Of a stretch of DNA of 61,516 bases, positions 1 through 61,516 are shown one piece after another. The position numbers and the translations under genes were made by a program. Origin of the DNA: Phycisphaerae bacterium. Lineage in GTDB: Bacteria; Planctomycetota; Phycisphaerae; UBA1845; PWPN01. Every line of letters begins with the position of its first letter. The stretch's first letter is position 1. Location of the stretch: positions 1-61,516 of the forward strand of contig JAAYDF010000022.1 in NCBI GenBank assembly GCA_012729395.1, in the 5' to 3' direction. A model generated the notes under the pieces. The model had not been told where the DNA came from. It did no database searches and saw nothing but the letters and a program-made list of their open reading frames with translations.

Positions 1-163
1 CCGGGCGCGCATGGTAGCGGCCGCCGCCCCTGGCGGCCGGGGACGGCGATAGAGTGACCGAAGTGCGACAACCGCCGATCGCCGTGATTTGCCTGCCGTG
101 GATGACACCGATGACGGAACCGCATCCTCCGGTCGCCGCGGGGGGCGACCGCTACGGGCACGC
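1..163. repeat. Composite repeat module, copy 1 (one 40-bp unit)
   Basis: First of three copies (others 9934-10199 and 10195-10510). The left part contains the inverted repeat CGGCCGCC-N6-GGCGGCCG at 18-39. A single 40-bp unit starting GATGACACCG lies at 101-140. The outer ends are inverted: GTAGCGGCCGCC at 14-25 and GGCGACCGCTAC at 144-155 match at 11 of 12 positions when one is reverse-complemented. The 40-bp unit is not a multiple of three and no frame is conserved between copies, so it looks non-coding. It may continue left of the window. Confidence 0.75.
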
Positions 164-221
164 CGCCATGGTCAAATGCGAGGCGCCGACCGCCTGCCGG
201 CCGGGTGCCATGGCCACTCGC

Positions 222-1136
222 TCATTCCGGCCGGGTCGCGGGTGAATCGGCGGGCACGGTCGCGGGCTGCGTCGCCAGCCGTTGGCGGCTCAACTCCCGC
301 ATGTGCAACTCGTGCTCGATCGCCGCCAACGCCCGCGATAGCCAGGCCCGTTTCTCCGCCGTTGACGCCTTGTCGCGAGCGGAACGCACCGCCGTCGCCA
401 TTACCTCGCTCCGAAAATACTCCAGACAATCGCTGGCGGCCGCTTCACCCAACGTACGGGCACCACTGAACGATCTGCTTTTGTCGACGAACTCGGAGAT
501 GTCATCCTTGCTGTTCTCTACAACCCAGAGGAGCGCATGGCCGGCACGGATGTCGCGGATCTGGCCAATAACCACTGCCGGGGATGGATTGTCCGGCGTC
601 GGCGGAGGATAGGTCATAGATTGACCGGCGTCGCCCAGTGCCAATACTGGGACGAGTTTCTGCCACTGTTCCCAGTCCGCTATCAGATCGTGGACGAGCA
701 GTTCGCAAGCGTACGCGGTCGCCGCATCCCCTAAATCGGTGACCAGCCGCCTAGCCGCCAAACCGGGCATAGGCTCCGTGGGAGGGCCGTCGGGGTTACG
801 CATCTGCTTCCGACGGTCCTTGGCGGCCCAGGCAAAGCCTTCATCAAGCGTCTTCTGCAACTCCTCCGGGTTATTCAGCCGAGCCAGCAGCGCCTCGATG
901 CACAGGCTCTCGATCGGGTCGGTAACCGCCTTGTGCTTGGCCTCCAGAAAGGCCTTGACCCGGTCATGATCCATCCCGAGCAGACGCTCGCGCAGGGCCA
1001 GGTAATCCGACCCCCGTGCAGCCACCAGCCGACCGTAAAGCCCCTCGGCCTCCTCGGCGAAGCTACTGTCCTCTGCCCGACCGCACCCGTGCAGACACAA
1101 CACAACGATCAGCAATGCGATATATCGCAGCCGCAT
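222..1136 (-). CDS. Exported alpha-helical protein, duplicate A
   Basis: A 304-residue protein of unknown function. It starts with a signal sequence ending LCLHGC, a possible lipobox (His at -2 is unusual), so it may be a lipoprotein. The rest is Ala/Leu/Arg-rich and predicted helical, without a recognisable catalytic motif. The C-terminus is a Pro/Thr-rich tail ending SPATRPE. It is a close paralogue of the protein at 2674-3591, with most residues identical over the whole length, including the tail. The start follows a purine-rich GAAAGGG 10-16 nt upstream. It is the last gene of the minus-strand cluster. I do not recognise the family. Confidence 0.75.
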   Translation of the reverse strand: MRLRYIALLIVVLCLHGCGRAEDSSFAEEAEGLYGRLVAARGSDYLALRERLLGMDHDRVKAFLEAKHKAVTDPIESLCIEALLARLNNPEELQKTLDEGFAWAAKDRRKQMRNPDGPPTEPMPGLAARRLVTDLGDAATAYACELLVHDLIADWEQWQKLVPVLALGDAGQSMTYPPPTPDNPSPAVVIGQIRDIRAGHALLWVVENSKDDISEFVDKSRSFSGARTLGEAAASDCLEYFRSEVMATAVRSARDKASTAEKRAWLSRALAAIEHELHMRELSRQRLATQPATVPADSPATRPE

Positions 1137-1286
1137 GTCACACCCTTTCGCTCGTAGTGGTCCCCTCCACTGGCGCGCAGGGAGACTCCATATCCCTTAT
1201 GATATCGCCATCGCGAAGCGATTGCACTCCTCGCCACGGGGGAGCAGGCCGTGACGGCTCCATGCCCGACAACCATGGGTGCTATC

Positions 1287-2393
1287 TCATTCCGGCCGGG
1301 TCGCTGGCAGTTGGGTGATCGCCCAGGCTTCCCGGAGGGCCTGTTGCCGGGCCGGGTCGTTGATGCGGGCGGGGGTTCGGGTGGCGTCAGGCTCCGTGCT
1401 GCCCAGACGATAAAACTCCTGGCCGTCGCGGCTGACCAGCAGAAACTCGTCGGTGTCCCAATCCCAAATGCACGCGGTCGCCTCGAAGCTCGGCTCGGTG
1501 GCCACCTTGCCCCATGCATCCCCTTGCCTGGCGAAAACCAGCAGCTCGCTCGCCGTCGCGACCCCGATCCGCTGATCCGCGCTGAGGAACACCCGCTTGG
1601 CCTCGGGGAACCTGCCCAACCGTTGAAGGCTCCCGAGATACCTATTCATTACATGGACGCTGGAAAGCTCGGTGCGGGAGCAGATGAAGGCACAGACGTC
1701 CCCTCTGCGGGTCAGCAACGCGATGCGAATCCCATCATCCCCATGAGGTGTACATGCCAGCGATTCCGTCGGACCCATCTCGCCGTAGTTCGGAAAGTTG
1801 CCCTCGCCCTCGCGAGGGAAAAGAGCCCAGCCAATCATGTGGTCATCGTACATCACTTGCACCCGTCCATCGAACCTGCCCTCCATCGTGAGGCCTTGGC
1901 TCAGAACGTGTTTGATCGCTTCGATGATCGCGGCCTCTTCCTCGGGAGTGCGTTGGACAACTTCGCCGCGGCTATTGCGACCGCCACTCCAGACCACCTC
2001 TCCACCGATCGCTCGCGAGGTGTCGAAGAGTGGGTAATCATGCATCACGCAGCGGGAGAACGGCCCGTGTGTGAACTCATTCTCATGCGCACACACAAGA
2101 ATCCTGTCTTTCGTCGGCCAGATTCCGAGGGGCCTGAGTTGCCCCCGGATGAAGATTGGCGTTGGAACGTCACTTCCTTCGACAGTCTCGCGGAACCGGT
2201 CGCGAGAGCCACGCAGCAAATGCACGACCCGTAAATGTGCACTGGGATCTCTGAATACAACGGCATAGAGGTTCTGGCCATCCTGGATGACGCCCATCGT
2301 CGGCGGTCTCAAGGTCGCCGGCTCGGCGGCAGCACTGAGCCACGGCGAGAGCAGGCCCCACAACAGCATTACTGGCACGGTGGTCTTTCGCAT
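1287..2393 (-). CDS. Exported protein of unknown function
   Basis: A 368-residue protein. The ATG at 2393 is chosen over an upstream GTG because GAGGA lies about 11 nt before it and the N-terminus then forms a normal signal peptide (MRKTTVPVMLLWGLL, cleavage near AAA-EP). The body has repeated strand-like segments with short Gly/Asp turns (for example RRGDVCAFICS, DQRIGVATASELLVFARQGD, DTDEFLLVSRDGQEF), suggesting a beta-propeller. No catalytic motif was recognised. It ends in LPATRPE, the same tail as the two paralogues on either side, although the remainder is unrelated to them. Confidence 0.7.
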   Translation of the reverse strand: MRKTTVPVMLLWGLLSPWLSAAAEPATLRPPTMGVIQDGQNLYAVVFRDPSAHLRVVHLLRGSRDRFRETVEGSDVPTPIFIRGQLRPLGIWPTKDRILVCAHENEFTHGPFSRCVMHDYPLFDTSRAIGGEVVWSGGRNSRGEVVQRTPEEEAAIIEAIKHVLSQGLTMEGRFDGRVQVMYDDHMIGWALFPREGEGNFPNYGEMGPTESLACTPHGDDGIRIALLTRRGDVCAFICSRTELSSVHVMNRYLGSLQRLGRFPEAKRVFLSADQRIGVATASELLVFARQGDAWGKVATEPSFEATACIWDWDTDEFLLVSRDGQEFYRLGSTEPDATRTPARINDPARQQALREAWAITQLPATRPE

Positions 2394-2457
2394 GTCTGCG
2401 GTCCTCGCTTTCACAGAGCACCTTCAGCCTCAGTCACCCAGCGCCGCAGAATCGATC

Positions 2458-2602
2458 ACCACAGGGACACTGAGGACAAGGAGAAGACTGGCAATTCTGC
2501 CGAAAACCAGCGGATCTCAGAATCTCACGCGGGATTCGGTCGTGGTTTGCCTGGTTCGTCATCAGCAAGCACTCTTCTCCGTGCTCTCCGCGCCTCCGTG
2601 GT
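2458..2602. repeat. Imperfect inverted-repeat element between exported-protein genes
   Basis: Two 32-bp arms at 2458-2489 (starting ACCACAGGGACAC) and 2571-2602 (ending CGCCTCCGTGGT) are reverse complements at about 24 of 32 positions and enclose 81 bp. From memory, similar ACCACAGAGxCAC...GTGxCTCTGTGGT elements are scattered through intergenic DNA of many bacteria. It sits in the 280-bp gap between the genes ending at 2674 and starting at 2393 (minus strand). Confidence 0.55.
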
Positions 2603-2673
2603 CCCATGTCTTATGCAACCGCGGGGAATGGACAGCACCCGTTGGTTGCCGGCTGGATGCCATGGCCAGTCGC

Positions 2674-3591
2674 TCATTCCGGCCGGGTCGCGGGCGAATC
2701 GGCGGGCACAGTCGCGGGCTGCGTCGCCAACCGCTGGCGGCTCAGTTCCCACATGTGCAACTCGTTCTCGATAAGCTCCAAGGCCTCCGATAGCCGGGCT
2801 TGTTTCTCCGGCGTTGACGCCTTGTCGCGAGCGGAACGCACCGCCGCTGCCATCGCCTCGCTCCGAAAGTGCCGCAAACAGTACCTGGCAGCCAGTTCAC
2901 CCAAGGTGCTGGCAGCTCTGAACGATCCGCTTTTGACGACGAACTCGGAGATGTCGTCTTCCCTGTTCTCTATAACCCAGAGGAGCGCATGGCCGGCGCG
3001 GATGTCGCGGATATCATTAAGAATCGCCCTTGGAGATCGGTTGTCCGGCGTCGGCGGAGGATAGGTCACAGTTTGACCAGCATACTGCAAAAGGATGACG
3101 GGAACGAGTTTCTGCCACTGTTCCCAGGCCCCGATCAAATCGTGGACGAGCAACTCACAGGCGTACGCCCTCGCCGCATCCCCCAAATCGGTGACCAGCC
3201 GGCCAGCCGCTAAACCGGGCATAGGCTCCGTGGGAGGTAGCCCGTAGGGGTTGCGCATCTGCTTCCGACGGTCCTTGGCGGCCCAGGCAAAGCCTTCATC
3301 AAGCGTCTTCTGCAACTCCTCCGGGTTATTCAGCCGAGCCAGCAGCGCCTCGATGCACAGGCTCTCGATCGGGTCGGCAACCGCCTTGTGCTTGGCCTCC
3401 AGAAAGCTCTTGACCCGGTCATGATCCATCCCGAGCAGGCGCTCCCGCAGGGCCAGGTAATCCGACCCCCGTGCAGCCACCAGCCGGCCGTAAAGCCCCT
3501 CGGCCTCCTCGGCGAAGCTATTGTCCTCTGCCCGACCCTGCACGGATAGAATCAACGGAACGATCAGCAACGCGATGTATCGCAGCCGCAT
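2674..3591 (-). CDS. Exported alpha-helical protein, duplicate B
   Basis: A 305-residue paralogue of the protein at 222-1136. The N-terminal signal differs: the LHGC of copy A is replaced by SVQG, so there is no lipobox cysteine and the protein is predicted to be released by signal peptidase I. The body and Pro/Thr-rich tail ending SPATRPE are otherwise the same. The start has AAAGGATGG upstream. It begins 26 nt after the stop of the PAD-domain gene and is probably in the same transcript. Similarity between the two copies continues about 25 bp past the stop codon. Function unknown. Confidence 0.75.
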   Translation of the reverse strand: MRLRYIALLIVPLILSVQGRAEDNSFAEEAEGLYGRLVAARGSDYLALRERLLGMDHDRVKSFLEAKHKAVADPIESLCIEALLARLNNPEELQKTLDEGFAWAAKDRRKQMRNPYGLPPTEPMPGLAAGRLVTDLGDAARAYACELLVHDLIGAWEQWQKLVPVILLQYAGQTVTYPPPTPDNRSPRAILNDIRDIRAGHALLWVIENREDDISEFVVKSGSFRAASTLGELAARYCLRHFRSEAMAAAVRSARDKASTPEKQARLSEALELIENELHMWELSRQRLATQPATVPADSPATRPE

Positions 3592-3616
3592 GTTAGACCA
3601 TCCTTTCGTATCGGCT

Positions 3617-6600
3617 TCATGGCGAACCCCACCAATAAGTCACAGGCATTTGGCGCACAGAGTTGGTGCCGCAGTGCACCTCTCCGCGCCAGTGGTGGTA
3701 CCAGTGCCAATCTGGGACATAGGCGGGGGGCCAAAGGCCAGCCGCCTGGAACTCCGAGTTCATGTCTTGCTCAAAGCGTGAAGGACCGCCGGGCTGCTCG
3801 CTCGGCCCATGCGTCATCGGCGGGACGAACGCAGTCAACAACGGGTAGAGCCCATTGACGAGACCTGCGGAGTAGGCGGTGGCTGCCCCGAATTTCTCAA
3901 ACCAGACAGGGACCCACAGATAGTCCGTGGCCGGATCGAGTCCCAGTCCAATCTGCAAGGTCGTTCGACTGGAGGAGATGTTGGCCTCAATAGTGAGATT
4001 GTAGGCTTGGTTCATCTCAGCCGGAGCATTTGGTCCAAGCAGGAAAGCGATCGTTTCCAACTCCTCGCTTGGAGGATTGGGGGGCGTGGCAAGCGGACTC
4101 GTGCCGTGGCCTTGAGCGATCATCAACTGCATGATATCGAGTGCGCGTTGCGGACTGGCTACGGCGACTCGGAAGCCTTGACTCCCGGCTCCTGGGATGA
4201 AGCTGAAGATTTCGTCCACGTGGCCGACTCGAAGGAACGACGTATTGACCTCGACAGGGCTCTGGATCTCCTGGGCCTGGAGAAAATCCGTTATCGCGGT
4301 CGGCATTGTCCCATGCACGATTCGCCCCAGAGGGTATACAGCGCCGTTCACAGTCACCGGCGGCGATAGCTCCAGGTTGCCGAACGATGCGTGTGTATCG
4401 TTCGGCGGACCTGGGAGCTTGATGTAACCAAAATCTGGGCCAAGCAGTTCATGGTAGCCGAAAGCCCGCAAACCCGGACCTCTGTTTCGCGGAGAGTTGA
4501 GAACAACATGGAACGACTTGTAAGGCGCCTGGGTGTAGCCGATTTCGATCTGATCTTGAATCCAACGGTCCTGGTCATAAGCCCTTCCATTGATGCGCCG
4601 GATCGGCCCTGCGGCATCTTCCAGCGCAGTCAGGAAGGGCTCGTTGTCCTCATATTGAACGCCGGCATGCACATGCACCGCCATGACCTGCTCTGCGGCA
4701 CGTGTATGATCGAGCATCAGCCAGGGGGCCACCCGCAAGCGCACTCTGTCACACGCCACTTCTTGAACATTCGCTCGGATCAGGCACATTACGAGCGGAA
4801 GCTCCGGGGGGCTGAACTCGATGGTCGGGAATGACAACGCCTCCACATACAGGATCCCGCCATGCACGGCGAGAGAAGTGATCGTGGCATAATCATGACC
4901 ATCGCAGTAAGTGCAGTTCTGCGGGCCGAGCACGCATGCGCCGATGTAATCCAGCCGACCGTTCCCGTTGAGATCCTCTCCGGTGTCGAGAATACCGTTG
5001 TTGTTGAAGTCCTCATGCGTGTCGAGAGACCCGTTACCATTGAGATCCTCTTCTCGATCCAGGCTGCCATCTCCATCCTGGTCCTCGTCGGGATCCAGCA
5101 GGCCGTTGCCGTTCAGGTCCTCGTCACCATCAAGATGATGATCGCCGTCAAGATCCTCGTCCACCCAAACCCGCATGAAGGCGGCCGCGGCGGGAGTTCT
5201 ACGAAGCTCGACCGACCAACCCGCGGGCAATTCTCCCATAGGGCGAATGACGATCTGGGCCATGTCTTCGGAGTCGTTTGGGCCGTCGACCCAGTCGGTT
5301 GCCGCGTCTCGTAAATCAGAAAGCCGGTATCCAAGACCCGAGGGTGGTATCCCATGGCCCGTCGGCTGCCAACCCTCCAGCGCCAAACCCGAACTGTCGT
5401 TCCCGGTAACGACCGCCCAGAAGCCTTGCCAAGGGCCCGGTTGACTGATAGACACGAACCCGTTTTGCCATTGATTTGGAAACCAGGACTGGCTGCTATC
5501 CTCAAGCACGTAGGCTCCAATCTGCGTGCTGGTCCCGGAAACCTTGTTGTCGTCGTCGCAGTTGGCGAGAACTATCGCGCCGCGGCTATGTGACCACCTA
5601 TGCTCATCGATGTCGTCGTCCTCATCATCAGTGATGATACCGTTGCGGTTGGTGTCTACGTCGAGGTCGACGGGAACCACGCGGAAACGCACGCTGTCTT
5701 CATGGACGTATGCCCCTCGCTGACCTGGGCCGTCCGGATCCAGTTCTACACGGATTATCCTCGAATGCCCTGTAGCCACTCCCTCCAGCCAAAAGTGCAT
5801 TACCCGTTCCGCCTGGCAGCCGTCGCTGGACAGCTTCTTCAGATCCGTATACTCGCCCGGCGCTACCCAGTCGCCTCCGTCGAGAGCGCTACGCTTATCA
5901 CGCGCGACGTTGCCGGGCTTCTTCCATATCCTCACAAGCGAACCTCCCGAGCTCCCCTGTGGAGGCGTAGCCGGATCCATTGAACTGTAGGTGAAGCGCA
6001 GATAAGCCACCTCCGGGTCCACCGGCTCGGAGATCTCGACTACCAACTCCACAAAGTCGTTTTCGTTCGGGTTGATGTCATCGTCTGCGTTGCCTGCTAT
6101 CAGATCGTAGCCATCCGCCCAGTCAGTGATGCCATCCTCATCGTCGTCGTTATTGTTGAGCACAACGATGACACCGGGCGGGGTCAGCTCCTGGTTGTCC
6201 TCGGCTTGGCTACGGTTGAGTGTGCCGTCGTTGTCGCTGTCCACGTCTACGTCCACCTTGACAACCGTAGCGACGGCCTTGTCCGGACAAAGGACGTTCT
6301 CGCCGGACACCTCCAGCTCCATGGTCACCCGGCCTGGTTCGATCCCCTCGGCCCAGAGGTGCCAGCCGTGGATCTCGCCGGTACTGTGCAAAAGGCCCGC
6401 CGCCAGATTATAGTCCGCTCCAATCTCCTTCCAGCAGGTGTATTCGCCTGTGTCCGGACACTCCGTGTCGCAAAGAGGATTGACCGCGAAGATCCGCAGC
6501 TTTGCACGGTCGCCGACCAGATGTGCAGTGATCTGCTCCAGGAAAGTGTCGTCGCCCGGTCCAATGACCACCTGGAAACTGTGCATGTCCTGGGTCACTA

Positions 6601-8152
6601 CCTGCACGGTCGAACCTTCCTCACACGTCACGTGGGTTGGCTCGAGAGAGATCCGATCCTCGTCATCGTCTTCCTCGTCGAAATCGTCGTTCACCGGAAT
6701 GTAGACGCCGGGCTCGTTTTCTTCCTCGGCTTCGGAGAGGCCGAACCGCAAGTCGGCATCGACGACCGTGATGGTGATCATGTCTTCGCAATGCGGGCCG
6801 TCACCATCATGGACCAAGAGCGTCACCTCCCCCCTCCCGGAGAACAGCCCCTCAATGAACAAGGTACTGGGGATACCATTGTACAGCGACCAGGGAATAG
6901 GGTAGCAATTGGGGATCGGGTCCCCGCTCTTGTCCGGACTGTGCCACACGGCGAAGTAGTAACCATAGTAGCCGCACAGTGACCAATAGGCGTTGGCAGG
7001 ATCGTCGGGCGTGAAACCCGCGCTCAAACTGATCGGAACCAAGTCATTCTCGTCCACGATGGGGCCTGCCTGACAGTAATCCTGAACACCATCGCCGTTG
7101 TCGTCGTCCTTGTTCACACAAAGTAGCCCGCCGGGGCTGGTCATCTCGTCCTCTTCCGCGAGGCCGGGGTAGCTCAGATCCGTCCGAACGACGGTCGCCG
7201 TCGCCGTCGCTTGGCAGCTCAGATTGCAGGCTTGGTCGAAGACCTCGACCTCGAAAGTCGCGGTGGCCCCGACAGGGGCTTGCGGCTCCATGAACACAAT
7301 GATGCCAAACTGTTCGGACTGGCCCGGAGACAGGGTTGCACCCCCGCATGCCTGGAAGCCCAGGGACTCCCAGTCTTCGATGCCGCAACCGCTGCATCCC
7401 CCCCACGAGAAGATGTAATGGCACAGCCAAAACCAGTCAGGGTTGCCCGAGGTCTGCTTGATCCGCCAGCGATACGTCCCATACTCGTCGCCGGTATTGG
7501 TAATGGTGAGGTACGCCCAATCCGAGGAACCCGCACAGGCGACAGCGTTCTCCATGGTGACCGCACAGCCGGGAGCCGGATCCACCACCACCACTACCGT
7601 ATCCGTAGCGTCGGGATCCTTGGTCCAGCACGTTCCGGGAACCGTAGGGACGCACGTACACTCGGGCGAGGCCTCTGTCGCCAACACCTCGAGCGTGTAT
7701 GAGCCGGGCGTGGTCTCGTCGATGGCCGACCCCGCAAAAGACCACTGGATGTCGACCGGCCCGCCGCCTGTTTCCGTGGTCTCCTCGTGCTCCGTCCACA
7801 CACACTCCTGGCCTATCGGGGTGTCCGTCGTGTACCAGGTGTCCTTCTGGTTGTCGCGGTCGTCGTAAGATACCTGCAAGCCGAGGGACAACGCCCACTG
7901 CGAGGCGGTACGCGGCGGATCCGCGTTCGGACACCGCTCGCGAATATGTATGGGGGTGGTGACGGAGCCGCCCTCGTAGTCTCTGATCTCTACCGTCAGC
8001 GGCGCTCCCACAAGAAGATCACACTCCGATGGCGGCGGGGCGCCATAACAGCAGGCCTCCACTCGAGTGTCGCCCATGGCGAGCACCGTCAGCAGGGCTG
8101 CCGCCAGAGAGACCGGCACTGCAAGGCTTCTACTTCGCCATACGCTCGGCAT
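3617..8152 (-). CDS. Secreted multidomain peptidylarginine deiminase
   Basis: A 1511-residue protein. The C-terminal part is a PAD catalytic domain, which converts peptidyl-arginine to citrulline. All four catalytic residues are present: Asp1200 (RWIQD), His1311 and Asp1313 (VGHVDE) and Cys1494 (EVHCGTN). A PAD middle-domain signature with Ca-binding acidic residues (DVDTNRNGII...VLANCDDDN) lies at about 827-874. A tract of DxDxDG/DxNxNG repeats follows at about 993-1067. Upstream are several Cys-containing Ig-like segments, each closed by an acidic loop. The start at 8152 is chosen because it gives a signal peptide (SLAVPVSLAAALLTVLAMG). It overlaps the TPR gene's stop by 23 nt, implying translational coupling. 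Vertebrate PADs are about 660 residues and cytosolic; this one is exported and more than twice as long. Confidence 0.92.
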   Translation of the reverse strand: MPSVWRSRSLAVPVSLAAALLTVLAMGDTRVEACCYGAPPPSECDLLVGAPLTVEIRDYEGGSVTTPIHIRERCPNADPPRTASQWALSLGLQVSYDDRDNQKDTWYTTDTPIGQECVWTEHEETTETGGGPVDIQWSFAGSAIDETTPGSYTLEVLATEASPECTCVPTVPGTCWTKDPDATDTVVVVVDPAPGCAVTMENAVACAGSSDWAYLTITNTGDEYGTYRWRIKQTSGNPDWFWLCHYIFSWGGCSGCGIEDWESLGFQACGGATLSPGQSEQFGIIVFMEPQAPVGATATFEVEVFDQACNLSCQATATATVVRTDLSYPGLAEEDEMTSPGGLLCVNKDDDNGDGVQDYCQAGPIVDENDLVPISLSAGFTPDDPANAYWSLCGYYGYYFAVWHSPDKSGDPIPNCYPIPWSLYNGIPSTLFIEGLFSGRGEVTLLVHDGDGPHCEDMITITVVDADLRFGLSEAEEENEPGVYIPVNDDFDEEDDDEDRISLEPTHVTCEEGSTVQVVTQDMHSFQVVIGPGDDTFLEQITAHLVGDRAKLRIFAVNPLCDTECPDTGEYTCWKEIGADYNLAAGLLHSTGEIHGWHLWAEGIEPGRVTMELEVSGENVLCPDKAVATVVKVDVDVDSDNDGTLNRSQAEDNQELTPPGVIVVLNNNDDDEDGITDWADGYDLIAGNADDDINPNENDFVELVVEISEPVDPEVAYLRFTYSSMDPATPPQGSSGGSLVRIWKKPGNVARDKRSALDGGDWVAPGEYTDLKKLSSDGCQAERVMHFWLEGVATGHSRIIRVELDPDGPGQRGAYVHEDSVRFRVVPVDLDVDTNRNGIITDDEDDDIDEHRWSHSRGAIVLANCDDDNKVSGTSTQIGAYVLEDSSQSWFPNQWQNGFVSISQPGPWQGFWAVVTGNDSSGLALEGWQPTGHGIPPSGLGYRLSDLRDAATDWVDGPNDSEDMAQIVIRPMGELPAGWSVELRRTPAAAAFMRVWVDEDLDGDHHLDGDEDLNGNGLLDPDEDQDGDGSLDREEDLNGNGSLDTHEDFNNNGILDTGEDLNGNGRLDYIGACVLGPQNCTYCDGHDYATITSLAVHGGILYVEALSFPTIEFSPPELPLVMCLIRANVQEVACDRVRLRVAPWLMLDHTRAAEQVMAVHVHAGVQYEDNEPFLTALEDAAGPIRRINGRAYDQDRWIQDQIEIGYTQAPYKSFHVVLNSPRNRGPGLRAFGYHELLGPDFGYIKLPGPPNDTHASFGNLELSPPVTVNGAVYPLGRIVHGTMPTAITDFLQAQEIQSPVEVNTSFLRVGHVDEIFSFIPGAGSQGFRVAVASPQRALDIMQLMIAQGHGTSPLATPPNPPSEELETIAFLLGPNAPAEMNQAYNLTIEANISSSRTTLQIGLGLDPATDYLWVPVWFEKFGAATAYSAGLVNGLYPLLTAFVPPMTHGPSEQPGGPSRFEQDMNSEFQAAGLWPPAYVPDWHWYHHWRGEVHCGTNSVRQMPVTYWWGSP
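4950..5175 (-). other. Calcium-binding DxDxDG repeat tract inside the PAD gene
   Basis: About six consecutive units of the form EDLNGNGxLD or EDQDGDGSLD, resembling thrombospondin type-3 or dockerin-like Ca loops. They lie between the PAD middle-domain signature and the catalytic domain. As DNA it is a degenerate repeat with a period near 36 bp. Confidence 0.75.
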
Positions 8153-9533
8153 GTTGTCGCTCCACTTTGTCGGTCCGCCGGTTGGCGGTGCGCGTAAAAC
8201 CCGAACTCGGGAATCGCTCTGCCAGCTCAGTCGCCAGGGCCCGGATCTCACTGGGAGGTGCGCCCGCCTGGGACTTGGCGTACTGGAGTTGATAGATGGC
8301 CCGGTCCAAAACCTGTTCGCCTGGCCAATAGTCCACGCCGCGGGGACACAGGGTCAGCACGAACTCCCAATGGGGAATCGCCTCGGCGTATCGATTCTGG
8401 CTCAAGAGCGACTCGGCCACAAAAGTGGAAGCGGTGGCGATCTCACGGTTGAACTCCGCCTTGCCTTTGTACTTCTCGAAGAGTGCGTTGGCTGCGACGT
8501 AGACATCTTCGCGTTGCTTGCGCCAAGCGTAGGTCTCGAGAAGGATGAGTTCCGCTTTGCACCGGTAGATGGCCGGGGCGGATTGCGAGGCGGCCAGGCG
8601 TCTGCAGCGGGCTTCGAGTTCCACCCACCGTTGCGGATCAATGGTTCGCTTATGCCAGGAGTCGACGCGCAGGCTCTCATAGGCCATGCCGATAAGCTGT
8701 AACGCCGCCTCGGCCGCCAGGGCGGGAGCTCCGGAATCCCCTTCCACTGCCATGAACATCGCGCGGGCATGCTCGGGGTAGTGTAGCCTGCGGTAAATGG
8801 CCCCAAGCCGAACACGGGCTCGTCGAACCACTCGCGAGGTGGGGGCGCTGTCACCTACCATCTCCAACACTCGGAGGAAGGGCTCGGTCGCCTCGTGGTA
8901 GCAATCTTGCTTGAGGAAGACATGGCCCATGTGATCCAGCGCCCGCAGTGAGGCCGGCGTACCTGAAAAACGCGATAGAACCTCGCTCATGAGTCGGAGT
9001 GATTCCGCGAGATCCCCTGCCTTGTAGGCTTGGCGGCCCGCCTCGTAGACCTCGCTAGCCGCGTTTTCGGCGCGGATGAGCCGATCGTCGTCGATCGGCG
9101 CTCCCTCCTCCATGTGGGCCAGCAGGGTGTACATCGCCGCAGCTCTTGAGAGCTCCGGAAAACGGGCCATGAAGTCAATGGCGGCGGCCCGCGCCTCCGG
9201 CAACCGCTCGGCCGCCAGGCACAGTCGGGCCTTGTGATACAACGCCTCGCTGAGCACATAATCGGAAGCGGGGCCTGCCAACGCGACCTTACAAGCCTCG
9301 ATGGCCGAGCCGACCTGCCCGTCGGCTTCAAGCTGCCTGATAGCGGTGATCGGCGAGGCCGGAGACGGCGATTGGCCACGCACGGCTTGGGCAGACGAGA
9401 TCACGCCCAAAGCCAGGACCAACAGGCCAAACAGACGGCACAAAGGGCAACAAGGCACGACCGACACCCCGCGGCGAACCTCCGAAACCATTTGGCCGAC
9501 TACAAGTAGGGTATGCCGAGGATAGGACATCAT
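8130..9533 (-). CDS. Exported TPR-repeat protein
   Basis: A 467-residue protein. The tandem ATG at 9533/9530 is preceded by GGAGGAG about 6 nt upstream; an in-frame start further upstream lacks this. A long N-terminal signal (hydrophobic FGLLVLALGVISSAQA) predicts export. The remainder is helical with TPR-type repeats, for example ALYHKARLCLAAERLPEARA and YQLQYAKSQAG, as in tol-pal YbgF-like or outer-membrane assembly TPR proteins. The last 23 nt overlap the start of the PAD gene, so the two are co-translated. It may be a periplasmic scaffold for the PAD protein. No enzyme motif was seen. Confidence 0.8.
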   Translation of the reverse strand: MMSYPRHTLLVVGQMVSEVRRGVSVVPCCPLCRLFGLLVLALGVISSAQAVRGQSPSPASPITAIRQLEADGQVGSAIEACKVALAGPASDYVLSEALYHKARLCLAAERLPEARAAAIDFMARFPELSRAAAMYTLLAHMEEGAPIDDDRLIRAENAASEVYEAGRQAYKAGDLAESLRLMSEVLSRFSGTPASLRALDHMGHVFLKQDCYHEATEPFLRVLEMVGDSAPTSRVVRRARVRLGAIYRRLHYPEHARAMFMAVEGDSGAPALAAEAALQLIGMAYESLRVDSWHKRTIDPQRWVELEARCRRLAASQSAPAIYRCKAELILLETYAWRKQREDVYVAANALFEKYKGKAEFNREIATASTFVAESLLSQNRYAEAIPHWEFVLTLCPRGVDYWPGEQVLDRAIYQLQYAKSQAGAPPSEIRALATELAERFPSSGFTRTANRRTDKVERQHAERMAK

Positions 9534-9582
9534 GTGAAGCTCCTCCGGCTCGCGGGCCAGGGTTGAACTGACGATGGTGGGC

Positions 9583-9611
9583 ATTCTCGCAGCTCCAGCG
9601 GATGCTGTCAA
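9583..9611 (-). promoter_or_regulatory. Sigma70-type promoter for the TPR-PAD operon
   Basis: On the minus strand TTGACA (9606-9611), a 17-bp spacer and GAGAAT (9583-9588). The -35 is perfect and the -10 matches 4 of 6. Transcription would start near 9576, about 40 nt before the ATG at 9533. Confidence 0.6.
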
Positions 9612-9933
9612 GAGGGTGCTAACAAAAACCTGGAGACATTTCTATTGCCTTAATTCCCTCAGGAACTCAGAATCTTAGATCAGGGGTCACCGCTGCATGG
9701 CCGATCCGAGCCCGCCTCGCGGAGCATGCGGCACGCTCTTGGCCGTGCGTAACAACCGACGAAGGCGACACTTACCAACACGGGCCATCGTCGGTACGGG
9801 TGGCGGCGTTCCTCACTTGGTCGGATTGGCGTGCGGTCGGCGGCCGTTCGACAGGAGAGGAGCGACACCGCATGCGGACGGGGGTGGGAATGAAGTTACA
9901 AAGGTGTTACAAACGCCGATCGCCACAACCTGC

Positions 9934-10199
9934 TCGCCGGGCGCGCACGGTAGCGGCCGCCGGGCGCCACACGGTAGCGGCCGCCGCCCCTGGCGGCCGG
10001 GGTGGCGATAGAGTAACCGAAGTGCGACAACCGCCGGCCGCCGTGATTTGCCTGCCGTAGATGACACCGACGACGAAGTCTCATCCGCCATTCGCCGCGG
10101 ACAACGCCGATGATGAACTCACATTCGCCATTCGCCCCGGACAACGCCGACGACGAAGTCGCATCCGCCGGTCGCCACGGGGGGCGACCGCTACGCCGG
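9934..10199. repeat. Composite repeat module, copy 2 (three 40-bp units)
   Basis: The left end GTAGCGGCCGCC occurs twice (9949-9960 and 9974-9985), followed by the CGGCCGCC-N6-GGCGGCCG hairpin. Three 40-bp units lie at 10060-10099, 10100-10139 and 10140-10179. The right end GGCGACCGCTAC is at 10183-10194. Units alternate between two types, one with GATGATGAACTCACATTCG and one with GACGACGAAGTCGCATCCG. Confidence 0.8.
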
Positions 10200-10510
10200 G
10201 TGCGGTAGCGGCCGCCGCCCCTGGCGGCCGGGGTGGCGATACAGTCATCGAGGTGTGGCAACCGCCGATCGCCGTAATTTGCCCGCCCGGGATGACACCG
10301 ACGACGAAGTCACATCCGCCGGTCGCCGCGGACAACGCCGATGATGAACTCACATTCGCCTTTCGCCACGGACAACGCCGACGACGAAGTCGCATCCGCC
10401 GGTCGCCACGGACAACGCCGATGATGAACTCACATCCGCCATTCGCCACGGACAACGCCGATGATGGAGTCGCATCCGCCGGTCGCCACGGGGGGCGACC
10501 GCTACGCCGG
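10195..10510. repeat. Composite repeat module, copy 3 (five 40-bp units)
   Basis: The left end GTAGCGGCCGCC is at 10205-10216. Five 40-bp units start at 10291, 10331, 10371, 10411 and 10451. The right end GGCGACCGCTAC is at 10494-10505, within the small hairpin GGTCGCC-N6-GGCGACC. It follows copy 2 directly. Together the three copies carry 1, 3 and 5 units. Confidence 0.8.
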
Positions 10511-10570
10511 ATGCGGTATTCTCCTTACACACGAGGTCTCATCATTGGGGTCGCAATGGCATCGTCCGGG

Positions 10571-10948
10571 TCAGCAGAGCTTCTCCGCCCCGGAGTAGAC
10601 CGCCTCGATGCGCAGCGCTGCCGCGGCGTGCCCGGGGTGCTTCGTGGGGTTCCACGTCTTCATGGACTGGAAGACTTCGCCGTCGGTGTGATACTCGAGC
10701 GTTCCCTTGGCCTGATAGGCCTTGCCTGCCTTGGAACGGAACAGCATGGCTCCCTTGCCGCCGGCCAGCAGGTTTCGGCGGGTCTTGCCGAAGTAGTTGT
10801 CGGCCACCACAAGCCGGTCGTCACCGAAAGTGCCGACGCAGGTCACGTAGATGATGTTGGGTGTGCCATCCGGGCCGACCGTCGCCAGAATAGCCGGGCC
10901 GTCGCGATCATCCCACGCCTCGCGGGCACTTGCGGGCAGAGAAGCCAT
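10571..10948 (-). CDS. Pyridoxamine 5'-phosphate oxidase-like flavin split-barrel protein
   Basis: A 125-residue cytosolic protein with the single-domain PNPOx-like split-barrel pattern: GPAILATVGPDGTPNIIYV (first strands), DRLVVADNYFGKTRRNL (a turn typical of flavin-phosphate binding) and GKGAMLFRSKAGKAYQAKG. Such proteins bind FMN, F420 or haem, and substrate cannot be predicted from fold alone. The ATG at 10948 is preferred over the adjacent GTG. The spacing to the PLP-enzyme gene upstream (stop at 11000) is 51 nt in the same orientation, so they may be co-transcribed, which would fit a B6 or sulfur-amino-acid link. That link is inference. Confidence 0.85.
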   Translation of the reverse strand: MASLPASAREAWDDRDGPAILATVGPDGTPNIIYVTCVGTFGDDRLVVADNYFGKTRRNLLAGGKGAMLFRSKAGKAYQAKGTLEYHTDGEVFQSMKTWNPTKHPGHAAAALRIEAVYSGAEKLC

Positions 10949-10999
10949 CACGTATTCGTTTCGCTTTGGGGTCGACCTGGGAGGAACAAACCTTTCGCG

Positions 11000-12178
11000 C
11001 TACCTCGCGGCGTCGGCCGTCGCGACACCTTGAGCCACGCACGCCAACGCCTGCTTGATATCCTTGATGAGCTTGTCCGCGGGCTCGATCCCGACTGAGA
11101 GCCGAACCGTGTTCTTGCGGACGCCGAAGATCGTTCGCCGCTCCGCTGGCAAGTAGAGCATGGTCGTCAGATACGGGATACAGATCAGCGACTCCGTGGA
11201 CCCAAGACTGACGGCATGGTAGATCGTCTTGAGTGCCGCGACGAACCGTTTGACATCCTCCTCGTCCTCGCCGACGTCAAAGGCCATCATCCCTCCGAAT
11301 CCTCGCCGCATCTGCCGCGCAGCGACGGCATGGCCGGGGTGATTTGTCAGCCCCGGGTAGCACAGTCGGGAAATCTTCGGCTGATCGGCCAGGAACTCCG
11401 CGATCGCCTGCGCGCTGCGGGCCATCGCCTCGGCACGCAGCTCGAAGGTCTTGAGCCCCCGGTCAAGAAGGAACGCGGAGTACGCATCCAGCGTCGTACC
11501 GATGGCTTGGCGAGTGAACCACAGCTCGTTGTAATGCTCCTTCGAGCCGGCAATCGCGCCCGCCATGAGATCGTTGTGGCCGCCCAGTGCCTTGGTGGCG
11601 CTGTGCACCACGAGGTCCGCACCCAACGTGAGCGGGTTCTGGTGGTACGGAGTGGCAAAAGTGTTATCAACAACCACCAGGGCCCCGGCCACGTCTGCCG
11701 CCTTGCGAACCGCGGCCAAGTCAATGATCTTGCACAGGGGGTTGCTCGGCGTCTCCAGGAAAATCATCCGTGTGTTCGGCCGGATGTGCTCACCAAGCCG
11801 ATCCGACTCGTCGGCGTCCAGCCAGGTGATCTCCACCCCCATTCGCTCCAGAATCAGCGAAACCTTGTAGTTCGCCCCGTACGTGTCGTGGAAGATGATG
11901 AGGTGGTCGCCTACCTTGAGATAGGTCAGGTAGACCATCGTGCAGGCGGCCATCCCGGTCGTCGAAACGACGCAGTCCTCCGCACCCTCCAACTCCGCAA
12001 TTTTGCGTTCGACCTCGCGGACCGTCGGGTTGTCATCGCGGTGGTAGGTGTAGCCGTCGATTTCGCCGTCGGTGATCTGGCGAAGCACTTCGAAGGATAG
12101 ATACTCGTAATTGACGGCATTGACGATGGGGGTCACCATCGGCCGATTGCCATATGGAGTCAATGGATCGGGGCCCAT
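11000..12178 (-). CDS. Cys/Met metabolism PLP-dependent enzyme (cystathionine gamma-synthase/lyase family)
   Basis: A 392-residue fold-type I PLP enzyme of the trans-sulfuration family. Visible signatures are YHRDDNPTVREVERKIAELE, the SSxxM-type turn STTGMAA, the substrate-side ETPSNPLCKIID, VVVDNTFATPYHQNPL with the PLP-binding Asp, and the Schiff-base Lys in VHSATKALGGHNDLMAG. The Arg-containing SLGSTESLICIP near the C-terminus is also typical. It catalyses beta or gamma elimination or replacement on cystathionine, O-acetylhomoserine or methionine; the family members cannot be separated by motif. AAAGGATA lies 8-15 nt before the ATG. Confidence 0.92.
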   Translation of the reverse strand: MGPDPLTPYGNRPMVTPIVNAVNYEYLSFEVLRQITDGEIDGYTYHRDDNPTVREVERKIAELEGAEDCVVSTTGMAACTMVYLTYLKVGDHLIIFHDTYGANYKVSLILERMGVEITWLDADESDRLGEHIRPNTRMIFLETPSNPLCKIIDLAAVRKAADVAGALVVVDNTFATPYHQNPLTLGADLVVHSATKALGGHNDLMAGAIAGSKEHYNELWFTRQAIGTTLDAYSAFLLDRGLKTFELRAEAMARSAQAIAEFLADQPKISRLCYPGLTNHPGHAVAARQMRRGFGGMMAFDVGEDEEDVKRFVAALKTIYHAVSLGSTESLICIPYLTTMLYLPAERRTIFGVRKNTVRLSVGIEPADKLIKDIKQALACVAQGVATADAAR

Positions 12179-13334
12179 GGAATGGGTATCCTTTCATCTG
12201 GGCAAGCCTTCATGGCGGCCCTTTGCACTACCTCGCTGCCACTCGCGGTCGGACCCGTCGCCTCAACACGGCGTCTCGGCAGGCTGTGGCCAGGGGAGAC
12301 GAACGTCGCCCCACGACTCATCGTCGCACTTGCGTAACAGTAAAAAGCCCGGGAAGCCGTTCGTCAAGCCGCCATGGGCCATGGACAAGACTACGGAAAA
12401 CGCGACCCCTCCGGCAGCACCCGGCCCAGCCAAGCACCCGCACGCCGACCAGGCCATGAACTCGCAGATGGACGCCACGACCGCCATGGTCCTGACGATA
12501 TCGTGACCGCCGCCCGCCGCAGGCGGCGGTTGAGGCACCGGAATCTCTGGCTGAGACGCCTCAGGCGTCCCGCCCGTCCCGAAATGGCCCGCCACTTCGG
12601 ACGCCGCGTCGCGGAGGTCGCACTGAAGATGCGCCAGGATGACCGATGAGCAGAAGGTCCGCCGTCGCCAGGGCGAACGGAGTCTGTTAGCATCATGTAA
12701 TCAACCCTGGTAACAGCCGCTCGAACGCAGGCTGCCGAGAGTGAGCCAGGACCCAAGCAACTTGTGGCCAGGACCGAGGCAACTTGTTGCCGTTCGTCCC
12801 CTACCCCCTGAACACGTCCATCAACAAGTTGATTCGGTCCGCATCAACAAGTTGACTCGGTCCCCACCAACAAGTTGGCTCGGTCCTCAGCGAATCGCTA
12901 CGCCGCTGATTCTGTCACGGCCCCGACTGCCGGCACTTCTCCGTGTGATGGTTGCCGACCCCAGCTGTTCGCTGATATGATGGTCGCGCTCGTGGCCAAG
13001 GTGCGTGTTGAGCGTCCGAGGACAGGCTCTTTGGGGCCGGCCTGGAGGCTTTCCACGCGGATCAATTGCTTGACGGCATGGCGACACCGTGGGGCCAGAA
13101 AGGCTTCAAGCCAAGAGAGTGCCTGTCCCCCGTTCCCGGGACGCCCAAGACGTACCTCGGGGCCAAGCGATGCTTGAGGAAGGCCTTGTCAGGTCTTCTC
13201 GATCCGGTAGGCCGGCCGGTTGTGAGCCATGCCTCACCGCTCGGCGTGCGGCGCCCCGCGAGCCCAAGGTGTATCAGTATGCAGATTCGAAGAGTCGCGC
13301 AGTCAGCGACTGCGCCACACGAGGAGGAGTACGG
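12179..13334. other. Long intergenic region with palindromic repeat array
   Basis: No supported gene in 1156 bp between divergent genes. It holds small GC hairpins at 12508-12530 (CCGCCGCC/GGCGGCGG) and 12551-12565 (GACGCC/GGCGTC) and the palindromic repeat array at 12747-12888. A weak sigma70-like pair TTGCCG-N18-TATGAT lies at about 12950-12979, some 350 bp before the next gene. Confidence 0.6.
12747..12888. repeat. Palindromic repeat family, locus 1 (array)
   Basis: Two left-type elements (a degenerate one near 12747 and AGGACCGAGGCAACTTGTTG at 12770-12789) are followed by three right-type elements with core CAACAAGTTG and tail TCGGTCC, ending at 12840, about 12863 and 12885. The family also occurs at 31291-31362 and 41865-41933. 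Flanking bases of the CAAC/GTTG core co-vary between copies (G-C, A-T and C-G pairs). Confidence 0.8.
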
Positions 13335-13943
13335 ATGTTGCGTCATGCGGTCTACCTAGTCCTGGGAAGTGCGATCATGGCCCTGGCATGCGGCTGTGCC
13401 TGCGATCGGGCTCAGTGCGAGCCGGTAGCGCGAGAGAGTAGTGAACAGCCGCCGACGAGCGAGAATCGCGAACAACAGCCAGCCAAGGTCGAGCCGCCGC
13501 AGGCCCCGCGTGCAAGCACCCGAGTAGACATCAACCCGGCGCTGGCGACCTTTGCCCCTGGCTGGATGGCCAAGAACTGCGGTGCGGCGATGTCGCCGGG
13601 CATTCGCGACGAGATGGGGAGGAAGAACGTCCTGGTCACTCACCCGCTGAGCGAGACCGTGCCCTGCATTTTGGGCCAACGGGTGGACGTTCTGCCCAAC
13701 AAGCAAACGACGCTGCACCTGGTGGTGGGACATCACCCCGAGGGGGATTGGGTTCTGGCTGTGACGGCGGACCGAGAGCTGGTCCGCAAGGTGATCGGCA
13801 AGGAGACCTCGACCAACGGGTGGGTGAACGTTGACGTGGACCTGACCGAGTACGCCGGCCGGTTCGTCACGATCCAACTGATTAACGCGGCCAACGGGTG
13901 GTCCTATGAGGGCGCCTATTGGGCGAAGATCGAGATCGAATAG
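13335..13943 (+). CDS. Small lipoprotein with C-terminal beta-sandwich-like domain
   Basis: A 202-residue protein. The ATG at 13335 is chosen because GAGGAGGAG lies 6-14 nt before it and it gives a lipoprotein signal (MLRHAVYLVLGSAIMALACGC, lipobox LACG around the first Cys). A Pro/Glu/Gln linker of about 40 residues follows, then a domain ending VNVDVDLTEYAGRFVTIQL and WSYEGAYWAKIEIE. That end resembles the last strands of a galactose-binding-like jelly roll, as in CBM-like modules. Function is unknown; a surface sugar- or glycan-binding role is a guess. Confidence 0.75.
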   Translation: MLRHAVYLVLGSAIMALACGCACDRAQCEPVARESSEQPPTSENREQQPAKVEPPQAPRASTRVDINPALATFAPGWMAKNCGAAMSPGIRDEMGRKNVLVTHPLSETVPCILGQRVDVLPNKQTTLHLVVGHHPEGDWVLAVTADRELVRKVIGKETSTNGWVNVDVDLTEYAGRFVTIQLINAANGWSYEGAYWAKIEIE

Positions 13944-14048
13944 AGCATTCGAACGCTGCCGTCTCCAGATGCGTGTGCGCCTGTGAGTTCTCGGCTGTTT
14001 CCTTCATTCTTGTGTCCGGATCGCGCTTGTAGCGCGCCGGCGGGAGGG

Positions 14049-14054
14049 TATAAT
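14049..14054 (+). promoter_or_regulatory. Perfect -10 element just before the Gfo/Idh/MocA start
   Basis: TATAAT ends 7 nt before the ATG at 14062, so transcription would begin at or next to the A of the start codon, giving a leaderless mRNA. A weak TTGTAG stands 16 bp upstream of the -10. The GGGAGGG overlapping this region is 13 nt from the ATG, too far for normal Shine-Dalgarno use. Confidence 0.5.
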
Positions 14055-14061
14055 CCTGCCC

Positions 14062-15435
14062 ATGTCTTCACAACAACCTACCGAGAATCGTGGCAACGCA
14101 AAGCCAGGACTAACACAGGGGACATCCGCGTCCGCCCAAGGCGGGCTGACTCGCCGACAAGTGCTCAGGCGTACGGCGGCGGTCGGCAGCGTGCTGGCGG
14201 CTCCGTACATTGTGCCTGCGTCGGTGTTGGGTCGGAACGGTGCGACGCCGCCCAGCGAGAAGATCGTGGTCGGCGGGATCGGCATCGGCGGACGCGGGAC
14301 GCATGACCTCAAGTGGATGCTGCCGGAGAAGGATGTGCAGTTCGTCGCCGTGTGCGACGCCCAGAAAGAGCGGCAGGACGCGGTCAAGAAGCTGGTGGAC
14401 GAGACCTATGGGAACACTGATTGTGCCGTCTACGGGGACATGGTCGAGTTCCTCGTCAAGCGCAACGACATTGACGCGGTGCTGATCGCGACGGGTGATC
14501 GCTGGCATGCGTTGGCCGCGATCATGGCCATGCGGGCGGGCAAGGACGTGTTTAGCGAGAAGCCCTCGTGCATGACCATCGCGGAGGGGCAGGCGGTGGT
14601 GGATACCGCAAAGCGTCACGGACGCATCTACCAGACCGACACCCAGCGGCTCAGCGAAGCCAACTTCGTGTACTGCATCGAGATGGCCCGCAGCGGACGG
14701 TTGGGCGAGGTGCATACCGCCCGGGCACACATCGCGCCTTGGGAGGCGGCGGAGATGAAGCACGACTGGCTTCCGCCGGAACCGTTGCCTCCCAAGGACA
14801 AGGTTGATTGGGATCTGTGGCTTGGCCCGTGCCCGTGGCGACCGTACAACTCATCGTACGTTCGCGGTGGCTGGCGCGGCCATTATGATTTCCACACCAG
14901 TTGCATCGGCGAATGGGGCGCCCACACCTTTGCCCAGGCGCAGGCGGGTCTCGGCATGCTCGATACCTCGCCGGTCGAGTACGAGTATGTGAACAACCCC
15001 ACCGGCGACGGCATGGTCACGACGTTCGCCAACGGCGCGAAGATGACCCTGCACCGCGAGGAGTACTGGACAGGATCGTGCGGCATGCGGTTCGAGGGGC
15101 CTGAAGGGTGGGTCTCCGCCGCCGACGGGTATCAGAAGCCCGAGGTTTCCAGCCCGGCGATGCTCGGCGATTTCGATAAGATCGTCAACGAGTACATCGA
15201 GCGGACGGGACGCCCCATGAATCACATGCGGGACTTCCTCAACTCCGTGCACTCGCGAAAGCCCACCGTGGCCAACGCGGAGGTCATGTTCCACACGATG
15301 TCCACGGTCCATGCGGCGAACATCTGCATGTGGCTGAGGCGGAACATGCGATTCGACCCCGCCAAGAGCGAGTTCGCCGACTACGAGGCGAACGGCTTCC
15401 GGTCACGGCCCATGCGGGCACCCTGGGTGGTCTGA
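14062..15435 (+). CDS. Tat-exported Gfo/Idh/MocA-family oxidoreductase
   Basis: A 457-residue NAD(P)-dependent dehydrogenase of the glucose-fructose oxidoreductase/inositol dehydrogenase family. The N-terminus carries a Tat signal (TRRQVLRRTAAVGSVLAAPYI). The Rossmann domain begins VVGGIGIGGRG, with DAVLIATGDRWH and the family EKPSCM motif. The C-terminal domain has GHYDFHTSCIGEWGAH, a likely substrate and active-site segment. Planctomycetes carry many Tat-exported members acting on sugars or sugar acids; the substrate cannot be read here. It stands alone in its orientation and is convergent with the UlaG-like gene. Confidence 0.92.
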   Translation: MSSQQPTENRGNAKPGLTQGTSASAQGGLTRRQVLRRTAAVGSVLAAPYIVPASVLGRNGATPPSEKIVVGGIGIGGRGTHDLKWMLPEKDVQFVAVCDAQKERQDAVKKLVDETYGNTDCAVYGDMVEFLVKRNDIDAVLIATGDRWHALAAIMAMRAGKDVFSEKPSCMTIAEGQAVVDTAKRHGRIYQTDTQRLSEANFVYCIEMARSGRLGEVHTARAHIAPWEAAEMKHDWLPPEPLPPKDKVDWDLWLGPCPWRPYNSSYVRGGWRGHYDFHTSCIGEWGAHTFAQAQAGLGMLDTSPVEYEYVNNPTGDGMVTTFANGAKMTLHREEYWTGSCGMRFEGPEGWVSAADGYQKPEVSSPAMLGDFDKIVNEYIERTGRPMNHMRDFLNSVHSRKPTVANAEVMFHTMSTVHAANICMWLRRNMRFDPAKSEFADYEANGFRSRPMRAPWVV

Positions 15436-15496
15436 TGGGCCGAGCGCCGCGTCCGATCCTGACGTGATCGCCGCGGTGATGATCGACTTGCGAAAG

Positions 15497-15528
15497 AAGG
15501 GAGAGTTCGCCGACGCGGACTCTCCCTT
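15497..15528. terminator. Strong hairpin between convergent genes
   Basis: AAGGGAGAGTTCGC, loop CGAC, then GCGGACTCTCCCTT: a 14-bp stem with one G-U wobble and a 4-nt loop. It lies between convergent genes (stops at 15435 and 15645), so it could serve both strands. There is no good T-run (CTCGTTGTT follows), so intrinsic termination is likely but not certain. Confidence 0.65.
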
Positions 15529-15644
15529 CTCGTTGTTATGCCGCGACAGCGTGTTCTTCTCAACGGCATCGGGGGTCCCCGCCGCTCGCGTCGTGGGCGG
15601 ACATAGCGAAACCGAGACTGACGGACCACTCCGGGAACGATCGC

Positions 15645-16454
15645 TCAAGACGGCAAGCAGGGAAAGGTAAAAGGCACACCGTGTTCGATCACACGGTATC
15701 TCTCGCCGATCCCAAGCAGCTGGAGGTTCGTGTGGAACGTCTGCGGCGAGACCTGGTTGGCGGGAAACAGGTCGTAGTGGCAGGGAATCGCGACCTTGAC
15801 GTCAATCTCGCGAGCCAGAAGCGCCGCCTCGGCCGGCCCCAGATTCCGGAATGTTCCGTTGATGACGACGGCCAGCACATCCGGCCTGTGCTCGGCAACG
15901 CTGGCCGCGAGAACATCGTGATACCCCGTATCGCCGGTGATGTAGAGCGTCGGCCCCTCACGCACCGACACCAGATACCCGACGTGGGTGAGATCGTCGC
16001 CTCCCAATGGGATCGCGAACGTGGCCCGCAGGGATACATCGCCGAACGCGAGCTTCTTGTTCGGCCAGACCATCATCACCTGGCTTGCGGGAACCCCCAT
16101 AGCCAACAGCTTCTCCATCGCCTCCGGCGGCGCGAGAAACGGGCCGACCCCGCCGGCCTCGCGATAGGGGCCCAGCGTCTCCGGATCCAGATGATCCTGG
16201 TGGCTGTGAGTCATCGCGTACGCGTCGACGCCGACCAGGTCGGCGGGCGACATGGGTGGCGGTACAAGCCGATCCATGTCGAAGCCGTCGCAATCTCCGA
16301 CGCTCTTGCAGGAGTTAGAGAGATATGGATCCACCACCACCACCTTGCCGCCGGGGCTCCTCACCAGAAAGCCCGCCTGCCCCAGCCACCACAAGGTCAT
16401 CGCCCGTGCCGGCACCTGGAAGTCCCGAACCTGCCGCATGGTCAGTCTGGCCAT
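15645..16454 (-). CDS. UlaG-like metallo-beta-lactamase-fold hydrolase
   Basis: A 269-residue MBL-fold protein. The metal-binding motif is THSHQDHLD; further ligands are in ITGDTGYH and IPCHYDLF. It begins RAMTLWWLGQAGFLVRSPGGKVVVVDPYLS, the start typical of the L-ascorbate-6-phosphate lactonase (UlaG) branch. It probably hydrolyses a phosphorylated sugar lactone or similar ester. GGGAGAGGA precedes the ATG by 3 nt. It is the last gene of the minus-strand aldolase/BMC operon, 40 nt after the shell protein, suggesting a role in the same sugar pathway. Confidence 0.87.
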   Translation of the reverse strand: MARLTMRQVRDFQVPARAMTLWWLGQAGFLVRSPGGKVVVVDPYLSNSCKSVGDCDGFDMDRLVPPPMSPADLVGVDAYAMTHSHQDHLDPETLGPYREAGGVGPFLAPPEAMEKLLAMGVPASQVMMVWPNKKLAFGDVSLRATFAIPLGGDDLTHVGYLVSVREGPTLYITGDTGYHDVLAASVAEHRPDVLAVVINGTFRNLGPAEAALLAREIDVKVAIPCHYDLFPANQVSPQTFHTNLQLLGIGERYRVIEHGVPFTFPCLPS

Positions 16455-16494
16455 GATCCTCTCCCGCTTGGGCGAGACGCCTCGACCCGCCTGC

Positions 16495-17175
16495 TCACCG
16501 GGTTGGGGTGGGCAGCAAGCGCACCATCTCGCTGTGCGGCCTGGCGATCACATGGGCACAGATGAGCTTCTGCCCGAGCTTCTCGACCGCCGCCGCGCCC
16601 GCATCAACCGCCGCACGGACCGCGGCGACGTCACCTTTCACCATGACCGTGACATAGGCCGCACCGATCTTCTCCTTGCCGACCAGCTCGACCGCGGCGG
16701 CCTTGAGCATCGCGTCGATCGCCTCCAACATGCCCACCAACCCCTGTGTTTCGATCATGCCCAATGCCAACGGTTTGTCCATCGTCAGTCTCCCCAAAGT
16801 CGCCTCGGCCAGGTCCGACTCGGCCGGCAGCAGGTGCTCGTACGCTTCCATGATCGGGTTGTACGACTGTTCGGCATAGATGAACTCTCGTGCCGCCGGT
16901 GGAAAGGCCGGCCGTAGCGTTCCCGCAAAGAAGGCATGCATCGACTCGGCAGCCTGCTTGCCCGCCGCGAAACCCGCCTCCACGTCGCCGGTCGGCCCGA
17001 CCAGCTTGATGAGCACATCACCCTGAGCGTTGCTCTCAATACCGACAATCCGCACGTTCGCCGCCTTGGCGCACACGTCGGCGACCACGACGCCGGTGGA
17101 AAGCTGCCGCACCTCCAGAAAAGCCAGCGAGAGCCCCTGGTCGGACGCATCGGTACGCTGATCTTGCCCGCTCAT
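16495..17175 (-). CDS. BMC-T (tandem-domain) microcompartment shell protein
   Basis: A 226-residue protein with two BMC domains. The second (about 132-220) is canonical: LALGMIETQGLVGMLEAIDA, VELVGKEKIGAAYVTVMVKG, VIARPHSEM. The first (about 16-130) is divergent (LSLAFLEVRQLSTGVVVADV, VRIVGIESNAQGDVLIKLVG). BMC-T proteins trimerise into pseudohexameric tiles of bacterial microcompartment shells, often with a gated central pore. The start overlaps the aldolase stop (ATGA), so translation is coupled. No BMC-H or pentameric BMC-P gene is present in the window, so the rest of the shell must be encoded elsewhere or is absent. Confidence 0.92.
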   Translation of the reverse strand: MSGQDQRTDASDQGLSLAFLEVRQLSTGVVVADVCAKAANVRIVGIESNAQGDVLIKLVGPTGDVEAGFAAGKQAAESMHAFFAGTLRPAFPPAAREFIYAEQSYNPIMEAYEHLLPAESDLAEATLGRLTMDKPLALGMIETQGLVGMLEAIDAMLKAAAVELVGKEKIGAAYVTVMVKGDVAAVRAAVDAGAAAVEKLGQKLICAHVIARPHSEMVRLLPTPTR

Positions 17176-18182
17176 TGCCGCTCGTTCAACTGCTGAAGTA
17201 CCTCGCGCACGATCCGCTCCAAGTCCGCGCTGCGGAAGCGAGCGGCAAGCGGATCACACCCACCGGCCGGCGGTTCGGTGAACCCGTAATCGCTCAACAG
17301 ACAACGCAGTACCTTTCGCACCGCGTCGAGATCGAGCTGCTGCAAAGGCGAAAGCGGCTGACGACCGGCGCCCATCCGAAAACCACGAAGAATCAACGCC
17401 TGCCTGACCCCTTCCGGGAAATCGGCGCCAAACACCAGCACTTCGATCAGGCTCAAAAGCTTGAACTGAATCTCGCGGGCCGCGTCCAACTCGCCTCGGC
17501 GGAAGTGGTTGTACAATCGCATGACCACCTCCGGCACCACGCCACTGGTGGCGATCGTCCCACCGTCGGCGCCCATCAACAGAGTGGGCAACAGCGTCTC
17601 CTCGCAACCGGTGAGGAAGACGAAGTCCGGCCGGAGCGGTCGAATGCCATGCATCATGTTCATGAATCGCGGGAAATCCCGGCTGGAGTCCTTGATGCCT
17701 ACGATGCGCTCGTATCCGCACAACCGCTTGAGAACCGCGTTCGGGATGTCGTTGGCGAACTGGGGGATGTTATACAAGGTGACGTTCACCGGCGTGTTGC
17801 GGGCGATTTCGGCGAAGTAGGCGTAAACGGCTTCCGAGCTGAGCTTGTAGTAGAACGGCGCCACGATGGCGACGGCGGCCGCTCCGAGCGAGTGGTAGTA
17901 CTCGCAGGCCTGGAGGGTCATTCGCAGATTGGCCTCGGCCGCACCGGCCAGCACCGGGACGCGCCCCGCCGTCTGCTCCAGCACGATCCGCACAATCCGC
18001 TTGCGCTCCTCGAAGCTGAACCGAAGAAACTCGCCCGTGCTGCCATTGGGATAGAGCCCGCTGATGCCCTGCTCGATCAGCCAATCGACCAAGCGGCGCA
18101 GCTCGGTCTCGTCGATCTCGCCGCGATCATCGAGGGGCACCATGTTCGGCGTGAAAATGCCGCTGAGTTTCTTCGCGTCCAT
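17172..18182 (-). CDS. DHDPS/N-acetylneuraminate lyase-family aldolase with C-terminal helix tail
   Basis: A 336-residue class I aldolase of the DapA/NanA superfamily, usually about 290-310 residues. Key features are NGSTGEF (carboxylate-binding turn), the catalytic Tyr in VTLYNIPQ and the Schiff-base Lys in IVGIKDSS. After the barrel comes a linker (PAGGCDPLAARF) and the terminal SADLERIVREVLQQLNERQ. This amphipathic helix resembles BMC encapsulation peptides that target cargo to the shell. GGGAG lies about 6 nt before the ATG at 18182. It overlaps the BMC-T start by 4 nt. The reaction is probably a pyruvate-dependent aldol cleavage or condensation of a sugar acid; substrate unknown. Confidence 0.9.
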   Translation of the reverse strand: MDAKKLSGIFTPNMVPLDDRGEIDETELRRLVDWLIEQGISGLYPNGSTGEFLRFSFEERKRIVRIVLEQTAGRVPVLAGAAEANLRMTLQACEYYHSLGAAAVAIVAPFYYKLSSEAVYAYFAEIARNTPVNVTLYNIPQFANDIPNAVLKRLCGYERIVGIKDSSRDFPRFMNMMHGIRPLRPDFVFLTGCEETLLPTLLMGADGGTIATSGVVPEVVMRLYNHFRRGELDAAREIQFKLLSLIEVLVFGADFPEGVRQALILRGFRMGAGRQPLSPLQQLDLDAVRKVLRCLLSDYGFTEPPAGGCDPLAARFRSADLERIVREVLQQLNERQ

Positions 18183-18304
18183 TGTCACTCCCAGCCTTTG
18201 CGGGATTCATTCACCCGCCGACCGGCATTCTATCCGAGGCCCACCCCGTCCGTCAGCGACGCGCCTTGGCCGAAGCCGTGTCACAGTGTACCTCGCGGAG
18301 ACCA

Positions 18305-19057
18305 TCAGCTGTTCCCGGACAAGGGGGCCGAATAGCTCGTCGCCGCCGAGGCGAGATTATCATCCCCCTCGATGATCTGCACGCAACGGCTCAGGCCCAA
18401 CCGATCCGCCCCCGCGCCGATCATCATCTTGGCCGTCTCGCGATTGTTGATGCCGGTCGAGGCCTTGATCTTCATCCTGTCACCGACGACACGACGCATC
18501 AACTGAATATCGGCCACCGTGGCGCCGCCGGGACCGAAACCGGTCGAGGTCTTGACGAAATCCGCCCCGGCACGAAGACACAACTCGCAAGCCCTGGTTT
18601 TCTCCTCGTCCGTCAGGTAACAAGTCTCGATGATGACCTTGACCAGGGCCTTGCCTTCGGCCGCTTCCACCACCCCGCGGATATCCGCGTGAACCAGATC
18701 ATCGTCGCCGTCGCGAAGGGCTCCAATGTTGATGACCATATCCAATTCCTGGGCCCCATTGCGGATCGCGTCCGCGGCCTCCATGGCCTTGACCGCCGGC
18801 GTGTTGGCTCCCAGCGGAAACCCAATCACCGCACAGGTCTTCACCTCGGTCCCTTCGAGCTGCTGCCGGACGAAGGCCACATGAACGGGATTGACACACA
18901 CCGATGCCAGACGATATCGAATCGCCTCCTCGCAGAAGGCCTTGACGACCTTCTGCTTGACATAGGCCTTCAGGATGGTGTGATCGCAGTACCTGGCGTA
19001 GGACGAGTCGTAGTCGGCCAATCCGTTCCTGCTGTCTTCGGGCATCTTCTTCACCAT
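18305..19057 (-). CDS. deoC: Deoxyribose-phosphate aldolase (DeoC)
   Basis: A 250-residue class I aldolase. Visible signatures are CDHTILKAY, VCVNPVHVAFV, VIGFPLGAN, ELDMVINIG (conserved Asp), the Schiff-base Lys in ADFVKTSTGFG and the second Lys in KIKASTGI. It cleaves 2-deoxyribose-5-phosphate to glyceraldehyde-3-phosphate and acetaldehyde. The ATG at 19057 follows GAGGAAGGA closely; an earlier ATG pair at 19078 lacks a good site. DeoC also occurs in some BMC loci as the aldehyde-generating enzyme, which fits its place upstream of the BMC-T gene. It has a short C-terminal extension ending SAPLSGNS. Confidence 0.92.
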   Translation of the reverse strand: MVKKMPEDSRNGLADYDSSYARYCDHTILKAYVKQKVVKAFCEEAIRYRLASVCVNPVHVAFVRQQLEGTEVKTCAVIGFPLGANTPAVKAMEAADAIRNGAQELDMVINIGALRDGDDDLVHADIRGVVEAAEGKALVKVIIETCYLTDEEKTRACELCLRAGADFVKTSTGFGPGGATVADIQLMRRVVGDRMKIKASTGINNRETAKMMIGAGADRLGLSRCVQIIEGDDNLASAATSYSAPLSGNS

Positions 19058-19103
19058 TCCTTCCTCGTTGGTCATCATGCCGCCCCGCGTGGTCCTCAGA
19101 GGC

Positions 19104-20105
19104 CTACTGCTTCAGCAGGTACTCGCTGTTGACACAGTGACGCAGGGGCTGACCGCTCAGTGCCCGCGCGACCTCGTCGGCCGCCTTCACTCGCATCTCC
19201 ACCAATCCGGATTCCGAGTAGAAGCCGACGTGAGGCGTCAACACCAGATTCACCGGGCGCTCCGCCTGCTCACGCCACAGAACGATCAGCGGGTCAGTCT
19301 CCAGCGGCGGCTCGACCGGAAGAACATCCAGGCCCGCTCCACCGATCCGTCCCTCTCGCAAAACCGTCGCCAGAGCCCCGTCATCGACCACCGCACCGCG
19401 GGCCGTATTCACCAGAATCGCGTGAGACCGCATCTTGCCCAGGGCAGCGCGGTCAATCATACGCCGCGTCTCTTGCGTCAGGGGAACATGCAACGAGACG
19501 ATGTCACTCTCGGCCAGCAGTTGGTCGAGACCGACCATGGTGACCCCCACCGCCTTGTCCAACCCCGGACGCAGATAGGGATCGCAAGCCAACACCCGCA
19601 TCCGCAGCCCCTTGGCCCGCAAAGCGGTCGCGGTCCCGATTCGACCCAACCCGATGATCCCCATCGTGGCCTCGGACAGCCGGAAGACCGGCTCGGCGGC
19701 ATGATAGTTCCAGGGCGACAGACTGCGGTGGAGACGCCGCTCGGCCACAAGGAGCTTGCGGTTGCAGGCCAGGGCCAGAGCGATGGCGTGATCGGCCACT
19801 TCGTCGACCCCGTAGTCTGGGACGTTGCAGACGGGAATGCCCCGCCGGCCGGCCGCGGGAAGGTCGATCTGATCGTAGCCGGTACCGCATCGGACGATGG
19901 CTCGGCAACGGGTCAGCCGGTCGATGATCCGGCCGGGAAGAGTCACCTCGTGAAACACAATCAGGGCGTCCGCCGCCTCGACCTTGCCAACCAACTCATC
20001 CGCGGATTGGCACAGAAGACATTCCACCTCGGCCAAGCCGGCCAGTTGCCGGGCTTCGATGGTCGGCGGGGGCGGCAGGTAATCAGTCACCAGCACTTGA
20101 AACAT
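19104..20105 (-). CDS. D-isomer-specific 2-hydroxyacid dehydrogenase
   Basis: A 333-residue NAD-dependent dehydrogenase of the D-3-phosphoglycerate dehydrogenase/CtBP family. It has the nucleotide-binding GIIGLGRIG, the catalytic Arg in NTARGAVV, Glu in VLPVEPP and the terminal His in LTPHVGFYS. The NVPDYGVDEVADHAIAL segment is typical of the C-terminal-binding-protein branch. It would reduce or oxidise a 2-keto or 2-hydroxy acid in the sugar-acid pathway of this operon. It is the first gene of the minus-strand operon, divergent from the GntR gene, with the operator-like palindrome about 72 bp upstream. Confidence 0.9.
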   Translation of the reverse strand: MFQVLVTDYLPPPPTIEARQLAGLAEVECLLCQSADELVGKVEAADALIVFHEVTLPGRIIDRLTRCRAIVRCGTGYDQIDLPAAGRRGIPVCNVPDYGVDEVADHAIALALACNRKLLVAERRLHRSLSPWNYHAAEPVFRLSEATMGIIGLGRIGTATALRAKGLRMRVLACDPYLRPGLDKAVGVTMVGLDQLLAESDIVSLHVPLTQETRRMIDRAALGKMRSHAILVNTARGAVVDDGALATVLREGRIGGAGLDVLPVEPPLETDPLIVLWREQAERPVNLVLTPHVGFYSESGLVEMRVKAADEVARALSGQPLRHCVNSEYLLKQ

Positions 20106-20146
20106 TCGATTATTGCCTCATGAAGCCAAGTCGTCCGACCAAGCCT

Positions 20147-20175
20147 TGACAGGCCACGCCCGCAAGTCATATGAT
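20147..20175 (+). promoter_or_regulatory. Near-consensus sigma70 promoter for the GntR gene
   Basis: TTGACA at 20147-20152, a 17-bp spacer and TATGAT at 20170-20175. Start of transcription is predicted near 20182, inside the adjacent palindrome. Confidence 0.75.
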
Positions 20176-20176
20176 G

Positions 20177-20188
20177 TCAGACGTCTGA
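20177..20188. promoter_or_regulatory. Palindromic operator candidate, TCAGACGTCTGA
   Basis: A perfect 12-bp palindrome directly downstream of the -10 element at 20170-20175, covering the predicted transcription start. It is well placed for repression by the FadR-type regulator encoded 45 bp downstream, and possibly for the divergent aldolase/BMC operon. Confidence 0.65.
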
Positions 20189-20232
20189 TGAATATCTTAC
20201 CCGGCGGTGACCGGAATGCAAGGAGCTCAACG

Positions 20233-20961
20233 GTGCTGGGAGCGGTTCGTCCAGCGGAACGTACGTCGATGGTGGAGGCCGTCACCGAGAAGCTGAGGCG
20301 GTTCATCGTGCAGAACAGCCTCTGTTCCGGGGACCGCCTGCCGAGCGAAGCGGAGCTGATGAAGCGACTCCGGGTGAGCAGACCGGTGCTCCGCGAAGCC
20401 ATCAACCGACTCGCCGCGATCGGTTTGTTGTCCGTGCGGCAAGGCAGCGGCACGTTCATCGCCCAGCGCGAATGGCTATCGAGCTGCATGAAGCTGGCCG
20501 GCAGCGCGATGACCATTGAGCCGAGAGAGCTTCTCCAGTTCGTCGAGTTCCGCCGCGTCATCGAAAGCTACGCCGCCCGTCACGCAGCCCAGACAGCCAA
20601 GCCCGAGCATGTGGACGCCCTCGAACGGACCTTGGAGGAGGCCCTGGACGTGGCCGACCACGGCAGCCAGCGAGCGATGGAGGCCGACTTCCGCTTCCAC
20701 TGCCTGCTGGTTGAGATTGGGGGCAATCGGCTGATGTGCAACCTGCTGGAGCTGCTTCACGAGTTCATTCTGGAAGGCATGAAACGTACCCAGCCGGCCG
20801 CGATGATCGATCCGCAGAGCGCCGCGATCCATCGGGGCATCGTCAAGGGCATTCGGGATCGCTCGCCGGCGGCAGCGGAACAGGCCATTCTGGCGCACAT
20901 GAACCTGCTCGCGCAACGGTTGCACGAGGCCCCCGATCATGAGAAGCAGGCCGGCGATTGA
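20233..20961 (+). CDS. GntR-family (FadR subfamily) transcriptional regulator
   Basis: A 242-residue regulator. The N-terminal winged helix has LPSEAELMKRLRVSRPVLREAINRLAAIGLLSVRQGSGTFI-type GntR signatures. The C-terminal helical FCD domain contains EFRRVIESYAARHAA, ADFRFHCLLVEIGGNRL and the His in AIHRGIVKGI, residues that bind metal and a small acid effector in this subfamily. The GTG at 20233 is chosen because AAGGAG lies 8 nt before it; an upstream in-frame ATG at 20188 lies inside the operator. It probably represses itself and the flanking sugar genes. Confidence 0.9.
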   Translation: MLGAVRPAERTSMVEAVTEKLRRFIVQNSLCSGDRLPSEAELMKRLRVSRPVLREAINRLAAIGLLSVRQGSGTFIAQREWLSSCMKLAGSAMTIEPRELLQFVEFRRVIESYAARHAAQTAKPEHVDALERTLEEALDVADHGSQRAMEADFRFHCLLVEIGGNRLMCNLLELLHEFILEGMKRTQPAAMIDPQSAAIHRGIVKGIRDRSPAAAEQAILAHMNLLAQRLHEAPDHEKQAGD

Positions 20962-21035
20962 AAAGCGGAGAGTTCGCGAAAGGGATAGGCAAAAGGGATA
21001 AGCGAGAGGGCTCGCGGAAAGCAGGAGACAGACAC

Positions 21036-23084
21036 TTGTCGCAACAGAGACAGCGATGGACGTGTGGTTTCACGATGGTTCTGGCCGCTTGCTCGCTTGC
21101 GTATGGAGTGGGGGTGACGCCGGCTGAGATGGCGGAAGCCCAGCGCTGGGTGACGGCGAGGTTTCAACAGGAGCCGCCGTTCTCGTTCACCTACGGGGGC
21201 AAGTCTTCCGCCGATCTGCTGGGCGGGTGGAAGGTGGAACGGACGTCGCGCGAGCTCGACGACGCGCGCACTGAGTACGAGTCGAGCTACACCGATCCGG
21301 CAACGGGCCTCGTCGTGCGATGCGTGGGGATCTCCTATGACGACTTCCCGACGGTTGAATGGACCGTGTATCTGAAGAATGCGGGCGAATCCGACACCCC
21401 GATCATTGCGGATATCCTCCCGCTCGACACGAAGCTCGAGCGAACCGGCGATGCGGAGTTCACCCTGCATCACGCCATCGGCAGCCCATACTCGGCTATC
21501 GATTATCAACCGCTGACCACCGTGTTGGCTGCCAAGTCGGAGAAGCGTATTGCCGCCGCGGGGGGCCGGCCGACCAACAGCGATCTGCCCTACTTCAACA
21601 TCGAATGGGAACATAACGGCGTCATCGTGGTGATCGGCTGGCCGGGCCAATGGTCCGCAAGATTCGTTCGCGACGAGGCGAAGGGTTTGCGGGTGCTCGG
21701 CGGGCAGGAGTTGACGCACCTGAAGCTGCACCCCGGCGAGGAGATTCGGACTCCGCTGGTCGTGCTCCAGTTCTGGAAAGGTGATCGCGTCCGCTCGCAG
21801 AACATCTGGCGAAGGTGGATGCGGGCCCACAACCTGCCCCGACCAGGCGGGAAGCCCCTGAAAGCGCAGACCGCCGCGTGCAGTTCGCACCAGTTCGGTG
21901 AGATGATCCACGCCAACGAGGAGAACCAGAAGTTCTTCATCGACCGCTACCTCGAAGAGGGCATCCCGCTGGACTATTGGTGGATGGATGCGGGCTGGTA
22001 TCCGGTTGACACGAGATACAACGAGTGGGGCTGGCCGAACACCGGCACATGGGAGGTGGACCGGCAGCGATTTCCCAACGGTCTACGGGCGATCAGCGAT
22101 CACGGCCGGGCGAAGGGTGTCCGGTCCATCGTCTGGTTCGAGCCGGAGCGGGTGACGCCGGGCACCTGGCTCTGGACGCACCGGCAGCACTGGCTGCTGG
22201 GGCCCAAGGCCGATCCCAATCAGGATGTGGCCGACCGAAGCAAGCCCGCCGACAAGCTGCTCGATCTCGGCAACCCGGAGGCGCTCGAATGGCTCATCGA
22301 TCACGTGGACGGGCTCCTGGTCTCCGAGGGGATCGATCTCTACCGGCAAGACTTCAACACGGATCCCCTCGGCCGCTGGCGGATGAGCGACGCCGAGGAT
22401 CGGCAAGGCATGACGGAGATTCGCTACGTGACGGGCTACCTGGCGTATTGGGATGAGCTACTGCGTCGCCATCCGGGCATGCTGATCGATTCATGTGCCT
22501 CGGGCGGCCGGCGTAATGATCTCGAGACCCTGCGGCGGGCGGTGCCGCTGCTCCGCAGCGACTACCTCCTCGAGCCCGTCAGCCAGCAGAACCACACTTA
22601 CGGGATTTCGTTTTGGTATCCGTTCTACGGCACGGGCATGACGCGCGAAGGCCTCTACGACTCGCGAAGCTGCTTCTGCCCGCACATGACCTGCTGCTAC
22701 GACATGCGGGACCGCAGCTACGACTGGGACCGGGCTCGCAGGGTGGTTCGCGAATGGCGGCAGGTCGCGCCGCACATGTTGAACGGCGACTACTACCCGC
22801 TGACGCCGTTCAGCCCGGCGAACGATGTCTGGATGGCTTGGCAGTTCGACATGCCCGAGACCGGCGAGGGCAGCGTGCAGGTCTTCCGGCGTGGGGCCAG
22901 TGTCTACCGCATGGCGGAGCTCAGACTGAAGGGCCTTGACCCGGAGAAGAAATACACGGTGACCGATTTGGACACGGGCAAGCCGTCGCTCGCGTCGGGG
23001 CGAATCCTGATGGAGGAAGGGCTTGCTGTCGAGATCACAGCCTGCCCGGGTTCGGCCTTGTTCACCTACCGTGTCGCGCCATAG
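21036..23084 (+). CDS. Exported GH36-type alpha-galactosidase
   Basis: A 682-residue GH36 (melibiase) family protein. N-terminal beta-sandwich, then a TIM barrel with WWMDAGWYPVDT, IVWFEPERV, the nucleophile Asp in LYRQDFNTD (codon 22350-22352), IDSCASGGRRND and the acid/base candidate Asp in LLRSDY. It hydrolyses terminal alpha-galactosides. The TTG at 21036 is preferred: AGGAGA lies 7 nt before it and the product then has a signal sequence (GFTMVLAACSLAYG, possibly a lipoprotein). An in-frame TTG at 20958 overlaps the GntR stop but gives a poor signal. It lies 75 bp after the regulator gene and 9 bp before the ribokinase gene. Confidence 0.92.
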   Translation: MSQQRQRWTCGFTMVLAACSLAYGVGVTPAEMAEAQRWVTARFQQEPPFSFTYGGKSSADLLGGWKVERTSRELDDARTEYESSYTDPATGLVVRCVGISYDDFPTVEWTVYLKNAGESDTPIIADILPLDTKLERTGDAEFTLHHAIGSPYSAIDYQPLTTVLAAKSEKRIAAAGGRPTNSDLPYFNIEWEHNGVIVVIGWPGQWSARFVRDEAKGLRVLGGQELTHLKLHPGEEIRTPLVVLQFWKGDRVRSQNIWRRWMRAHNLPRPGGKPLKAQTAACSSHQFGEMIHANEENQKFFIDRYLEEGIPLDYWWMDAGWYPVDTRYNEWGWPNTGTWEVDRQRFPNGLRAISDHGRAKGVRSIVWFEPERVTPGTWLWTHRQHWLLGPKADPNQDVADRSKPADKLLDLGNPEALEWLIDHVDGLLVSEGIDLYRQDFNTDPLGRWRMSDAEDRQGMTEIRYVTGYLAYWDELLRRHPGMLIDSCASGGRRNDLETLRRAVPLLRSDYLLEPVSQQNHTYGISFWYPFYGTGMTREGLYDSRSCFCPHMTCCYDMRDRSYDWDRARRVVREWRQVAPHMLNGDYYPLTPFSPANDVWMAWQFDMPETGEGSVQVFRRGASVYRMAELRLKGLDPEKKYTVTDLDTGKPSLASGRILMEEGLAVEITACPGSALFTYRVAP

Positions 23085-23093
23085 GAGCCTGGC

Positions 23094-24068
23094 ATGAGCA
23101 TCGTCTCAACGCGTCGTCCGCGAATTGTCGTTGTCGGCAGCATCGTCTTCGATTGCGTCGCGAAGGCTGATCGTCTGCCGCGCAAGGGCGAGACGGTTCT
23201 CGGGCGAAGTTTCGGCATGTTCTCCGGGGGTAAGGGTGCGAACCAGGCCGTCCAGGCGGCACGACTGGGTGCCGAGGTGTATATGGTCGGGCGGGTCGGC
23301 CAGGATTCGCTGGCGGATCACGTCCTGAAGAACCTGAAGGCCGGCGGCGTCGATACGCGGTACATCAAGCAGGATCCATCGGTTGCGACCGGGGCGTGCG
23401 GCATTCACGTGGACGCGGCGGGCGACAATACCATCGTGATCGTCCCGGAGGCGAATTTGGCCTGCTCCCCTGAGGATGTGGACGCCGCACGGGAGGTTCT
23501 CGCGTCGGCGGACATCCTGCTGTGCCAGTTCGAGATCGCGATGCCCACGGTGGCTTACGCCCTCGATGTCGCCGCCGAGCTGGGTGTGCGGGTTGTTTTG
23601 AACCCCGCGCCTGCTCAGCCGGCCTCGACCGGTCTGTGTTCGAGGGCGACGGTCCTGACCCCGAACGAAACCGAGGCGGAGCTGCTGGCCGGGGTACCGC
23701 TGCCGTCCGGTGAATCGAACGCGCGAGCCAGCAGCGACTGGGAGATCGAAGTATCGTCTCGGCTACTGGGAATGGGGCCTCAGGCGGTCGTCATCACCCT
23801 GGGAAACCGTGGGGCCTACCTGGCGAACGGGGCGGGCGGACGGCTCATCCCCGCCTACCAGGTGTCGCCCGTGGATGTGACGGCGGCGGGCGATGCGTTC
23901 AACGGGGCGTTGGCCGTCGCCATGGCTGAGAGCCGGGAGATGACACAGGCCATCGCGTTCGCGAACGCGGCGGGCGCCCTGGCCACGACACGGGCGGGAT
24001 CGCAGCCGTCGCTCGCCACGCGGCGCGAGGTCGAGGACTTCCTGCGGAACGCGGTTGTGGTGTCCTGA
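23094..24068 (+). CDS. rbsK: Ribokinase (PfkB family sugar kinase)
   Basis: A 324-residue sugar kinase. Start VVVGSIVFDCVAKADRLPRKGET, sugar-binding GGKGANQAVQAARLGA, NPAPAQP, LTPNETEAELLAG and the PfkB C-terminal signature DVTAAGDAFNGAL, with the catalytic Asp, are all ribokinase-like. It would phosphorylate ribose or a related pentose using ATP, feeding the phosphosugar aldolases of the divergent operon. AGGAG lies 6 nt before the ATG and the upstream GH36 stop is 9 bp away, so it is in the same operon. About 10-15 residues longer than E. coli RbsK. Confidence 0.9.
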   Translation: MSIVSTRRPRIVVVGSIVFDCVAKADRLPRKGETVLGRSFGMFSGGKGANQAVQAARLGAEVYMVGRVGQDSLADHVLKNLKAGGVDTRYIKQDPSVATGACGIHVDAAGDNTIVIVPEANLACSPEDVDAAREVLASADILLCQFEIAMPTVAYALDVAAELGVRVVLNPAPAQPASTGLCSRATVLTPNETEAELLAGVPLPSGESNARASSDWEIEVSSRLLGMGPQAVVITLGNRGAYLANGAGGRLIPAYQVSPVDVTAAGDAFNGALAVAMAESREMTQAIAFANAAGALATTRAGSQPSLATRREVEDFLRNAVVVS

Positions 24069-24145
24069 TCCTTGGCGGTCAGGGCTTCGAGCCGAGAACG
24101 TAACTGATCGAAGTGACGAACCTACGGACAGGAGAGGCCTACCCC

Positions 24146-24988
24146 ATGAGTACACACGGGAAGCTATCTGGCAAGCGGGCCCTGGTCACCGGCTCGGGGA
24201 CGGGGATCGGGCGGGAGATTGCCCTGGAGTTTGCCCGGCAAGGCGCGGATGTCGTTCTCCATTACTCGCACAGCAAAGCGGGAGCGGAGGTGGCGGTCCA
24301 CGAGATTGAGTCCATGGGCCGGCGAGCAGCGTTTTTCAAGGCGGATTTCGACTCGGTGTCTGAGGCGGTTGGCTTGGCGGACCAAGCGATCGATTTCCTG
24401 GGGGGGATCGATTGCCTGGTCAATAACGCCGGGATCACCTTCAACAAACCGTTTCTCGATGTGACGCCCGAGCAGTTCGACAAGATGTATCACGTCAACA
24501 TTCGGGCTCAGTTCGTTCTCGGGCAACGGGTGGTCAAGGACATGCTGAGTCACGGAGGCGGCGCGCTATGTAACATCAGCTCGATCCACGGTCTGCAGGG
24601 CGCACCGGAGCATTCGGTCTATGCCGGCACGAAGGGTGCGATCATCGGTTACACCCGGGCCCTGGCGGTGGAGTTGGCCCACCAAGGCGTTCGGGTGAAC
24701 GCCATCGCGCCGGGGTGGGTCACCGTCGAGAACTACCACAAGGCGTTACCCGGATTCAACGAGCGGGACGCACGGGAGAGTGCCAGCCGGTCGGTCCCCG
24801 TGGGCCGAGCCGGCGTACCCCTGGACATCGCTCGTCTGGCAGTCTTCCTCTGTTCCGACGATGCCGGGTACATCATCGGGCAAACCATCGTTGCCGACGG
24901 CGGTACGACTTCGTTGATGTCGTTGATTTCGGATTTCCGCAATCCGTCATCGGCGCGATTCGGGACCGGCTATTTGCCGGGCGTATGA
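24146..24988 (+). CDS. Short-chain dehydrogenase/reductase (operon copy 1)
   Basis: A 280-residue classical SDR: TGSGTGIGREIA (cofactor-binding Gly motif), VNNAGIT, Ser in ISSIHG, and YAGTK with catalytic Tyr and Lys, then VNAIAPGWV. It ends in a longer tail (SDFRNPSSARFGTGYLPGV) than usual. The ATG at 24146 has GGAGAGG 8 nt upstream. It probably oxidises a sugar or sugar alcohol with NAD(P). Neighbours are ribokinase and a RhaT-type transporter. Confidence 0.9.
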   Translation: MSTHGKLSGKRALVTGSGTGIGREIALEFARQGADVVLHYSHSKAGAEVAVHEIESMGRRAAFFKADFDSVSEAVGLADQAIDFLGGIDCLVNNAGITFNKPFLDVTPEQFDKMYHVNIRAQFVLGQRVVKDMLSHGGGALCNISSIHGLQGAPEHSVYAGTKGAIIGYTRALAVELAHQGVRVNAIAPGWVTVENYHKALPGFNERDARESASRSVPVGRAGVPLDIARLAVFLCSDDAGYIIGQTIVADGGTTSLMSLISDFRNPSSARFGTGYLPGV

Positions 24989-25117
24989 CCCAGGACACGC
25001 GGAAGCCCGCGAGCAAGAGGAGGCCGGCCTCATGCCGTCCCCACTCACTGTAGAAGGAAGGACTTCACCAGATACCTGCCATCCGTCACCGCAGGTCGAC
25101 AGGAGAGGATGTTGCTC

Positions 25118-26365
25118 ATGATGCACACATTGCTTGGCGTGATGGTCGTCGCGGTCGCGGGGCTGATCATGGGCAGCGGCGCCTGGCCGTTCAAGCTCAT
25201 GCGCAAGTTCCAGTTTGAGCATTGGTGGTTCATCGGCATGCTGGTCGGGCTGATCATCATGCCTTGGGCGATCATGCTGATGGGTTGCCCGGGCGCTCTT
25301 GAAGGGCTTCGAGCCGTGCCGGCCAGCGCGATCATCAAAGCGAACCTGTTCGCCTGCGGCTGGGGGATCGCCAACGTGCTGTGCGGGTTGTGTTTCGTGC
25401 GCATCGGCATGGCTCTGACGGGGGCCATTCTCAGTGGTCTGGGGGTCTCCGTGGGGGCCATTGTGCCGATGGTGTTCAAGGGTTCCGGCCTGTTCAAGGG
25501 GGCTGCGGATCTCAACTCGCCCGCGGGGTTGACCGTTCTGGTCGCGGTGGCGGTCATGCTCTTGGGCGTCATGCTTGCATCGCTCGCAGGTTTTGGTCGG
25601 GACCGCGAGCTCAAGAAGCTACAGGCGACCTCAGGCGGGTTCATGGGCGGATTGCTCATGGCCGCCGCCGCGGGCCTGTTGTCCACCGGTATCGCGTTTT
25701 CTTACGTCTACAGCCAAGATCCGATCGCGGCCAATCTCAGCATGATTCGGCCGGCCAGCACCATCACCGTGGCGATTGAAGAAAATGAAGAGCTTTCGGG
25801 CCAACGCGAGGTCCGGCCGGACGGCACGATTGACCTGCCGGGTGTCGGGCCGGTGAGCGTCGCCGGCCTCAATGCCCGACTCGCGTCCGAACGCATCCAG
25901 GAACAACTCGCCGCCAGCGGAATCATGAAGTCATCCACGGTGCGAATTGATACGGGTAGTATCGTGGTTACTTTTGCCGTCTTCGCGGTCAGCCTGCTCA
26001 GCGGGGCGATGGTCAACATCGGCTATGCCGCCTATTTGCTGACTCGAAACAAATCATGGCATGTGTTCACTCAGAGTTGGAAGGAAATCGGCCTGGCCGT
26101 GGTGATCGGAGTCAACATCAGCCTGGCCACCACGTTGATGGGCAAGGGCATGCTCTTGCTCGGGACGCTGGGAGCCTCGGTCGGCTGGGGCATACAGCAG
26201 GCCATGCAGATGACGGGCAGCCAGGCGGTAGGGTTCATCAGCGGCGAGTGGCGAGGAGTCGCCGGCAGGCCGCGCCTCCAGATGTACCTGGCCATCGCCA
26301 TCCTCATCGTCGCCGCCTCGATCATGGCGTACAGCAACACGCTGCCTAAGTACTGGTCCAAGTAA
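25118..26365 (+). CDS. RhaT-family sugar/proton symporter with an inserted Poly_export-like domain
   Basis: A 415-residue membrane protein of the L-rhamnose-proton symporter (RhaT, DMT-type) family; E. coli RhaT is 344 residues. About ten hydrophobic helices are visible; family-like segments include SGAWPFKLMRKFQFEHWWF, NVLCGLCFVRIGMALTGAI and GASVGWGIQQAMQMTGSQAVGFISGEW. Between the sixth and seventh helices (residues about 208-282) is a soluble segment: RPASTITVAIEENEELSG, EVRPDGTIDLPGVGPVSVAG, then ASERIQEQLAASG. This is the pattern of the Poly_export/SLBB beta-grasp domain of Wza-type proteins. The ATG at 25118 is chosen because AGGAGAGG directly abuts the ATG at 25109. Substrate, likely a deoxy or other monosaccharide, is unproven. 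Confidence 0.87.
   Translation: MMHTLLGVMVVAVAGLIMGSGAWPFKLMRKFQFEHWWFIGMLVGLIIMPWAIMLMGCPGALEGLRAVPASAIIKANLFACGWGIANVLCGLCFVRIGMALTGAILSGLGVSVGAIVPMVFKGSGLFKGAADLNSPAGLTVLVAVAVMLLGVMLASLAGFGRDRELKKLQATSGGFMGGLLMAAAAGLLSTGIAFSYVYSQDPIAANLSMIRPASTITVAIEENEELSGQREVRPDGTIDLPGVGPVSVAGLNARLASERIQEQLAASGIMKSSTVRIDTGSIVVTFAVFAVSLLSGAMVNIGYAAYLLTRNKSWHVFTQSWKEIGLAVVIGVNISLATTLMGKGMLLLGTLGASVGWGIQQAMQMTGSQAVGFISGEWRGVAGRPRLQMYLAIAILIVAASIMAYSNTLPKYWSK
25736..25963 (+). other. Poly_export-like insertion in the RhaT gene
   Basis: Codes for roughly 75 hydrophilic residues in place of a short inter-helix loop. It has the Poly_export signature: an ELSG turn, VRPDGTIDLPGVGPV, then VAGL followed by an amphipathic helix ending in QEQLAASG. 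Confidence 0.7.
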
Positions 26366-26397
26366 CCACCGGGTGGTCGCCGGGGAGATTCGCTGCG

Positions 26398-27462
26398 ATG
26401 AATGAGCATTTGATCGCCGTTCTGAAGAGCGTCGGCAAGCCGACGGAGTCGTACACCTGTCCCGATGGCAGCACCGTGCTCCTGTTACCGCACGGCGGTC
26501 GCGTCCTCGGACTGTTCTCGCCCGGCAGCGAAGAAAACTTCTACTGGACACATCCAGCCCTCGGCAGCGTCGCATCGGCCCGTACGTTCTACGCCGGCGA
26601 CGAGTGGCAGAACTCCGGCGGCGATCGAACCTGGCTGGCTCCCGAGGTGGACGTCTTCTTCCCGAACTACCCCAGTCTGGACAAGTACTGGCAGCCGCGC
26701 GAGCTCGATCCCGGTCGCTACGAAATCGTCCGGGACGGCGATCGCATGCGTCTCGTGAACCGGCTGTCTTGCCCGTTGTCGCGGCTGAAGCGGTCCGTCG
26801 AGCTGGAGATTGCCAAGTCGATCTCGCCGGCCCCGAATCCGCTGCGGTATGAGCGGACGGCAGAGGACTTGTGCCGACTCGAGTATGCGGGATACACGCA
26901 GTACACCTCGCTGACCATGCTGGCAGACAATCCAAGCTTGCCGGCCCAGGTGGGGCTCTGGAATCTTGTGCAGATGCCACACGGCGGCGACTTGCTGGTT
27001 CCGACCTACGGGAAATCGCAACCCGCCATCTGCTTCGGCTCCATCGCGACGGAGGATCTGATCGTCGGCGATCATCTGATCCGCTACCGAATGCGAGCGG
27101 AGGGTGAACACAAGATCGCGATCCGGGCCGTGGCCACCACCGGCCGCGTGGGTTACCTCTACCGACATGGCTCGCAATGGGTGCTTATCATTCGCAACTT
27201 CTTCGTCAACCCGTCCGGGGAATATGTCGACGTTCCGTGGAAAGACCCAAGCGATCTGGGCTACTCGACGCAGGCATGCAACGTGAACAGCCACTTGGGC
27301 AGCTTCAGCGAACTGGAGTATCACATCCCGGCCATTGGGGCCGGCACCGGCCTCACCCGATGCGACGACTGGGCACAAGTATGGGCGTTCCGCGGCTCGC
27401 AGGAACTGATCTGCGCGGCTGGGCGGCTTCTTCTATCTCCGGATATGCAGGTGAATCAATGA
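26398..27462 (+). CDS. DUF6786-like (aldose-epimerase-like) protein
   Basis: A 354-residue cytosolic protein without a signal peptide. It begins like galactose-mutarotase-fold proteins of planctomycete sugar operons (STVLLLPHGGRVLGLFSPGSEENFYWT) and continues with WLAPEVDVFFP and YTSLTMLADNP. I think it belongs to the DUF6786 family, recalled from memory. No catalytic assignment can be made; a sugar-binding or mutarotase role would fit the operon. GGGAG lies 10 nt before the ATG. Its stop overlaps the next SDR start (ATGA). Confidence 0.75.
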   Translation: MNEHLIAVLKSVGKPTESYTCPDGSTVLLLPHGGRVLGLFSPGSEENFYWTHPALGSVASARTFYAGDEWQNSGGDRTWLAPEVDVFFPNYPSLDKYWQPRELDPGRYEIVRDGDRMRLVNRLSCPLSRLKRSVELEIAKSISPAPNPLRYERTAEDLCRLEYAGYTQYTSLTMLADNPSLPAQVGLWNLVQMPHGGDLLVPTYGKSQPAICFGSIATEDLIVGDHLIRYRMRAEGEHKIAIRAVATTGRVGYLYRHGSQWVLIIRNFFVNPSGEYVDVPWKDPSDLGYSTQACNVNSHLGSFSELEYHIPAIGAGTGLTRCDDWAQVWAFRGSQELICAAGRLLLSPDMQVNQ

Positions 27463-28244
27463 AAGTGGATTTGTCAGGCAAGGTGGCAATGGTGACAGGC
27501 GCGGCTCGGGGGATCGGCAAGGCGATCGCCGATGTGCTGGCGGAGAACGGCGCCCGGGTCATCTACACGGACATCGAGACGGCCGCCGCCCGCGAAGCCG
27601 CCGCCAAGTATCCGCTCTGCAAGGCGGTGGAGATGAACGTCGCCGACAAGAAGCAGGTGGACGCGGTCGTACAAGCGTTGGTAAGCGAGTTCGGCCACCT
27701 GGACATTGTCGTCAACAACGCCGGCGTCAACACCATCAAGCATCGGGTCACGACCGAGCAGTTTCCCAGCGAGGAGTGGAACCGCATCATCGATGTCGAC
27801 CTGACGGGCGTGTACATCGTCAGCCACGCCGTCGCTCGCGTGATGGTCGCTCAGCAATCCGGGCGCATCATCAACATCTCGTCGATCGCCGGCCAAGTCG
27901 CGTTGCGATTGCAGAGTCCCTACGTCGCGGCCAAACACGGCGTCATCGGATTGACCCGGGCCATGGCGATCGAGCTCGGACCGCAGGGCGTCCTGGTCAA
28001 CGCGATCGCGCCGGGCTCGACACTGACCGAAGGCACCAAGCAACTGTTCTACGGGGAAGACGGCAAGTTCCGGGATGCCGTGCAGCGATTGCTCGACCAT
28101 ATTCCTCTCGGCCGGCCCGGCGAGGCGGAGGAGATCGCCCACGCGGCACTGTTCCTGGCCGCTCCCGAGAGCAGCTACATCACCGGCACCGTATTGACGG
28201 TGGACGGCGGTTGGACCGCCGGCGGTTTCGCACGAGACTTCTGA
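27459..28244 (+). CDS. Short-chain dehydrogenase/reductase (operon copy 2)
   Basis: A 261-residue classical SDR: TGAARGIGKAIA, VNNAGVN, Ser in ISSIAG, YVAAK with catalytic Tyr and Lys, VNAIAPGS, and the C-terminal SYITGTVLTVDGGWTAGG. NAD(P)-dependent oxidation or reduction of a sugar is likely. The ATG at 27459 overlaps the upstream stop, so the start is fixed by coupling; longer in-frame openings run into the upstream gene. It is similar to, but not a recent duplicate of, the SDR at 24146. Confidence 0.9.
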   Translation: MKVDLSGKVAMVTGAARGIGKAIADVLAENGARVIYTDIETAAAREAAAKYPLCKAVEMNVADKKQVDAVVQALVSEFGHLDIVVNNAGVNTIKHRVTTEQFPSEEWNRIIDVDLTGVYIVSHAVARVMVAQQSGRIINISSIAGQVALRLQSPYVAAKHGVIGLTRAMAIELGPQGVLVNAIAPGSTLTEGTKQLFYGEDGKFRDAVQRLLDHIPLGRPGEAEEIAHAALFLAAPESSYITGTVLTVDGGWTAGGFARDF

Positions 28245-28284
28245 CCCAGTATACGAATCAGCACAAGAAAGGAATGGCATTGGC

Positions 28285-28707
28285 ATGGCCGAGTTCAAGG
28301 TCCACAAAGGATACAAAGACGATCGTCCGCCCGTCATCCCCAAACCCGACAAGCCGGTCGATCCCATGATTGTCACGGTGCAGGAAGGGGTGCCGATTGT
28401 GTACCCCGGCTGTTACGGCGCGGCCGTGCGGGTCGTACATCCGGTCAACCCAAACGCGCCGGCCAAAAGCCTGGGGCTGGTGATGTTCTACCTCCCGCCC
28501 CACGCAATCCTGCAGCCCGGTTCGCACGAAACAGAGGAAACGTACATCATCCTCGAAGGCAAGGGCACGATGACGTTCGCCAACTACAAACGCGACGTCA
28601 AGAAGGGCGATTTTGTCTACCTGCCCCCCTGGTGCCTGCACGGGATTGAGAATACGGGGACGGAGACCCTGGTCGTGTTGATCGCGACCTCTCCGCCCAA
28701 TCCGTGA
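28285..28707 (+). CDS. Cupin-domain protein
   Basis: A 140-residue single-cupin protein. Cupin motif 1 is represented by PGSHETEETYIILEGKGTM (His, Glu and Glu metal ligands) and motif 2 by GDFVYLPPWCLHGIEN (final His). It would bind a metal and act as a sugar isomerase/epimerase or as a sensor. AAAGGAATGG precedes the ATG. It lies 40 bp after the SDR and 91 bp before the second GH36 gene, in the sugar operon. Confidence 0.87.
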   Translation: MAEFKVHKGYKDDRPPVIPKPDKPVDPMIVTVQEGVPIVYPGCYGAAVRVVHPVNPNAPAKSLGLVMFYLPPHAILQPGSHETEETYIILEGKGTMTFANYKRDVKKGDFVYLPPWCLHGIENTGTETLVVLIATSPPNP

Positions 28708-28798
28708 ATGGACGATCCCGACACGCGGTCCGACACAACCGCCAATTATCGCCTCGACAGATGATCTGACCATCGGCAGCGTTCATGAGGAGACTCAC

Positions 28799-31279
28799 AT
28801 GTTCCAATCGCTCAGACTCGTATCGATCTTGGTTTTTGCCGGCATGGTACCGGCTGCGATCGCGGCACCCCCGACGCCGGAGGAATTCCGCCTCCGCCAA
28901 AGCTGGTTGAACCGTGTCTTCTCGGCCGGCGAGAGCTCGGCCCCCGCCTTCATCGAAGTCGTCTACGAAGACACACCGGAAACGATCGCGCGAACGCGCT
29001 CGTGGCGCGGCACGCCATTCCAACTCGGCGAGAAAACCTATGCCAATGGCTTGGCCTTCAACTCCACCAAGCATATCGTCGTGCATCTCGGCAAGCCCGC
29101 GCGGCGCTTCACCGCGGAAATCGGGATCGAGAACAACGACAACACCCGACAAGGCGAAGCCCAGGGGCAGGGCTCAGCCACCTTCCATGTGCTGGCCAAG
29201 GGGAAAGAGGTCTTCACCTCGCCGGTGTTGCGACGCAAAGACGGCCCATCTCCCGTGGACGTGTCCCTCGATGGAGCCAATGAGTTCGAGATCCGGATCA
29301 AGGACGGCGGCGACGGACGCGGCTGGGACCAGGGGCTCTGGGCCGAGGCGAAGGTACTGACGGAGGACGGCACGGTCATCTCGCTTCATGAGCTGCCGAT
29401 GCAGGGTAATCCATTCGGGATCTCGTTCCGTTACGGCTCACAAGGCAGCGAAGACCAGCTCGGCCGATGGACCCGGACGACGCAAGAGCAGGCCTTGAGT
29501 CCCAACGTCTCTCGCCGTGAAGTGACCTACGCGGACCCGGCCACCGGCCTCGAGATCCGGGTGCGGGCCGACCAGTTCAAGGACTACCCCGCTGTGGAGT
29601 GGGTGGCGTACCTGACCAACCACGGGAACGCCAAAACACCCATCATCGAGAACATCCTGCCGATGGACGGCATCCTGCCCGTCTCAACCTCCGGCTCAGC
29701 CACATTGCACTGGGCCAAGGGCGGCGTGTCGACATTCGACGATTTCATGCCGCAAACGACCACCCTGAAGCCGGGCGAGAAGACCCGCCTGCAACCGGGC
29801 GGTGGACGCTCGTCAAACTCGGTGCTGCCCTTCTTCAACATCGAGGGAATCGATGGTGGAGTGGTGGCGGCGATCGGGTGGACCGGCGAATGGGCTGCCG
29901 AGTTCGGCTGCGACGCGTTCGGACAGGTCAGCCTGAAGGCGGGGATGGATCGCACACATCTGTCTCTGCTGCCCGGCGAGACTATCCGCACGCCCAAAAT
30001 CATGCTGCTCTTCTATCAGGGTGATCGCTGGCAGGGGCAGAATCTCCTGCGTCAGTTTGTCCTGACCCATCATCGTCCGAAGCGGGACGGTGAACCTCTT
30101 GTTGCCCCCATCACCTGCGGCAACTGGGGCGGCACTCGCGCTGAAGTGCACATGGACAACATCCAGAAGTTCATCAAGCACGACCTGCCCATCGAGTACT
30201 ACTGGATCGACGCCGAGTGGTATGGCCAGGGCAGTTGGGCGTCCAACGTGGGGAACTGGCAGGTCAATAAGAGCCTGTATCCCCATGGGTTCAAGCCCCT
30301 CAGCGATACCCTGAAGGCCACCGGCCGCAAGCTGATGGTCTGGTTCGAGCCGGAACGCGTCATGAAGGGAACGCCATGGGCCAAGGAGCATCCGGATTGG
30401 ATGTTCGATGTGGGAAGCGATACGCTTCTTTTGAATCTGGGCAATCCCGAAGCACGACAGTTCGTCACCGATTTCATATCCGAGAAGATCGATGAGTTCG
30501 GTCTGGGCTGTTATCGGCAGGATTTCAACATGGAGCCCCTTGGCTTCTGGCGCGCCGCTGATGCCCCCGATCGCCAGGGAATATCGGAAATCAGGCACAT
30601 CGAAGGGCTCTATGCGTTCTGGGACAGCCTTCTTGAGCGGCATCCGCACCTGCTGATCGACAACTGCGCCTCGGGTGGTCGCCGGATCGATTTGGAAACG
30701 ACGGGTCGTTCGACCCCGTTCTGGCGAACCGACGGCCCACGCGACGCCATCGCTCATCAATGCCACAGTTACGGCTTGATGGCTTGGGTTCCCCTCAGCG
30801 CCATCAGCCAGGACCGCGAGGGTGACACCTACGAGTTCCGCAGCAGCATGTGCAGTGCCTTGTGCATCAACTGGGATCACTCCGGCGACGGTCCCCGCGA
30901 ACGGCATCCGGACGATTTCCCCTTCGCCTGGGCCAAGGCGGTTCTGGATCAGTACCTCGAGATTCGCGATTACTACTACGGAGACTACTACCCGCTCACG
31001 AGCTACTCACAGAACGCGGACGTCTGGATGGCTTATCAACTCGATCGGCCGGATGCCGGTACGGGCCTGGTGGTCGCCCTCCGTCGGCCGGAGAGCCCCT
31101 ACAAGGCCGCTCGATTACGACTCCACGCCCTGGACCCCAAAGCCTCCTACCGCGTCACCGATCTCGATACCGACGAACAGGTGACGAGCACGGGCGACGA
31201 GTTGACGCGGCAAGGTCTCGATGTCGTGCTCCAGGAAAGGTCGGGTTCCGCCCTGCTGGTCTATCAACGTCAGCCATAA
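28799..31279 (+). CDS. Exported NPCBM-GH36 alpha-galactosidase
   Basis: An 826-residue protein. Signal peptide (LVSILVFAGMVPAAIAAP), then an NPCBM carbohydrate-binding domain at about 45-200 (GLAFNSTKHIVVHLG, GIENNDNTRQG, GNEFEIR-like DGANEFEIRIKDGGDG). A GH36 module follows with YWIDAEWYG, VWFEPERV, nucleophile Asp in CYRQDFNMEP, IDNCASGGRRID and acid/base candidate Asp in FWRTDGP. It is paralogous to the GH36 protein at 21036 but has the extra NPCBM. GAGGAG lies 7 nt before the ATG. Two alpha-galactosidases in one cluster suggest a galactoside-rich glycan substrate. Confidence 0.92.
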   Translation: MFQSLRLVSILVFAGMVPAAIAAPPTPEEFRLRQSWLNRVFSAGESSAPAFIEVVYEDTPETIARTRSWRGTPFQLGEKTYANGLAFNSTKHIVVHLGKPARRFTAEIGIENNDNTRQGEAQGQGSATFHVLAKGKEVFTSPVLRRKDGPSPVDVSLDGANEFEIRIKDGGDGRGWDQGLWAEAKVLTEDGTVISLHELPMQGNPFGISFRYGSQGSEDQLGRWTRTTQEQALSPNVSRREVTYADPATGLEIRVRADQFKDYPAVEWVAYLTNHGNAKTPIIENILPMDGILPVSTSGSATLHWAKGGVSTFDDFMPQTTTLKPGEKTRLQPGGGRSSNSVLPFFNIEGIDGGVVAAIGWTGEWAAEFGCDAFGQVSLKAGMDRTHLSLLPGETIRTPKIMLLFYQGDRWQGQNLLRQFVLTHHRPKRDGEPLVAPITCGNWGGTRAEVHMDNIQKFIKHDLPIEYYWIDAEWYGQGSWASNVGNWQVNKSLYPHGFKPLSDTLKATGRKLMVWFEPERVMKGTPWAKEHPDWMFDVGSDTLLLNLGNPEARQFVTDFISEKIDEFGLGCYRQDFNMEPLGFWRAADAPDRQGISEIRHIEGLYAFWDSLLERHPHLLIDNCASGGRRIDLETTGRSTPFWRTDGPRDAIAHQCHSYGLMAWVPLSAISQDREGDTYEFRSSMCSALCINWDHSGDGPRERHPDDFPFAWAKAVLDQYLEIRDYYYGDYYPLTSYSQNADVWMAYQLDRPDAGTGLVVALRRPESPYKAARLRLHALDPKASYRVTDLDTDEQVTSTGDELTRQGLDVVLQERSGSALLVYQRQP

Positions 31280-31290
31280 CCCGGCTGCCA

Positions 31291-31362
31291 GGACCGAGTC
31301 AACTTGTTGACGACACATCCCACATACCCCCCGGGGCGTCCGTCAACAAGTTGACTCGGTCC
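31291..31362. repeat. Palindromic repeat family, locus 2 (perfect hairpin)
   Basis: Two 22-bp arms, 31291-31312 (GGACCGAGTCAACTTGTTG...) and 31341-31362 (...CAACAAGTTGACTCGGTCC), are perfect reverse complements with a 28-bp loop. Each arm is itself built on the palindrome GTCAAC-N2-GTTGAC. It starts 12 bp after the GH36 stop and could act as a transcript end or stabilising hairpin. Confidence 0.85.
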
Positions 31363-31499
31363 ACATCCGTCCCGTCCGCCTCTGTCCCTTCTGCCTTTGC
31401 CCCTTCCGCCTCTGTCCCTCTCTGCGCTCGGTTCTTGGACGCTCGGCGCCCCGCAAGTTCTGCGACGGCTCTACACATCACGGCAAGCTACCGGCAAGC

Positions 31500-31528
31500 T
31501 TGCCACCCCGAGATGGGGACTGTATCCT
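31500..31528 (+). promoter_or_regulatory. Sigma70-type promoter before the LamG protein gene
   Basis: TTGCCA (31500-31505), a 17-bp spacer and TATCCT (31523-31528). It matches consensus at 5/6 and 4/6. Transcription would start about 70 nt before the ATG at 31604. Confidence 0.45.
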
Positions 31529-31603
31529 GTCAACACAATCGGCGTCACCCTGTGGACCAAACAAGGGCTATCAGTGAGCAAGTGCCCGCGGGAGAAAACG
31601 ATC

Positions 31604-33805
31604 ATGTCTCGAACCACATGTATGGCGGTATGGCTGTTGTTGGCGGTCTTGTCATCAAGTGCGGCCCGCCAAGCGAGTGCAGAGCCGGCCAAGTCGGCGG
31701 AGCAGATGACCGGTGCGTGGCAACTGTTCATCGACGACTACCTGGTAAGTTCCAAGCGGAACGTCGTGCGCCGGTATCATCCATTCACCAAGCACCCCGA
31801 CAACCCGCTTATTGTCGTGGATAAGCCGTGGGAAGACCACGTCGTGGCGGCCTGTACCGTCGTGCCGGACGAGCAGGGCCAGGGCTTCCGCATGTACTAC
31901 TACTGCTGGACCGAGTTCAAGGGCGAGAAGAAGGGACGCGGGTCGTACATGTGCTACGCCGTCAGCAAAGACGGTCTGAAATGGGAGAAGCCCAACCTCG
32001 GCCTGCACGCATGGGAAGGCGACGGCACCACGGACAACAACATTCTCCCGGACGCCCCCGCCCATGTGATGTTCACTCCCTGGGAGGAGGACCCCGAGAA
32101 GCGCTACCAGGGCGCCGGGGGTGGGTACTACGCCTACTCGTCGCCGGACGGCCTTCACTGGAAGAAGCAATCGCCGGAGAAGATCGTCGCCGGCGGCGAC
32201 ACCAGCCACTTCTACTGGGATCCACACACGAAGCTGTTTCGGTGCACCGTCAAGGGATGCAGCGGCAGAGTCAGCGGAGACATCAGCGGATTGCGCCGCC
32301 GGGTCGTCGGGTTCAGCGAGACAGCGGACATCACCAAGTTTCCTCGCCTTCGCATGGTCATGGCCCCGGACGACATCGACGACCTGTGGTGCAAGCCCGA
32401 CACCGTGCAGCGCACGCACTTCTACGCCTGCCCGGTCCTGCCTTACGAGAGCATGTACGTCGGCTTTCTCCAGATCTACCGGGCCGCGGAGCCGGAGGGC
32501 TACTTCCATGGCCCGCTGTGGCTTGAACTGGTCAGCAGCCGCGACGGCATGCACTGGAATCGCGTGGAGCCGGACACGACCATTCGCCAGATCTACTCTC
32601 TACAGGACACAAGCCGCCCGCCGTTGCTCAACGTCGGCAAGTGCCGCGAGTTCGACTACGGCATGGTGATCGCTCCGACGCCGGTGCTGGTCGGCGACGA
32701 GTTGTGGCTGTACTACACCGGCTACGACGAGCTTCACGACTGGTTGCCCTACAAGTCCGCGATCGGGCTGGCCAAACTCCGCAAAGATGGCTTCGTCTCG
32801 CTGGATGCCGACGAAGTGCCCGGCGAGATCGTGACTACGCGTTTCGAGGGCGTGGGCGGTATCCTGCAAGTCAACTACGTCGCGCGCCGCGGGGCCATCC
32901 GCGTCGAGGTCCTTGACGCTGACGGCCAGGTCATTCCCGGATACGGCAGCACCGACTGTGAACCGCTCACCGAAGACTCGGTGCGCGGCGTCGTGAGCTG
33001 GAAGACGAAGAAAGAGCTACCGACCGGCGTCCCCGTCCGCTTCCGATTCATTCTGGAACACGCGAGGCTCTACTCTTTCATGGCCGGCACGAACGCCAAG
33101 CCAATCGAGGATCCCCCGCCCACGCCGTTGCAGGCCCTGTATACTTTTGACGGCAACACCGAGGCGTGGTCCGACATGCTGGGCGATGACGACCTGCAGG
33201 AGATGCGCAACCTGGGCACATGCGTCCTTGATCACAGGGATCCCCAGCCGGCGTTCGGCCAGCGCTCGCTGGTGGTCGGCTCGGACTGGCGGCCATGGAA
33301 TCGCGTGGAGATCGTCGGGACAAGGGATCTCGGTCGACACTTCACGCTGGCGGCCATGGTCAAGAGCAAAGACGGCAAACGGGCCCGTCTCTTCAGCGCG
33401 TACAACGGCAACTTCCCGGTCAGCACCTCCGAGCTCATCTTCGAGTTCGACCCCAGCAGTCGCGTGCTGAACGGCCTGCGATTGGTGTGCAAGGGCATCG
33501 AGGCCGACTCCGAACCAGTCACCTTCAACGACAACAAGTATCACCACTTGGCCTTGGTCTATGACGACGGTTGCGTCACCTTCTACCTGGATGGCGCGTC
33601 CGTGGGCCAGGCATGGATTCCCGGCGGCGATCCCGTCAAGCTGGCCCGCAACCTGCTTGTCGGTGAGGACGCCACCCGCGGCAGCGACGAGCAACTGCGC
33701 GGGCAGGTGGATGATGTTCTGGTATACGGCAAGGCTCTGAGCGGCGAGGATATCGCCACCTTGGCCCAGAAGGGAGCGGCGGTGCTCTTCAGCCTCGCGG
33801 ACTGA
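31604..33805 (+). CDS. Exported five-bladed-propeller hydrolase-like protein with LamG domain
   Basis: A 733-residue exported protein. The ATG at 31604 follows GGGAGA and gives a clear signal peptide (MSRTTCMAVWLLLAVLSSSAARQASA). Residues about 30-480 show the repeating blades of GH32/GH43-like five-bladed propellers (SYMCYAVSKDGLKWEKP, YYAYSSPDGLHWKKQ, WLELVSSRDGMHWNRVEP, PTPVLVGDELWLYYTG). The C-terminal 210 residues form a LamG/concanavalin A-like domain (LGRHFTLAAMVKSK, HLALVYDDGCVTFYLDG, GQVDDVLVYGKALS). It may act on or bind a plant- or algal-type glycan. I could not identify the catalytic acidic residues. Confidence 0.8.
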   Translation: MSRTTCMAVWLLLAVLSSSAARQASAEPAKSAEQMTGAWQLFIDDYLVSSKRNVVRRYHPFTKHPDNPLIVVDKPWEDHVVAACTVVPDEQGQGFRMYYYCWTEFKGEKKGRGSYMCYAVSKDGLKWEKPNLGLHAWEGDGTTDNNILPDAPAHVMFTPWEEDPEKRYQGAGGGYYAYSSPDGLHWKKQSPEKIVAGGDTSHFYWDPHTKLFRCTVKGCSGRVSGDISGLRRRVVGFSETADITKFPRLRMVMAPDDIDDLWCKPDTVQRTHFYACPVLPYESMYVGFLQIYRAAEPEGYFHGPLWLELVSSRDGMHWNRVEPDTTIRQIYSLQDTSRPPLLNVGKCREFDYGMVIAPTPVLVGDELWLYYTGYDELHDWLPYKSAIGLAKLRKDGFVSLDADEVPGEIVTTRFEGVGGILQVNYVARRGAIRVEVLDADGQVIPGYGSTDCEPLTEDSVRGVVSWKTKKELPTGVPVRFRFILEHARLYSFMAGTNAKPIEDPPPTPLQALYTFDGNTEAWSDMLGDDDLQEMRNLGTCVLDHRDPQPAFGQRSLVVGSDWRPWNRVEIVGTRDLGRHFTLAAMVKSKDGKRARLFSAYNGNFPVSTSELIFEFDPSSRVLNGLRLVCKGIEADSEPVTFNDNKYHHLALVYDDGCVTFYLDGASVGQAWIPGGDPVKLARNLLVGEDATRGSDEQLRGQVDDVLVYGKALSGEDIATLAQKGAAVLFSLAD

Positions 33806-33876
33806 ATCCGCCGGGGTGGGCAATAACGTGTCGCCCGCGTGGGCGCCGAGGACACCGACCGGGAGGATACTCCGCC

Positions 33877-35562
33877 ATGTCCGTGACACGCACTATCCTG
33901 CAAGCCTTACCGGTCCTGCTGGCGGCCTCCGTCTCGGCCAGCCCGAGCGGGAACCTCGCCGCGGCATCCTTCACCCTGGTTGAAGACGGCCGGTCCGTCG
34001 CCGTCATCGTGACCGCCGACCGGCCGGCCGCCGTGGCCCGCGAGGCGGCCTCAGCCCTCCAGGCAGTCGTCCGTGAGATGAGCGGCACTGAGATCCCTAT
34101 CCGGAAGGAAGGCGAAATCTCACGGCAGGCACCGCTTATTCTGGTCGGCGACAGCGCCATGGCACGCAAGGCGGGCGTCGAGATCAGGCAGGACTTCGAG
34201 GAGGGCGACCACTACGTGGTGCAGGTTCGCGAGAAGATGATTCTGCTCGTCGGGAATGATTCCGGAAGCCTGCGCGGCAGCGCCTATGCCGTCTACGACC
34301 TGCTGCAACGCCTGGGATGCGGGTGGTTCGGCAGTGAGGCTATGTGGCAAGTCATTCCAGAGCGAACCACCCTCCGCATCGAGCCGATGCAGGCGGATGA
34401 GCGGCCGGCGTTTCTCGATCGCCAGATGTCGTCGCTGTGGGGTGTCGATCGCTCGCTCCTCGACGCGTGGAGGCTTGGCGGCTGGCACGTCACTCACTCA
34501 CATGCCCTGCATGGCCTGGTGCCCAGGGCCAAGTACGAGAAGGAGCACCCTGACTGGTTCGGCTCGAAGCAACCCTGCCTGACCCACCCGGAGGTCATCA
34601 ACCTTGTGGCCGCGGAATTCCGCAAGGAGCTGGACAGACGGACCGGGCGCGTGCCCTTCTCACTGAGCGCCGATGACGCCCTGGGCTTCTGCGATTGTGA
34701 ACGTTGCCGCGGCATCGGGAACGCCGGTGCGGTGAACCTCTGCTTCGCCAACGCCGTCGCCCGCGAGCTGGCCAAGACACACCCCAACCGCTACCTGCTG
34801 ACCTTCTACGCCTTTTGGGGCACCCACGACGCCCCCTTCCCGTCGCGTGAGGCGGAACCCGGCGTATGCGTGATGCAGGTCAATGAGGGCAATCACACCC
34901 AGCCATGGGACAAGCCCGAGCGACCGGACATCAGCCAGATCATCGACCGCAACAACACACGTGAGCTGATCGCCTTCGACGGTTGGAGCCGTACCGGGGC
35001 GATCATGGCGATCTACGAATGGTGGATCCCGAGCTGCAACCACGAGGTCTGGAAGGAAGTACCCTGGTACTCCGGCGCAACCGCGATGCGGAACCTCCGC
35101 TGGTGGAAAGGGGCCGGCGTGCGGTTCGTCACCTACCAGACGGGCGACACGGATTGGACCGGCCTGCCGCTGCACTGGCCTTTGTTTTACGTCGGCGCCC
35201 GCGGCATGTGGAATCCCGAGCTGACCGCGGAGCAGATCATGCGAGAGGCATGCACGAAGCTGTATGGCCCCGCCTCCGAGCCCATGCGCAAGTTCTACGA
35301 GACCATCGAGCGGGCCATGGCCGACTGCCAAATCCCCGTCAAATCGTGGCGACTGCCAAGCCCGGAGAAAGTCTACTTGCCCGAACACGAGGCTACGGCT
35401 GCTCGATTCCTTGAGCAAGCGGCCGGCATGAATGTCTCCCATGCGATCCGCGAGCGGATCAGCCACGAAACCCGCATGTGGGCTCGGGCCCGGGCAGTCA
35501 TCGGCGGCCTGAGATCCAACCCCCAAGAGGCCAAGCCGTCGGCACAGAACCCCGGGATGTGA
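33877..35562 (+). CDS. Exported DUF4838-type protein (GH67 N-terminal-like fold)
   Basis: A 561-residue protein with a signal peptide (ILQALPVLLAASVSASPSG). Residues about 30-165 match the alpha-glucuronidase N-terminal-like domain common in planctomycetes (AVVREMSGTEIPIRKEGE, LILVGDSAMARKAG, GSLRGSAYAVYDLLQRLGCGWF). The following part is DUF4838-like (HSHALHGLVP, HPDWFG, VPFSLSADDALGFCDCERC, LTFYAFWGTHDAP, VMQVNEGNHTQPW). It is probably a glycoside hydrolase-like protein; no activity is assigned. It begins 72 bp after the LamG gene in the same direction. Confidence 0.85.
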   Translation: MSVTRTILQALPVLLAASVSASPSGNLAAASFTLVEDGRSVAVIVTADRPAAVAREAASALQAVVREMSGTEIPIRKEGEISRQAPLILVGDSAMARKAGVEIRQDFEEGDHYVVQVREKMILLVGNDSGSLRGSAYAVYDLLQRLGCGWFGSEAMWQVIPERTTLRIEPMQADERPAFLDRQMSSLWGVDRSLLDAWRLGGWHVTHSHALHGLVPRAKYEKEHPDWFGSKQPCLTHPEVINLVAAEFRKELDRRTGRVPFSLSADDALGFCDCERCRGIGNAGAVNLCFANAVARELAKTHPNRYLLTFYAFWGTHDAPFPSREAEPGVCVMQVNEGNHTQPWDKPERPDISQIIDRNNTRELIAFDGWSRTGAIMAIYEWWIPSCNHEVWKEVPWYSGATAMRNLRWWKGAGVRFVTYQTGDTDWTGLPLHWPLFYVGARGMWNPELTAEQIMREACTKLYGPASEPMRKFYETIERAMADCQIPVKSWRLPSPEKVYLPEHEATAARFLEQAAGMNVSHAIRERISHETRMWARARAVIGGLRSNPQEAKPSAQNPGM

Positions 35563-35753
35563 GCCTGGAACAGACACCGCAACCAGGGATCAAGAACCGC
35601 GCCGCCGGCCGGGTTCTGCTTGGTACGAGAAAATACACTCTTTCCGCCCAACCGAGACAATGGCATCATCGGTACACAGACACGCATGCGGGTTAGTTTC
35701 ATGCCGTTCGTGCCTGTCCTCCGCCCTCAGTTACCCCCGTCCCCCCATTCGCC

Positions 35754-37490
35754 CTACTCGGCAATGGGGGTTCCATATTGCTGAATCGCCACCTGCATCT
35801 CAGGGCTCAACTGCACTGCAAGTGCTGCGTTGCGGGATACCTCCGGTGTCACGTCGAACAACTGTGCTGCCGCGATGGCATACGAACGCGATGTCGCGGC
35901 AAAAGAACCTTCCGCGACTGCCGGATCCACATTGGTCACCAGAATTGAAATCGTATTGTCGCTGTTGCGGACGATATCGAACGTGCGAAACTGTTGTGGG
36001 TACTCGCGCAACGACACCGTCTCGACCCCCCAGAAACCCAACTCGGGACGATCGGGGTCCGGCGATTGAAATGGCGTGATCGTATTGAGATGGCGGTGTC
36101 CCGCAATCCACAAGATGAGATTCGGGTACTCCTGAAGTTTGGCGATGAGCCCCTCTTCGGACACATAGCTTTGAGCCCACCAACCCATGGGGGATCCCGC
36201 AGGCTCCACGCCTATGGGAACGTGAGCGGCGATGATCATCAGTTTGTTGTTGGCCTGCCCCTCTTCCAGTTCAGCCACAAGCCAATCATAACGTTCCTGG
36301 TCAAGCGTTCCATACCCGTAAACATGATACCGGGGATCGAGGCCCGGCGTGTCAATCTTCACGGTATCGTCAAGGACGATGACCTTGACCGGCATGTCCG
36401 CGCGCGGCTCAAAACTGTAGCAGGCAAAGTCGTGGTCAACACTCTCCTGTGTGAAACCGTGTCCGACCGGATTGGAGGAGGTTCTCAGAAACTCGGCCAT
36501 CCATTCCTGGCTCGCCACGGGGCGACGGTCAAGATCGCGGACCACTTGAGGCGGCCCCGAGAAGGCTTCGACACGCCCCGCGCCATAGACATCACCGTAC
36601 ACCGTGCTGCCGTTCAATGCTCCCATGTAGTAGCTGCGTTCGTCAATGCCGCCTGGCGTCAAGACATTGCCCATTCGCATGATATCCGTGCTGGTATAGG
36701 CGTCTCGAATGTACCCCACGGCCGGCTTTGAACCCATCCAGTGCTGGTCGTGGTTTCCGATGACCGAATACCACGCAATCTCCGCGTCAAGGCCCGTCGC
36801 CTTGTATGGATCCTGATAATCGTTGTACGGGCCGGGGACAGGGTCGTCCTTGGCGCCGGAATCAGGGTTGATATCCCGGCCGTCAAGAACATCAATGAAC
36901 CACCTGAGTTCGTTGTATCCCGCACTGTTGCAGACATCTCCCAGGAAGATGCCGAAGTCCACTGGTTGCTGTTTGTGGATAGCATTGACAGTCTGCACGG
37001 CCGCATCAAGGACATGCGTGGTATACAGCATAATCCCCGAGTACAACGAGATGGCATTGCGTCCTATGCCGGAATTGAACATGGTCATGTAGATCAACTG
37101 CGCGGGAGACTCCTTGTCCGTGATATGGATATCGGTCATGGCGGCGAAATGCATCAGCCTCGCCACTGCCGTGACCTCTGCATTGCTTTCTTCGTAGCCG
37201 GCCGGCATGATGTCGAACAGCTTGCCTGAATCACTGCCGTCGCCAAACGTCCATTTGCCGTAGCCATGCCGGTCATATTGCGACACATCCCAGGCCCTGA
37301 TCCCTGAATCCACGAATGGGGCAGGGACAACCGTCCTATGGCGCGTCGTGACCACCTCGTCAGAAATCGGGTATTCTTGAAGTGAATCCTCGCAGGGGTT
37401 ACATCCATTGCAGCCCATGCCAACAAGCAGCGATACCGGTACAAACATAACGCACACCGCCAAAACTGCGCGTCTATGGGTTTTCTTCAT
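35754..37490 (-). CDS. Metallophosphoesterase lipoprotein (TIGR03768-like)
   Basis: A 578-residue exported calcineurin-like phosphoesterase. The ATG at 37490 gives a lipoprotein signal (VLAVCVMFVPVSLLVGMGC). Metal-binding motifs appear in order: AAMTDIHITD, IFLGDVCN, VIGNHDQHW, IIAAHVP and WIAGHRHLN. The overall layout resembles the TIGR03768 metallophosphoesterase family, recalled from memory. It would hydrolyse a phosphomono- or diester at the cell surface. Convergent with the DUF4838 gene, with 190 bp between stops and nothing recognisable there. Confidence 0.88.
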   Translation of the reverse strand: MKKTHRRAVLAVCVMFVPVSLLVGMGCNGCNPCEDSLQEYPISDEVVTTRHRTVVPAPFVDSGIRAWDVSQYDRHGYGKWTFGDGSDSGKLFDIMPAGYEESNAEVTAVARLMHFAAMTDIHITDKESPAQLIYMTMFNSGIGRNAISLYSGIMLYTTHVLDAAVQTVNAIHKQQPVDFGIFLGDVCNSAGYNELRWFIDVLDGRDINPDSGAKDDPVPGPYNDYQDPYKATGLDAEIAWYSVIGNHDQHWMGSKPAVGYIRDAYTSTDIMRMGNVLTPGGIDERSYYMGALNGSTVYGDVYGAGRVEAFSGPPQVVRDLDRRPVASQEWMAEFLRTSSNPVGHGFTQESVDHDFACYSFEPRADMPVKVIVLDDTVKIDTPGLDPRYHVYGYGTLDQERYDWLVAELEEGQANNKLMIIAAHVPIGVEPAGSPMGWWAQSYVSEEGLIAKLQEYPNLILWIAGHRHLNTITPFQSPDPDRPELGFWGVETVSLREYPQQFRTFDIVRNSDNTISILVTNVDPAVAEGSFAATSRSYAIAAAQLFDVTPEVSRNAALAVQLSPEMQVAIQQYGTPIAE

Positions 37491-37910
37491 CAGTGCACCA
37501 TTCCTTCTCTGGGCACGAGAGCGACTCGTGGCCCCTCGCAGCGGTCGCCTCTCCCCGTCACTGCGGGCAGGCTGTGGCGACCGGCATATTCCTTGCGTGT
37601 TCACCAGCCAACAGAGCTTGCGGCCACTACGGCATTGCGCAAAATGCTGTACGCAAGATACTGGTAACCGTGCACAGCAAGCTACCCCGATCGGTCCCCC
37701 ATGTCAAACACCACGACAGTTCGTCCTGGACGGGCTTAACCCATCAGATTGAGGAGGACGCTCTACGCCTTGCGGTGCAACGCTGCCGCCCGTTCGACAG
37801 CCCCACCAAGGAGAAGGCACAAGGTGCGGCAGCCTGCACGCATGCACTGCTCACGGAGCCGTACCACACGGGCGCGGGCACGCGCCGTGACCGGGCCAAC
37901 AAGGCGATCA
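37491..37910. other. Intergenic region without visible feature
   Basis: 420 bp between the phosphoesterase start and the end of the membrane-protein pair. I see no gene, repeat or convincing promoter; open frames here lack a start site and are low-complexity. Confidence 0.5.
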
Positions 37911-38576
37911 TTATATCCCGAAAATCAACTGAGCGACCACCACGTAGGCGTTGCTGAGAGGCTCGTCACGGAGAAAGGCCACCGGCATACCCGGGGCACC
38001 GATGAATGGACGCAGCAACCAGCCCATCTGAATGCCGACAAACGCGTACAGTCCCAGCCACGCAATCAGCATGATGCGGTGGTTCGGCCGACGGCGAATG
38101 AGCACGCGGTAGTAGCGGAGCATGACCACCTGCCCCGCCAGCGTCGCCAGCGTGAACATGGCCGCATTGAACAGCAAGGCTGCCCGATAGCTGTCCTCTG
38201 AGAAGTACCAGAACCGAGTCACCGGCGCCAGCGACGCCAGGGCGATGCTCAGCCCCGCCTGCCCGGCCAAGACAGCCTGCAGCGCTTCGCGAAAGTCGTC
38301 CCGCAATCCCAGCAGCGTGTTCAGCACGAAGAATCCGGGCAGACACAAGACACTCGTGGCAAACAGCAACAACGGCACCTTGACGCCGCTGTACATCATG
38401 AGGAGTGCGCGTTCCGGCGAGTCAAGGCCGAAGCTGCCCATCACCGCGCCGTACAGCGGGCCGAATCCGCAAATCATCGCGGGAAGCCACCACCCCGGAC
38501 GCGCGGTGGCCCGACCCGGAGCATAGAGCCCGTCGCCCCGCAAAAACAGGTCGGTCTGAGCCAGGGCCGAACGCAT
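37911..38576 (-). CDS. Multi-pass membrane protein, paralogue 1
   Basis: A 221-residue integral membrane protein with about six hydrophobic helices (WWLPAMICGFGPLYGAVMG, VPLLLFATSVLCLPGFFVL, AGLSIALASLAPVTRF, ALLFNAAMFTLATLAGQVVML, IMLIAWLGLYAFVGIQMG). It ends with QMGWLLRPFIGAPGMPVAFLR and a final amphipathic helix. The ATG at 38576 has GAGG 7 nt upstream and lies 12 bp after the stop of paralogue 2. It shares the QMGWxLRPFIGxPGxP motif and topology with that protein. Yip1-like topology is possible. No function assigned. Confidence 0.8.
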   Translation of the reverse strand: MRSALAQTDLFLRGDGLYAPGRATARPGWWLPAMICGFGPLYGAVMGSFGLDSPERALLMMYSGVKVPLLLFATSVLCLPGFFVLNTLLGLRDDFREALQAVLAGQAGLSIALASLAPVTRFWYFSEDSYRAALLFNAAMFTLATLAGQVVMLRYYRVLIRRRPNHRIMLIAWLGLYAFVGIQMGWLLRPFIGAPGMPVAFLRDEPLSNAYVVVAQLIFGI

Positions 38577-38587
38577 GCACGCCTCGT

Positions 38588-39445
38588 TCAGTTGATGCCC
38601 AGGAGGTTCTGAATGTTGACGATCACAGCCTGAAAAAAGTTGCCCGAACGCGTGCGAAACCACTCGAAAGGCAGGCCCGGATGCCCGATGAACGGCCGGA
38701 GAATCCAACCCATCTGAGCCCCCACCAGCGCGTAGATCAGCACCCAGATCTGGAACACGGTCCGCGCCCGCCCGAACGCCAAGTCTCGATCCGCGGGCAC
38801 GATTGTGCTGTCGGTTACGGCCGGCCCCACCACCTGGAACTCAGGCGGGGCCGATGCCGTGCCGCCGTGCAGCGGTGTGGCGATCGGTGGCGTCATGCGA
38901 GGTATCCGCTCGGCAACCTCGACCTTCGGCGGCGCGAGTCGCCGCAACGTCTGCAACAGGAAGCCCAGCGCCACGAACCCGGCGATGGTGAGCAGCGCGA
39001 CATTCAGAAGTACCATGAACGAGTAGCTCGTCGTGCTGAGCGTGAAGAAACCCAGAATCGGCCCGAGCGAAGCCGCGACGGCAAGATTCACCGTCACCGC
39101 CCCCACGAGCAGGCGAAGCGTGTCCACGAAACCCGCCTTGCCCCCGAACAGAGCATTGAAGACGTAGAGTGACGGGAAGGTTACCACCAGCGTCGCCAGA
39201 AACAGCAACGGAAGCTTGACCGTGGACGCCAGCACCTGCCACAACCGTTCCGGCTCCGGCGCGGTGCCGCTCCAGTAGAGCGAGATGGCGTACCACCCCA
39301 TGAAGAATCCGAAGGTCATGCCCAATCCGGCGGCCAACGGCACAAACCAGCGCAGCGACAGTTTCATCCGGCCATCGGCGAGACTCTCAGGTGAGGTCAT
39401 CCGGCCTCGCAACAACTCGTCAAGCTGCTTCAGCAATGCGACCAT
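38588..39445 (-). CDS. Multi-pass membrane protein, paralogue 2
   Basis: A 285-residue membrane protein, first gene of the pair. Helices include WFVPLAAGLGMTFGFFMGWYAI, LPLLFLATLVVTFPSLYVFNAL, VTVNLAVAASLGPILGFFTL, FMVLLNVALLTIAGFVALGFLL and VFQIWVLIYALVGAQMGWIL. A cytosolic or periplasmic loop of about 70 residues rich in Pro and Thr (APPKVEVAERIPRMTPPIA) is absent from paralogue 1. It ends QMGWILRPFIGHPGLPFEW then RSGNFFQAVIVNIQNLLGIN. GGGAG precedes the ATG. Function unknown. Confidence 0.8.
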   Translation of the reverse strand: MVALLKQLDELLRGRMTSPESLADGRMKLSLRWFVPLAAGLGMTFGFFMGWYAISLYWSGTAPEPERLWQVLASTVKLPLLFLATLVVTFPSLYVFNALFGGKAGFVDTLRLLVGAVTVNLAVAASLGPILGFFTLSTTSYSFMVLLNVALLTIAGFVALGFLLQTLRRLAPPKVEVAERIPRMTPPIATPLHGGTASAPPEFQVVGPAVTDSTIVPADRDLAFGRARTVFQIWVLIYALVGAQMGWILRPFIGHPGLPFEWFRTRSGNFFQAVIVNIQNLLGIN

Positions 39446-39854
39446 TTCGGCACTCCCAGGTTAGACCGCACCCTCACGAGGCCCGGCAGCCGCCGGGGCC
39501 TGACTCGAATCGGTTAAACATGGCACTGGATAGGTCTACGTCCAAGGCCCGGTCAATGTTCACCACATGCCTCGCCCCGCCATACCACCGTACCCAGGAG
39601 CGGTGAGCATACAGTTCCGTTTCCCGTGTGTCTATCGTAGCCAGGCGCACGATCCTGCAAGCCGGCCGACGCGGGATAGAAAGACCGGACTTCGGACGGC
39701 GCGGCGCAATGTGTTTTCCGCCCCGCTGGATCGTGGACCCGGCCGGCTCCCGCGGTCTTGACCGGACCGCGATCTTCCCGCACAGTTCACATGCCAAGGC
39801 TCCAACATCGACGGGGCACGAGGTAGAATAAGCGGAACCGCCTGCAAGGAAAGG
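39446..39854. other. Intergenic region between divergent genes
   Basis: 409 bp without a supported gene. It should contain the promoters of the membrane-protein pair and of the GDPD gene. A TAGAAT at about 39823 is a weak -10 candidate for the latter without a good -35. Confidence 0.4.
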
Positions 39855-41648
39855 ATGATACCAATGAGGACCGTTCGTCGGCTGGTGGGTATACGGGTGT
39901 TCTGTGTCGCGGTCGTTGTTTCGACGGTCGCCGCCGCGGAACCGGTCTGGAATATCCGGGATATGCCCATCGAGCGGGTTTCCGTGGTGGCGCATCGCGG
40001 GGCCGGTTTCCTGGCCCCGGAAAACAGCATGGAGGCACTGGAGCTGTCCTGGAGCATGGGCTGCATTCCGGAGGTGGATGTGCGAACCACTAAGGACGGC
40101 CATGTGGTGATGTTCCATGACAACGACTTCTCGCGGATCCTCCCGAACGCGCCCGCGGAGATGAAGAAGAAGCGGCTCGAGGATCTGACCTACGACGAGG
40201 CGAAACAGCTCGACATCGGAGCGTTCCGCGGGCCGGAGTCTGCCGGGCAACGCATCGTCAGCCTGGCCGAGATCGTCGCCGCCCTGAAGAAGGACTCCAA
40301 ACGGCAGGTCTATCTCGATGTCAAGAACGTGGACTTCGCCATCATGGCGAAAGAGACCGAAGGGGTACACGGCCAAGTCGTGCTGGCGACCGGCTCCGAG
40401 GCCGATCTTCCGCGATGGAAGGCGGTGGCCCCTCGCAGCGATACGCTTTTGTGGGTCGGCACCTGGGGCGACACCGACGATACCAAGGTCGAGAAGCGCT
40501 TCGCCGGGCTCCGCCAATCCCACTTCGCCCACATCGACCACCTGCAGGTTCATTGCCATTTCAACACCCAGACCGGCGGCATGGTGCCAAGCGACGATTT
40601 CATCCGCCGCGCGGGCATCGAGCTGCGGCGACACAGAATCGAGTTCCAGACGATGCCATGGAATGTCCCGGAGAAGCCGGAGGCCTACGTCCGACTGCTC
40701 GATCTCGGCACGGCCGGCTTCGGGACCGACCGACCGGATGTGACCATGAAGGCCCTCCGCGACTACTACCAGAGCGGATCGGCGGATTGGAATGTTCGGG
40801 ACCACATTCCGCTCGACCGCATCGCGGTGCAGGCCCATCGCGGCGCGGGCGAGCTGGCCCCCGAAGGCTCCCGCGAGGCTTTCGAGCTGGGATGGAAGCT
40901 CGGCTGCATCCCGGAGGCTGATTTGCGGCAGACCAAGGACGGTGTGATTGTCTCGTTCCACGACGCCAATTTCGCTCGAATTCTGCCCAACGCACCGGAT
41001 GAGCTGAAGAAGAAGGGGGTCGCCGATCTGACCTTCGAGGAGGTCAAAGCGCTCGACGTCGGCAGCTTCCGCAGCGGGCAATTCGCCGGGCAGAGGGTCA
41101 TCAGCCTTGCCGAGATGGTCGCGTTGCTGAAGGCTCATCCGGAACGGTCGCTCTATATCGACATCAAGAAGGTGGACTTCCGCCAGTTAGCCGACGAGAC
41201 GGTCGAGGTCCATCCCCAGCTCATCCTCGCCAGCACCAAGTACGACGAGTTACAGCGATGGCGGCAGCTCGCCCCGAAATCCCGAACACTGCACTGGATG
41301 GGTGGCCCCCGAGACTGGGTCAGCGACCGCGCGGACTCCGAGGACAATCCGCAGCTGACACTCGCTCGACGGCTGGAAGCCCTCCGTGCGGTGAATTACG
41401 CTGGTATCGATCAGCTCCAGATCCACGTGAATACCAGCCCCGAAGGCGTCTTCTTCCCGAGCGAGGCCTTCCTGCGTGCGACCGGGAATGAACTGCGGCA
41501 ACACGGCATCATCTTCCAGACGCTGCCCTGGGGTCAAAAGGATCCACGGATATTCCATCGCCTGCTGGACCTCGGCTGCGCCAGCTTCGCGACCGATTTT
41601 CCCGACTCGGCCATGGACGCCATCCGCGAGTACTATCAACGCCGGTAA
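39855..41648 (+). CDS. Exported protein with two tandem glycerophosphodiester phosphodiesterase domains
   Basis: A 597-residue protein with a signal peptide (VFCVAVVVSTVAAAEP); an alternative ATG nine bases downstream is equally plausible. Two GDPD (TIM-barrel) domains of about 285 residues are repeated head to tail. Domain 1 has VVAHRGAGFLAPENSMEA, EVDVRTTKDGHVVMFHD and the FGTDRPD end. Domain 2 has VQAHRGAGELAPEGSREAFE, EADLRQTKDGVIVSFHD and FATDFPD. Both keep the catalytic His pair and metal-binding acidic residues; PEN becomes PEG in domain 2. GDPDs hydrolyse glycerophosphodiesters to glycerol-3-phosphate and an alcohol. AAGGAAAGG precedes the start. Confidence 0.92.
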   Translation: MIPMRTVRRLVGIRVFCVAVVVSTVAAAEPVWNIRDMPIERVSVVAHRGAGFLAPENSMEALELSWSMGCIPEVDVRTTKDGHVVMFHDNDFSRILPNAPAEMKKKRLEDLTYDEAKQLDIGAFRGPESAGQRIVSLAEIVAALKKDSKRQVYLDVKNVDFAIMAKETEGVHGQVVLATGSEADLPRWKAVAPRSDTLLWVGTWGDTDDTKVEKRFAGLRQSHFAHIDHLQVHCHFNTQTGGMVPSDDFIRRAGIELRRHRIEFQTMPWNVPEKPEAYVRLLDLGTAGFGTDRPDVTMKALRDYYQSGSADWNVRDHIPLDRIAVQAHRGAGELAPEGSREAFELGWKLGCIPEADLRQTKDGVIVSFHDANFARILPNAPDELKKKGVADLTFEEVKALDVGSFRSGQFAGQRVISLAEMVALLKAHPERSLYIDIKKVDFRQLADETVEVHPQLILASTKYDELQRWRQLAPKSRTLHWMGGPRDWVSDRADSEDNPQLTLARRLEALRAVNYAGIDQLQIHVNTSPEGVFFPSEAFLRATGNELRQHGIIFQTLPWGQKDPRIFHRLLDLGCASFATDFPDSAMDAIREYYQRR

Positions 41649-41864
41649 CCGGCCGGCCCAAAGCGGTCGTCGGCCGACATCGATGAGGCTGGAGCTTGCC
41701 CTGGGGACGAATGCCAACCCATGTGCTGTGGGCCGGCACATGGTCGCTTCTGAGCCGCCGGACCTGAGCGGGCCAATGCCCGTGAAAAGCCTTCCGTGCG
41801 GCGGCACCGATAACACGGCGTTGCACCAACCACCAGGTGACAGCAGCCCGCCGTGGTTGCGGCA

Positions 41865-41933
41865 GGACCAAGGCAATTTGTTGCCGTAAGTCCCATACGT
41901 CTCAGTCTGTCCATCACCGGGTTGGCTCGGTCC
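41865..41933. repeat. Palindromic repeat family, locus 3 (degenerate)
   Basis: Left element GGACCAAGGCAATTTGTTGC at 41865-41884 and a decayed right element ending GGTTGGCTCGGTCC at 41933. The sequence after it (TCAGGGGATCGG) resembles that after the last element at locus 1 (TCAGCGAATCG), so homology extends past the palindrome. Confidence 0.65.
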
Positions 41934-41994
41934 TCAGGGGATCGGGAGCCCCCCGACCCTGTTGCCCCATTCCTTGGGGCCGTGGACTCCCTCT

Positions 41995-42024
41995 TTGCAG
42001 TGCAAGGTCGGAATTGGGTACAAT
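41995..42024 (+). promoter_or_regulatory. Sigma70-like promoter candidate
   Basis: TTGCAG (41995-42000), an 18-bp spacer and TACAAT (42019-42024), about 300 bp before the propeller gene. -35 matches 4/6, -10 5/6. Confidence 0.4.
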
Positions 42025-42320
42025 CAATAGGGCAGCCCCCCTTGCTGAGTGTCGCGGTGGTCCATCCATGGTTGCGAGAAGTCGATGATTCGCGATTGAG
42101 GCCCGTTATTATCTTTCTCGCCCTACCGGAGGAAACCTCTTCGTCGCGGGCTGCCATCGCTATCGTTTGTGGCCGCGACAGTGACGGACTTCGCCCCGAC
42201 ACCGGGTGAATGGAGAGTCCCCTTCCGGCCCTGGAAGACCGCGATATCGCGACACACAAAGGAGCGTCCGTCGATAGGCAGGGAAGGACGCCCACCGACG
42301 ACACATATGGGGCCAAGAAA

Positions 42321-43334
42321 ATGAAAACACATCCATGTTGGGTCGTTACGTACCTGATGCTCGGCGGGCCGTGGGTCTGGCTGCTCTTCGCACAGTCCGC
42401 GTCCGGCCAGCTACTTGAGATCCCGCACACGGCCGATCCGCAATCGTCATCCGGCACGGAAGGACGGATCTTGCTGCGTGCCCCGTGGGGATCGGCCCCA
42501 GGCGAGTTCGGAAAGACCGACGAGGCGTCACGGCCGGGCCCGATGGACTTCGCCGTTGTCGAGGACGACCTCTACGTACTCGACACCGTCAATGCTCGCG
42601 TCCAGGTCTTCGGGCTGGAGGGCAATTTCAAAACGGCAATTCCCATCAGAACGAAAACAGCCGACTTTCTGTGCGTCGGGCCCGACGGCGAGGTCGCAGT
42701 GCTCGATGCGTTTTGCCGACGGCAACTGAGCGTGTTCTCGCTGGGGGGGAAGCTTCGCCGCAGCATGAAGCTGCCCGAAGCGATCGGTCTTCCCTCGGCC
42801 GTGTTCACCGATGGTCGTTGCACCTGGGTGGAGGATCGTCACAACCGGGTTCTCGAGATCTCGGCGGTTGACGACAAGGAAGACACACCAGCCCGCGTGA
42901 TCAATATTCTACCCGGCCGGCCGATGGCGGCAGGCCGCGGCACCATGCACGCGCTACGCAAAGACGAACGCGACGTTCTCATTCATCTGGCCGCGAAGGA
43001 ATCCGAGGAAACGGTCACCGTGCGTTTTCCGCATCGATTGCTTTCGATCGTGACGCTGGAGGCGGATGCCACTGGCAAGGTCTGTGTCGCAGCCGTGTGC
43101 GAGAATCAGGCCACCGAGGGACAGCCTCAGCGGCGCATCGTGGCGACGACCATTGAACGGTCAACCATGGCCGCCCGCGTCGTCTCCATGCCCGATGCGT
43201 ATATCACCGACCACTACCGCAAGTTGTGGCTCTTGGAATCCGGCGATCTTGTCCAGATGCAGACAACCAAAGAAGAAGTGCGATTCCTCCGTTGGACCCC
43301 CGAGCCGGTGCAGAGGAAGGAGGTGTCCCAATGA
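42321..43334 (+). CDS. Exported NHL-like beta-propeller protein
   Basis: A 337-residue protein. The ATG at 42321 gives a signal peptide (YLMLGGPWVWLLFAQSASG). The rest shows NHL/6-bladed propeller-like repeats: GPMDFAVVEDDLYVLDTVNARVQVF, FLCVGPDGEVAVLDAFCRRQLSVFS and AVFTDGRCTWVEDRHNRVLEIS. Such proteins bind ligands or partner proteins and are usually not enzymes. Its stop overlaps the start of the NlpC/P60 mosaic gene (ATGA), so the two are made together and may interact. Confidence 0.78.
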   Translation: MKTHPCWVVTYLMLGGPWVWLLFAQSASGQLLEIPHTADPQSSSGTEGRILLRAPWGSAPGEFGKTDEASRPGPMDFAVVEDDLYVLDTVNARVQVFGLEGNFKTAIPIRTKTADFLCVGPDGEVAVLDAFCRRQLSVFSLGGKLRRSMKLPEAIGLPSAVFTDGRCTWVEDRHNRVLEISAVDDKEDTPARVINILPGRPMAAGRGTMHALRKDERDVLIHLAAKESEETVTVRFPHRLLSIVTLEADATGKVCVAAVCENQATEGQPQRRIVATTIERSTMAARVVSMPDAYITDHYRKLWLLESGDLVQMQTTKEEVRFLRWTPEPVQRKEVSQ

Positions 43335-46009
43335 GCTTCGCCAGACTGGCCACCTCGTTCTTGCTCTCGCTTGCTCTCTTCATCGACCTCGCGCCCGCGC
43401 AGATCCCCTACCAGACCCGCCAAGACATCATCAACTACGCCAAGACCGGGATCGGTTCACCCTACGTCTGGGGTGGCAGCAACTGGGACCCCAACGATCG
43501 CGGGTTTGGCGGCGCTGACTGCTCCGGGTTTGTGGGCAAGTGCTGGTCCCTGACCCGCTGGACGCCCTACCGCGTCACCCACCATCCCTACGGCACGGTC
43601 CACTACATCCAGACGCCCGGCACCCACTGGACCGAGGTCGACCGGGCCGAGATGCTCTACGGCGACGCCATCGTCTATCGGTATGACGGCGGCGGACACA
43701 CCTACCTTTACCTCTCCGGCGATGGCTGGGGCGAGCACGAGGTTTACGAGGCCCGCGGGTCCGCCTACGGTATCGTCCATCGCTGGCGAACGTCGTTGAG
43801 CTCGGCGGAAGTGACCAAAGGCATCCGTCGTAACCGGCTGATCGAGAACATCGACACCACCGAGCACATCGTCGAGACCGACGACGGAGCCCCCTACTAC
43901 ACCGATTCCGGGATGACCGGAAGCTCCCAATACGACAGCTATGCGCCCGGCTGCCGCGAGGGCAGTTGCCGATACCGATGGGTCACCGCCAGCCGAAACG
44001 AGACCTGCACCTACACACCCAACCTGCCCGAGCAGGGCTGGTACCGTGTCTATGTGACCTGCAACGAGGACGACGACAACGTGACCGACGTGGGCGTGAG
44101 GGTGAACCACGCTTTGGGCACAAATCGCTTCACCTGGAACCAGGGCAACGATTCACTGCTCAATACCTGGGTAGCGGTGGGTAACCAGAGCTTCCTGTTC
44201 AATGCCGGGATGAGCGGTACCGTGGTCTGGGACGATTTCGACGCCACGCCCACCGATGGCGAACACATCTTTCGCGGCGATGCCACCAAGTTCAGCCTCG
44301 ATAACCGCGTCGAGGTCAACGGCGTCGGCGGGGCACCGGGTAAGTTCGCAACCATCCGCGAGGCCCTGGCCTGGCTTCGAACCCACGCATCCGAAGAGCC
44401 GGACGTCATCAACGTGACCTGCGACACACTCGTCGAGTCCGGGTGCATCGAAGCGGACGTCTTCGACGATCTGACGATCCTCGGCGACGCTGACGGCAAC
44501 GGCGTCCCGGTCACCATCACCGTCACCGCCGGCACGCCTTCCGATTGGAGTCAGCCATGCGCGATCTACCTGAACATTCCGATCGAACGCCGCTACGAGC
44601 TGCACGACCTCATCGTTATCCCGAAGTACGTCTCGCCGGGACGCCAGACCGGAGCCTATGGCATCGTCATCGACGAGCAGAACCCGTCCAATCACGCCGC
44701 CCGGATCTCGCTACGCATGAACGGCGTCACCGTGGCCGGCAGCCTCCCAGGTAATGTCCCCACCGATCCCAACATCAACGCCCGAGCCCAGGCAACCATG
44801 TTTGGCGGCAGCGACTCGACCTACGGCGCAAGCGTGCTCCAGTTGTCGTCCGACTGGGCCGGCGACAACGTCTGCCGACAACACATCTCCGCCTCCAATC
44901 TGACGATCACCCATGGAGCCACTCGTGGGCTGGTCACGCTGGGTGCTTACACCGATTGGGAAATCGACGGTGGCCTGGTCGTCTCGCACAACGGGCTGGA
45001 AGGCATCAAGCTGTACAAGCCTGGGGATGTCAGCTTCTCCATTCACGACTCCGCCGGCGGCCATGCCAACCGGATTTTCGGCAACCTCGGCGGCGGCATC
45101 GCCATGATCGCCGATTCCTTAGTTACCCGGGTCACCTTGAGCCAGTGCCGGATCCAGAGCAACACCGCCCAGCGGGGCGGCGGCATTCTCTCGCAGAAAG
45201 CGGACGTCCAGATCTCCAACTCAGTGATCACCGACAACACCTCGACAGACGCGGGGGGCGGCGTCTACGCCGACGGCGGAACGATGAGCGTTTCCCTGTG
45301 CACCATCGCCCGTAATGCCGCCGGGCAATCCGCCGGCGGCGTCCACGGTCAGGGGGCCAATCTGGCCGTCGCCAACTCGATCCTGTGGGACAACGCGCCG
45401 GGCCAGGTCATCGGTGCCGGCACAGTCCGCTACTGCGACGTGCAAGGCGGCACATCCGGCGACGGCAATATCGACATCACCCCGTACTTCGTCGACCCCG
45501 ATGGGCCGGACGACAATCCCGCCACCACCGGCGACAACGATTATCATCTGTGGCCCTGCTCTCCTTGCGTCAATGCCGCGGACCCCGCCTTTGCTCCCGC
45601 GGCGGGCGAGAAGGATATAGACGGCCAGGATCGCGTTCAGTTCGGTCGCGCTGATATGGGTGCCGATGAAGCCAGCGAGGCCGCCGTCATCGCCGACTGC
45701 AACGGTAACGGCATCCTCGACCAGTGCGACATCGTGAGCGGCGTTAGTCAGGACAAAAACGGCAACGGCGTCCCCGATGAATGTGAGTATGCCCGCGCGG
45801 ATTTCAATCTCGACGGCGATGTGGACCAGGATGATTTCGGCCACCTGCAGGCATGTCTCAGCGGCGCGGGCGTACCGCAAGACGATCCGGAATGTCGCAA
45901 CGCCGACTTCAACAGCGACGGCGATGTCGACCTCGGCGACCTCCGCGGCGTCTTCTTCGACTGCATCAGCGGGGCGAACATACCCGCCGATCCGGACTGC
46001 GGCGGCTGA
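43331..46009 (+). CDS. Secreted mosaic: NlpC/P60 hydrolase, golvesin-like domain, beta-helix, dockerin-like end
   Basis: An 892-residue exported protein. AAGGAGG lies 8 nt before the ATG at 43331. After the signal peptide comes an NlpC/P60 cysteine hydrolase domain (YAKTGIGSPYVWGGSN, catalytic Cys in GGADCSGFVGKCW, His in GGHTYLYLSG) that would cleave peptidoglycan peptides. Next is a golvesin/Xly-like carbohydrate-binding segment (WVTASRNETCTYTPNL, GWYRVYVTC, WVAVGNQSFLFNAG). A right-handed beta-helix follows (NTAQRGGGILSQ, TDAGGGVYADGG, QSAGGVHGQGANLAVANSILWD). The end has Ca-binding DCNGNGILDQCD and two dockerin-like loops (DFNLDGDVDQDDF, DFNSDGDVDLGDL). Confidence 0.88.
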   Translation: MSFARLATSFLLSLALFIDLAPAQIPYQTRQDIINYAKTGIGSPYVWGGSNWDPNDRGFGGADCSGFVGKCWSLTRWTPYRVTHHPYGTVHYIQTPGTHWTEVDRAEMLYGDAIVYRYDGGGHTYLYLSGDGWGEHEVYEARGSAYGIVHRWRTSLSSAEVTKGIRRNRLIENIDTTEHIVETDDGAPYYTDSGMTGSSQYDSYAPGCREGSCRYRWVTASRNETCTYTPNLPEQGWYRVYVTCNEDDDNVTDVGVRVNHALGTNRFTWNQGNDSLLNTWVAVGNQSFLFNAGMSGTVVWDDFDATPTDGEHIFRGDATKFSLDNRVEVNGVGGAPGKFATIREALAWLRTHASEEPDVINVTCDTLVESGCIEADVFDDLTILGDADGNGVPVTITVTAGTPSDWSQPCAIYLNIPIERRYELHDLIVIPKYVSPGRQTGAYGIVIDEQNPSNHAARISLRMNGVTVAGSLPGNVPTDPNINARAQATMFGGSDSTYGASVLQLSSDWAGDNVCRQHISASNLTITHGATRGLVTLGAYTDWEIDGGLVVSHNGLEGIKLYKPGDVSFSIHDSAGGHANRIFGNLGGGIAMIADSLVTRVTLSQCRIQSNTAQRGGGILSQKADVQISNSVITDNTSTDAGGGVYADGGTMSVSLCTIARNAAGQSAGGVHGQGANLAVANSILWDNAPGQVIGAGTVRYCDVQGGTSGDGNIDITPYFVDPDGPDDNPATTGDNDYHLWPCSPCVNAADPAFAPAAGEKDIDGQDRVQFGRADMGADEASEAAVIADCNGNGILDQCDIVSGVSQDKNGNGVPDECEYARADFNLDGDVDQDDFGHLQACLSGAGVPQDDPECRNADFNSDGDVDLGDLRGVFFDCISGANIPADPDCGG

Positions 46010-46289
46010 GCGGTCTTACGCAAGTTCGTAGCACCCTTGTCGGCCCGAAACAAGGATCTGGGTTGGCATGTGGGCCACCGCCGCAGCAGCAGATCTGTGG
46101 CAGACCGCTTAGTATGACAGCGCTGGATGGGGCTTCCTGGTAGCGGCCGGCCCCTGACTTCGGCGAGCTCAGCCGAGCCGCGACGACCGGCGTGTTTGTT
46201 GGGCATCCAGCGATCTCCAAGAACGATGGCCACTGCGCCATGGCGTGAGATGCTGCAGTCAGGCCTTGTGATACGCAACGCCCGATATC
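46010..46289. other. Intergenic region upstream of the transposase element
   Basis: 280 bp with no supported gene. Nothing recognisable apart from a short TAGCGGCCGG at 46141 similar to the left end of the composite repeat. Confidence 0.4.
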
Positions 46290-47059
46290 AAAGGGGACGC
46301 AGCTCTTTTTCTGGACACGCGGTTGGCATGAGGTTATCCTCTGGCCATGCCTCGACAGGCTCGATTCGCTCCGGGAGGGCTGGTCTACCACGTGCTGAAC
46401 CGCGCCGTGGCCCGGCTGCCGTTGCTGACCAAGCCCGCGGACTATGAGGCGTTCGAGCGGGTGATGGCCGAGGCCCACGAGCGTCACCCGATCCGCCTGC
46501 TGGCTTACTGTCTCATGCCCAACCACTGGCATATGGTCCTGTGGCCGCGGGAGGACGGCGAGCTGACGGCATTCGTCCGGTGGCTGACCCACACGCACAC
46601 CATGCGCTGGCACGCCCACCATCATACCACCGGGACGGGTCATCTGTACCAGGGGCGGTTCAAGTCCTTCCCGGTCCAGACCGATCCGCACTTCCTGACC
46701 GTCTGCCGGTACGTGGAGCGGAACGCCCTGCGGGCCAGGCTGGTCACCAGGGCCGAGAACTGGCGGTGGGGCAGCCTCTGGCGGCGGCGGTGCGGTGATC
46801 CCGAGGCCCGGGCGATCCTCTCGGACTGGCCCATCGACCGGCCGCGGAACTGGGTGCACTTGATCAACCAAGCGCAGAGCCCGGAGGAGATGGACGCCCT
46901 CCACAAAGCAGTCCAGCGCGGCACGCCCTTCGGCTTACCCGCCTGGACAACGCGCACCTCTGTCCGGCTCGGACTGGAATACACTCTCCGCCCCCGCGGC
47001 CGGCCCCGCAAAACGCCAAAACCAACCCCCCAGCAAGAAAAATGAGTTGCGTCCCCTTT
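46290..47059 (+). mobile_element. RAYT element: REP-type transposase gene between inverted repeats
   Basis: The gene at 46347-47045 is bracketed by a 24-bp imperfect inverted repeat. Left is 46290-46313, starting AAAGGGGACGCAGCTC. Right is 47036-47059, whose complement starts AAAGGGGACGCAACTC. About 22 of 24 positions match over the common part. The right repeat overlaps the end of the coding sequence. No target duplication is obvious. Confidence 0.75.
46347..47045 (+). CDS. REP-associated tyrosine transposase (Y1, IS200-like, RAYT)
   Basis: A 232-residue single-strand DNA transposase. It has the typical start (RFAPGGLVYHVLNRAVARLPL), the metal-binding HxH in MPNHWHMVLW, THTMRWHAHHH, GHLYQGRFKSFPVQ and the catalytic Tyr region VCRYVERNALRARLV. 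RAYTs bind and cleave hairpin REP sequences and are usually domesticated single-copy genes. The gene is complete. It could be responsible for spreading one of the hairpin repeat families in this window, but the flanking repeat AAAGGGGACGCA does not match them. Confidence 0.9.
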   Translation: MPRQARFAPGGLVYHVLNRAVARLPLLTKPADYEAFERVMAEAHERHPIRLLAYCLMPNHWHMVLWPREDGELTAFVRWLTHTHTMRWHAHHHTTGTGHLYQGRFKSFPVQTDPHFLTVCRYVERNALRARLVTRAENWRWGSLWRRRCGDPEARAILSDWPIDRPRNWVHLINQAQSPEEMDALHKAVQRGTPFGLPAWTTRTSVRLGLEYTLRPRGRPRKTPKPTPQQEK

Positions 47060-47114
47060 CCCCTTCCATTGCATGTACGCGAACAAGCTTACACCCTATG
47101 CAAGAAAAGGCACG

Positions 47115-47900
47115 TCATTGCTCCGGGTCCGAACTTGCCGGCGTAAACAGATCCGCGTATTGCGGGACGCCGTCCCTCAGTCGAATGGCGTCCAGTTCAT
47201 CGCCTCGCACCGAACGGTGCAGGAGCGATTCCACGAACTCCGCCGGCAACAGCGGTCGAGGGCTCGGGATTCGTGGCTCGATGTCGTTGCATCTGTTAAT
47301 GGCCGTCGAGAGCGACACGCCAAATCGTCGCGTGAGCATGGGAAGCAGTAGCTTCCGCCACATCCATTCGGATTCGCGCGTCGTCTGCATCAGTTCCCAC
47401 GTGCATCGAACCCTATCCATGCGGCACTCATCGAATACCTTGATGACCTCAGCCTCGACCAGGGGCAGCGGCATCAAGAACGCGGCAGCGAACCGGTCGG
47501 CCTCGCGCTCGATCATGTCGTCCGAGCCGGGGCCAAGGTCGCTGGTCTCATGGAACTCGGGCCGCACCTTCTGGTGTAGCAGCATGTGGCCAAGCTCGTG
47601 GGCACAAGTGAACCGGCACCGTCCATCGTGGTCGATGACCTGCTCATCAATGAGGATCTCGCGCTCGCGGATGAAAGTTGCACCGAGCACCCCCTCGCCC
47701 AGATACGACAGATCAGCAAAGCCGAAATGGAATCCGAGCGGCGACTCAATCCACTGCTCCACGGGAATCGGGAGTTGAATCTGACCGAGCCCGAGCGCGT
47801 TGCGGCAGCGTTCCAGGCAGTTCCAGGCACGGCGTTCGATGACCCGCCTTCCGTAGGAGGGGTCGAAGACCCGGGTTGGCAGCTTCACGGATCCAACCAT
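47115..47900 (-). CDS. ImmA/IrrE-family metallopeptidase
   Basis: A 261-residue zinc peptidase (COG2856 type). The HExxH motif is TCAHELGHMLLH; the third ligand Glu is in MIEREADRFAAAFLMP. The N-terminal part (ILIDEQVIDHDGRCRFT) is typical. ImmA/IrrE proteins cleave partner repressors in mobile elements, stress responses and toxin-antitoxin-like modules. The usual XRE-type helix-turn-helix partner is absent: neither the sequence nor the 137-bp upstream gap contains one. It lies between the RAYT element and the GT2/TIR operon, so it could belong to the right-hand conflict locus, but this is unproven. Confidence 0.85.
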   Translation of the reverse strand: MVGSVKLPTRVFDPSYGRRVIERRAWNCLERCRNALGLGQIQLPIPVEQWIESPLGFHFGFADLSYLGEGVLGATFIREREILIDEQVIDHDGRCRFTCAHELGHMLLHQKVRPEFHETSDLGPGSDDMIEREADRFAAAFLMPLPLVEAEVIKVFDECRMDRVRCTWELMQTTRESEWMWRKLLLPMLTRRFGVSLSTAINRCNDIEPRIPSPRPLLPAEFVESLLHRSVRGDELDAIRLRDGVPQYADLFTPASSDPEQ

Positions 47901-48036
47901 CCAGTGCGATCAGGGTCCACGCATCCGCAGCCCACGGCATCGCCCACAGCCCGCCGGGCCGGGATCCGACGGCTGCGTTGAGGCCTCATGCACTCGGCCA
48001 CCAGGGTTTCGGTACGGATCCTCCGCCACCGGAGAC

Positions 48037-49623
48037 CTAAACCCTATACCATTGCCACATCAGCCACAGCGCGTAGACATACGCTGCCGCAGGGAGGGCA
48101 ACGACCAGTCTCGCCACGATTCCCATGAACGAGCTCTCGTTCAGGCGTTCGAACAAGGGAATCCCCGCATACGCAATGCCCAGGCCGCATAGCACGGGCG
48201 TGAAGGGTGAATACCAGCGAACCGCCAGCACAATCGTCGCGATTCCCAAGGCCAGCATTGCGGTTCGGAGTTGCCAGGTCAGTTGGGGCTCCCGTCCCTC
48301 CTTGGGAGTGCGGTCGAAGGATGGTCGGCGCCGGAGCAGCAGGTGAATCGAGAACCTCCAAGCTGCGATCGGCAACGCGGCGCCGTAGATCGCCGTGGTC
48401 CACATGTATTGCCGCAGCGCATGAAACAGGTTCGGCGACACGGAATTGAGCACCGGCAATGGCGACATGAACATCACGACGAAGACGTAGGGCAATGCCG
48501 GGTGCAGGGCGGCGATCCGCATCTCCCAATACCGGTGACACACATAGGCGCTCAAGTAGCCGTTGAGGAAGATCAGGGGCATCAGCACGTACCAGCCGAA
48601 GAGCATCGTCATGTCGATTTTCTCGGTGAACCGTGCCGGCCCGACCAGGAATTTGAGAAAGTGTCGGCGTACCAGTTCCGCGGTCCCGCCGGCAAACTTG
48701 CGGAAGCGGATCAGAAAGGCGCCGAACGAAGGGGGAAACGATTCCCAGGCCTGGACCTCAGCCGCGTACGCTCCCAGCCAGCCCCGGTTTCGCATCTCCA
48801 TGGATATGGCGAAGTCCTCGGAGACCACCTCGGGGAACGGAACCTCCCGCCAGGCAGTCAGCCGCAGCGCTGCCCCATGACCGATCATCGGCAAGAAGCC
48901 GTAGGTCGCGCGCAGCGGAAGGTCGTACGAGTAAAACACCTCGATCTCATTCCCGAGAGCTTCCTGGAACAGGGTCGACGGGACCGGCAATTCGTGATCC
49001 GAGATCTGCCGTGCCTGGACGTAGCCGACGTTATTCTGCGTGCGCGCTACGACACTTGCGAACCGCCTCACGTAATCCTGCGGCAAGTGCTGGTCGGCAT
49101 CAACGATGATCGCCCACCCGGCGTCCCCGCCCACCTTCTCCAATGCGGCATTGAGATTACCGGCTTTGAAGCCGCGGCGGTCGGATCGGCGGAGAACCTC
49201 GACTTCTGGAAACTGGGAATGGAAGTCGTCGATGCGTGCGACGAATGCGGGGTCGCGGCTGTCATCGCAAATCACAACGCGAAACCGATCCGCGGGGTAA
49301 TCCTGCGAACAACACGAGTAGCACGCCTGCCACTGGAAGTCGTCGCACGTCGGATAAAGAACCACAAAACGAGGCGTCGCATCCTCCGTCAGCGCCGAGG
49401 CAGGCCGGGCCTGGCGAAAGAGCGACGTAAACCGGAACGTCAGATGGTGGAGCGACCACCACAGCACAGCCCACCAGATGGCCATGTTCACCAGGCTCAA
49501 CCAGGCCAACGACCTGTCCTGCAGATCGACTCGTCGCATCCACGGTACGCCCAGGAAGACGGTGAAGGCAATCATCGCGGCCAGCGGCAGGAATACCAAC
49601 ACGGGATTCTTCGTGTGGTTCAT
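48037..49623 (-). CDS. Membrane GT2 glycosyltransferase (cellulose-synthase-like)
   Basis: A 528-residue processive-type GT2. Two N-terminal helices (LVFLPLAAMIAFTVFLGVPW, LSLVNMAIWWAVLWWSLHHL), then the GT-A domain: RFVVLYPTCDDF, VVICDDSRDP, IIVDADQHLP (DxD), VSEDFAIS (catalytic ED) and RFRKFAGGT in place of QxxRW. About five C-terminal helices follow. It would polymerise a nucleotide-sugar into a beta-glucan or similar glycan and export it. Its start overlaps the stop of the TIR-GH17-like gene (ATGA), so the two are co-translated. GT2 and GH17 domains are combined in some beta-glucan modifying proteins (NdvC-like). Confidence 0.9.
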   Translation of the reverse strand: MNHTKNPVLVFLPLAAMIAFTVFLGVPWMRRVDLQDRSLAWLSLVNMAIWWAVLWWSLHHLTFRFTSLFRQARPASALTEDATPRFVVLYPTCDDFQWQACYSCCSQDYPADRFRVVICDDSRDPAFVARIDDFHSQFPEVEVLRRSDRRGFKAGNLNAALEKVGGDAGWAIIVDADQHLPQDYVRRFASVVARTQNNVGYVQARQISDHELPVPSTLFQEALGNEIEVFYSYDLPLRATYGFLPMIGHGAALRLTAWREVPFPEVVSEDFAISMEMRNRGWLGAYAAEVQAWESFPPSFGAFLIRFRKFAGGTAELVRRHFLKFLVGPARFTEKIDMTMLFGWYVLMPLIFLNGYLSAYVCHRYWEMRIAALHPALPYVFVVMFMSPLPVLNSVSPNLFHALRQYMWTTAIYGAALPIAAWRFSIHLLLRRRPSFDRTPKEGREPQLTWQLRTAMLALGIATIVLAVRWYSPFTPVLCGLGIAYAGIPLFERLNESSFMGIVARLVVALPAAAYVYALWLMWQWYRV

Positions 49624-51065
49624 CCGGCTACCCTCCGCAGCCGCATCCAACGGCCGACCACTGCCCGCGGTTTCCCGTCGGCATGGAACAACCCCGTGTA
49701 CGGATCCCAGGGCAGGAAGCTGCCCCCTTGCTTCCAGGGTGAATCGAAAGCGCCGTGCACGACGAGGGCCACGGGAATCCGGGTTCCCGACAACGGATCG
49801 CGGATGGCGTTCACAACTCCCTCAAAGTAGTCGGCCTGGCGATGGTAGTCGGGCTCCTCCTGAAGCGTGTTGCGCACCGGATACGTCAAGGATTTGATCA
49901 TTACCGGTTGGTCGAATCGTTCGGCGATCGCCGCAATCCGTTTGAGTTCGCCGACGGTCGTCCGGATATCCCCCTCGAGGTCGTGCAGGCTGTAAGCGTG
50001 ATGCACGTCTGGACAAAGGAAATCGCCCATCGCGTTCAGCCGGCTCGCTTCGGGGGTGTATTGCTTTGCCAGTTGTGTCGTCGCCACCGGTTTTCGGGTG
50101 CGATCGCGCAGCCAGCGCAAGGCATGTTGAAGCTGTCTTTCGCTGCACAAGGTGAGCCCTGTGTCGTCGCTCAGGCAATTGTGCCCCACGCAATAGGCGT
50201 CGACGTATTGCCGGTTGTCATAAGCAATCCGGAGTTCGTTGTCGTCGAGGGGATTCCAGACCCCCATGATCACCTTGAAGCCATGCTCGTGGGCCAACCG
50301 CGGGATGCAAGCGAGGTCCGGTCGGCTCCCGTAGGTGACGATGCCCGTGAATCCGACCTCGCGGAGCGTCGCCAGCTCGCGAATGATCTCCAGCTCGGTG
50401 GTGCTGTCGAGTACGGCCGGGTTGAAGCGGGCCGGTTCGTAGCCGATCCAACTCGACTGGTGCAGAAGCTGAAGTACCTCGGTGCGTTCCGGCCGCCATT
50501 CGGCAACAATGGTCGACAGGAACATGATCAGCGTGCAGAGCGCCAGGCCAGCGGTTCCCAGCGCAGCTCGCCACAGGTGTCGGAGGCCGCCCTCCGCCTC
50601 GTGCTGAGCACGTCGCCCTTGAAGCATGCCGATCAGTCCGCTGACCGCCTCCCCCAGCCGTTTCTGACGCTCATCGTCGGGCAACTGATCGAGGGGAGGG
50701 TGTGGCGGAATCAGCGACTGTACCTTCCCATAGGTGGCCATCCGGTAGTCCGCGTTGTCCACACGAACCCAGGTGAGATAGATGCGGCCCTGGTCGTACA
50801 GGCTCAACAACTCGGGGAGTTCCAGGTTGCGGATGAAATCGGAATCGTGGAAGCTGTTCGAGACAATGAGACATCCAACCCTGGCGCGAGCCAGAGCCTT
50901 TGCGATTTCCCTCTTCCAGTCCTCCCCTGCCTGGACGCGCTTATCCGTCCAGATCGTTTCCACCAGATCGGGGTCGGCCTGCTTGCGGAACTCGTCGAGA
51001 ATGCACTCGAGCCAGGCCTGATCCTCGTGTGCGTAGCTGATAAACAGGATTCGTTGCTTGCCCAT
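49620..51065 (-). CDS. TIR domain, transmembrane helix, GH17-like ectodomain
   Basis: A 481-residue protein from the ATG at 51065, where the TIR domain begins. Residues 5-150 are a TIR domain (ILFISYAHEDQAWLECILDEF, IWTDKRVQAGEDWKREIAKAL, VGCLIVSNSFHDSDFIRNLELPELL-type pattern). Residues about 165-190 form one hydrophobic helix (AALGTAGLALCTLIMFLSTIV). Residues 200-481 resemble GH17 (VGFTGIVTYGSRPDLACIPRL, HGFKVIMGVW, AFDSPWKQG, YTGLFHADGKPR). The GH17 acid/base motif (VGNE) reads VGHN (293-296), and the nucleophile motif (usually GExGWPS) reads IKSLTYPV (390-397), so the enzyme is probably inactive. Likely a membrane receptor with a cytosolic TIR. The next gene is GT2. Confidence 0.85.
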   Translation of the reverse strand: MGKQRILFISYAHEDQAWLECILDEFRKQADPDLVETIWTDKRVQAGEDWKREIAKALARARVGCLIVSNSFHDSDFIRNLELPELLSLYDQGRIYLTWVRVDNADYRMATYGKVQSLIPPHPPLDQLPDDERQKRLGEAVSGLIGMLQGRRAQHEAEGGLRHLWRAALGTAGLALCTLIMFLSTIVAEWRPERTEVLQLLHQSSWIGYEPARFNPAVLDSTTELEIIRELATLREVGFTGIVTYGSRPDLACIPRLAHEHGFKVIMGVWNPLDDNELRIAYDNRQYVDAYCVGHNCLSDDTGLTLCSERQLQHALRWLRDRTRKPVATTQLAKQYTPEASRLNAMGDFLCPDVHHAYSLHDLEGDIRTTVGELKRIAAIAERFDQPVMIKSLTYPVRNTLQEEPDYHRQADYFEGVVNAIRDPLSGTRIPVALVVHGAFDSPWKQGGSFLPWDPYTGLFHADGKPRAVVGRWMRLRRVAG

Positions 51066-51105
51066 CACGCGTGCCTTTGGTGTCTGCCTCGCTTCCCGGG
51101 CGGCG

Positions 51106-51384
51106 TCACCTCGCGATCCGGTAGCCCAGGGCCATGATGGCCTTGATCGTCTCCATGGCCGCCTTGCGGTCGTATTCCTTCTCCGACTCGGGCAGATCGG
51201 CGTAGGGGACCAGGCACGGGTGCTTCTTGTTCGCGTCGTCGCGCATCGGCCCATGCGTCCAGCCGTCCCGGATGCGTTGCACGGCCCAGACGTCGTGGGC
51301 GTTCTCCGCCAATCGCTCGGTGAGGGCGATTAGTTCCGGCGGCAAGATCACGCGCGAGGTGTCAATCGGAGACGGCTGGTACAT
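51106..51384 (-). CDS. Stand-alone RyR-domain protein
   Basis: A 92-residue protein that is almost entirely one RyR domain: YQPSPIDTSRVILPPELIAL, ENAHDVWAVQRIRDGWTHG, KKHPCLVPYADLPESEKEYD and IKAIMALGYRIAR. In ryanodine receptors this repeat is structural; in bacteria it occurs in predicted nucleotide-signalling and conflict proteins, where ligand binding has been proposed. AGGAAAGGACAAG lies upstream of the ATG. It is 40 bp before the TIR gene and directly follows a truncated RyR copy. It may be an adaptor or sensor shared by the larger RyR proteins. Confidence 0.88.
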   Translation of the reverse strand: MYQPSPIDTSRVILPPELIALTERLAENAHDVWAVQRIRDGWTHGPMRDDANKKHPCLVPYADLPESEKEYDRKAAMETIKAIMALGYRIAR

Positions 51385-51385
51385 G

Positions 51386-51607
51386 TCAGTTATCTTGTCC
51401 TTTCCTGTGCCTGGTGACGGCTCGTTTCGGCCGTACGGAACGCGCGTTCCGGTGGTCGCGCTTGTGCACGGCCAATTTCGCCGCCTTGAGCATGGTCGGC
51501 CAGCTTTTGACCGCATCGCTGTCTTGCTGCCTGATCTCCTCGGCCAGATCGCGCCAGGCGACCAGACAGTTGTGCTTCAGCTTATCATCATCCCGTTTCT
51601 CGTCATA
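51386..51607 (-). pseudogene. Truncated RyR-domain relic
   Basis: Reading from 51607 on the minus strand gives YDEKRDDDKLKHNCLVAWRD, then LAEEIRQQDSDAVKSWPTML. This aligns with the second half of RyR domains (RDDxxKxHxxLVPW...). The frame is closed immediately upstream by TAG (51608-51610), no start codon is available and the first half of the domain is missing. It ends 1 bp before the ATG of the intact RyR gene. Probably the decayed remains of a second RyR gene. Confidence 0.7.
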
Positions 51608-51656
51608 CTACGGCCCGGCCGACTCGCCCGGAACGGGAGCGTCCTCGCTGATCCGA

Positions 51657-52070
51657 TCAGACGCCTTGCCGGCCGCCCCGCTGAAGGTAATCCACGATGA
51701 ACTCGTGCAACTGCTCGCTCATGTCCAGGTGGGCCAACTCGCCCGGCGGCACCCAGCAGTAGTCGTCGTGCTCGTCGCTCAGACGCACCTCGCCCGCTTC
51801 GAGGCGGGCTTCAATGAACAGCACCGCCAGCCGGATCTCGGGCATCTCATAGTGCGTGGCCCCGGCCACCTTGTCCAGGGCGATGGTCAGCCCGGTCTCT
51901 TCAGCCACCTCGCGCAGCAGGGCGGCGTCGAACGCCTCCCCGGCATCAACCTTCCCGCCGGGGAACTCCCACGTGCCGGCAAAACGCTTGGATTGCGCCG
52001 AGCGGCGAAGGAGCAGGATCTGTCCGTGCGAGTCGTTGATAATCGCCTTGACACCCAAGCCGTAAGGTTT
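51657..52070 (-). CDS. NUDIX hydrolase
   Basis: A 137-residue protein with an intact NUDIX box (GKVDAGEAFDAALLREVAEETG) preceded by RRSAQSKRFAGTWEFPG, similar to the MutT/8-oxo-dGTPase or general nucleoside-diphosphate-X hydrolases. It would hydrolyse a nucleotide derivative, possibly a signal nucleotide made by the locus (inference). The ATG at 52070 starts the domain; longer in-frame starts add unstructured sequence. It sits between the STAND gene and the RyR gene. A second, decayed NUDIX copy lies at 58135-58312. Confidence 0.9.
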   Translation of the reverse strand, partial: KPYGLGVKAIINDSHGQILLLRRSAQSKRFAGTWEFPGGKVDAGEAFDAALLREVAEETGLTIALDKVAGATHYEMPEIRLAVLFIEARLEAGEVRLSDEHDDYCWVPPGELAHLDMSEQLHEFIVDYLQRGGRQGV

Positions 52071-52276
52071 CATGCATCGTCCTTCCCGAACACAGCAGTC
52101 AGCAGCACATCCGCCACGGTGAGCGGGATCGCTGCCCACTGTCAGCCAATCCCAGTACACAGCTCCCTGCATGATTACGCAATCAAGCGAACATCCGGGT
52201 TCCTTTGCAGCAACCCGTTCGGCCGAGAAGCTCGCGACGGAATCGTCCATGACCATACAGCGAAGATTCTTTGAAG

Positions 52277-55200
52277 TCATGAGGCCTCTGGGCCGGACGA
52301 GCTCGGGCCATATCGACGCTTCAGTTCCTGAGTCGCTGCAAGAGCTTCCTGCGGACTGCGGCCTGTGCGCTCCAACAGGATACGATAGAACTTGGTGGCA
52401 GGCGCCCGCTCGGGTAGAGCGTGTCCCGTGGCCTTCTCGATACTCCACATGATCCGCAGTGCCCGGCGCATGCGCTGTTCTGCTTCTTTGAAGCGGTTTG
52501 TCTTAGTCAGCAAAACAGCCAGGTTGAAGAGGGCCTTGGCGAGGTCCGGGTCATCTGTTCCAAGCGACCGTTGCTGCCAGATGGCTAGTGCCTGACGCAT
52601 CTTCATTTCAGCGTCGGTCAACTGGTTCAGGCGAGCAAGCACCGTAGCCAGGTTGTTGAGGCGGATGGCCACCAATGGATGGTCTTGGCCGTAGCTCCGC
52701 TCGTCGATGGACAATGCTCGGCGAATCAACTGCGCCGCCTCGGCCGGCCGGTTCATCAGCAATAGCGTGCTCAAGTTACTGAGGCATACGGCTATTCTTG
52801 GATGATCCTTACCCAGGTTCATCTCGGCAATATCCAGAGCTTGGCGTATATGCTGCTCGGCTTCGCTTGAGCGGTTTGTGGCCCGCAGCAACTCAGCCAG
52901 GTTGGCTAGGTCTCTTGCCACTGATGGATGAGTCTGACCAAGAAACTCTTGATCGATGGCCAAGGCTTGACGCAACAAGCGCTCGGCTTCGGCCGGGCGG
53001 TTTGTGATAAGCAGCAACTGCGCCAAGTTGCTGAGGCCTGTGGCCAAACTCGCGTGATCCTTGTTGGGACTGCTCTTGAGGATTCGAATCGCTCGACGAT
53101 ACATCTTCTCAGCTTCCGGTAGCCGGTTCGCAGCCCGCAGTACTTGACCCAGACTGGAGAGATCTCTGGCCACATTGGGGTGGACCGGGCCAAGCAGTTG
53201 TTTATCGACGGCCAGCGCTCGGCGACATAGCTTCTCGGCTTCAGCCAGATGATTTGTTTCTATGCATGAGGCAACGAGGCCGCTGAGAACCGACGCGATG
53301 TCTACGGGGCTCTCTCCAGGCGACCGCTCCAGATAATCAAGCGCACGGCGCATCAGCGGTTTGGCCTCGGCGTGGAGGGAAGCGTGGCCCAGAAAGAGAC
53401 CCAGCACATGCGCGACAAAAGACGCATCTTGTTCTCGATTGCCCGGCAACCGCGACCACAACTCGAAGGCCTCACGGTAGGCCTTTCCCATGCTCCGCTC
53501 TTCACCCAGCCAGACCCAGTAGCGGAGCAACTCGTTCTGGTCTCGCTTGCGGATGAGGAGAAACTGATCAATAGCGAGCAGGCAGGCGCGGAGACGATCC
53601 CGCTCGCCGGCTTCGCGGAGTTGCCAGGGAAGCTCGGTCGCGGTGCGCGGCGTCGGCGGCTGGGGCTCGAAATAGTCGGCCAATGCGCGGTGGGCGGCGC
53701 GGATGTCCGCGTCGTCGTCCAGGAACTCGGCCCGGACGGCCTGCCGCAGGAAATCGTGCCCGAAGGCGAACAGGCCGGCGTGCCGGGCGAGGTGTGGCTC
53801 CAGGGCGTAGAAAAACGGTGTCCACACCTGCCGGGGCAGCGGTGTCGCGGTGGCCAGCAGTTCCAGCCACTCGGTCTCCGCCAGACCCTGCCGGGCTGCC
53901 CAGAGGTGGCGCAGGGCGCGGCGGACGAGGTCATAGCCGGCGTCGAAGTCCTGCTGCCAGCGTTGGAGCACGAGTCGGAAGAGGGCCTCCGGCGTGGTGG
54001 CCTTCAGGTAGCGGGCGACTTCGGCTGGCAACCGTTCGAAGCTGCCGAACTGCCGCAATTCCTCCAGTACGGTGCGCAAGAAGAGCGGATTGGCCGCCCC
54101 AGGGGCGGTTGCGATCTGCCGCCGCAGATCCGGTTGGAGCGTTTTGCGGTAGTGATCAAGGAATGCCGCAATCATGGCATCCCGCTCCTCCTCGTCGGGC
54201 AGGGGCAGCGGATGCTTCGTCCAGTCGCGCTCAGTGAGGGCATCCAGAGATGGGCCGGGCAACGCGGACGCGATCACACGGACCTGGGGTGGAAAGTGTC
54301 GTGGCAGCCAGACGAGCCGGCGGTCGGCCTCATCGCCCTCGATCTGGTTGAGGGCATCGAACACCAGGACGATCCGGTCCCGGCCTGCCGCCTGGGCCAG
54401 CCAGAGGGGCAGGATCTCGCGCAGCTTGGCCGAATCGGTGGGGATGTCCTTGGTGATGGCGTAGCGGCTCTTCAACTCGCCCAGCAGGCGGACAAGGAAG
54501 CCCGAAACCGTGGCGCTCTCCGGGGTGGCCCCGAAATAGTGCTCGAAAGCGAACTCGTCGGGGTGGCCCTGTCGCCAGTGCCGCATCCAGGCGGCCAGCA
54601 GCGCGGTCTTGCCTCCGCCGCTCGGGCCGGTGAGGACAAGGCCCTGACCGGTGGGCTCGGCCGCTACAAAGGCGTCGATTGCGGCGGTGTGTGCTGGCCG
54701 TTCCACGTAGGCCAGCAGCTTGCCGGCGGCGTAAGCGGCGTGGCCGCGGGCCTCGCGGGTGATCGCGTCGGGGATCTCGTCTTTGGGGTAAAGCTGATCG
54801 ATCAGGTTGAGGAACTGCTGGCGCACGGCGTCGGCCAGGGCCTGGGGGTTGGCGTAGGGCTCGACCAACGGCTTGCCGCTGCAGCGAATGCGCCCCTTGA
54901 GGGCGGCGAGTTTCGCCCGGCGTTCAGCCGTGCGCCGAGTAGCCTCGGCCGCGCCGTGTGTTTCGACGTCGGCAGGGATGTTGCGCTCAACCATCTCCAG
55001 GCGTTCGGTCTCGGGCAACGTGTCCACGTACCCTGGATCGCGAAAGTAGAAGAAGGCGTGGTCGTCCATGGCCGGGTTGTTGAGCACGCCGTGCAGGATC
55101 TCCAACTCGGTAACCGAGGTGCGTCCCCCGACATGCTCTTGCAGCCAAGGCTCGCGGGCCATCACCTCCGGCGGCACCGAGTCGGGAATCCAGCCGTAGC

Positions 55201-55492
55201 GCCCGCCCAGCAATCCGATGAAGTACGGCCGGCTGCGGTGGATCTCCTCCAGGCAGATGGGCAGAACCTTGCCCTCGGCGGCCTGTTCCTCGGTGATGCC
55301 CCAGCGGAGGTCGACTTCGGTAAAGGTCACGAACCGTTCGGCGCAGACGCGGCGCAGCTCGGGGAAAACCTGCTTGACCAGCAGTTCCCGCTCCGCTTGC
55401 ATGTCGCGGAAGGTGGAGGAGATGAAGACGCGGATGACGCGGTCGCCTTTCGGCGATGGGTTCCCGCTGGCTGATGGGAGCGTGGCGTTCAT
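52277..55492 (-). CDS. DUF4062-STAND NTPase-TPR protein
   Basis: A 1071-residue protein. Residues 18-140 are DUF4062 (VIRVFISSTFRDMQAERELL, EVDLRWGITEEQA). Residues about 260-600 are a NACHT/STAND-type NTPase with Walker A GPSGGGKT (289-296) and Walker B IVLVFDALNQ (374-383), then a winged-helix-like region. Residues about 740-1010 hold six kinesin-light-chain-type TPRs with a 42-residue period (AEAEKLCRRALAVDKQLLGPVHPNVARDL-type units). This is the layout of STAND sensors such as NPHP3-like and Avs-type immune proteins: a repeat sensor, an oligomerising ATPase and an N-terminal effector or adaptor. The start is 3 bp after the RelA-SLOG-RyR gene's stop, so translation is coupled. Confidence 0.92.
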   Translation of the reverse strand: MNATLPSASGNPSPKGDRVIRVFISSTFRDMQAERELLVKQVFPELRRVCAERFVTFTEVDLRWGITEEQAAEGKVLPICLEEIHRSRPYFIGLLGGRYGWIPDSVPPEVMAREPWLQEHVGGRTSVTELEILHGVLNNPAMDDHAFFYFRDPGYVDTLPETERLEMVERNIPADVETHGAAEATRRTAERRAKLAALKGRIRCSGKPLVEPYANPQALADAVRQQFLNLIDQLYPKDEIPDAITREARGHAAYAAGKLLAYVERPAHTAAIDAFVAAEPTGQGLVLTGPSGGGKTALLAAWMRHWRQGHPDEFAFEHYFGATPESATVSGFLVRLLGELKSRYAITKDIPTDSAKLREILPLWLAQAAGRDRIVLVFDALNQIEGDEADRRLVWLPRHFPPQVRVIASALPGPSLDALTERDWTKHPLPLPDEEERDAMIAAFLDHYRKTLQPDLRRQIATAPGAANPLFLRTVLEELRQFGSFERLPAEVARYLKATTPEALFRLVLQRWQQDFDAGYDLVRRALRHLWAARQGLAETEWLELLATATPLPRQVWTPFFYALEPHLARHAGLFAFGHDFLRQAVRAEFLDDDADIRAAHRALADYFEPQPPTPRTATELPWQLREAGERDRLRACLLAIDQFLLIRKRDQNELLRYWVWLGEERSMGKAYREAFELWSRLPGNREQDASFVAHVLGLFLGHASLHAEAKPLMRRALDYLERSPGESPVDIASVLSGLVASCIETNHLAEAEKLCRRALAVDKQLLGPVHPNVARDLSSLGQVLRAANRLPEAEKMYRRAIRILKSSPNKDHASLATGLSNLAQLLLITNRPAEAERLLRQALAIDQEFLGQTHPSVARDLANLAELLRATNRSSEAEQHIRQALDIAEMNLGKDHPRIAVCLSNLSTLLLMNRPAEAAQLIRRALSIDERSYGQDHPLVAIRLNNLATVLARLNQLTDAEMKMRQALAIWQQRSLGTDDPDLAKALFNLAVLLTKTNRFKEAEQRMRRALRIMWSIEKATGHALPERAPATKFYRILLERTGRSPQEALAATQELKRRYGPSSSGPEAS

Positions 55493-55495
55493 AGG

Positions 55496-58069
55496 TTACT
55501 TCCTGTAGACCTCCAGCCCGGCCTTGGCGAGGATTTCGGGGAAGGCCCGGACAGCGTCGTAGTCGAACTTGCGGGAGTCATCCAGGATCTTGTCGGTCCA
55601 CGGGACGATCAGGTTGTGAATCTTCCTGTCATTGTCACGCCGCTGGCCGTAACGCCAGCCGCTGCGCAGGCGCTCGACGTTCCAGCGGCCGTGTTCGAGG
55701 GCGGCCATGCGGTCCAGCTCTTCCTGCGTGAAGCCGGTAGAGATGACGGGCTGGGGCCCCGTCGCCTGACGCACGCCAAAGCCGACGGCTTCGAGTATGC
55801 AGATGGCATAGCGAGCCTGTTCGAGATTGGCCGTCTTGTAGGTATCACCGAGTTTGCTCCACGGTCGCAGGTTCTCGGGTAACTGCCTGGTGTTGTCACC
55901 CACGTACCGGCGGTGGAACTCCATGCCCATCTCTTCCAACACCGATGCCGGGAACGTGTGATCGGAAGGCAGTACAAACGCCCGGATCGTCGCCGTGTCG
56001 TACGGTAAGGGCAGCAGGTTAGGATCGTCCGCCCACAGCGGGTCGCCGATGAGTGCGTCGGCTTCCCCGCCCGATTCCATGGCCACGCCCACGGTAGCCC
56101 CCAGAGCCAGGGCGATGCGATACTCCAGGGCGCTCAGCGGCCCGCCGCCGAAGCCCAGCACCCGAACTTCGCACGGCTTGATGCCGATGGTCAGCAGGTC
56201 GGCCCAGCCCCTGAGAAGCTGGTCAGGTGAGAAGTCGGCTTCCTCGCCTACGACAGGTGGTAAGTCGTAGCGCTCGTCTTGGGGGGCGTCGTGTGGCAGG
56301 CGTCGAGGGATGTAACCGACAAGATGAAACTGCTTGCAGCCGCCAGCTTTAAGTTCCGCCGCCGCCCAGCCGACACAGCCCGGCACGCCAGAGTCGGTGC
56401 CTCCGGAGATCACCGTACCGGCAAACGAACGGAGCGAATCCTTCAGGATGAGTTGTACTTTGGGGATCATGTCTGCGGGCAGACTGGCGGCGCCGCCAGC
56501 AACGACGAGTGTGGGAGCGTTGAGCTTGTCCGCATGGCTCGACGCTAAGCGCTTGGCCTGCTCGGCGTACAGCGAAGACGAATCTTGGAAGGCCCTCGCC
56601 AGGAGCAGCAAGCCCTTGACCCATTCATGTTCGGGCGGTGGCTTCTGGCCAATGTGGATGCGGCGAATGAAGGCCAGCTCGTTATCCAGGACATCGCCAG
56701 GCACGCAAGCCGTCCCGGAACAACAGTGCCGCAGGCCGCAAGCGTACCATTTCAACGCCTCGACCCCCTCTGCCAGCAGGAGGTTCAAACGACCGGCCGT
56801 GAAACAGGCATACGGCATCTCGATACCCGCCAAGGCATGTTCCCGGCAGGTGTGGATCGCCTCGCTGACGGCAATGCGCGTACTGGCAGTCAGTTCTGCC
56901 GAGCGCGTGATGAATATCTCGAAGCCCAGGATGTCGGCCAGGTGGTATGGATTGGTCGGCTCACATTCGAGTGCCCGACGGTAGCAGTCCAGAGCCTGAG
57001 GTTCGCCCTCTTCCACGCATTCCCATGACCAGCCCAACCGTGCCAGCCCGCGTGCGTGCAGACTGCGGCTCTTACGAGCGTCCACTGCGATAGCCGTATC
57101 CTTCTGCTCCCCCAGATCGACCGCCTTCTGCAAGAGCGACTGGCCTCGTCGATATTCATTCGAGATCCAGTCCCTTCGGTGCATCTTGCACAGGGCAGAG
57201 CCCAGTTCGATCAGCACCTCTCGCCGCAACGCACCTGTGATCGATTCGTATGGTTTCAGCAACTCGACTACTTGCTTGTAATCGCCTGTGGCGTTGGCAA
57301 GCAGTTTCGCCAGACGCAACGTCAGCGAGGGACGTTCATCGGCCGCGGTATCCTCCGACAGGTTGGCTAAAACCGCCGACAAGACCGCTACCTCGTTGTC
57401 CACATCCTTTCGCTGGGCATGCGAGGTGTAGTTGGCCAGCATGCCGTCCACCTCGTTGGCCAGTCGGTCGAATGTACGGTCGCCGTCCTCCATGACAGCC
57501 GCCAGCAGGTTGCCAAGCCGGCGGGTCTCCGGCGAAAGGCGAAGCTTGGTCTTGTACATTCGGTCGTGCAATGTGTCGGCCCAGGCGTGCTGCACCCAGG
57601 TGCGCACCTGGATCTCCGCCTTGCGCTCCCCAATGGCTGTCCGCTCTTCCGCAGTGATCCCGAGGTCGCGGTCGTCGCGCAACTGCACGATGTAGTGCAT
57701 GTCGCGGTAGCCGAACTTGTCCTCCTGAAGTAGAAGGGTCTTGTCATCCTTCTCGATGATCTCGAAGTTTGCCTCGATGAAATGCCGCACCGCCTTGACC
57801 TGTTCCAGCGTTTGAACCGTTACCCGCCCGCCGCACAGATCGGTCATCTGGTGGACGGCATCTGGGTACTTGTCGAACTTGCGGGCGACCTTCTCGGCAA
57901 AGCTGGGGATGGTCTTGGCCCGCGCCTGAACCAGGACCTCGGGGAAGGCCGTCCTGCAAGCGCTTTCCATAACGCGACGAAGAACGCCCGCATAGATCAC
58001 GTAGTACGGCCGTTCTTGACTATACGCTTCGATCTGTTCCTTGTGCTTCTGAAGGTCAAGCGTTGCCAT
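55496..58069 (-). CDS. RelA/SpoT-like synthetase, helical repeats, SLOG and RyR domains
   Basis: An 857-residue protein. Residues 20-215 are a RelA/SpoT-type nucleotidyltransferase: AKTIPSFAEKVARK, MTDLCGGRV, YRDMHYIV and AEIQVRTWVQHAWAD, including the Glu of EIQVRT. No HD hydrolase domain. Residues about 245-460 are TPR/Sel1-like helices. Residues 518-690 are a TRPM-type SLOG (LSDAT) nucleotide-binding domain (VVAGGAASLPAD, VISGGTDSGVPG, LGFGGGPLSALEYRIALALG). Residues about 715-855 are RyR with its N-terminal companion (PWSKLGDTYKTANLEQA, LEHGRWNVERLRSGWRYG, RDNDRKIHNLIVPW). It could synthesise a nucleotide messenger and sense one. AGGAGA precedes the ATG. Confidence 0.9.
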   Translation of the reverse strand: MATLDLQKHKEQIEAYSQERPYYVIYAGVLRRVMESACRTAFPEVLVQARAKTIPSFAEKVARKFDKYPDAVHQMTDLCGGRVTVQTLEQVKAVRHFIEANFEIIEKDDKTLLLQEDKFGYRDMHYIVQLRDDRDLGITAEERTAIGERKAEIQVRTWVQHAWADTLHDRMYKTKLRLSPETRRLGNLLAAVMEDGDRTFDRLANEVDGMLANYTSHAQRKDVDNEVAVLSAVLANLSEDTAADERPSLTLRLAKLLANATGDYKQVVELLKPYESITGALRREVLIELGSALCKMHRRDWISNEYRRGQSLLQKAVDLGEQKDTAIAVDARKSRSLHARGLARLGWSWECVEEGEPQALDCYRRALECEPTNPYHLADILGFEIFITRSAELTASTRIAVSEAIHTCREHALAGIEMPYACFTAGRLNLLLAEGVEALKWYACGLRHCCSGTACVPGDVLDNELAFIRRIHIGQKPPPEHEWVKGLLLLARAFQDSSSLYAEQAKRLASSHADKLNAPTLVVAGGAASLPADMIPKVQLILKDSLRSFAGTVISGGTDSGVPGCVGWAAAELKAGGCKQFHLVGYIPRRLPHDAPQDERYDLPPVVGEEADFSPDQLLRGWADLLTIGIKPCEVRVLGFGGGPLSALEYRIALALGATVGVAMESGGEADALIGDPLWADDPNLLPLPYDTATIRAFVLPSDHTFPASVLEEMGMEFHRRYVGDNTRQLPENLRPWSKLGDTYKTANLEQARYAICILEAVGFGVRQATGPQPVISTGFTQEELDRMAALEHGRWNVERLRSGWRYGQRRDNDRKIHNLIVPWTDKILDDSRKFDYDAVRAFPEILAKAGLEVYRK

Positions 58070-58134
58070 CGGTGTCTCCTTCTGGATGGTCCTTGAAGAG
58101 TCACTCGAACTGCCAGTGCGCGTTCACAGTATAC

Positions 58135-58312
58135 GCGAATCGGCGGCGGCTTGAGATTCGCTTCCCCCGCCGGCTTGTGCAGCGAGATGGTCGGGCCTGT
58201 TTCCTCACTCACTTCGCTCAACATGGCTGCATCGAACGGCTTGCCGGACGCGACTTCGTCGCCGGGGGACTCCCCATGTGCCGGCGAAATAGCTCGACTG
58301 GACTGAACGGCG
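58135..58312 (-). pseudogene. Frameshifted NUDIX pseudogene
   Basis: From 58312 the minus strand reads RRSVQSSYFAGTWGVP. In another frame from 58275 it continues GESPGDEVASGKPFDAAMLS, then EVSEETGPTISLHKPAGEA. Together they align with the NUDIX at 51657-52070 (RRSAQSKRFAGTWEFPGGKV...REVAEETGLTIALDKVAGA). At least one frameshift, a changed box (REVAEE to SEVSEE) and lack of start and end show it is dead. It occupies the 385-bp gap between two RyR-protein genes. Confidence 0.8.
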
Positions 58313-58454
58313 CGGGATCGGATACGCCTGGCGCATGATCCGCCGGGCGTCATTCATGTTCTCTGCATCCGCCTCGCCCTGTGTTGGCCGGGCTTGGCCC
58401 ACCGCCCGACCGGCATCCGGAAGATCGCCTCATCAATGGCCCGCGCTCGGTGCA

Positions 58455-61157
58455 TCATGAGTTCTTGCGCCCCCTGCGAGCCCGCGGGCGTGTTGGGGTC
58501 GCGGTGCCGCCGGGCTGCGTGCCGGTCTTCGGCTTCCGCGTGACAATCTTGAATCCGGCGAGCTCAACCATCCGAGGGAAGTGCCGGACGGAGTTCTGAT
58601 CCTTCTTGCGATCCTTTTCTTCCAGGCTGCGATAAGGCACGAGGCAGTCATGAATGTGGGCGTCATCGTCTCGCGGCTTACCTAATCGCCAGCCATTGAC
58701 CAGCTTGAACTCCATCCACAGGTCGTGCTCCTCTTCACCCAACACAGCGAGGAGTGTTTCCAGCGTATCCTGCACTTGTGGGTCGCTACGATCTGAACCA
58801 CCTTGCCTGGGCGCGAGGAACAGCCCGGCGAGTTCCAGGATCCAGGGGATGCGCTGTGCAGCCGCCACGTTGTCGGCCTTGACTTCGGCGGGAAGCTGGT
58901 CATACGGCATGCCGTATTTCAGCTTCCAGCCCTCCTCTTTCGCCAGTTGGCGCCAGGTCTCGTGAACGGCCGGGGCAAGCTTCTCGCCCAGTTTCTGGAA
59001 GTCCTCGGCCCGCGTCATGATCTGCGTGAACTCAGCCACGTCATGAACATTCATTTTCAAAATCTCATCCGGCGGAAGATTGGAACGGCGCGTCGGGGCA
59101 GACTTGTCGCGACAAAGGTGCAGACAGATCTTCTCGAAGGAACGAGCGCCGTACGTGTAGCGGTCTACCTCCAGCAGAGCCGCGAGTAATCCGCGGTCGA
59201 TGTGCAGACGCTTGTCACCCGCGCCCAGAAGTGCTCTCAGGAGCAAGGCACGCCGCACCGGAAAGCAAATATCCGTAGGATCGTCGACCCACTCCAGCGT
59301 GCTCTGTCCACCCTGCCGCACGTTCTGCCTGACCTGTCGCCGGTTCGGCCCAAGCACATTCAGGTAGCCGCTGATCCGACTGATGAAGTCAGGGCCTTTG
59401 CGCAGCCCGAATTCCTTCTGGGCTGACGCGTCCATCTTGGGCGGGCCGAAGTTCTGCATGTCGCAGCTGGTCGCGCCGGCAAAAACAAAAACACACTTGC
59501 CGACGGAATGCGTAAGCTGCCCTTCCTGAAACTTGCCGTCCTGGATCGGAGCGAGGAAGAACTGAAGCCACTTGTACTCTCCCGAGTCGAACTCGTCCCA
59601 GAACACAATAGGAGTCCTGCCTTCCAGCACCTTGTCGCGGACCTGGTGAAATGCCCCGATCAGATCGTTCGAGTTGCTGAACTGGGAGAGATTGAACTCC
59701 AGGCAAGGCGTTTCCTTCCCCATGACTTCAGCGGCAATCTGTTTGATGCCGAACGACTTGCCGGCTCCCGGCGGCCCAAATACCGCAAGGGCAAGCGGCT
59801 TGGACCCGCCCTGGTCCAACTCGTAATCCGTGATGAGTTGCCTGATGTTGCGGAGGGCCTCGATCTCGTCGCGATCCACCGTCTGCAGTTTGCCGAACTT
59901 CGCCAGCGGGGCCTGGATAAGTGCTCGCGGACCAAAGATGGCCACGCGTTTGGCAATGCCGTACAGCGGTTCCGCGCCGGTGGCCCCACGGGGAGAGGCT
60001 TGATTCTCAAGCATCCGCCACTTTCGTCCGCCAGCCGCCCAGGCATCCACATCCTGCGGTACAGAAACCGTGACGAACGCTGGGGCCGATTCCTTCGGCT
60101 GGCAAAGGGACTTGGCCAGGGCTGCGTAAGGTATGCCCGGTTGCGCTTCGCCGACCAGCCCATGCCCGAGACGCCGCAGTTCCCGTTTGGCCGCAAGGCC
60201 GGCCCGCATCGCCTGCTCGAGATCCGGCTCGGGAAGTGCCAGTTGCGCAGCGATGGCGGCCGTCAGGCAGGACATGTACCCAAAGACCTCACCCTTGATC
60301 TTCTTCGACTCGGCCCATTCCCCTTCCATGTGCTGCGGGTCGAACACGAGGCTGAAACGCCAGCCGCTCGAATCCAGACGCTCCATCCACAGGCATCCTT
60401 CCGAATACAGGCTGACGAGCACGTGCCTGGCCTGCCGCAAGCCGGCGAGCGCCGGATTGGACTTCAACTCGCGGGCAAGGTCGATGGCCGTACGTTCCCA
60501 GGAGATGCCGCGACTGATCCGCGCTTCCTGCCGGCGAAGGTCATTGACCGCGAGCAGCACAACAAGCCGATCGGCCATACCATCGGGGCGCACCAACTCG
60601 TGCCAGAGCCCGCCTTGAAACAGAGGCCAGACGGTCTTCAGCAGCACCCACTTTGGCGTTCCGCTTTTCCGTGTCAACAGCCATGGGTACGCGGGAGAGC
60701 CGAACCGAATGCCCGCGGCTCCGTCGTCGATGACAACAATGTCGGCGTTTGGCTGACCCGCTGATACCGGGGCGGACGCCGCAGCAGCAGCCTCCGCAAA
60801 CCCGAGCAAGCGTGACAGCCGCCAGACCTTATTCTGCTTACCATCCGCGCCGACGCCTTCCTGCGGCTCCCACAAGGCGTGCGTGGCCGTGCAAGCGGCT
60901 GTCTGCACCTTTGCATTACCATCGGGGCCCACGATGTCGAATGCAGGCCCGCCCGCTTCCTTGCCCATCGCGGCCAGCAGTTCGCGGACGATCCACGCCC
61001 CGCCCTTGCTTGTCACGAACGTCGTGGGCGGCACATCGCTCATCCTCGGCGACAGCCGCGTGCCGGCATAGACGTTGTGATCGAGGAGAAAATCGCCTGT
61101 CACCAGGATGGACGATGACGCGGGACGATCACGCTTCTCGATGTTGACGTCTGGCAT
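58455..61157 (-). CDS. PfkB-like, AAA+ ATPase and double RyR protein
   Basis: A 900-residue protein. Residues 15-345 resemble a ribokinase/PfkB fold (ILVTGDFLLDHNVYAG, ARHVLVSLYSEGCLWM, KGEVFGYMSCLTAAIAAQLA in place of GxGDxF), so kinase activity is doubtful. Residues 430-690 are an AAA+ ATPase with Walker A GPPGAGKS (461-468) and Walker B IVFWDEFDSG (517-526). The C-terminus has a RyR-like first unit at 725-783 (AVHETWRQLAKEEGWKLKYG, PYDQLPAEVKADN) and a second at 808-872 (EEHDLWMEFKLVNGWRLG, RDDDAHIHDCLVPYRSLEE). It ends in a basic tail. AAGGAG lies 7 nt before the ATG. It is the most upstream complete gene of the locus. Confidence 0.87.
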   Translation of the reverse strand: MPDVNIEKRDRPASSSILVTGDFLLDHNVYAGTRLSPRMSDVPPTTFVTSKGGAWIVRELLAAMGKEAGGPAFDIVGPDGNAKVQTAACTATHALWEPQEGVGADGKQNKVWRLSRLLGFAEAAAAASAPVSAGQPNADIVVIDDGAAGIRFGSPAYPWLLTRKSGTPKWVLLKTVWPLFQGGLWHELVRPDGMADRLVVLLAVNDLRRQEARISRGISWERTAIDLARELKSNPALAGLRQARHVLVSLYSEGCLWMERLDSSGWRFSLVFDPQHMEGEWAESKKIKGEVFGYMSCLTAAIAAQLALPEPDLEQAMRAGLAAKRELRRLGHGLVGEAQPGIPYAALAKSLCQPKESAPAFVTVSVPQDVDAWAAGGRKWRMLENQASPRGATGAEPLYGIAKRVAIFGPRALIQAPLAKFGKLQTVDRDEIEALRNIRQLITDYELDQGGSKPLALAVFGPPGAGKSFGIKQIAAEVMGKETPCLEFNLSQFSNSNDLIGAFHQVRDKVLEGRTPIVFWDEFDSGEYKWLQFFLAPIQDGKFQEGQLTHSVGKCVFVFAGATSCDMQNFGPPKMDASAQKEFGLRKGPDFISRISGYLNVLGPNRRQVRQNVRQGGQSTLEWVDDPTDICFPVRRALLLRALLGAGDKRLHIDRGLLAALLEVDRYTYGARSFEKICLHLCRDKSAPTRRSNLPPDEILKMNVHDVAEFTQIMTRAEDFQKLGEKLAPAVHETWRQLAKEEGWKLKYGMPYDQLPAEVKADNVAAAQRIPWILELAGLFLAPRQGGSDRSDPQVQDTLETLLAVLGEEEHDLWMEFKLVNGWRLGKPRDDDAHIHDCLVPYRSLEEKDRKKDQNSVRHFPRMVELAGFKIVTRKPKTGTQPGGTATPTRPRARRGRKNS

Positions 61158-61226
61158 GATGACTCCTTGAAAGCCGACAAGGCTCGTTGAATGCCGCTCT
61201 TCTCAGGCCAAGGCCGCTGCAAACCC

Positions 61227-61516
61227 TCACGAGCCGAACATTTGCTCCAACTGCCCGAGCAACTGTACCAGCGGCGGGTCCAGAAACATGCCGCCCGCCC
61301 GCATGCGACGCATGACCTCGTAACACTTCCGCCAGTGCGCGGCCGCGGAACCGGGATCATGGCTCTGGGCCCATTGCCCGAGCTTGTAATGACTCACCAC
61401 CAGGTCCCGCTGCCAGCCCGCGTTGCCCGGATCCTGCTCCGCCAGATGTTCAAGAATCGCATGAGTCACGCGGTAGGCGGCCAGCGCACCGGCCAGATTG
61501 CCCTGGGCGCTGAGCA
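61227..61516 (-). CDS. TPR protein, C-terminal fragment cut by window edge
   Basis: The frame is open to the end of the window. The translated end contains one clear TPR-like unit (LSAQGNLAGALAAYRVTHAI, then LEHLAEQDPGNAGWQRDLVV) and ends QLLGQLEQMFGS. Such units occur in large planctomycete proteins that couple TPRs to caspase-like, TIR or kinase domains. The N-terminal effector is outside the window. Its stop is 70 bp before the AAA+-RyR gene, so it is likely part of the same locus. Confidence 0.75.
   Translation of the reverse strand, partial: LSAQGNLAGALAAYRVTHAILEHLAEQDPGNAGWQRDLVVSHYKLGQWAQSHDPGSAAAHWRKCYEVMRRMRAGGMFLDPPLVQLLGQLEQMFGS

Follow-up and report, generated by a model that had tools for sequence, protein, structure and literature searches.

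RhaT proteins form the L-rhamnose/H+ symporter family (PF06379) of the DMT superfamily. OPX proteins, exemplified by Wza and by WzaB of M. xanthus, handle polysaccharide, and a survey of over 91,000 of them describes a Poly_export domain at the N-terminus that is followed by SLBB, the domain predicted to meet the sugar (PMC9603273). Domain 1 (D1) of Wza is reported to contact the forearm of Wzc, and its deletion causes Wza and the inner-membrane Wzc to cease to co-localise (PMC12881504). Some planctomycetes are described as taking polysaccharide into the periplasm (PMC5520146).

A protein combining features of both systems is encoded in the stretch of 61,516 nucleotides from a Phycisphaerae bacterium analysed here (hereafter the window). 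It resembles the RhaT family in its profile score, which lies above the gathering score, in its 10-helix DMT fold and in its sugar-catabolic context, but it falls far below the NCBIfam equivalog cut-offs and carries an extra, apparently periplasmic domain. This domain has the fold and the profile of domain 1 of OPX proteins, whereas its location, inside a transporter of the inner-membrane type and without an SLBB or Wza_C match, differs from the N-terminal place ahead of SLBB described for OPX proteins. The protein does carry Poly_export, but with neither an SLBB domain after it nor a place at the N-terminus it falls outside the OPX proteins and is better seen as an importer that captured an OPX domain. 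A literature search, conducted mostly outside subscription journals, found no described case of a fusion between RhaT and Poly_export, and the protein is most suitably classified as a novel domain architecture within a known kind of transporter.

The transporter and its gene neighbourhood

The transporter ORF (25109-26365, + strand) encodes 418 aa and offers three candidate ATG codons, at 25109, 25118 and 25121. Translation probably begins at 25118 or 25121, because a likely ribosome-binding site, AGGAGAGG, can be read directly at 25101-25108 (+), with the ATG at 25118 nine bases on, and because homologues start level with the ATG codons at 25118-25121 in the alignment. The start at 25118 chosen in the original prediction is plausible on both grounds, the end of AGGAGAGG at 25108 and the level beginning of the homologues. 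The ORF matches the RhaT profile PF06379 with an E-value of 2.5e-14 (53.7 bits against a cut-off of 27), and the AlphaFold2 model (mean pLDDT 93.0, pTM 0.90, built from a 32-sequence alignment) is a confident 10-helix DMT transporter with an extra domain folded between TM6 and TM7. By profile and fold the transporter is thus a RhaT-family protein, as originally proposed. It did not pass the NCBIfam RhaT equivalog test (best score 131.6 bits against a cut-off of 369), and going by these cut-offs it should not be classed as an L-rhamnose RhaT. Family and operon together point to a role as an importer.

Comparison of the model with known structures agrees with this assignment. When the whole protein was submitted to Foldseek, the best rows alternated between OPX proteins and DMT transporters. 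With VIA-align, the transporter shell matched LicB (Z 27.4, rmsd 2.5 over 272 residues), 5i20 (Z 23.5; the database row reads only 'protein', and we take the entry to be YddG), and several nucleotide-sugar transporters and other DMT entries.

The gene group lies on the + strand and is headed by a GntR/FCD regulator (20113-20961; PF00392, PF07729). It continues with a GH36-like (melibiase) glycoside hydrolase (20958-23084; PF02065, 3.3e-25), a ribokinase-like PfkB sugar kinase (23094-24068; PF00294, and TIGR02152 at 319.8 bits against a cut-off of 299.65) and an SDR oxidoreductase, SDR1 (24146-24988), which has counterparts of 69-79% identity at 11 of the 15 loci examined. Downstream of the transporter are a DUF6786-like protein (26398-27462), whose profile match is weak and below cut-off but which is conserved beside the transporter, a second SDR oxidoreductase, SDR2 (27465-28244), and a cupin (28285-28707), and then a GH36-like glycoside hydrolase with an NPCBM domain (28799-31279; PF02065, PF08305). 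Across the 15 loci of this comparison, some of which end at contig ends, SDR1 and DUF6786 are common to insert-bearing and insert-free loci, often together with SDR2, the cupin or GH36. The operon is a sugar-catabolic one, of the same type with and without the domain in its transporter. The loci of L087 and L088, in genomes G041 and G042, differ in having a run of three GH36-like genes upstream of the transporter; in the window, a single such gene lies to either side of it.

Four domain-free transporters, L017, L008, L011 and L012, illustrate this relationship. They are 61-70% identical to the window protein in both matching halves and share SDR1 and DUF6786 as neighbours. Unlike the window protein, they have a TM6-TM7 loop of 22 residues and no PF02563 match, in scans of L017 singly and of alignment A2 as a whole.

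Fold, borders and orientation of the inserted domain

Residues 213-280 of the transporter match the Poly_export profile PF02563 (profile positions 9-74 of 77, E 1.1e-11, 45.2 bits against a cut-off of 28). The inserted stretch also matches the NCBIfam exopolysaccharide export family TIGR03027, below the cut-off of that family (E 4.4e-7). In the Pfam scan of the 418-aa protein, no SLBB family was matched at E-values up to 10, and no match to Wza_C was found. Together with the VIA-align comparisons below and with the fold of the segment when modelled alone, the PF02563 match delimits an inserted Poly_export (OPX domain 1) module at residues 211-282 (25739-25954, +), between TM6 and TM7. In the AlphaFold2 model the module consists of four strands, one helix and a final strand, it is predicted with a pLDDT of about 89-97 in blocks of ten residues, and it runs directly into TM7.

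Residues 211-282 superimpose on M. xanthus WzaB with a Z of 12.9 (rmsd 1.1, 70 residues aligned) and on domain 1 of Wza (residues 85-165) with a Z of 10.6 (rmsd 1.4). Folded alone, the domain reached a pLDDT of 83.4. This lone model retrieved ten rows in Foldseek at E 3.6e-4 or better, all of them OPX, the next row being at E 1.1, and in VIA-align the OPX rows scored Z 9.1-13.1 against 5.2 for the next. Sequence searches of solved structures returned no match to the whole protein at E 0.1; the domain of the window by itself recovered WzaB at 0.05, and with the profile of the domain WzaB came up at 1.9e-5 but Wza no better than 0.056-0.068. The original prediction had named the insert Poly_export and placed it between helices, and had proposed profile searches with PF02563 and SLBB; profile and fold both bear out the identity, and the model assigns the position to the TM6-TM7 loop. 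That the protein is a RhaT/DMT-type transporter with a Poly_export domain in this loop is close to certain, its parts, insertion point, fold and recurrence being supported by sequence and model.

The distribution of charged residues suggests on which side of the membrane the domain lies. In all 32 proteins of the alignment, the odd loops carry 11-19 lysine and arginine residues and the even loops only 1-7, in a count that leaves loop 6 out of the even loops and takes the helix ends from the model. As even loops are poor in these residues, loop 6 with its domain would be periplasmic by the positive-inside rule, which supplies the side of the insert that the original prediction had left to a topology analysis. 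A literature search on RhaT topology yielded nothing useful.

Distribution and history of the insertion

Eight RhaT-like proteins with the Poly_export insert were found, in seven genomes: that of the window and L005, L006, L007, L013, L015, L016 and L064. All of these genomes are Planctomycetota wherever a title or kinship is given, the genome of L064 having been reached via the order of a Pirellulales genome. The search for further cases proposed in the original prediction thus returned seven more proteins from six other genomes, each with the insert in frame, at the same place and matching PF02563 at E 7.2e-5 or better. Beside the window protein, the scores are 24.3 bits for L005, 38.5 for L006, 28.4 for L007, 31.0 for L013, 28.4 for L015, 28.7 for L016 and 23.3 for L064; all eight match, and six reach the cut-off of 28, L005 and L064 falling below it. 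Within alignment A2, exactly 8 of the 32 members match PF02563. This recurrence in frame and at one place indicates that the insert is real and not an artefact, and an assembly chimera, a frameshift or chance could be ruled out. One genome, G766, harbours two insert-bearing copies, L007 and L013, whose transporter parts are 77% identical and whose domains are 53% identical, together with part of another RhaT-like gene, its third (L061).

The relatives were drawn in part from a scan of genome contigs (10 proteins) and otherwise from whole-genome searches, and these draws overlap. Among 114 genomes of the window's order, 12 have a RhaT-like match at 1e-10, with the domain in 3 of them. The domain is present in all three genomes with matches at 1e-35 among 397 genomes of the class, and in two of the three with matches among 392 genomes of the phylum. 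In the order of the L007 genome (296 genomes), 3 of the 12 genomes with a match have it, and the same three recur among the 14 genomes with a match in one family (119 genomes). RhaT-like matches in other phyla were found in 2 of 240 genomes (phylum of L012), 2 of 247 (phylum of L009) and 10 of 171 (phylum of L008), and no Poly_export insert occurred among those whose loci were aligned.

The TM6-TM7 loop was compared over 67 aligned RhaT-like rows, representing 66 distinct proteins. It measures 21-23 residues in 57 rows and 86-95 in the eight insert-bearing proteins, so that the extra stretch amounts to about 70 residues, and the transporter halves flanking it align throughout with homologues. 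Two other proteins have loops of intermediate length, 64 residues in L020 (genome G044) and 49 in L105 (G1748), with extra sequence that by eye is unlike Poly_export; given these, the site seems to accept inserts. The possibility that such an insert is common in RhaT homologues and unrelated to Poly_export was rejected, as the 67 rows contain eight Poly_export inserts and two others. Neither outcome that would have spoken against the original prediction, a profile match without significance or a common insert, was therefore observed.

In a tree of the transporter part, the eight insert-bearing proteins need two changes, L006 and L064 standing apart from the other six. A single clade of the eight occurs in 0% of 200 bootstrap trees; constraining the tree to one clade lowers the log-likelihood by 6.63, and the AU test does not reject this tree (p-AU 0.252). 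The insert may thus have been gained once and later lost in places, gained twice, or transferred. Its G+C content is within 0.05 of that of the rest of the gene in all eight cases, and in seven its GC3 falls below that of the rest, by at most 0.13, the exception being L016; these values give no clear sign of a recent patch of foreign DNA. The best explanation is that a Poly_export domain was inserted into the loop of an importer within the Planctomycetota.

The insert has diverged more than its host. Pairwise identities of the insert are 26-42%, except in the pairs L015/L016 (89%) and L007/L013 (53%), against 55-72% for the rest of the protein (98% and 77%, respectively, in these two pairs). 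Simple Nei-Gojobori counts for three pairs, of which the two distant ones are near saturation, gave Ka/Ks values of 0.056/0.115, 0.387/1.439 and 0.716/1.117 for the domain and 0.008/0.142, 0.176/1.294 and 0.208/1.151 for the rest, hence ratios of about 0.49, 0.27 and 0.64 versus about 0.06, 0.14 and 0.18. Ka is below Ks for the domain in all three pairs, and the eight proteins share only five invariant columns in it (V, G, A, A, I). On this comparison, the domain appears to be held to its fold and only loosely to its sequence.

Possible roles of the domain

The explanation tentatively preferred here is that the transporter takes in sugar released by the GH36-type enzymes of its operon, and that the Poly_export domain serves as a periplasmic protein-contact module. 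It would keep the importer assembled as an oligomer, or close to a partner in the periplasm, for instance a glycoside hydrolase, in the way that domain 1 of Wza joins Wza to the inner-membrane Wzc. As a whole, this explanation is somewhat more likely to be wrong than right, and the contact role in particular, whether self-assembly or the holding of a partner, is a plausible candidate that falls short of being probable. It is placed first on account of the likeness to domain 1 of Wza and of a fold that persists although the sequence changes; such conservation of the fold, with Ka below Ks and a drifting sequence, is more in keeping with a contact or scaffold role than with a fixed binding site. 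Several observations tell against it. Insert identity is low outside the two closest pairs, the five invariant residues belong to types that generally stabilise a fold, so that no conserved contact patch is apparent, and domain-free homologues in the same type of operon imply that the domain is not needed for the pathway. The preference of the tree for two changes, with p-AU 0.252 for one clade, also weighs against the explanation as a whole.

An alternative is that the domain is a tolerated passenger, a stably folded unit with hardly any function, or none, that persists in a loop accepting inserts. The greater divergence of the insert, its higher Ka:Ks ratio in the three pairs, the unrelated inserts of L020 and L105 at the same point and the constancy of the operon type all fit such a passenger, which we nonetheless consider somewhat unlikely: the domain is in frame and recognisable by its profile in all eight members, from distant planctomycete groups, and Ka is below Ks in every pair. 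Another role would be substrate capture, in which the domain binds sugar or oligosaccharide once it has been released into the periplasm and passes it to the transporter, or else gates the outer mouth of the transporter. Capture would agree with the placement of the domain, linked straight to TM6 and TM7 on the apparent periplasmic side, with the GH36-type hydrolases of the operon and with the handling of polysaccharide by OPX proteins. This role is distinctly unlikely, as none of the five invariant positions is polar and as the part of OPX proteins predicted in the survey to meet sugar is SLBB (PMC9603273), which was not found in the window protein.

The original prediction had suggested docking to an export or periplasmic complex, or else sugar sensing, and nothing in the present results ties the protein to an export complex. 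The domain is the one by which Wza is reported to meet Wzc (PMC12881504), and PF02563 matches were found in 11 of 11 genomes searched and, in each of the seven fusion genomes, at places other than the transporter, including three in the window's genome that are OPX-like by eye. Yet the neighbours are catabolic, SLBB and Wza_C are not matched, the same operon occurs with a domain-free transporter, and no other Poly_export match lies on the contigs of the eight fusions, two of which are short (5.6 and 6.9 kb). With no sign of an exporter gene nearby, docking to the polysaccharide export machinery, or membership of an exporter, is ranked last and appears highly improbable. Our best guess at the order of likelihood thus begins with a contact role, followed by a passenger as nearly its equal, then by sugar capture and lastly by the link to export. 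A bolder version of the contact role would make the importer the inner-membrane end of a trans-envelope assembly for uptake, with the domain forming rings or docking the importer onto a partner in the periplasm or outer membrane; sugars liberated in the large periplasm could then go directly to the importer. This version, in which an OPX module would work in uptake instead of export, is improbable.

Whichever role applies, seven genomes encode an importer with a Poly_export fold that seems to face the periplasm from the inner membrane. This offers a natural test of what the domain does apart from a secretion channel, whether it makes contacts, builds rings or handles sugar. The fusion is also relevant to the inward movement of sugar in planctomycetes, where the polysaccharide uptake into the periplasm described for some members (PMC5520146) makes a periplasm-facing fixture on an importer plausible while proving nothing. 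Even as a passenger, the domain would show cleanly that a transporter can accommodate a soluble domain between two of its helices.

Elsewhere in the window, a 1544-aa ORF at 3617-8251 (- strand) matches protein-arginine deiminase, a family best known from animals, in its C-terminal residues 1166-1541 (PF03068, E 4.2e-72). A 544-aa ORF with a TIR domain (49620-51254, - strand; PF13676, E 4.9e-11) overlaps the start of a glycosyltransferase family 2 ORF (48037-49650, - strand).

What the first reader, a model, noticed from the sequence alone, without database searches (positions are those of the whole stretch)
49620..51065. TIR protein with a membrane helix and a catalytically dead GH17-like ectodomain: a possible bacterial glycan receptor
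TIR, one transmembrane helix and a GH17-like barrel follow in this order. Both GH17 catalytic motifs are lost (VGNE to VGHN; the GExGWPS region reads IKSLTYPV), while structural motifs such as AFDSPWK and GLFHADG remain. A dead hydrolase fold outside the membrane joined to a cytosolic TIR resembles a pattern receptor. It is translationally coupled to a glycan synthase-like GT2, so it might sense the state of the polymer that GT2 makes or an attack on it.
Basis: partly seen in the sequence, partly recalled or inferred. Interest (0 to 1): 0.85.

Follow-up and report, generated by a model that had tools for sequence, protein, structure and literature searches.

The report
Membrane TIR protein with dead glucanase ectodomain
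A planctomycete bacterium carries a Toll-receptor-like protein whose outer part is a sugar-polymer-cutting enzyme fold stripped of its catalytic residues, placed among genes that probably make, read and clear an NAD-derived alarm signal; it may be a bacterial cell-surface glycan receptor, but only one copy is known and its function is untested.

Summary
Window 51065..49620(-) encodes 481 aa: TIR (PF13676, 3.6e-11), a long helix including one TM segment (169-187), and a C-terminal domain that AlphaFold2 predicts as a TIM barrel (most blocks above pLDDT 90). GH17 ancestry is shown through homologues: their profile finds the GH17 transglycosylase RmBgt17A (4.8e-14), whose nucleophile-mutant entry confirms which column is catalytic. 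Of 65 readable homologues, 64 keep both catalytic Glu; the window protein has lost both, plus other active-site motifs. The one other loser, a Desulfobulbaceae protein (L025), has two predicted TM segments and a cytosolic tail: an independent pseudo-GH17 membrane protein.

GT2 overlaps the TIR gene by 4 nt (ATGA). GH17+GT2 is an old pair: adjacent in six genomes, fused in five Desulfobulbia genomes, and in NdvB/'Orphan' glucan synthases. So the dead domain descends from the periplasmic partner of a glucan synthase.

New here: the same-strand upstream genes are NUDIX, NACHT-TPR, RelA-SLOG-RyR, AAA-RyR and a solo RyR keeping all four ligand residues of the cADPR-binding/cleaving phage protein RyDEP. 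I favour a membrane sensor whose TIR makes an ADPR-type signal. No second TIR-GH17 fusion was found; ligand and activity are untested.

The parts
49620..51065 (-). TIR-TM-pseudoGH17 protein, 481 aa: TIR 6-104 (E82 = predicted NADase Glu), continuous helix 130-187 containing TM 169-187, GH17-derived TIM barrel about 200-481 (catalytic positions N296 and S392)
48037..49623 (-). GT2 membrane glycosyltransferase, about 528 aa; start overlaps the TIR stop by 4 nt (ATGA); DDS, DAD and SED motifs kept, QxxRW changed to RxxKF
   Evidence: PF13632 1.3e-23; homologous to GT2s that stand next to GH17 genes in six genomes; ribosome site GGAGGG
51106..51387 (-). Stand-alone RyR-domain protein (probable start about 51384), stop about 40 nt before the TIR start; keeps H, W, H, D at the spacing of RyDEP H75/W78/H100/D117
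   Evidence: PF02026 8.1e-37; alignment; residues from PMC13232231
51657..52079 (-). NUDIX hydrolase (probable start about 52076)
   Evidence: PF00293 2.1e-23
52277..55492 (-). DUF4062-NACHT-TPR (STAND NTPase) protein, 1071 aa
   Evidence: PF13271, PF05729, TPR models
55496..58069 (-). RelA/SpoT-TPR-SLOG(LSDAT_prok, just under cut-off)-RyR protein, 857 aa
   Evidence: PF04607 4.7e-17, PF18171 1.7e-5 (24.6 vs 25.4 bits), PF02026 2.6e-10; NUDIX gene next to it in four other genomes
58455..61157 (-). AAA-RyR protein, 900 aa (two RyR stretches)
   Evidence: PF02026 2.1e-17, PF00004 1.3e-5; homologue beside a RelA-SLOG-RyR gene in L100/L101
47115..47900 (-). M78 (IrrE/CapP-like) peptidase downstream of GT2; belonging uncertain
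   Evidence: PF06114 5.1e-14; PADLOC capP 5.6e-21

Best explanation
A single-pass membrane sensor. The outer domain is a GH17 beta-1,3-glucan (trans)glycosidase fold, taken from a GT2/GH17 glucan-synthase pair, that has lost catalysis and is used to bind a ligand, most likely a glucan chain made by or related to the product of the coupled GT2. Ligand binding (or its loss when the glycan is attacked) changes the association of the cytosolic TIR domains through the continuous TIR-to-membrane helix and switches on NAD+ cleavage to an ADPR/cADPR-type signal. The neighbouring genes read and clear that signal: RyR and SLOG domains bind it, RelA/SpoT (and perhaps NACHT-TPR or AAA-RyR) act as effectors, and solo RyR and NUDIX remove cADPR and ADPR. 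Shown: domain order, homologies, loss of catalytic Glu, gene overlap and order, kept RyR ligand residues. Inferred: topology, ligand, TIR activity, signal flow, and that all genes form one system.
For: TIR with catalytic Glu aligned to PDB 3h16; TM; helix 130-187 and high-confidence barrel; 64 of 65 readable homologues keep both Glu while the window protein has lost both plus further motifs; second dead-GH17 membrane protein, L025; GH17+GT2 adjacency in six genomes, fusion in five Desulfobulbia genomes, and GH17-TM-GT2 'Orphan'/NdvB proteins (PMC10237404); ATGA overlap. Same-strand RyR/NUDIX/SLOG-RelA-RyR genes; phage RyR-domain proteins bind or cleave 2'/3'cADPR made by TIRs (PMC13232231) and the solo RyR keeps H/W/H/D. 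Other RelA-SLOG-RyR loci carry NUDIX (4 of 5) and TIR genes (2 of 5), one being TIR-TM-TPR.
Against: No second TIR-GH17 fusion was found, so selection for the architecture is not shown by conservation. The ectodomain branch is very long (4.76), which also fits relaxed constraint. The TIR-GH17 and GT2 genes are not part of the conserved NUDIX/RelA-SLOG-RyR core. GT2 QxxRW is changed, so its product is unknown. The TIR region of the model is low confidence. The SLOG match is just under its cut-off.
Confidence: 0.5

Rival explanations
1. The dead barrel is a structural or regulatory subunit of the GT2 synthase (it replaces the GH17 partner) and the TIR domain reports on or controls the synthase complex; no free ligand is sensed.
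For: GH17 and GT2 are adjacent or fused in many genomes and GH17 sits against the GT2 membrane region in models of Orphan proteins (PMC10237404); ATGA overlap suggests coupled production.
Against: Nothing shows contact between these two proteins; the GT2 QxxRW motif is altered; the TIR gene lies beside nucleotide-signal genes.
Confidence: 0.2
2. The barrel has gained a different catalytic site (for example E210 at strand 1 or D353 at strand 6), so it is an enzyme with changed chemistry rather than a dead one.
For: E210 and D353 lie at strand ends of the model where most homologues have T/S and N; L025 also has D at the second place.
Against: Both standard Glu and three more active-site motifs are gone; no family with such a site was recognised by Pfam.
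Confidence: 0.12
3. Chance fusion in decay: a TIR gene fused to a GH17 remnant with no present function.
For: Only one copy known, very long branch, broken RyR remnant nearby.
Against: Open frame of 481 codons, third-position GC like its neighbours in both halves, ribosome sites, barrel core and structural motifs kept and confidently folded.
Confidence: 0.12

Closest known systems
NdvB / 'Orphan' GH17-TM-GT2 cyclic beta-glucan synthases of Pseudomonas and relatives (PMC10237404)
   Same: GH17 fold outside the membrane working with a GT2 in the same gene or operon
   Different: Here GH17 is separate, has lost both Glu, and is joined to a TIR; GT2 QxxRW is altered
Thoeris (ThsB TIR makes cADPR isomers, ThsA SLOG reads them)
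   Same: TIR predicted to make an ADPR-type signal, with a SLOG-bearing protein encoded nearby
   Different: No ThsA; TIR is membrane-bound with an ectodomain; candidate readers are RyR and RelA-SLOG-RyR proteins
RyDEP-type RyR (R12) proteins (PMC13232231)
   Same: Solo RyR keeps all four ligand residues at the same spacing
   Different: Encoded by a bacterium beside a TIR, not by a phage as counter-defence
Toll-like receptors
   Same: Outer recognition domain, one TM, cytosolic TIR
   Different: No LRR; TIR at the N-terminus; outer domain from a glycoside hydrolase; analogy only
Tobacco CHRK1 and other plant GH18-ectodomain receptor kinases (PMC5485988)
   Same: Glycoside-hydrolase fold outside, one TM, signalling domain inside
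   Different: GH18 and kinase instead of GH17 and TIR; PMC5485988 says their ectodomain is predicted to be active

Membership tests
Glycoside hydrolase family 17 | Sequence and fold descent from GH17 | tested here: met
   Homologues above PF00332 cut-off; profile to 4wtp 4.8e-14; TIM barrel model. Foldseek top hits were other clan GH-A families, not GH17
Glycoside hydrolase family 17 | Acid/base Glu at end of beta-4 (VGNE) | tested here: not met
   VGHN, N296
Glycoside hydrolase family 17 | Nucleophile Glu at end of beta-7 (ExGWP / KExGxP) | tested here: not met
   KSLTYP, S392; column confirmed by the Glu-to-Ala sequence 4wtr
Glycoside hydrolase family 17 | Beta-1,3-glucan hydrolysis or transfer | not testable with these tools
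   Needs enzyme assay
TIR domain, NADase type | TIR fold/sequence | tested here: met
   PF13676 44 bits vs cut-off 28
TIR domain, NADase type | Catalytic Glu in helix C region | tested here: met
   E82 aligned with Glu of 3h16 and kept in closest TIRs
TIR domain, NADase type | NAD+ cleavage | not testable with these tools
   Needs assay
Thoeris | ThsA partner (SIR2- or TM-SLOG effector) next to ThsB | tested here: not met
   No ThsA among neighbours in Pfam or PADLOC scans; only partial ThsB-like TIR match 5.8e-9
NdvB/Orphan cyclic glucan synthase | Active GH17 with GT2 | tested here: not met
   GH17 residues lost; GT2 present but RxxKF
RyR (R12) ligand-binding family, for the neighbour 51387..51106 | H, W, H, D ligand residues | tested here: met
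   Same spacing 3/25/17 as RyDEP H75/W78/H100/D117
Transmembrane receptor | TIR and barrel on opposite sides of the membrane | tested here: inconclusive
   One TM predicted, four basic residues shortly before it; secreted homologues have signal-like N-termini; no topology experiment

The most novel reading that the evidence does not exclude
A bacterial Toll-like cell-surface receptor: a dead beta-glucanase ectodomain monitors the cell's own glucan (or an attack on it) and its TIR feeds a cADPR-type signal to RyR/SLOG-bearing effectors encoded next door, including a RelA/SpoT enzyme, with RyR and NUDIX proteins as built-in off-switches.
Probability: 0.28. Interest if true: 0.85.

Novelty: new variant of a known kind. 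Interest (0 to 1): 0.62.

Why it matters
Known bacterial TIR defence proteins mostly sense events inside the cell. A TIR with an outer pseudo-enzyme domain would be a bacterial counterpart of surface pattern receptors. The gene neighbourhood also offers a direct test of whether cellular RyR domains serve as readers or erasers of TIR-made cADPR in bacteria, a role reported in 2026 for phage RyR proteins (PMC13232231).

Tried and rejected
Direct Pfam GH17 search of the window protein and of its own genome: nothing, so homology was shown through relatives. Genome-contig scan with the single protein found no relative; an alignment was needed. No TIR-GH17 fusion in 61 relatives, 392 phylum genomes or 397 class genomes (overlapping sets), 62 genome loci, plasmids or phages. 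Foldseek ranked other clan GH-A barrels first, so the family call rests on sequence profiles. The cytosolic domain of L025 could not be identified: no Pfam hit, no significant PDB hit, single-sequence model pLDDT 41; a winged-helix guess is not claimed. Grouping of the window ectodomain with L025 in the tree is unresolved, with long-branch warnings. The viral-contig GH17 relative (L123) is an ordinary active-type secreted enzyme. Sigma-70 promoter and terminator scans were no better than shuffles. Papers joining 'TIR domain' and GH17 in this sense: none in the library. The 2015 paper on nucleotide-centric systems could not be read.

Full report
What is there. The minus-strand ORF 51065..49620 encodes 481 aa. 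Residues 8-104 are a TIR domain (PF13676, 44 bits, cut-off 28), with E82 aligned to the Glu of the bacterial TIR 3h16. There is one hydrophobic segment, 169-187. AlphaFold2 with 41 homologues predicts a continuous helix 130-187 running from behind the TIR into the membrane segment, then a barrel mostly above pLDDT 90; the TIR part is of low confidence because the alignment has no TIR rows.

GH17 descent. Pfam GH17 does not hit the protein itself. Whole-genome searches found secreted homologues in the same order at 31-34% identity. Two of these sit beside proteins above the PF00332 cut-off, and a profile of six homologues finds the GH17 transglycosylase 4wtp at 4.8e-14 and its Glu-to-Ala variant 4wtr, which fixes the nucleophile column. 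Foldseek's best structural matches are other clan GH-A barrels, so the family assignment rests on sequence.

Catalytic loss. A scan of GTDB contigs gave 62 loci. In the alignment of all homologues, 64 of 65 readable ones keep both Glu. The window has VGHN for VGNE and KSLTYP for KExGxP, and has also lost the Glu of FEAFD and TTE and the PNxHP motif. The rows are partly close relatives, so the count is not a count of independent events, but they span many phyla. The one other loser is L025 from a Desulfobulbaceae genome (VGNG, KTVG): an N-terminal hydrophobic segment, the dead barrel, a second predicted TM segment and a tail of about 130 residues. Its tail could not be identified. This is an independent dead-GH17 membrane protein and the best comparative support for a sensing use. 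Possible replacement acids, E210 and D353, remain in the window protein.

The GT2. Its ATG overlaps the TIR stop (ATGA) behind a GGAGGG site. Homologous GT2 genes of 507-528 aa stand downstream of GH17 genes in six genomes (L038, L047, L048, L050, L052, L064), about 0.6 kb away rather than overlapping, and GH17-GT2 fusions occur in five Desulfobulbia genomes (L118-L122), as in the Pseudomonas 'Orphan'/NdvB proteins thought to make cyclic beta-glucan (PMC10237404). The window GT2 keeps DDS, DAD and SED but has RxxKF for QxxRW, so product and activity are uncertain. The simplest history is capture of a GH17/GT2 pair, with TIR-TM joined to a decayed GH17.

The neighbourhood. Upstream on the same strand are AAA-RyR, RelA-TPR-SLOG-RyR, DUF4062-NACHT-TPR, NUDIX and a solo RyR whose stop lies about 40 nt before the TIR start; an M78 peptidase follows GT2. 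Phage RyR proteins bind or cleave 2'/3'cADPR made by TIRs (PMC13232231, a preprint). The solo RyR keeps the four ligand residues at identical spacing. RelA-SLOG-RyR homologues in five other planctomycete genomes have a NUDIX gene beside them in four; TIR genes lie beside two of them, L087 (TIR-TM-TPR) and L103. TIR, SLOG, NUDIX and RyR are all domains tied to NAD-derived nucleotides, which makes an ADPR-type signalling system the natural reading. That TIR-GH17 and GT2 belong to it is inferred from strand and spacing only.

Host. Contigs of same-order genomes G020 and G021 have the same lengths and match scores as records titled Phycisphaerales and Phycisphaerae, so the host is a Planctomycetota of that class. 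GC and third-position GC of both halves of the gene match its neighbours.

How rare. No second TIR-GH17 fusion appeared in 61 relatives, 392 phylum and 397 class genomes (overlapping), the 62 loci, plasmids or phages. The long branch (4.76) fits either fast adaptation or relaxed constraint.

Verdict. Observation confirmed. Pseudo-hydrolase status is well supported (about 0.85). A membrane sensor feeding an ADPR-type signal is the best explanation (0.5). Glycan as ligand and the link to the coupled GT2 are plausible but untested.

Noticed in passing
window 51384-51657 (-): Between NUDIX and the solo RyR lies a start-less C-terminal half of a second RyR domain (YDEKRDDDKLKHNCLVAWRDLAEEIRQQDSDAVKSWP...), a decayed duplicate.
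   Followed up: partly
window 55496-58069 (-); L087, L098/L099, L100, L102, L103: RelA/SpoT-TPR-SLOG-RyR architecture recurs in five other planctomycete genomes, with NUDIX adjacent in four: possibly an undescribed nucleotide-signalling module.
   Followed up: partly
L103 (G118:C349): Several TIR-bearing genes, one with predicted membrane segments and one TIR-DUF4062-NACHT, surround a RelA-SLOG-RyR gene.
   Followed up: no
L025 4295-5746 (+): Desulfobulbaceae protein with a catalytically dead GH17 barrel between two predicted TM segments and an unidentified tail of about 130 residues.
   Followed up: partly
window 46347-47045 (+): IS200-like Y1 transposase (PF01797) close to the downstream end of the gene array.
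   Followed up: no
L087 5440-8093 (+): MotA/TolQ/ExbB-like gene followed by two membrane coiled-coil-like proteins just before the TIR-TM-TPR gene; Zorya-like in outline but not tested.
   Followed up: no

Follow-up and report, generated by a model that had tools for sequence, protein, structure and literature searches.

The window, i.e. the whole stretch of 61,516 nucleotides from a Phycisphaerae contig that was analyzed, holds a 10 kb cluster built around a gene for a protein of 857 residues (Table 1). Its N-terminal RelQ/SAS-type synthetase is followed by a TPR solenoid and then by a SLOG domain of the TRPM type, and the C-terminus is formed by a Repeat12-like RyR tandem. A gene encoding a DUF4062-NACHT-TPR protein begins 3 bp past the synthetase stop codon, and an intact NUDIX gene lies 3.4 kb downstream of the synthetase gene. 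All three RyR domains that Pfam detects in the host genome fall within this cluster, as do one of its four NUDIX, one of its two TIR and one of its two DUF4062 domains. The first-pass annotation had been confined to the synthetase gene, without its NUDIX and DUF4062-NACHT-TPR partners, the other RyR genes or the defense context.

Table 1. Genes and domains of the synthetase cluster (positions refer to the window).
Feature	Position	Strand	Basis
RelA/SpoT-TPR-SLOG-RyR protein, 857 aa	55496..58069	(-)	ORF list, Pfam, alignment, AlphaFold model
RelQ/SAS-like synthetase domain, residues 8-236	57362..58048	(-)	Pfam, structure match, conservation
TPR-like helical solenoid, residues about 218-508	56546..57418	(-)	structure match to TPR solenoids
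TRPM-type SLOG domain, residues 517-702	55964..56521	(-)	TRPM2 MHR1/2 match; Pfam LSDAT_prok
Tandem RyR (Repeat12-like) module, residues 702-857	55499..55966	(-)	structure match; alignment with RyDEP
DUF4062-NACHT-TPR protein, 1071 aa, probable NLR-like NADase	52277..55492	(-)	Pfam; SVTELEI Glu kept
Intact NUDIX (MutT-like) hydrolase gene	51657..52073	(-)	Pfam E 2.1e-23; intact NUDIX box in alignment
Decayed, frameshifted NUDIX, directly upstream of synthetase gene	58120..58290	(-)	HMM E 7e-7; reading frames
Remnant of another RyR C-terminus behind intact NUDIX	51461..51619	(-)	frames, similarity
Stand-alone RyR-domain protein, 92 aa	51106..51384	(-)	Pfam RyR E 8.1e-37
TIR-domain protein, begins just past stand-alone RyR gene	49620..51065	(-)	Pfam TIR_2 E 4.9e-11
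AAA ATPase with C-terminal RyR, 900 aa	58455..61157	(-)	Pfam RyR E 2.1e-17, AAA E 1.3e-5

Parts of the cluster are decayed. The frameshifted NUDIX copy shares 52% identity over 44 aa with the intact one, while the RyR remnant finds its best match in the C-termini of the synthetase family, with other RyR proteins scoring nearly equal, and may derive from the end of a second synthetase gene. In a simple reading, a pair of NUDIX-synthetase units may once have stood in tandem in the window, with complementary decay of the two. In the TIR protein, Pfam recognizes no domain beyond TIR; past a likely membrane helix, its C-terminal half resembles a glycosidase-type barrel by eye. The next gene (48037-49650) encodes a family 2 glycosyltransferase, and just outside the cluster, at 46347-47900, genes for an IS200-like transposase and for an IrrE-like peptidase (M78) may mark its mobile boundary.

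That a RelA/SpoT-like synthetase, a SLOG and a RyR domain sit on one polypeptide had been proposed from the sequence, and the open reading frame, Pfam and structure matches all agree. Pfam assigns RelA_SpoT to residues 50-175 (E 4.7e-17) and RyR to residues 785-853 (E 2.6e-10). An AlphaFold model based on 42 aligned family sequences reached a mean pLDDT of 90.5 and a pTM of 0.86, and each of its domains matches solved structures (VIA-align). The helical repeats suspected earlier proved to be a TPR-like solenoid, as residues 218-486 match TPR solenoids such as that of LGN with Z about 15, a value to be read with the ease in mind with which helical solenoids reach high Z. Neither an HD hydrolase, whose absence had been noted before, nor a TGS/ACT regulatory domain was found in the Pfam scan or the model. 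A chance fusion of reading frames or an assembly artefact is ruled out by the identical architecture in many genomes.

The full architecture is kept in at least 42 relatives from about 14 phyla, archaea among them. On the gene tree, the phylum labels require 24 changes compared with a mean of 25.8 after shuffling; the tree thus ignores taxonomy, and the gene probably moves horizontally. Within the phylum of the host, 12 of 392 genomes gave matches, few of them full-length. Tblastn of the whole protein against phages and plasmids returned matches to the RelA domain only, and two scans of viral contigs gave no relative of the 857-residue protein; a phage or plasmid origin was rejected on these grounds. 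The RelA-SLOG-RyR combination is not described in the literature that was searched, outside which Burroughs 2015 and its 2020 follow-up lie.

Residues 13-210 of the model superimpose on SAS1 of B. subtilis (5dec) with Z 18.7 and 2.6 Å over 182 residues, and the synthetase fold comes with the ATP motif RxKxxxSxxxK, the metal-binding Asp, GYRxxH and ExQxRT. The motifs EIQVRT (residues 152-157) and YRDMHY (residues 121-126) are intact, as had been claimed, and the catalytic residues are invariant across the family: K60, R63, D77, R82, Y121, E152, Q154, T157, H161, H168 and Y172 occur in all 42 sequences, as do R50 and K52, whose conservation is partly built in because the relatives were collected through the short motifs VQ[AST]RAK or LEHGR[WF]. 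This mode of collection leaves the conservation of K60 to Y172 unbiased. S56 and R156 each vary once and H125 varies in three sequences. Since a NUDIX copy and an RyR copy have decayed in the window, the synthetase might itself be inactive and act as a scaffold only; this is highly improbable, given that the catalytic residues stay invariant down to 27% identity. Profile comparison places the domain among the RelQ-type enzymes (73-79 bits; solved RelQ/RelP enzymes 55-79 bits) and well above CapRel (32 bits) and FaRel2 (22 bits), which favors pyrophosphorylation of a nucleotide while leaving the acceptor unsettled. The protein probably makes a nucleotide of the stringent-response type. A role as housekeeping RSH is ruled out by the RelQ-like domain and the scattering of the gene over phyla.

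The SLOG domain is less conspicuous in sequence. The Pfam family LSDAT_prok (SLOG in TRPM) covers residues 519-591 with E 1.7e-5 and 24.6 bits, below the cut-off of 25.4, and reaches 28.5 in one relative (L027). This weak call is settled by the structural match, in both fold and extent, and bears out the TRPM-type assignment made earlier: residues 507-750 align with the MHR1/2 region of TRPM2 with Z 16-17 (16.8 for 9jje; 16.5 for 8sre, which contains ADP-ribose) over about 198 residues; LOG-like proteins attain similar Z over about 160 residues. The glycine-rich loops and E649 are kept in the family alignment. TRPM SLOG domains are also found in channels that are not gated by ADP-ribose.

For the RyR part, which is under-tested by a full-chain fold search, the C-terminal 156 residues were modeled and searched alone. 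The resulting model (pLDDT 93.5) matches RyR Repeat12 structures with Z 15.4 to 12 (15.4 for 6uhi; 14.4 for human RyR3 Repeat12, 9ls7), compared with 5.2 for the best unrelated chain. The RyR domain recognized at first is thus present and larger than claimed, in the form of a tandem unit of about residues 702-857, whose degenerate first repeat is missed by Pfam and whose second repeat keeps H793, W796 and D836. Together with H818, these residues align with H75, W78, H100 and D117 of RyDEP (gp78 of phage DyoEdafos), respectively. D836, unbiased by the mode of collection, is present in 42 of 42 family sequences, H793 in 42 and W796 in 41, the conservation of 792-796 being again partly built in by the search motifs. 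At position 818, most relatives carry S (18) or N (seven) in place of H (15), which speaks against the parallel with H100. RyDEP uses H75/D117 to cleave 2'cADPR and 3'cADPR (PMC13232231, 2026 preprint). Hence, fold and residue conservation suggest that a ligand of the ADP-ribose type may bind to the SLOG and/or RyR half.

Conservation of both RyDEP catalytic residues could instead mean that the RyR module is itself a RyDEP-like glycosidase that terminates a cADPR signal; alternatively, the alarmone may signal to the other RyR proteins of the cluster, and AAA-RyR and TrkA_N-RyR proteins do adjoin. Both options appear distinctly improbable: among eight phage homologues of RyDEP, six bound 2'/3'cADPR and none cleaved it (PMC13232231), and the fusion of RyR to several different outputs is better explained by a shared receptor. 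SLOG-RyR proteins without a synthetase domain (L066:1738-3009 and L068:5137-6660) and a version split over two genes (L067:9962-12465) suggest that SLOG-RyR is a separable receptor.

Neighboring genes were counted at 48 family loci from genome contigs, 44 of them with flanks on both sides. The NUDIX gene is a genuine partner of the synthetase gene: a NUDIX gene lies on the same strand within 300 bp at 30 of the 48 loci (29 of the 44 with both flanks), 19 times upstream and 11 times downstream, while control genes from the same loci gave 12 of 327 by the same criterion, some of which may count the identical NUDIX. Two rather different types with about 28% identity occur among the loci, which suggests that NUDIX activity is kept rather than one inherited partner. 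The protein is MutT-like and falls outside the recognized ADP-ribose pyrophosphatase subfamilies. Scans of the host genome, which is 99.55% complete, detected neither a further RelA_SpoT domain nor any HD_4 domain, in agreement with the lack of RSH enzymes reported for PVC bacteria (Atkinson 2011, PMC3153485). HD_4 is also absent from 13 of 28 other hosts, several of which are draft MAGs. As the host lacks HD_4, the product would not be cleared by a SpoT-like hydrolase, which leaves a plausible task for the NUDIX enzyme; a ppGpp-degrading Nudix protein is known from Thermus (cited in PMC3153485).

The tight NUDIX pairing could also be that of a ToxSAS-like toxin with its antitoxin, in which the synthetase would either act on tRNA by pyrophosphorylation or produce a toxic nucleotide, with SLOG/RyR as triggers. 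In a host with neither another RSH nor an HD_4 hydrolase, a conventional stringent response may indeed not exist, and in a hand count an adjacent NUDIX gene accompanied the synthetase in 13 of 13 sampled hosts without HD_4 versus 12 of 15 with it. This difference is not significant, and an association between missing HD_4 and adjacent NUDIX was dropped on that ground. A toxin-antitoxin pair seems quite unlikely in view of the far higher scores for RelQ-type (p)ppGpp synthetases than for FaRel2 and CapRel.

Genes for enzymes of the TIR-fold NADase type recur as well. A TIR or DUF4062 gene is located within 2 kb at 25 of the 48 loci (TIR at 20, DUF4062 at eight), and TIR_2 is the commonest Pfam family (15) among 95 neighboring proteins scanned. 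As about half of the loci lack either gene within this distance, some on contigs that end early and others not, the source of the signal is not fixed. DUF4062 proteins are reported to be TIR-like NADases that make ADP-ribose in phage defense (PMC13174449, 2026 preprint), and the DUF4062-NACHT-TPR protein of the window has the glutamate of the SVTELEI motif, whose equivalence to the reported catalytic Glu was judged by eye. TrkA_N-RyR, AAA-RyR and SLATT 2TM proteins are other recurring neighbors. In L040 and L053, a relative of the AAA-RyR protein of the window is encoded directly beside the synthetase, and in L051 and L071 nearby. At L061:4947-9521, a TIR and WD40 protein of 1524 aa is encoded by a reading frame that overlaps the synthetase stop by 4 bp, and at L072:13647-19040 a DUF4062-NACHT-TPR protein of 1797 aa includes a PTS HPr domain close to the C-terminal end.

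Gating of messenger synthesis, as envisaged in the first-pass annotation, fits these data; the feedback or substrate gating offered along with it is not the best reading. In that scenario, the ligand of SLOG and/or RyR would be what the enzyme itself makes or consumes ((p)ppGpp, ATP, GTP), the NUDIX protein would clear the product, and no NADase signal would be involved. A model is provided by PpnN, a LOG-family nucleosidase that binds (p)ppGpp and whose structures with bound alarmone were also matched by the SLOG domain (Z 14.7-14.8). RyR3 Repeat12 binds ATP, ADP and AMP-PCP according to structure entry titles, and several loci have a NUDIX gene with no NADase gene nearby. Still, TRPM2 scores above PpnN with wider coverage (about 198 vs 182 residues), and the recurrent TIR/DUF4062 neighbors would be left unexplained, so that feedback control appears unlikely. 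Sensor folds known for ADP-ribose and cADPR, next to TIR-fold NADases, make an external input of the ADP-ribose type likelier.

In the best-supported account, the 857-residue protein would be an alarmone synthetase gated by a signal of the ADP-ribose type and the effector of a mobile Thoeris/NLR-like defense cluster with a NUDIX off-switch, a proposal to which we give an even chance. A TIR-fold NADase, i.e. the DUF4062-NACHT-TPR and/or the TIR protein, would detect infection and, by the activity reported for these families (PMC13174449, PMC13232231), convert NAD+ into ADP-ribose or a cyclic isomer. This ligand could then bind at the C-terminus, to the TRPM2-like SLOG, to the pocket of the RyR tandem or to both, and relieve a restraint on the N-terminal RelQ-like domain, perhaps via the TPR solenoid. 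The RelQ-like domain, whose competence is supported by its conserved catalytic residues, would use ATP to pyrophosphorylate a guanine nucleotide or another acceptor and thereby cause growth arrest. Finally, the NUDIX enzyme may prevent or end the response by removing either the ADP-ribose signal or the alarmone. More tentatively, and with somewhat more doubt than confidence, a relay of two messengers can be envisaged, in which the signal of an NLR-like NADase is taken up by TRPM2- and ryanodine-receptor-like readers and passed on as the alarmone of the fused synthetase, with a dedicated NUDIX off-switch, in hosts otherwise devoid of stringent-response enzymes.

Both sensor folds, here part of a bacterial synthetase, are best known from calcium channels of animals, namely TRPM2 and the ryanodine receptors; the NAD-cutting immune enzymes nearby suggest an undescribed bacterial route from infection signal to growth arrest. 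If true, NAD-derived immune signals and alarmones would be linked in one chain, and the ADP-ribose-sensing part of TRPM2 and Repeat12 of ryanodine receptors would have bacterial counterparts in an enzyme effector. It would also explain the role of an alarmone synthetase in Planctomycetota-type bacteria without Rel/SpoT (PMC3153485). Sensing by bacterial RyR domains thus becomes directly testable.

Several known systems share individual traits with the cluster. RelQ/SAS1 and RelP/SAS2 resemble the synthetase in fold, catalytic residues and absence of an HD domain, but lack the fusion to TPR, SLOG and RyR as well as the NUDIX pairing. RelA/SpoT-type effectors in defense are represented by CapRel/toxSAS, from which the protein differs in its low profile score and the absence of a known antitoxin domain. 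Thoeris likewise features a TIR gene (ThsB) near a SLOG-bearing effector (the SIR2-SLOG protein ThsA), whereas the SLOG domain in the window is of the TRPM/LSDAT type, RyR provides a second sensor and the output is a synthetase instead of a SIR2 NADase; neither a SIR2 nor a macro domain was found in the protein or its scanned neighbors, and the TIR gene is 4.4 kb away. An adjoining DUF4062 NADase-type gene recalls Swarozyc, in which DUF4062 is fused to a C-terminal auxiliary domain, and other DUF4062 NADases (PMC13174449); in the window, DUF4062 comes with NACHT-TPR and is linked to a separate synthetase gene. RyDEP (PMC13232231) has an RyR module with the identical His/Trp/Asp and is a stand-alone, homodimeric anti-defense protein of phage, in contrast to the RyR module fused to a cellular multidomain enzyme. 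In TRPM2, SLOG (MHR1/2) works with a NUDIX domain under gating by ADP-ribose, and the cluster also pairs SLOG with NUDIX, albeit with no channel and with NUDIX as a separate MutT-like gene. The synthetase cluster is filed as a variant among nucleotide-signaling defense systems rather than under Thoeris, Swarozyc or toxSAS. Burroughs et al. reportedly predicted in 2015 nucleotide-centered conflict systems with SLOG, SLATT and RyR, with SLOG, TIR, NUDIX and SLATT in shared neighborhoods. A particularly dense cluster at L069:5591-14334 comprises genes for RyR alone, a SLATT 2TM protein, TrkA_N-RyR, an inositol-monophosphatase-like protein, the synthetase-SLOG-RyR protein, NUDIX and TIR.
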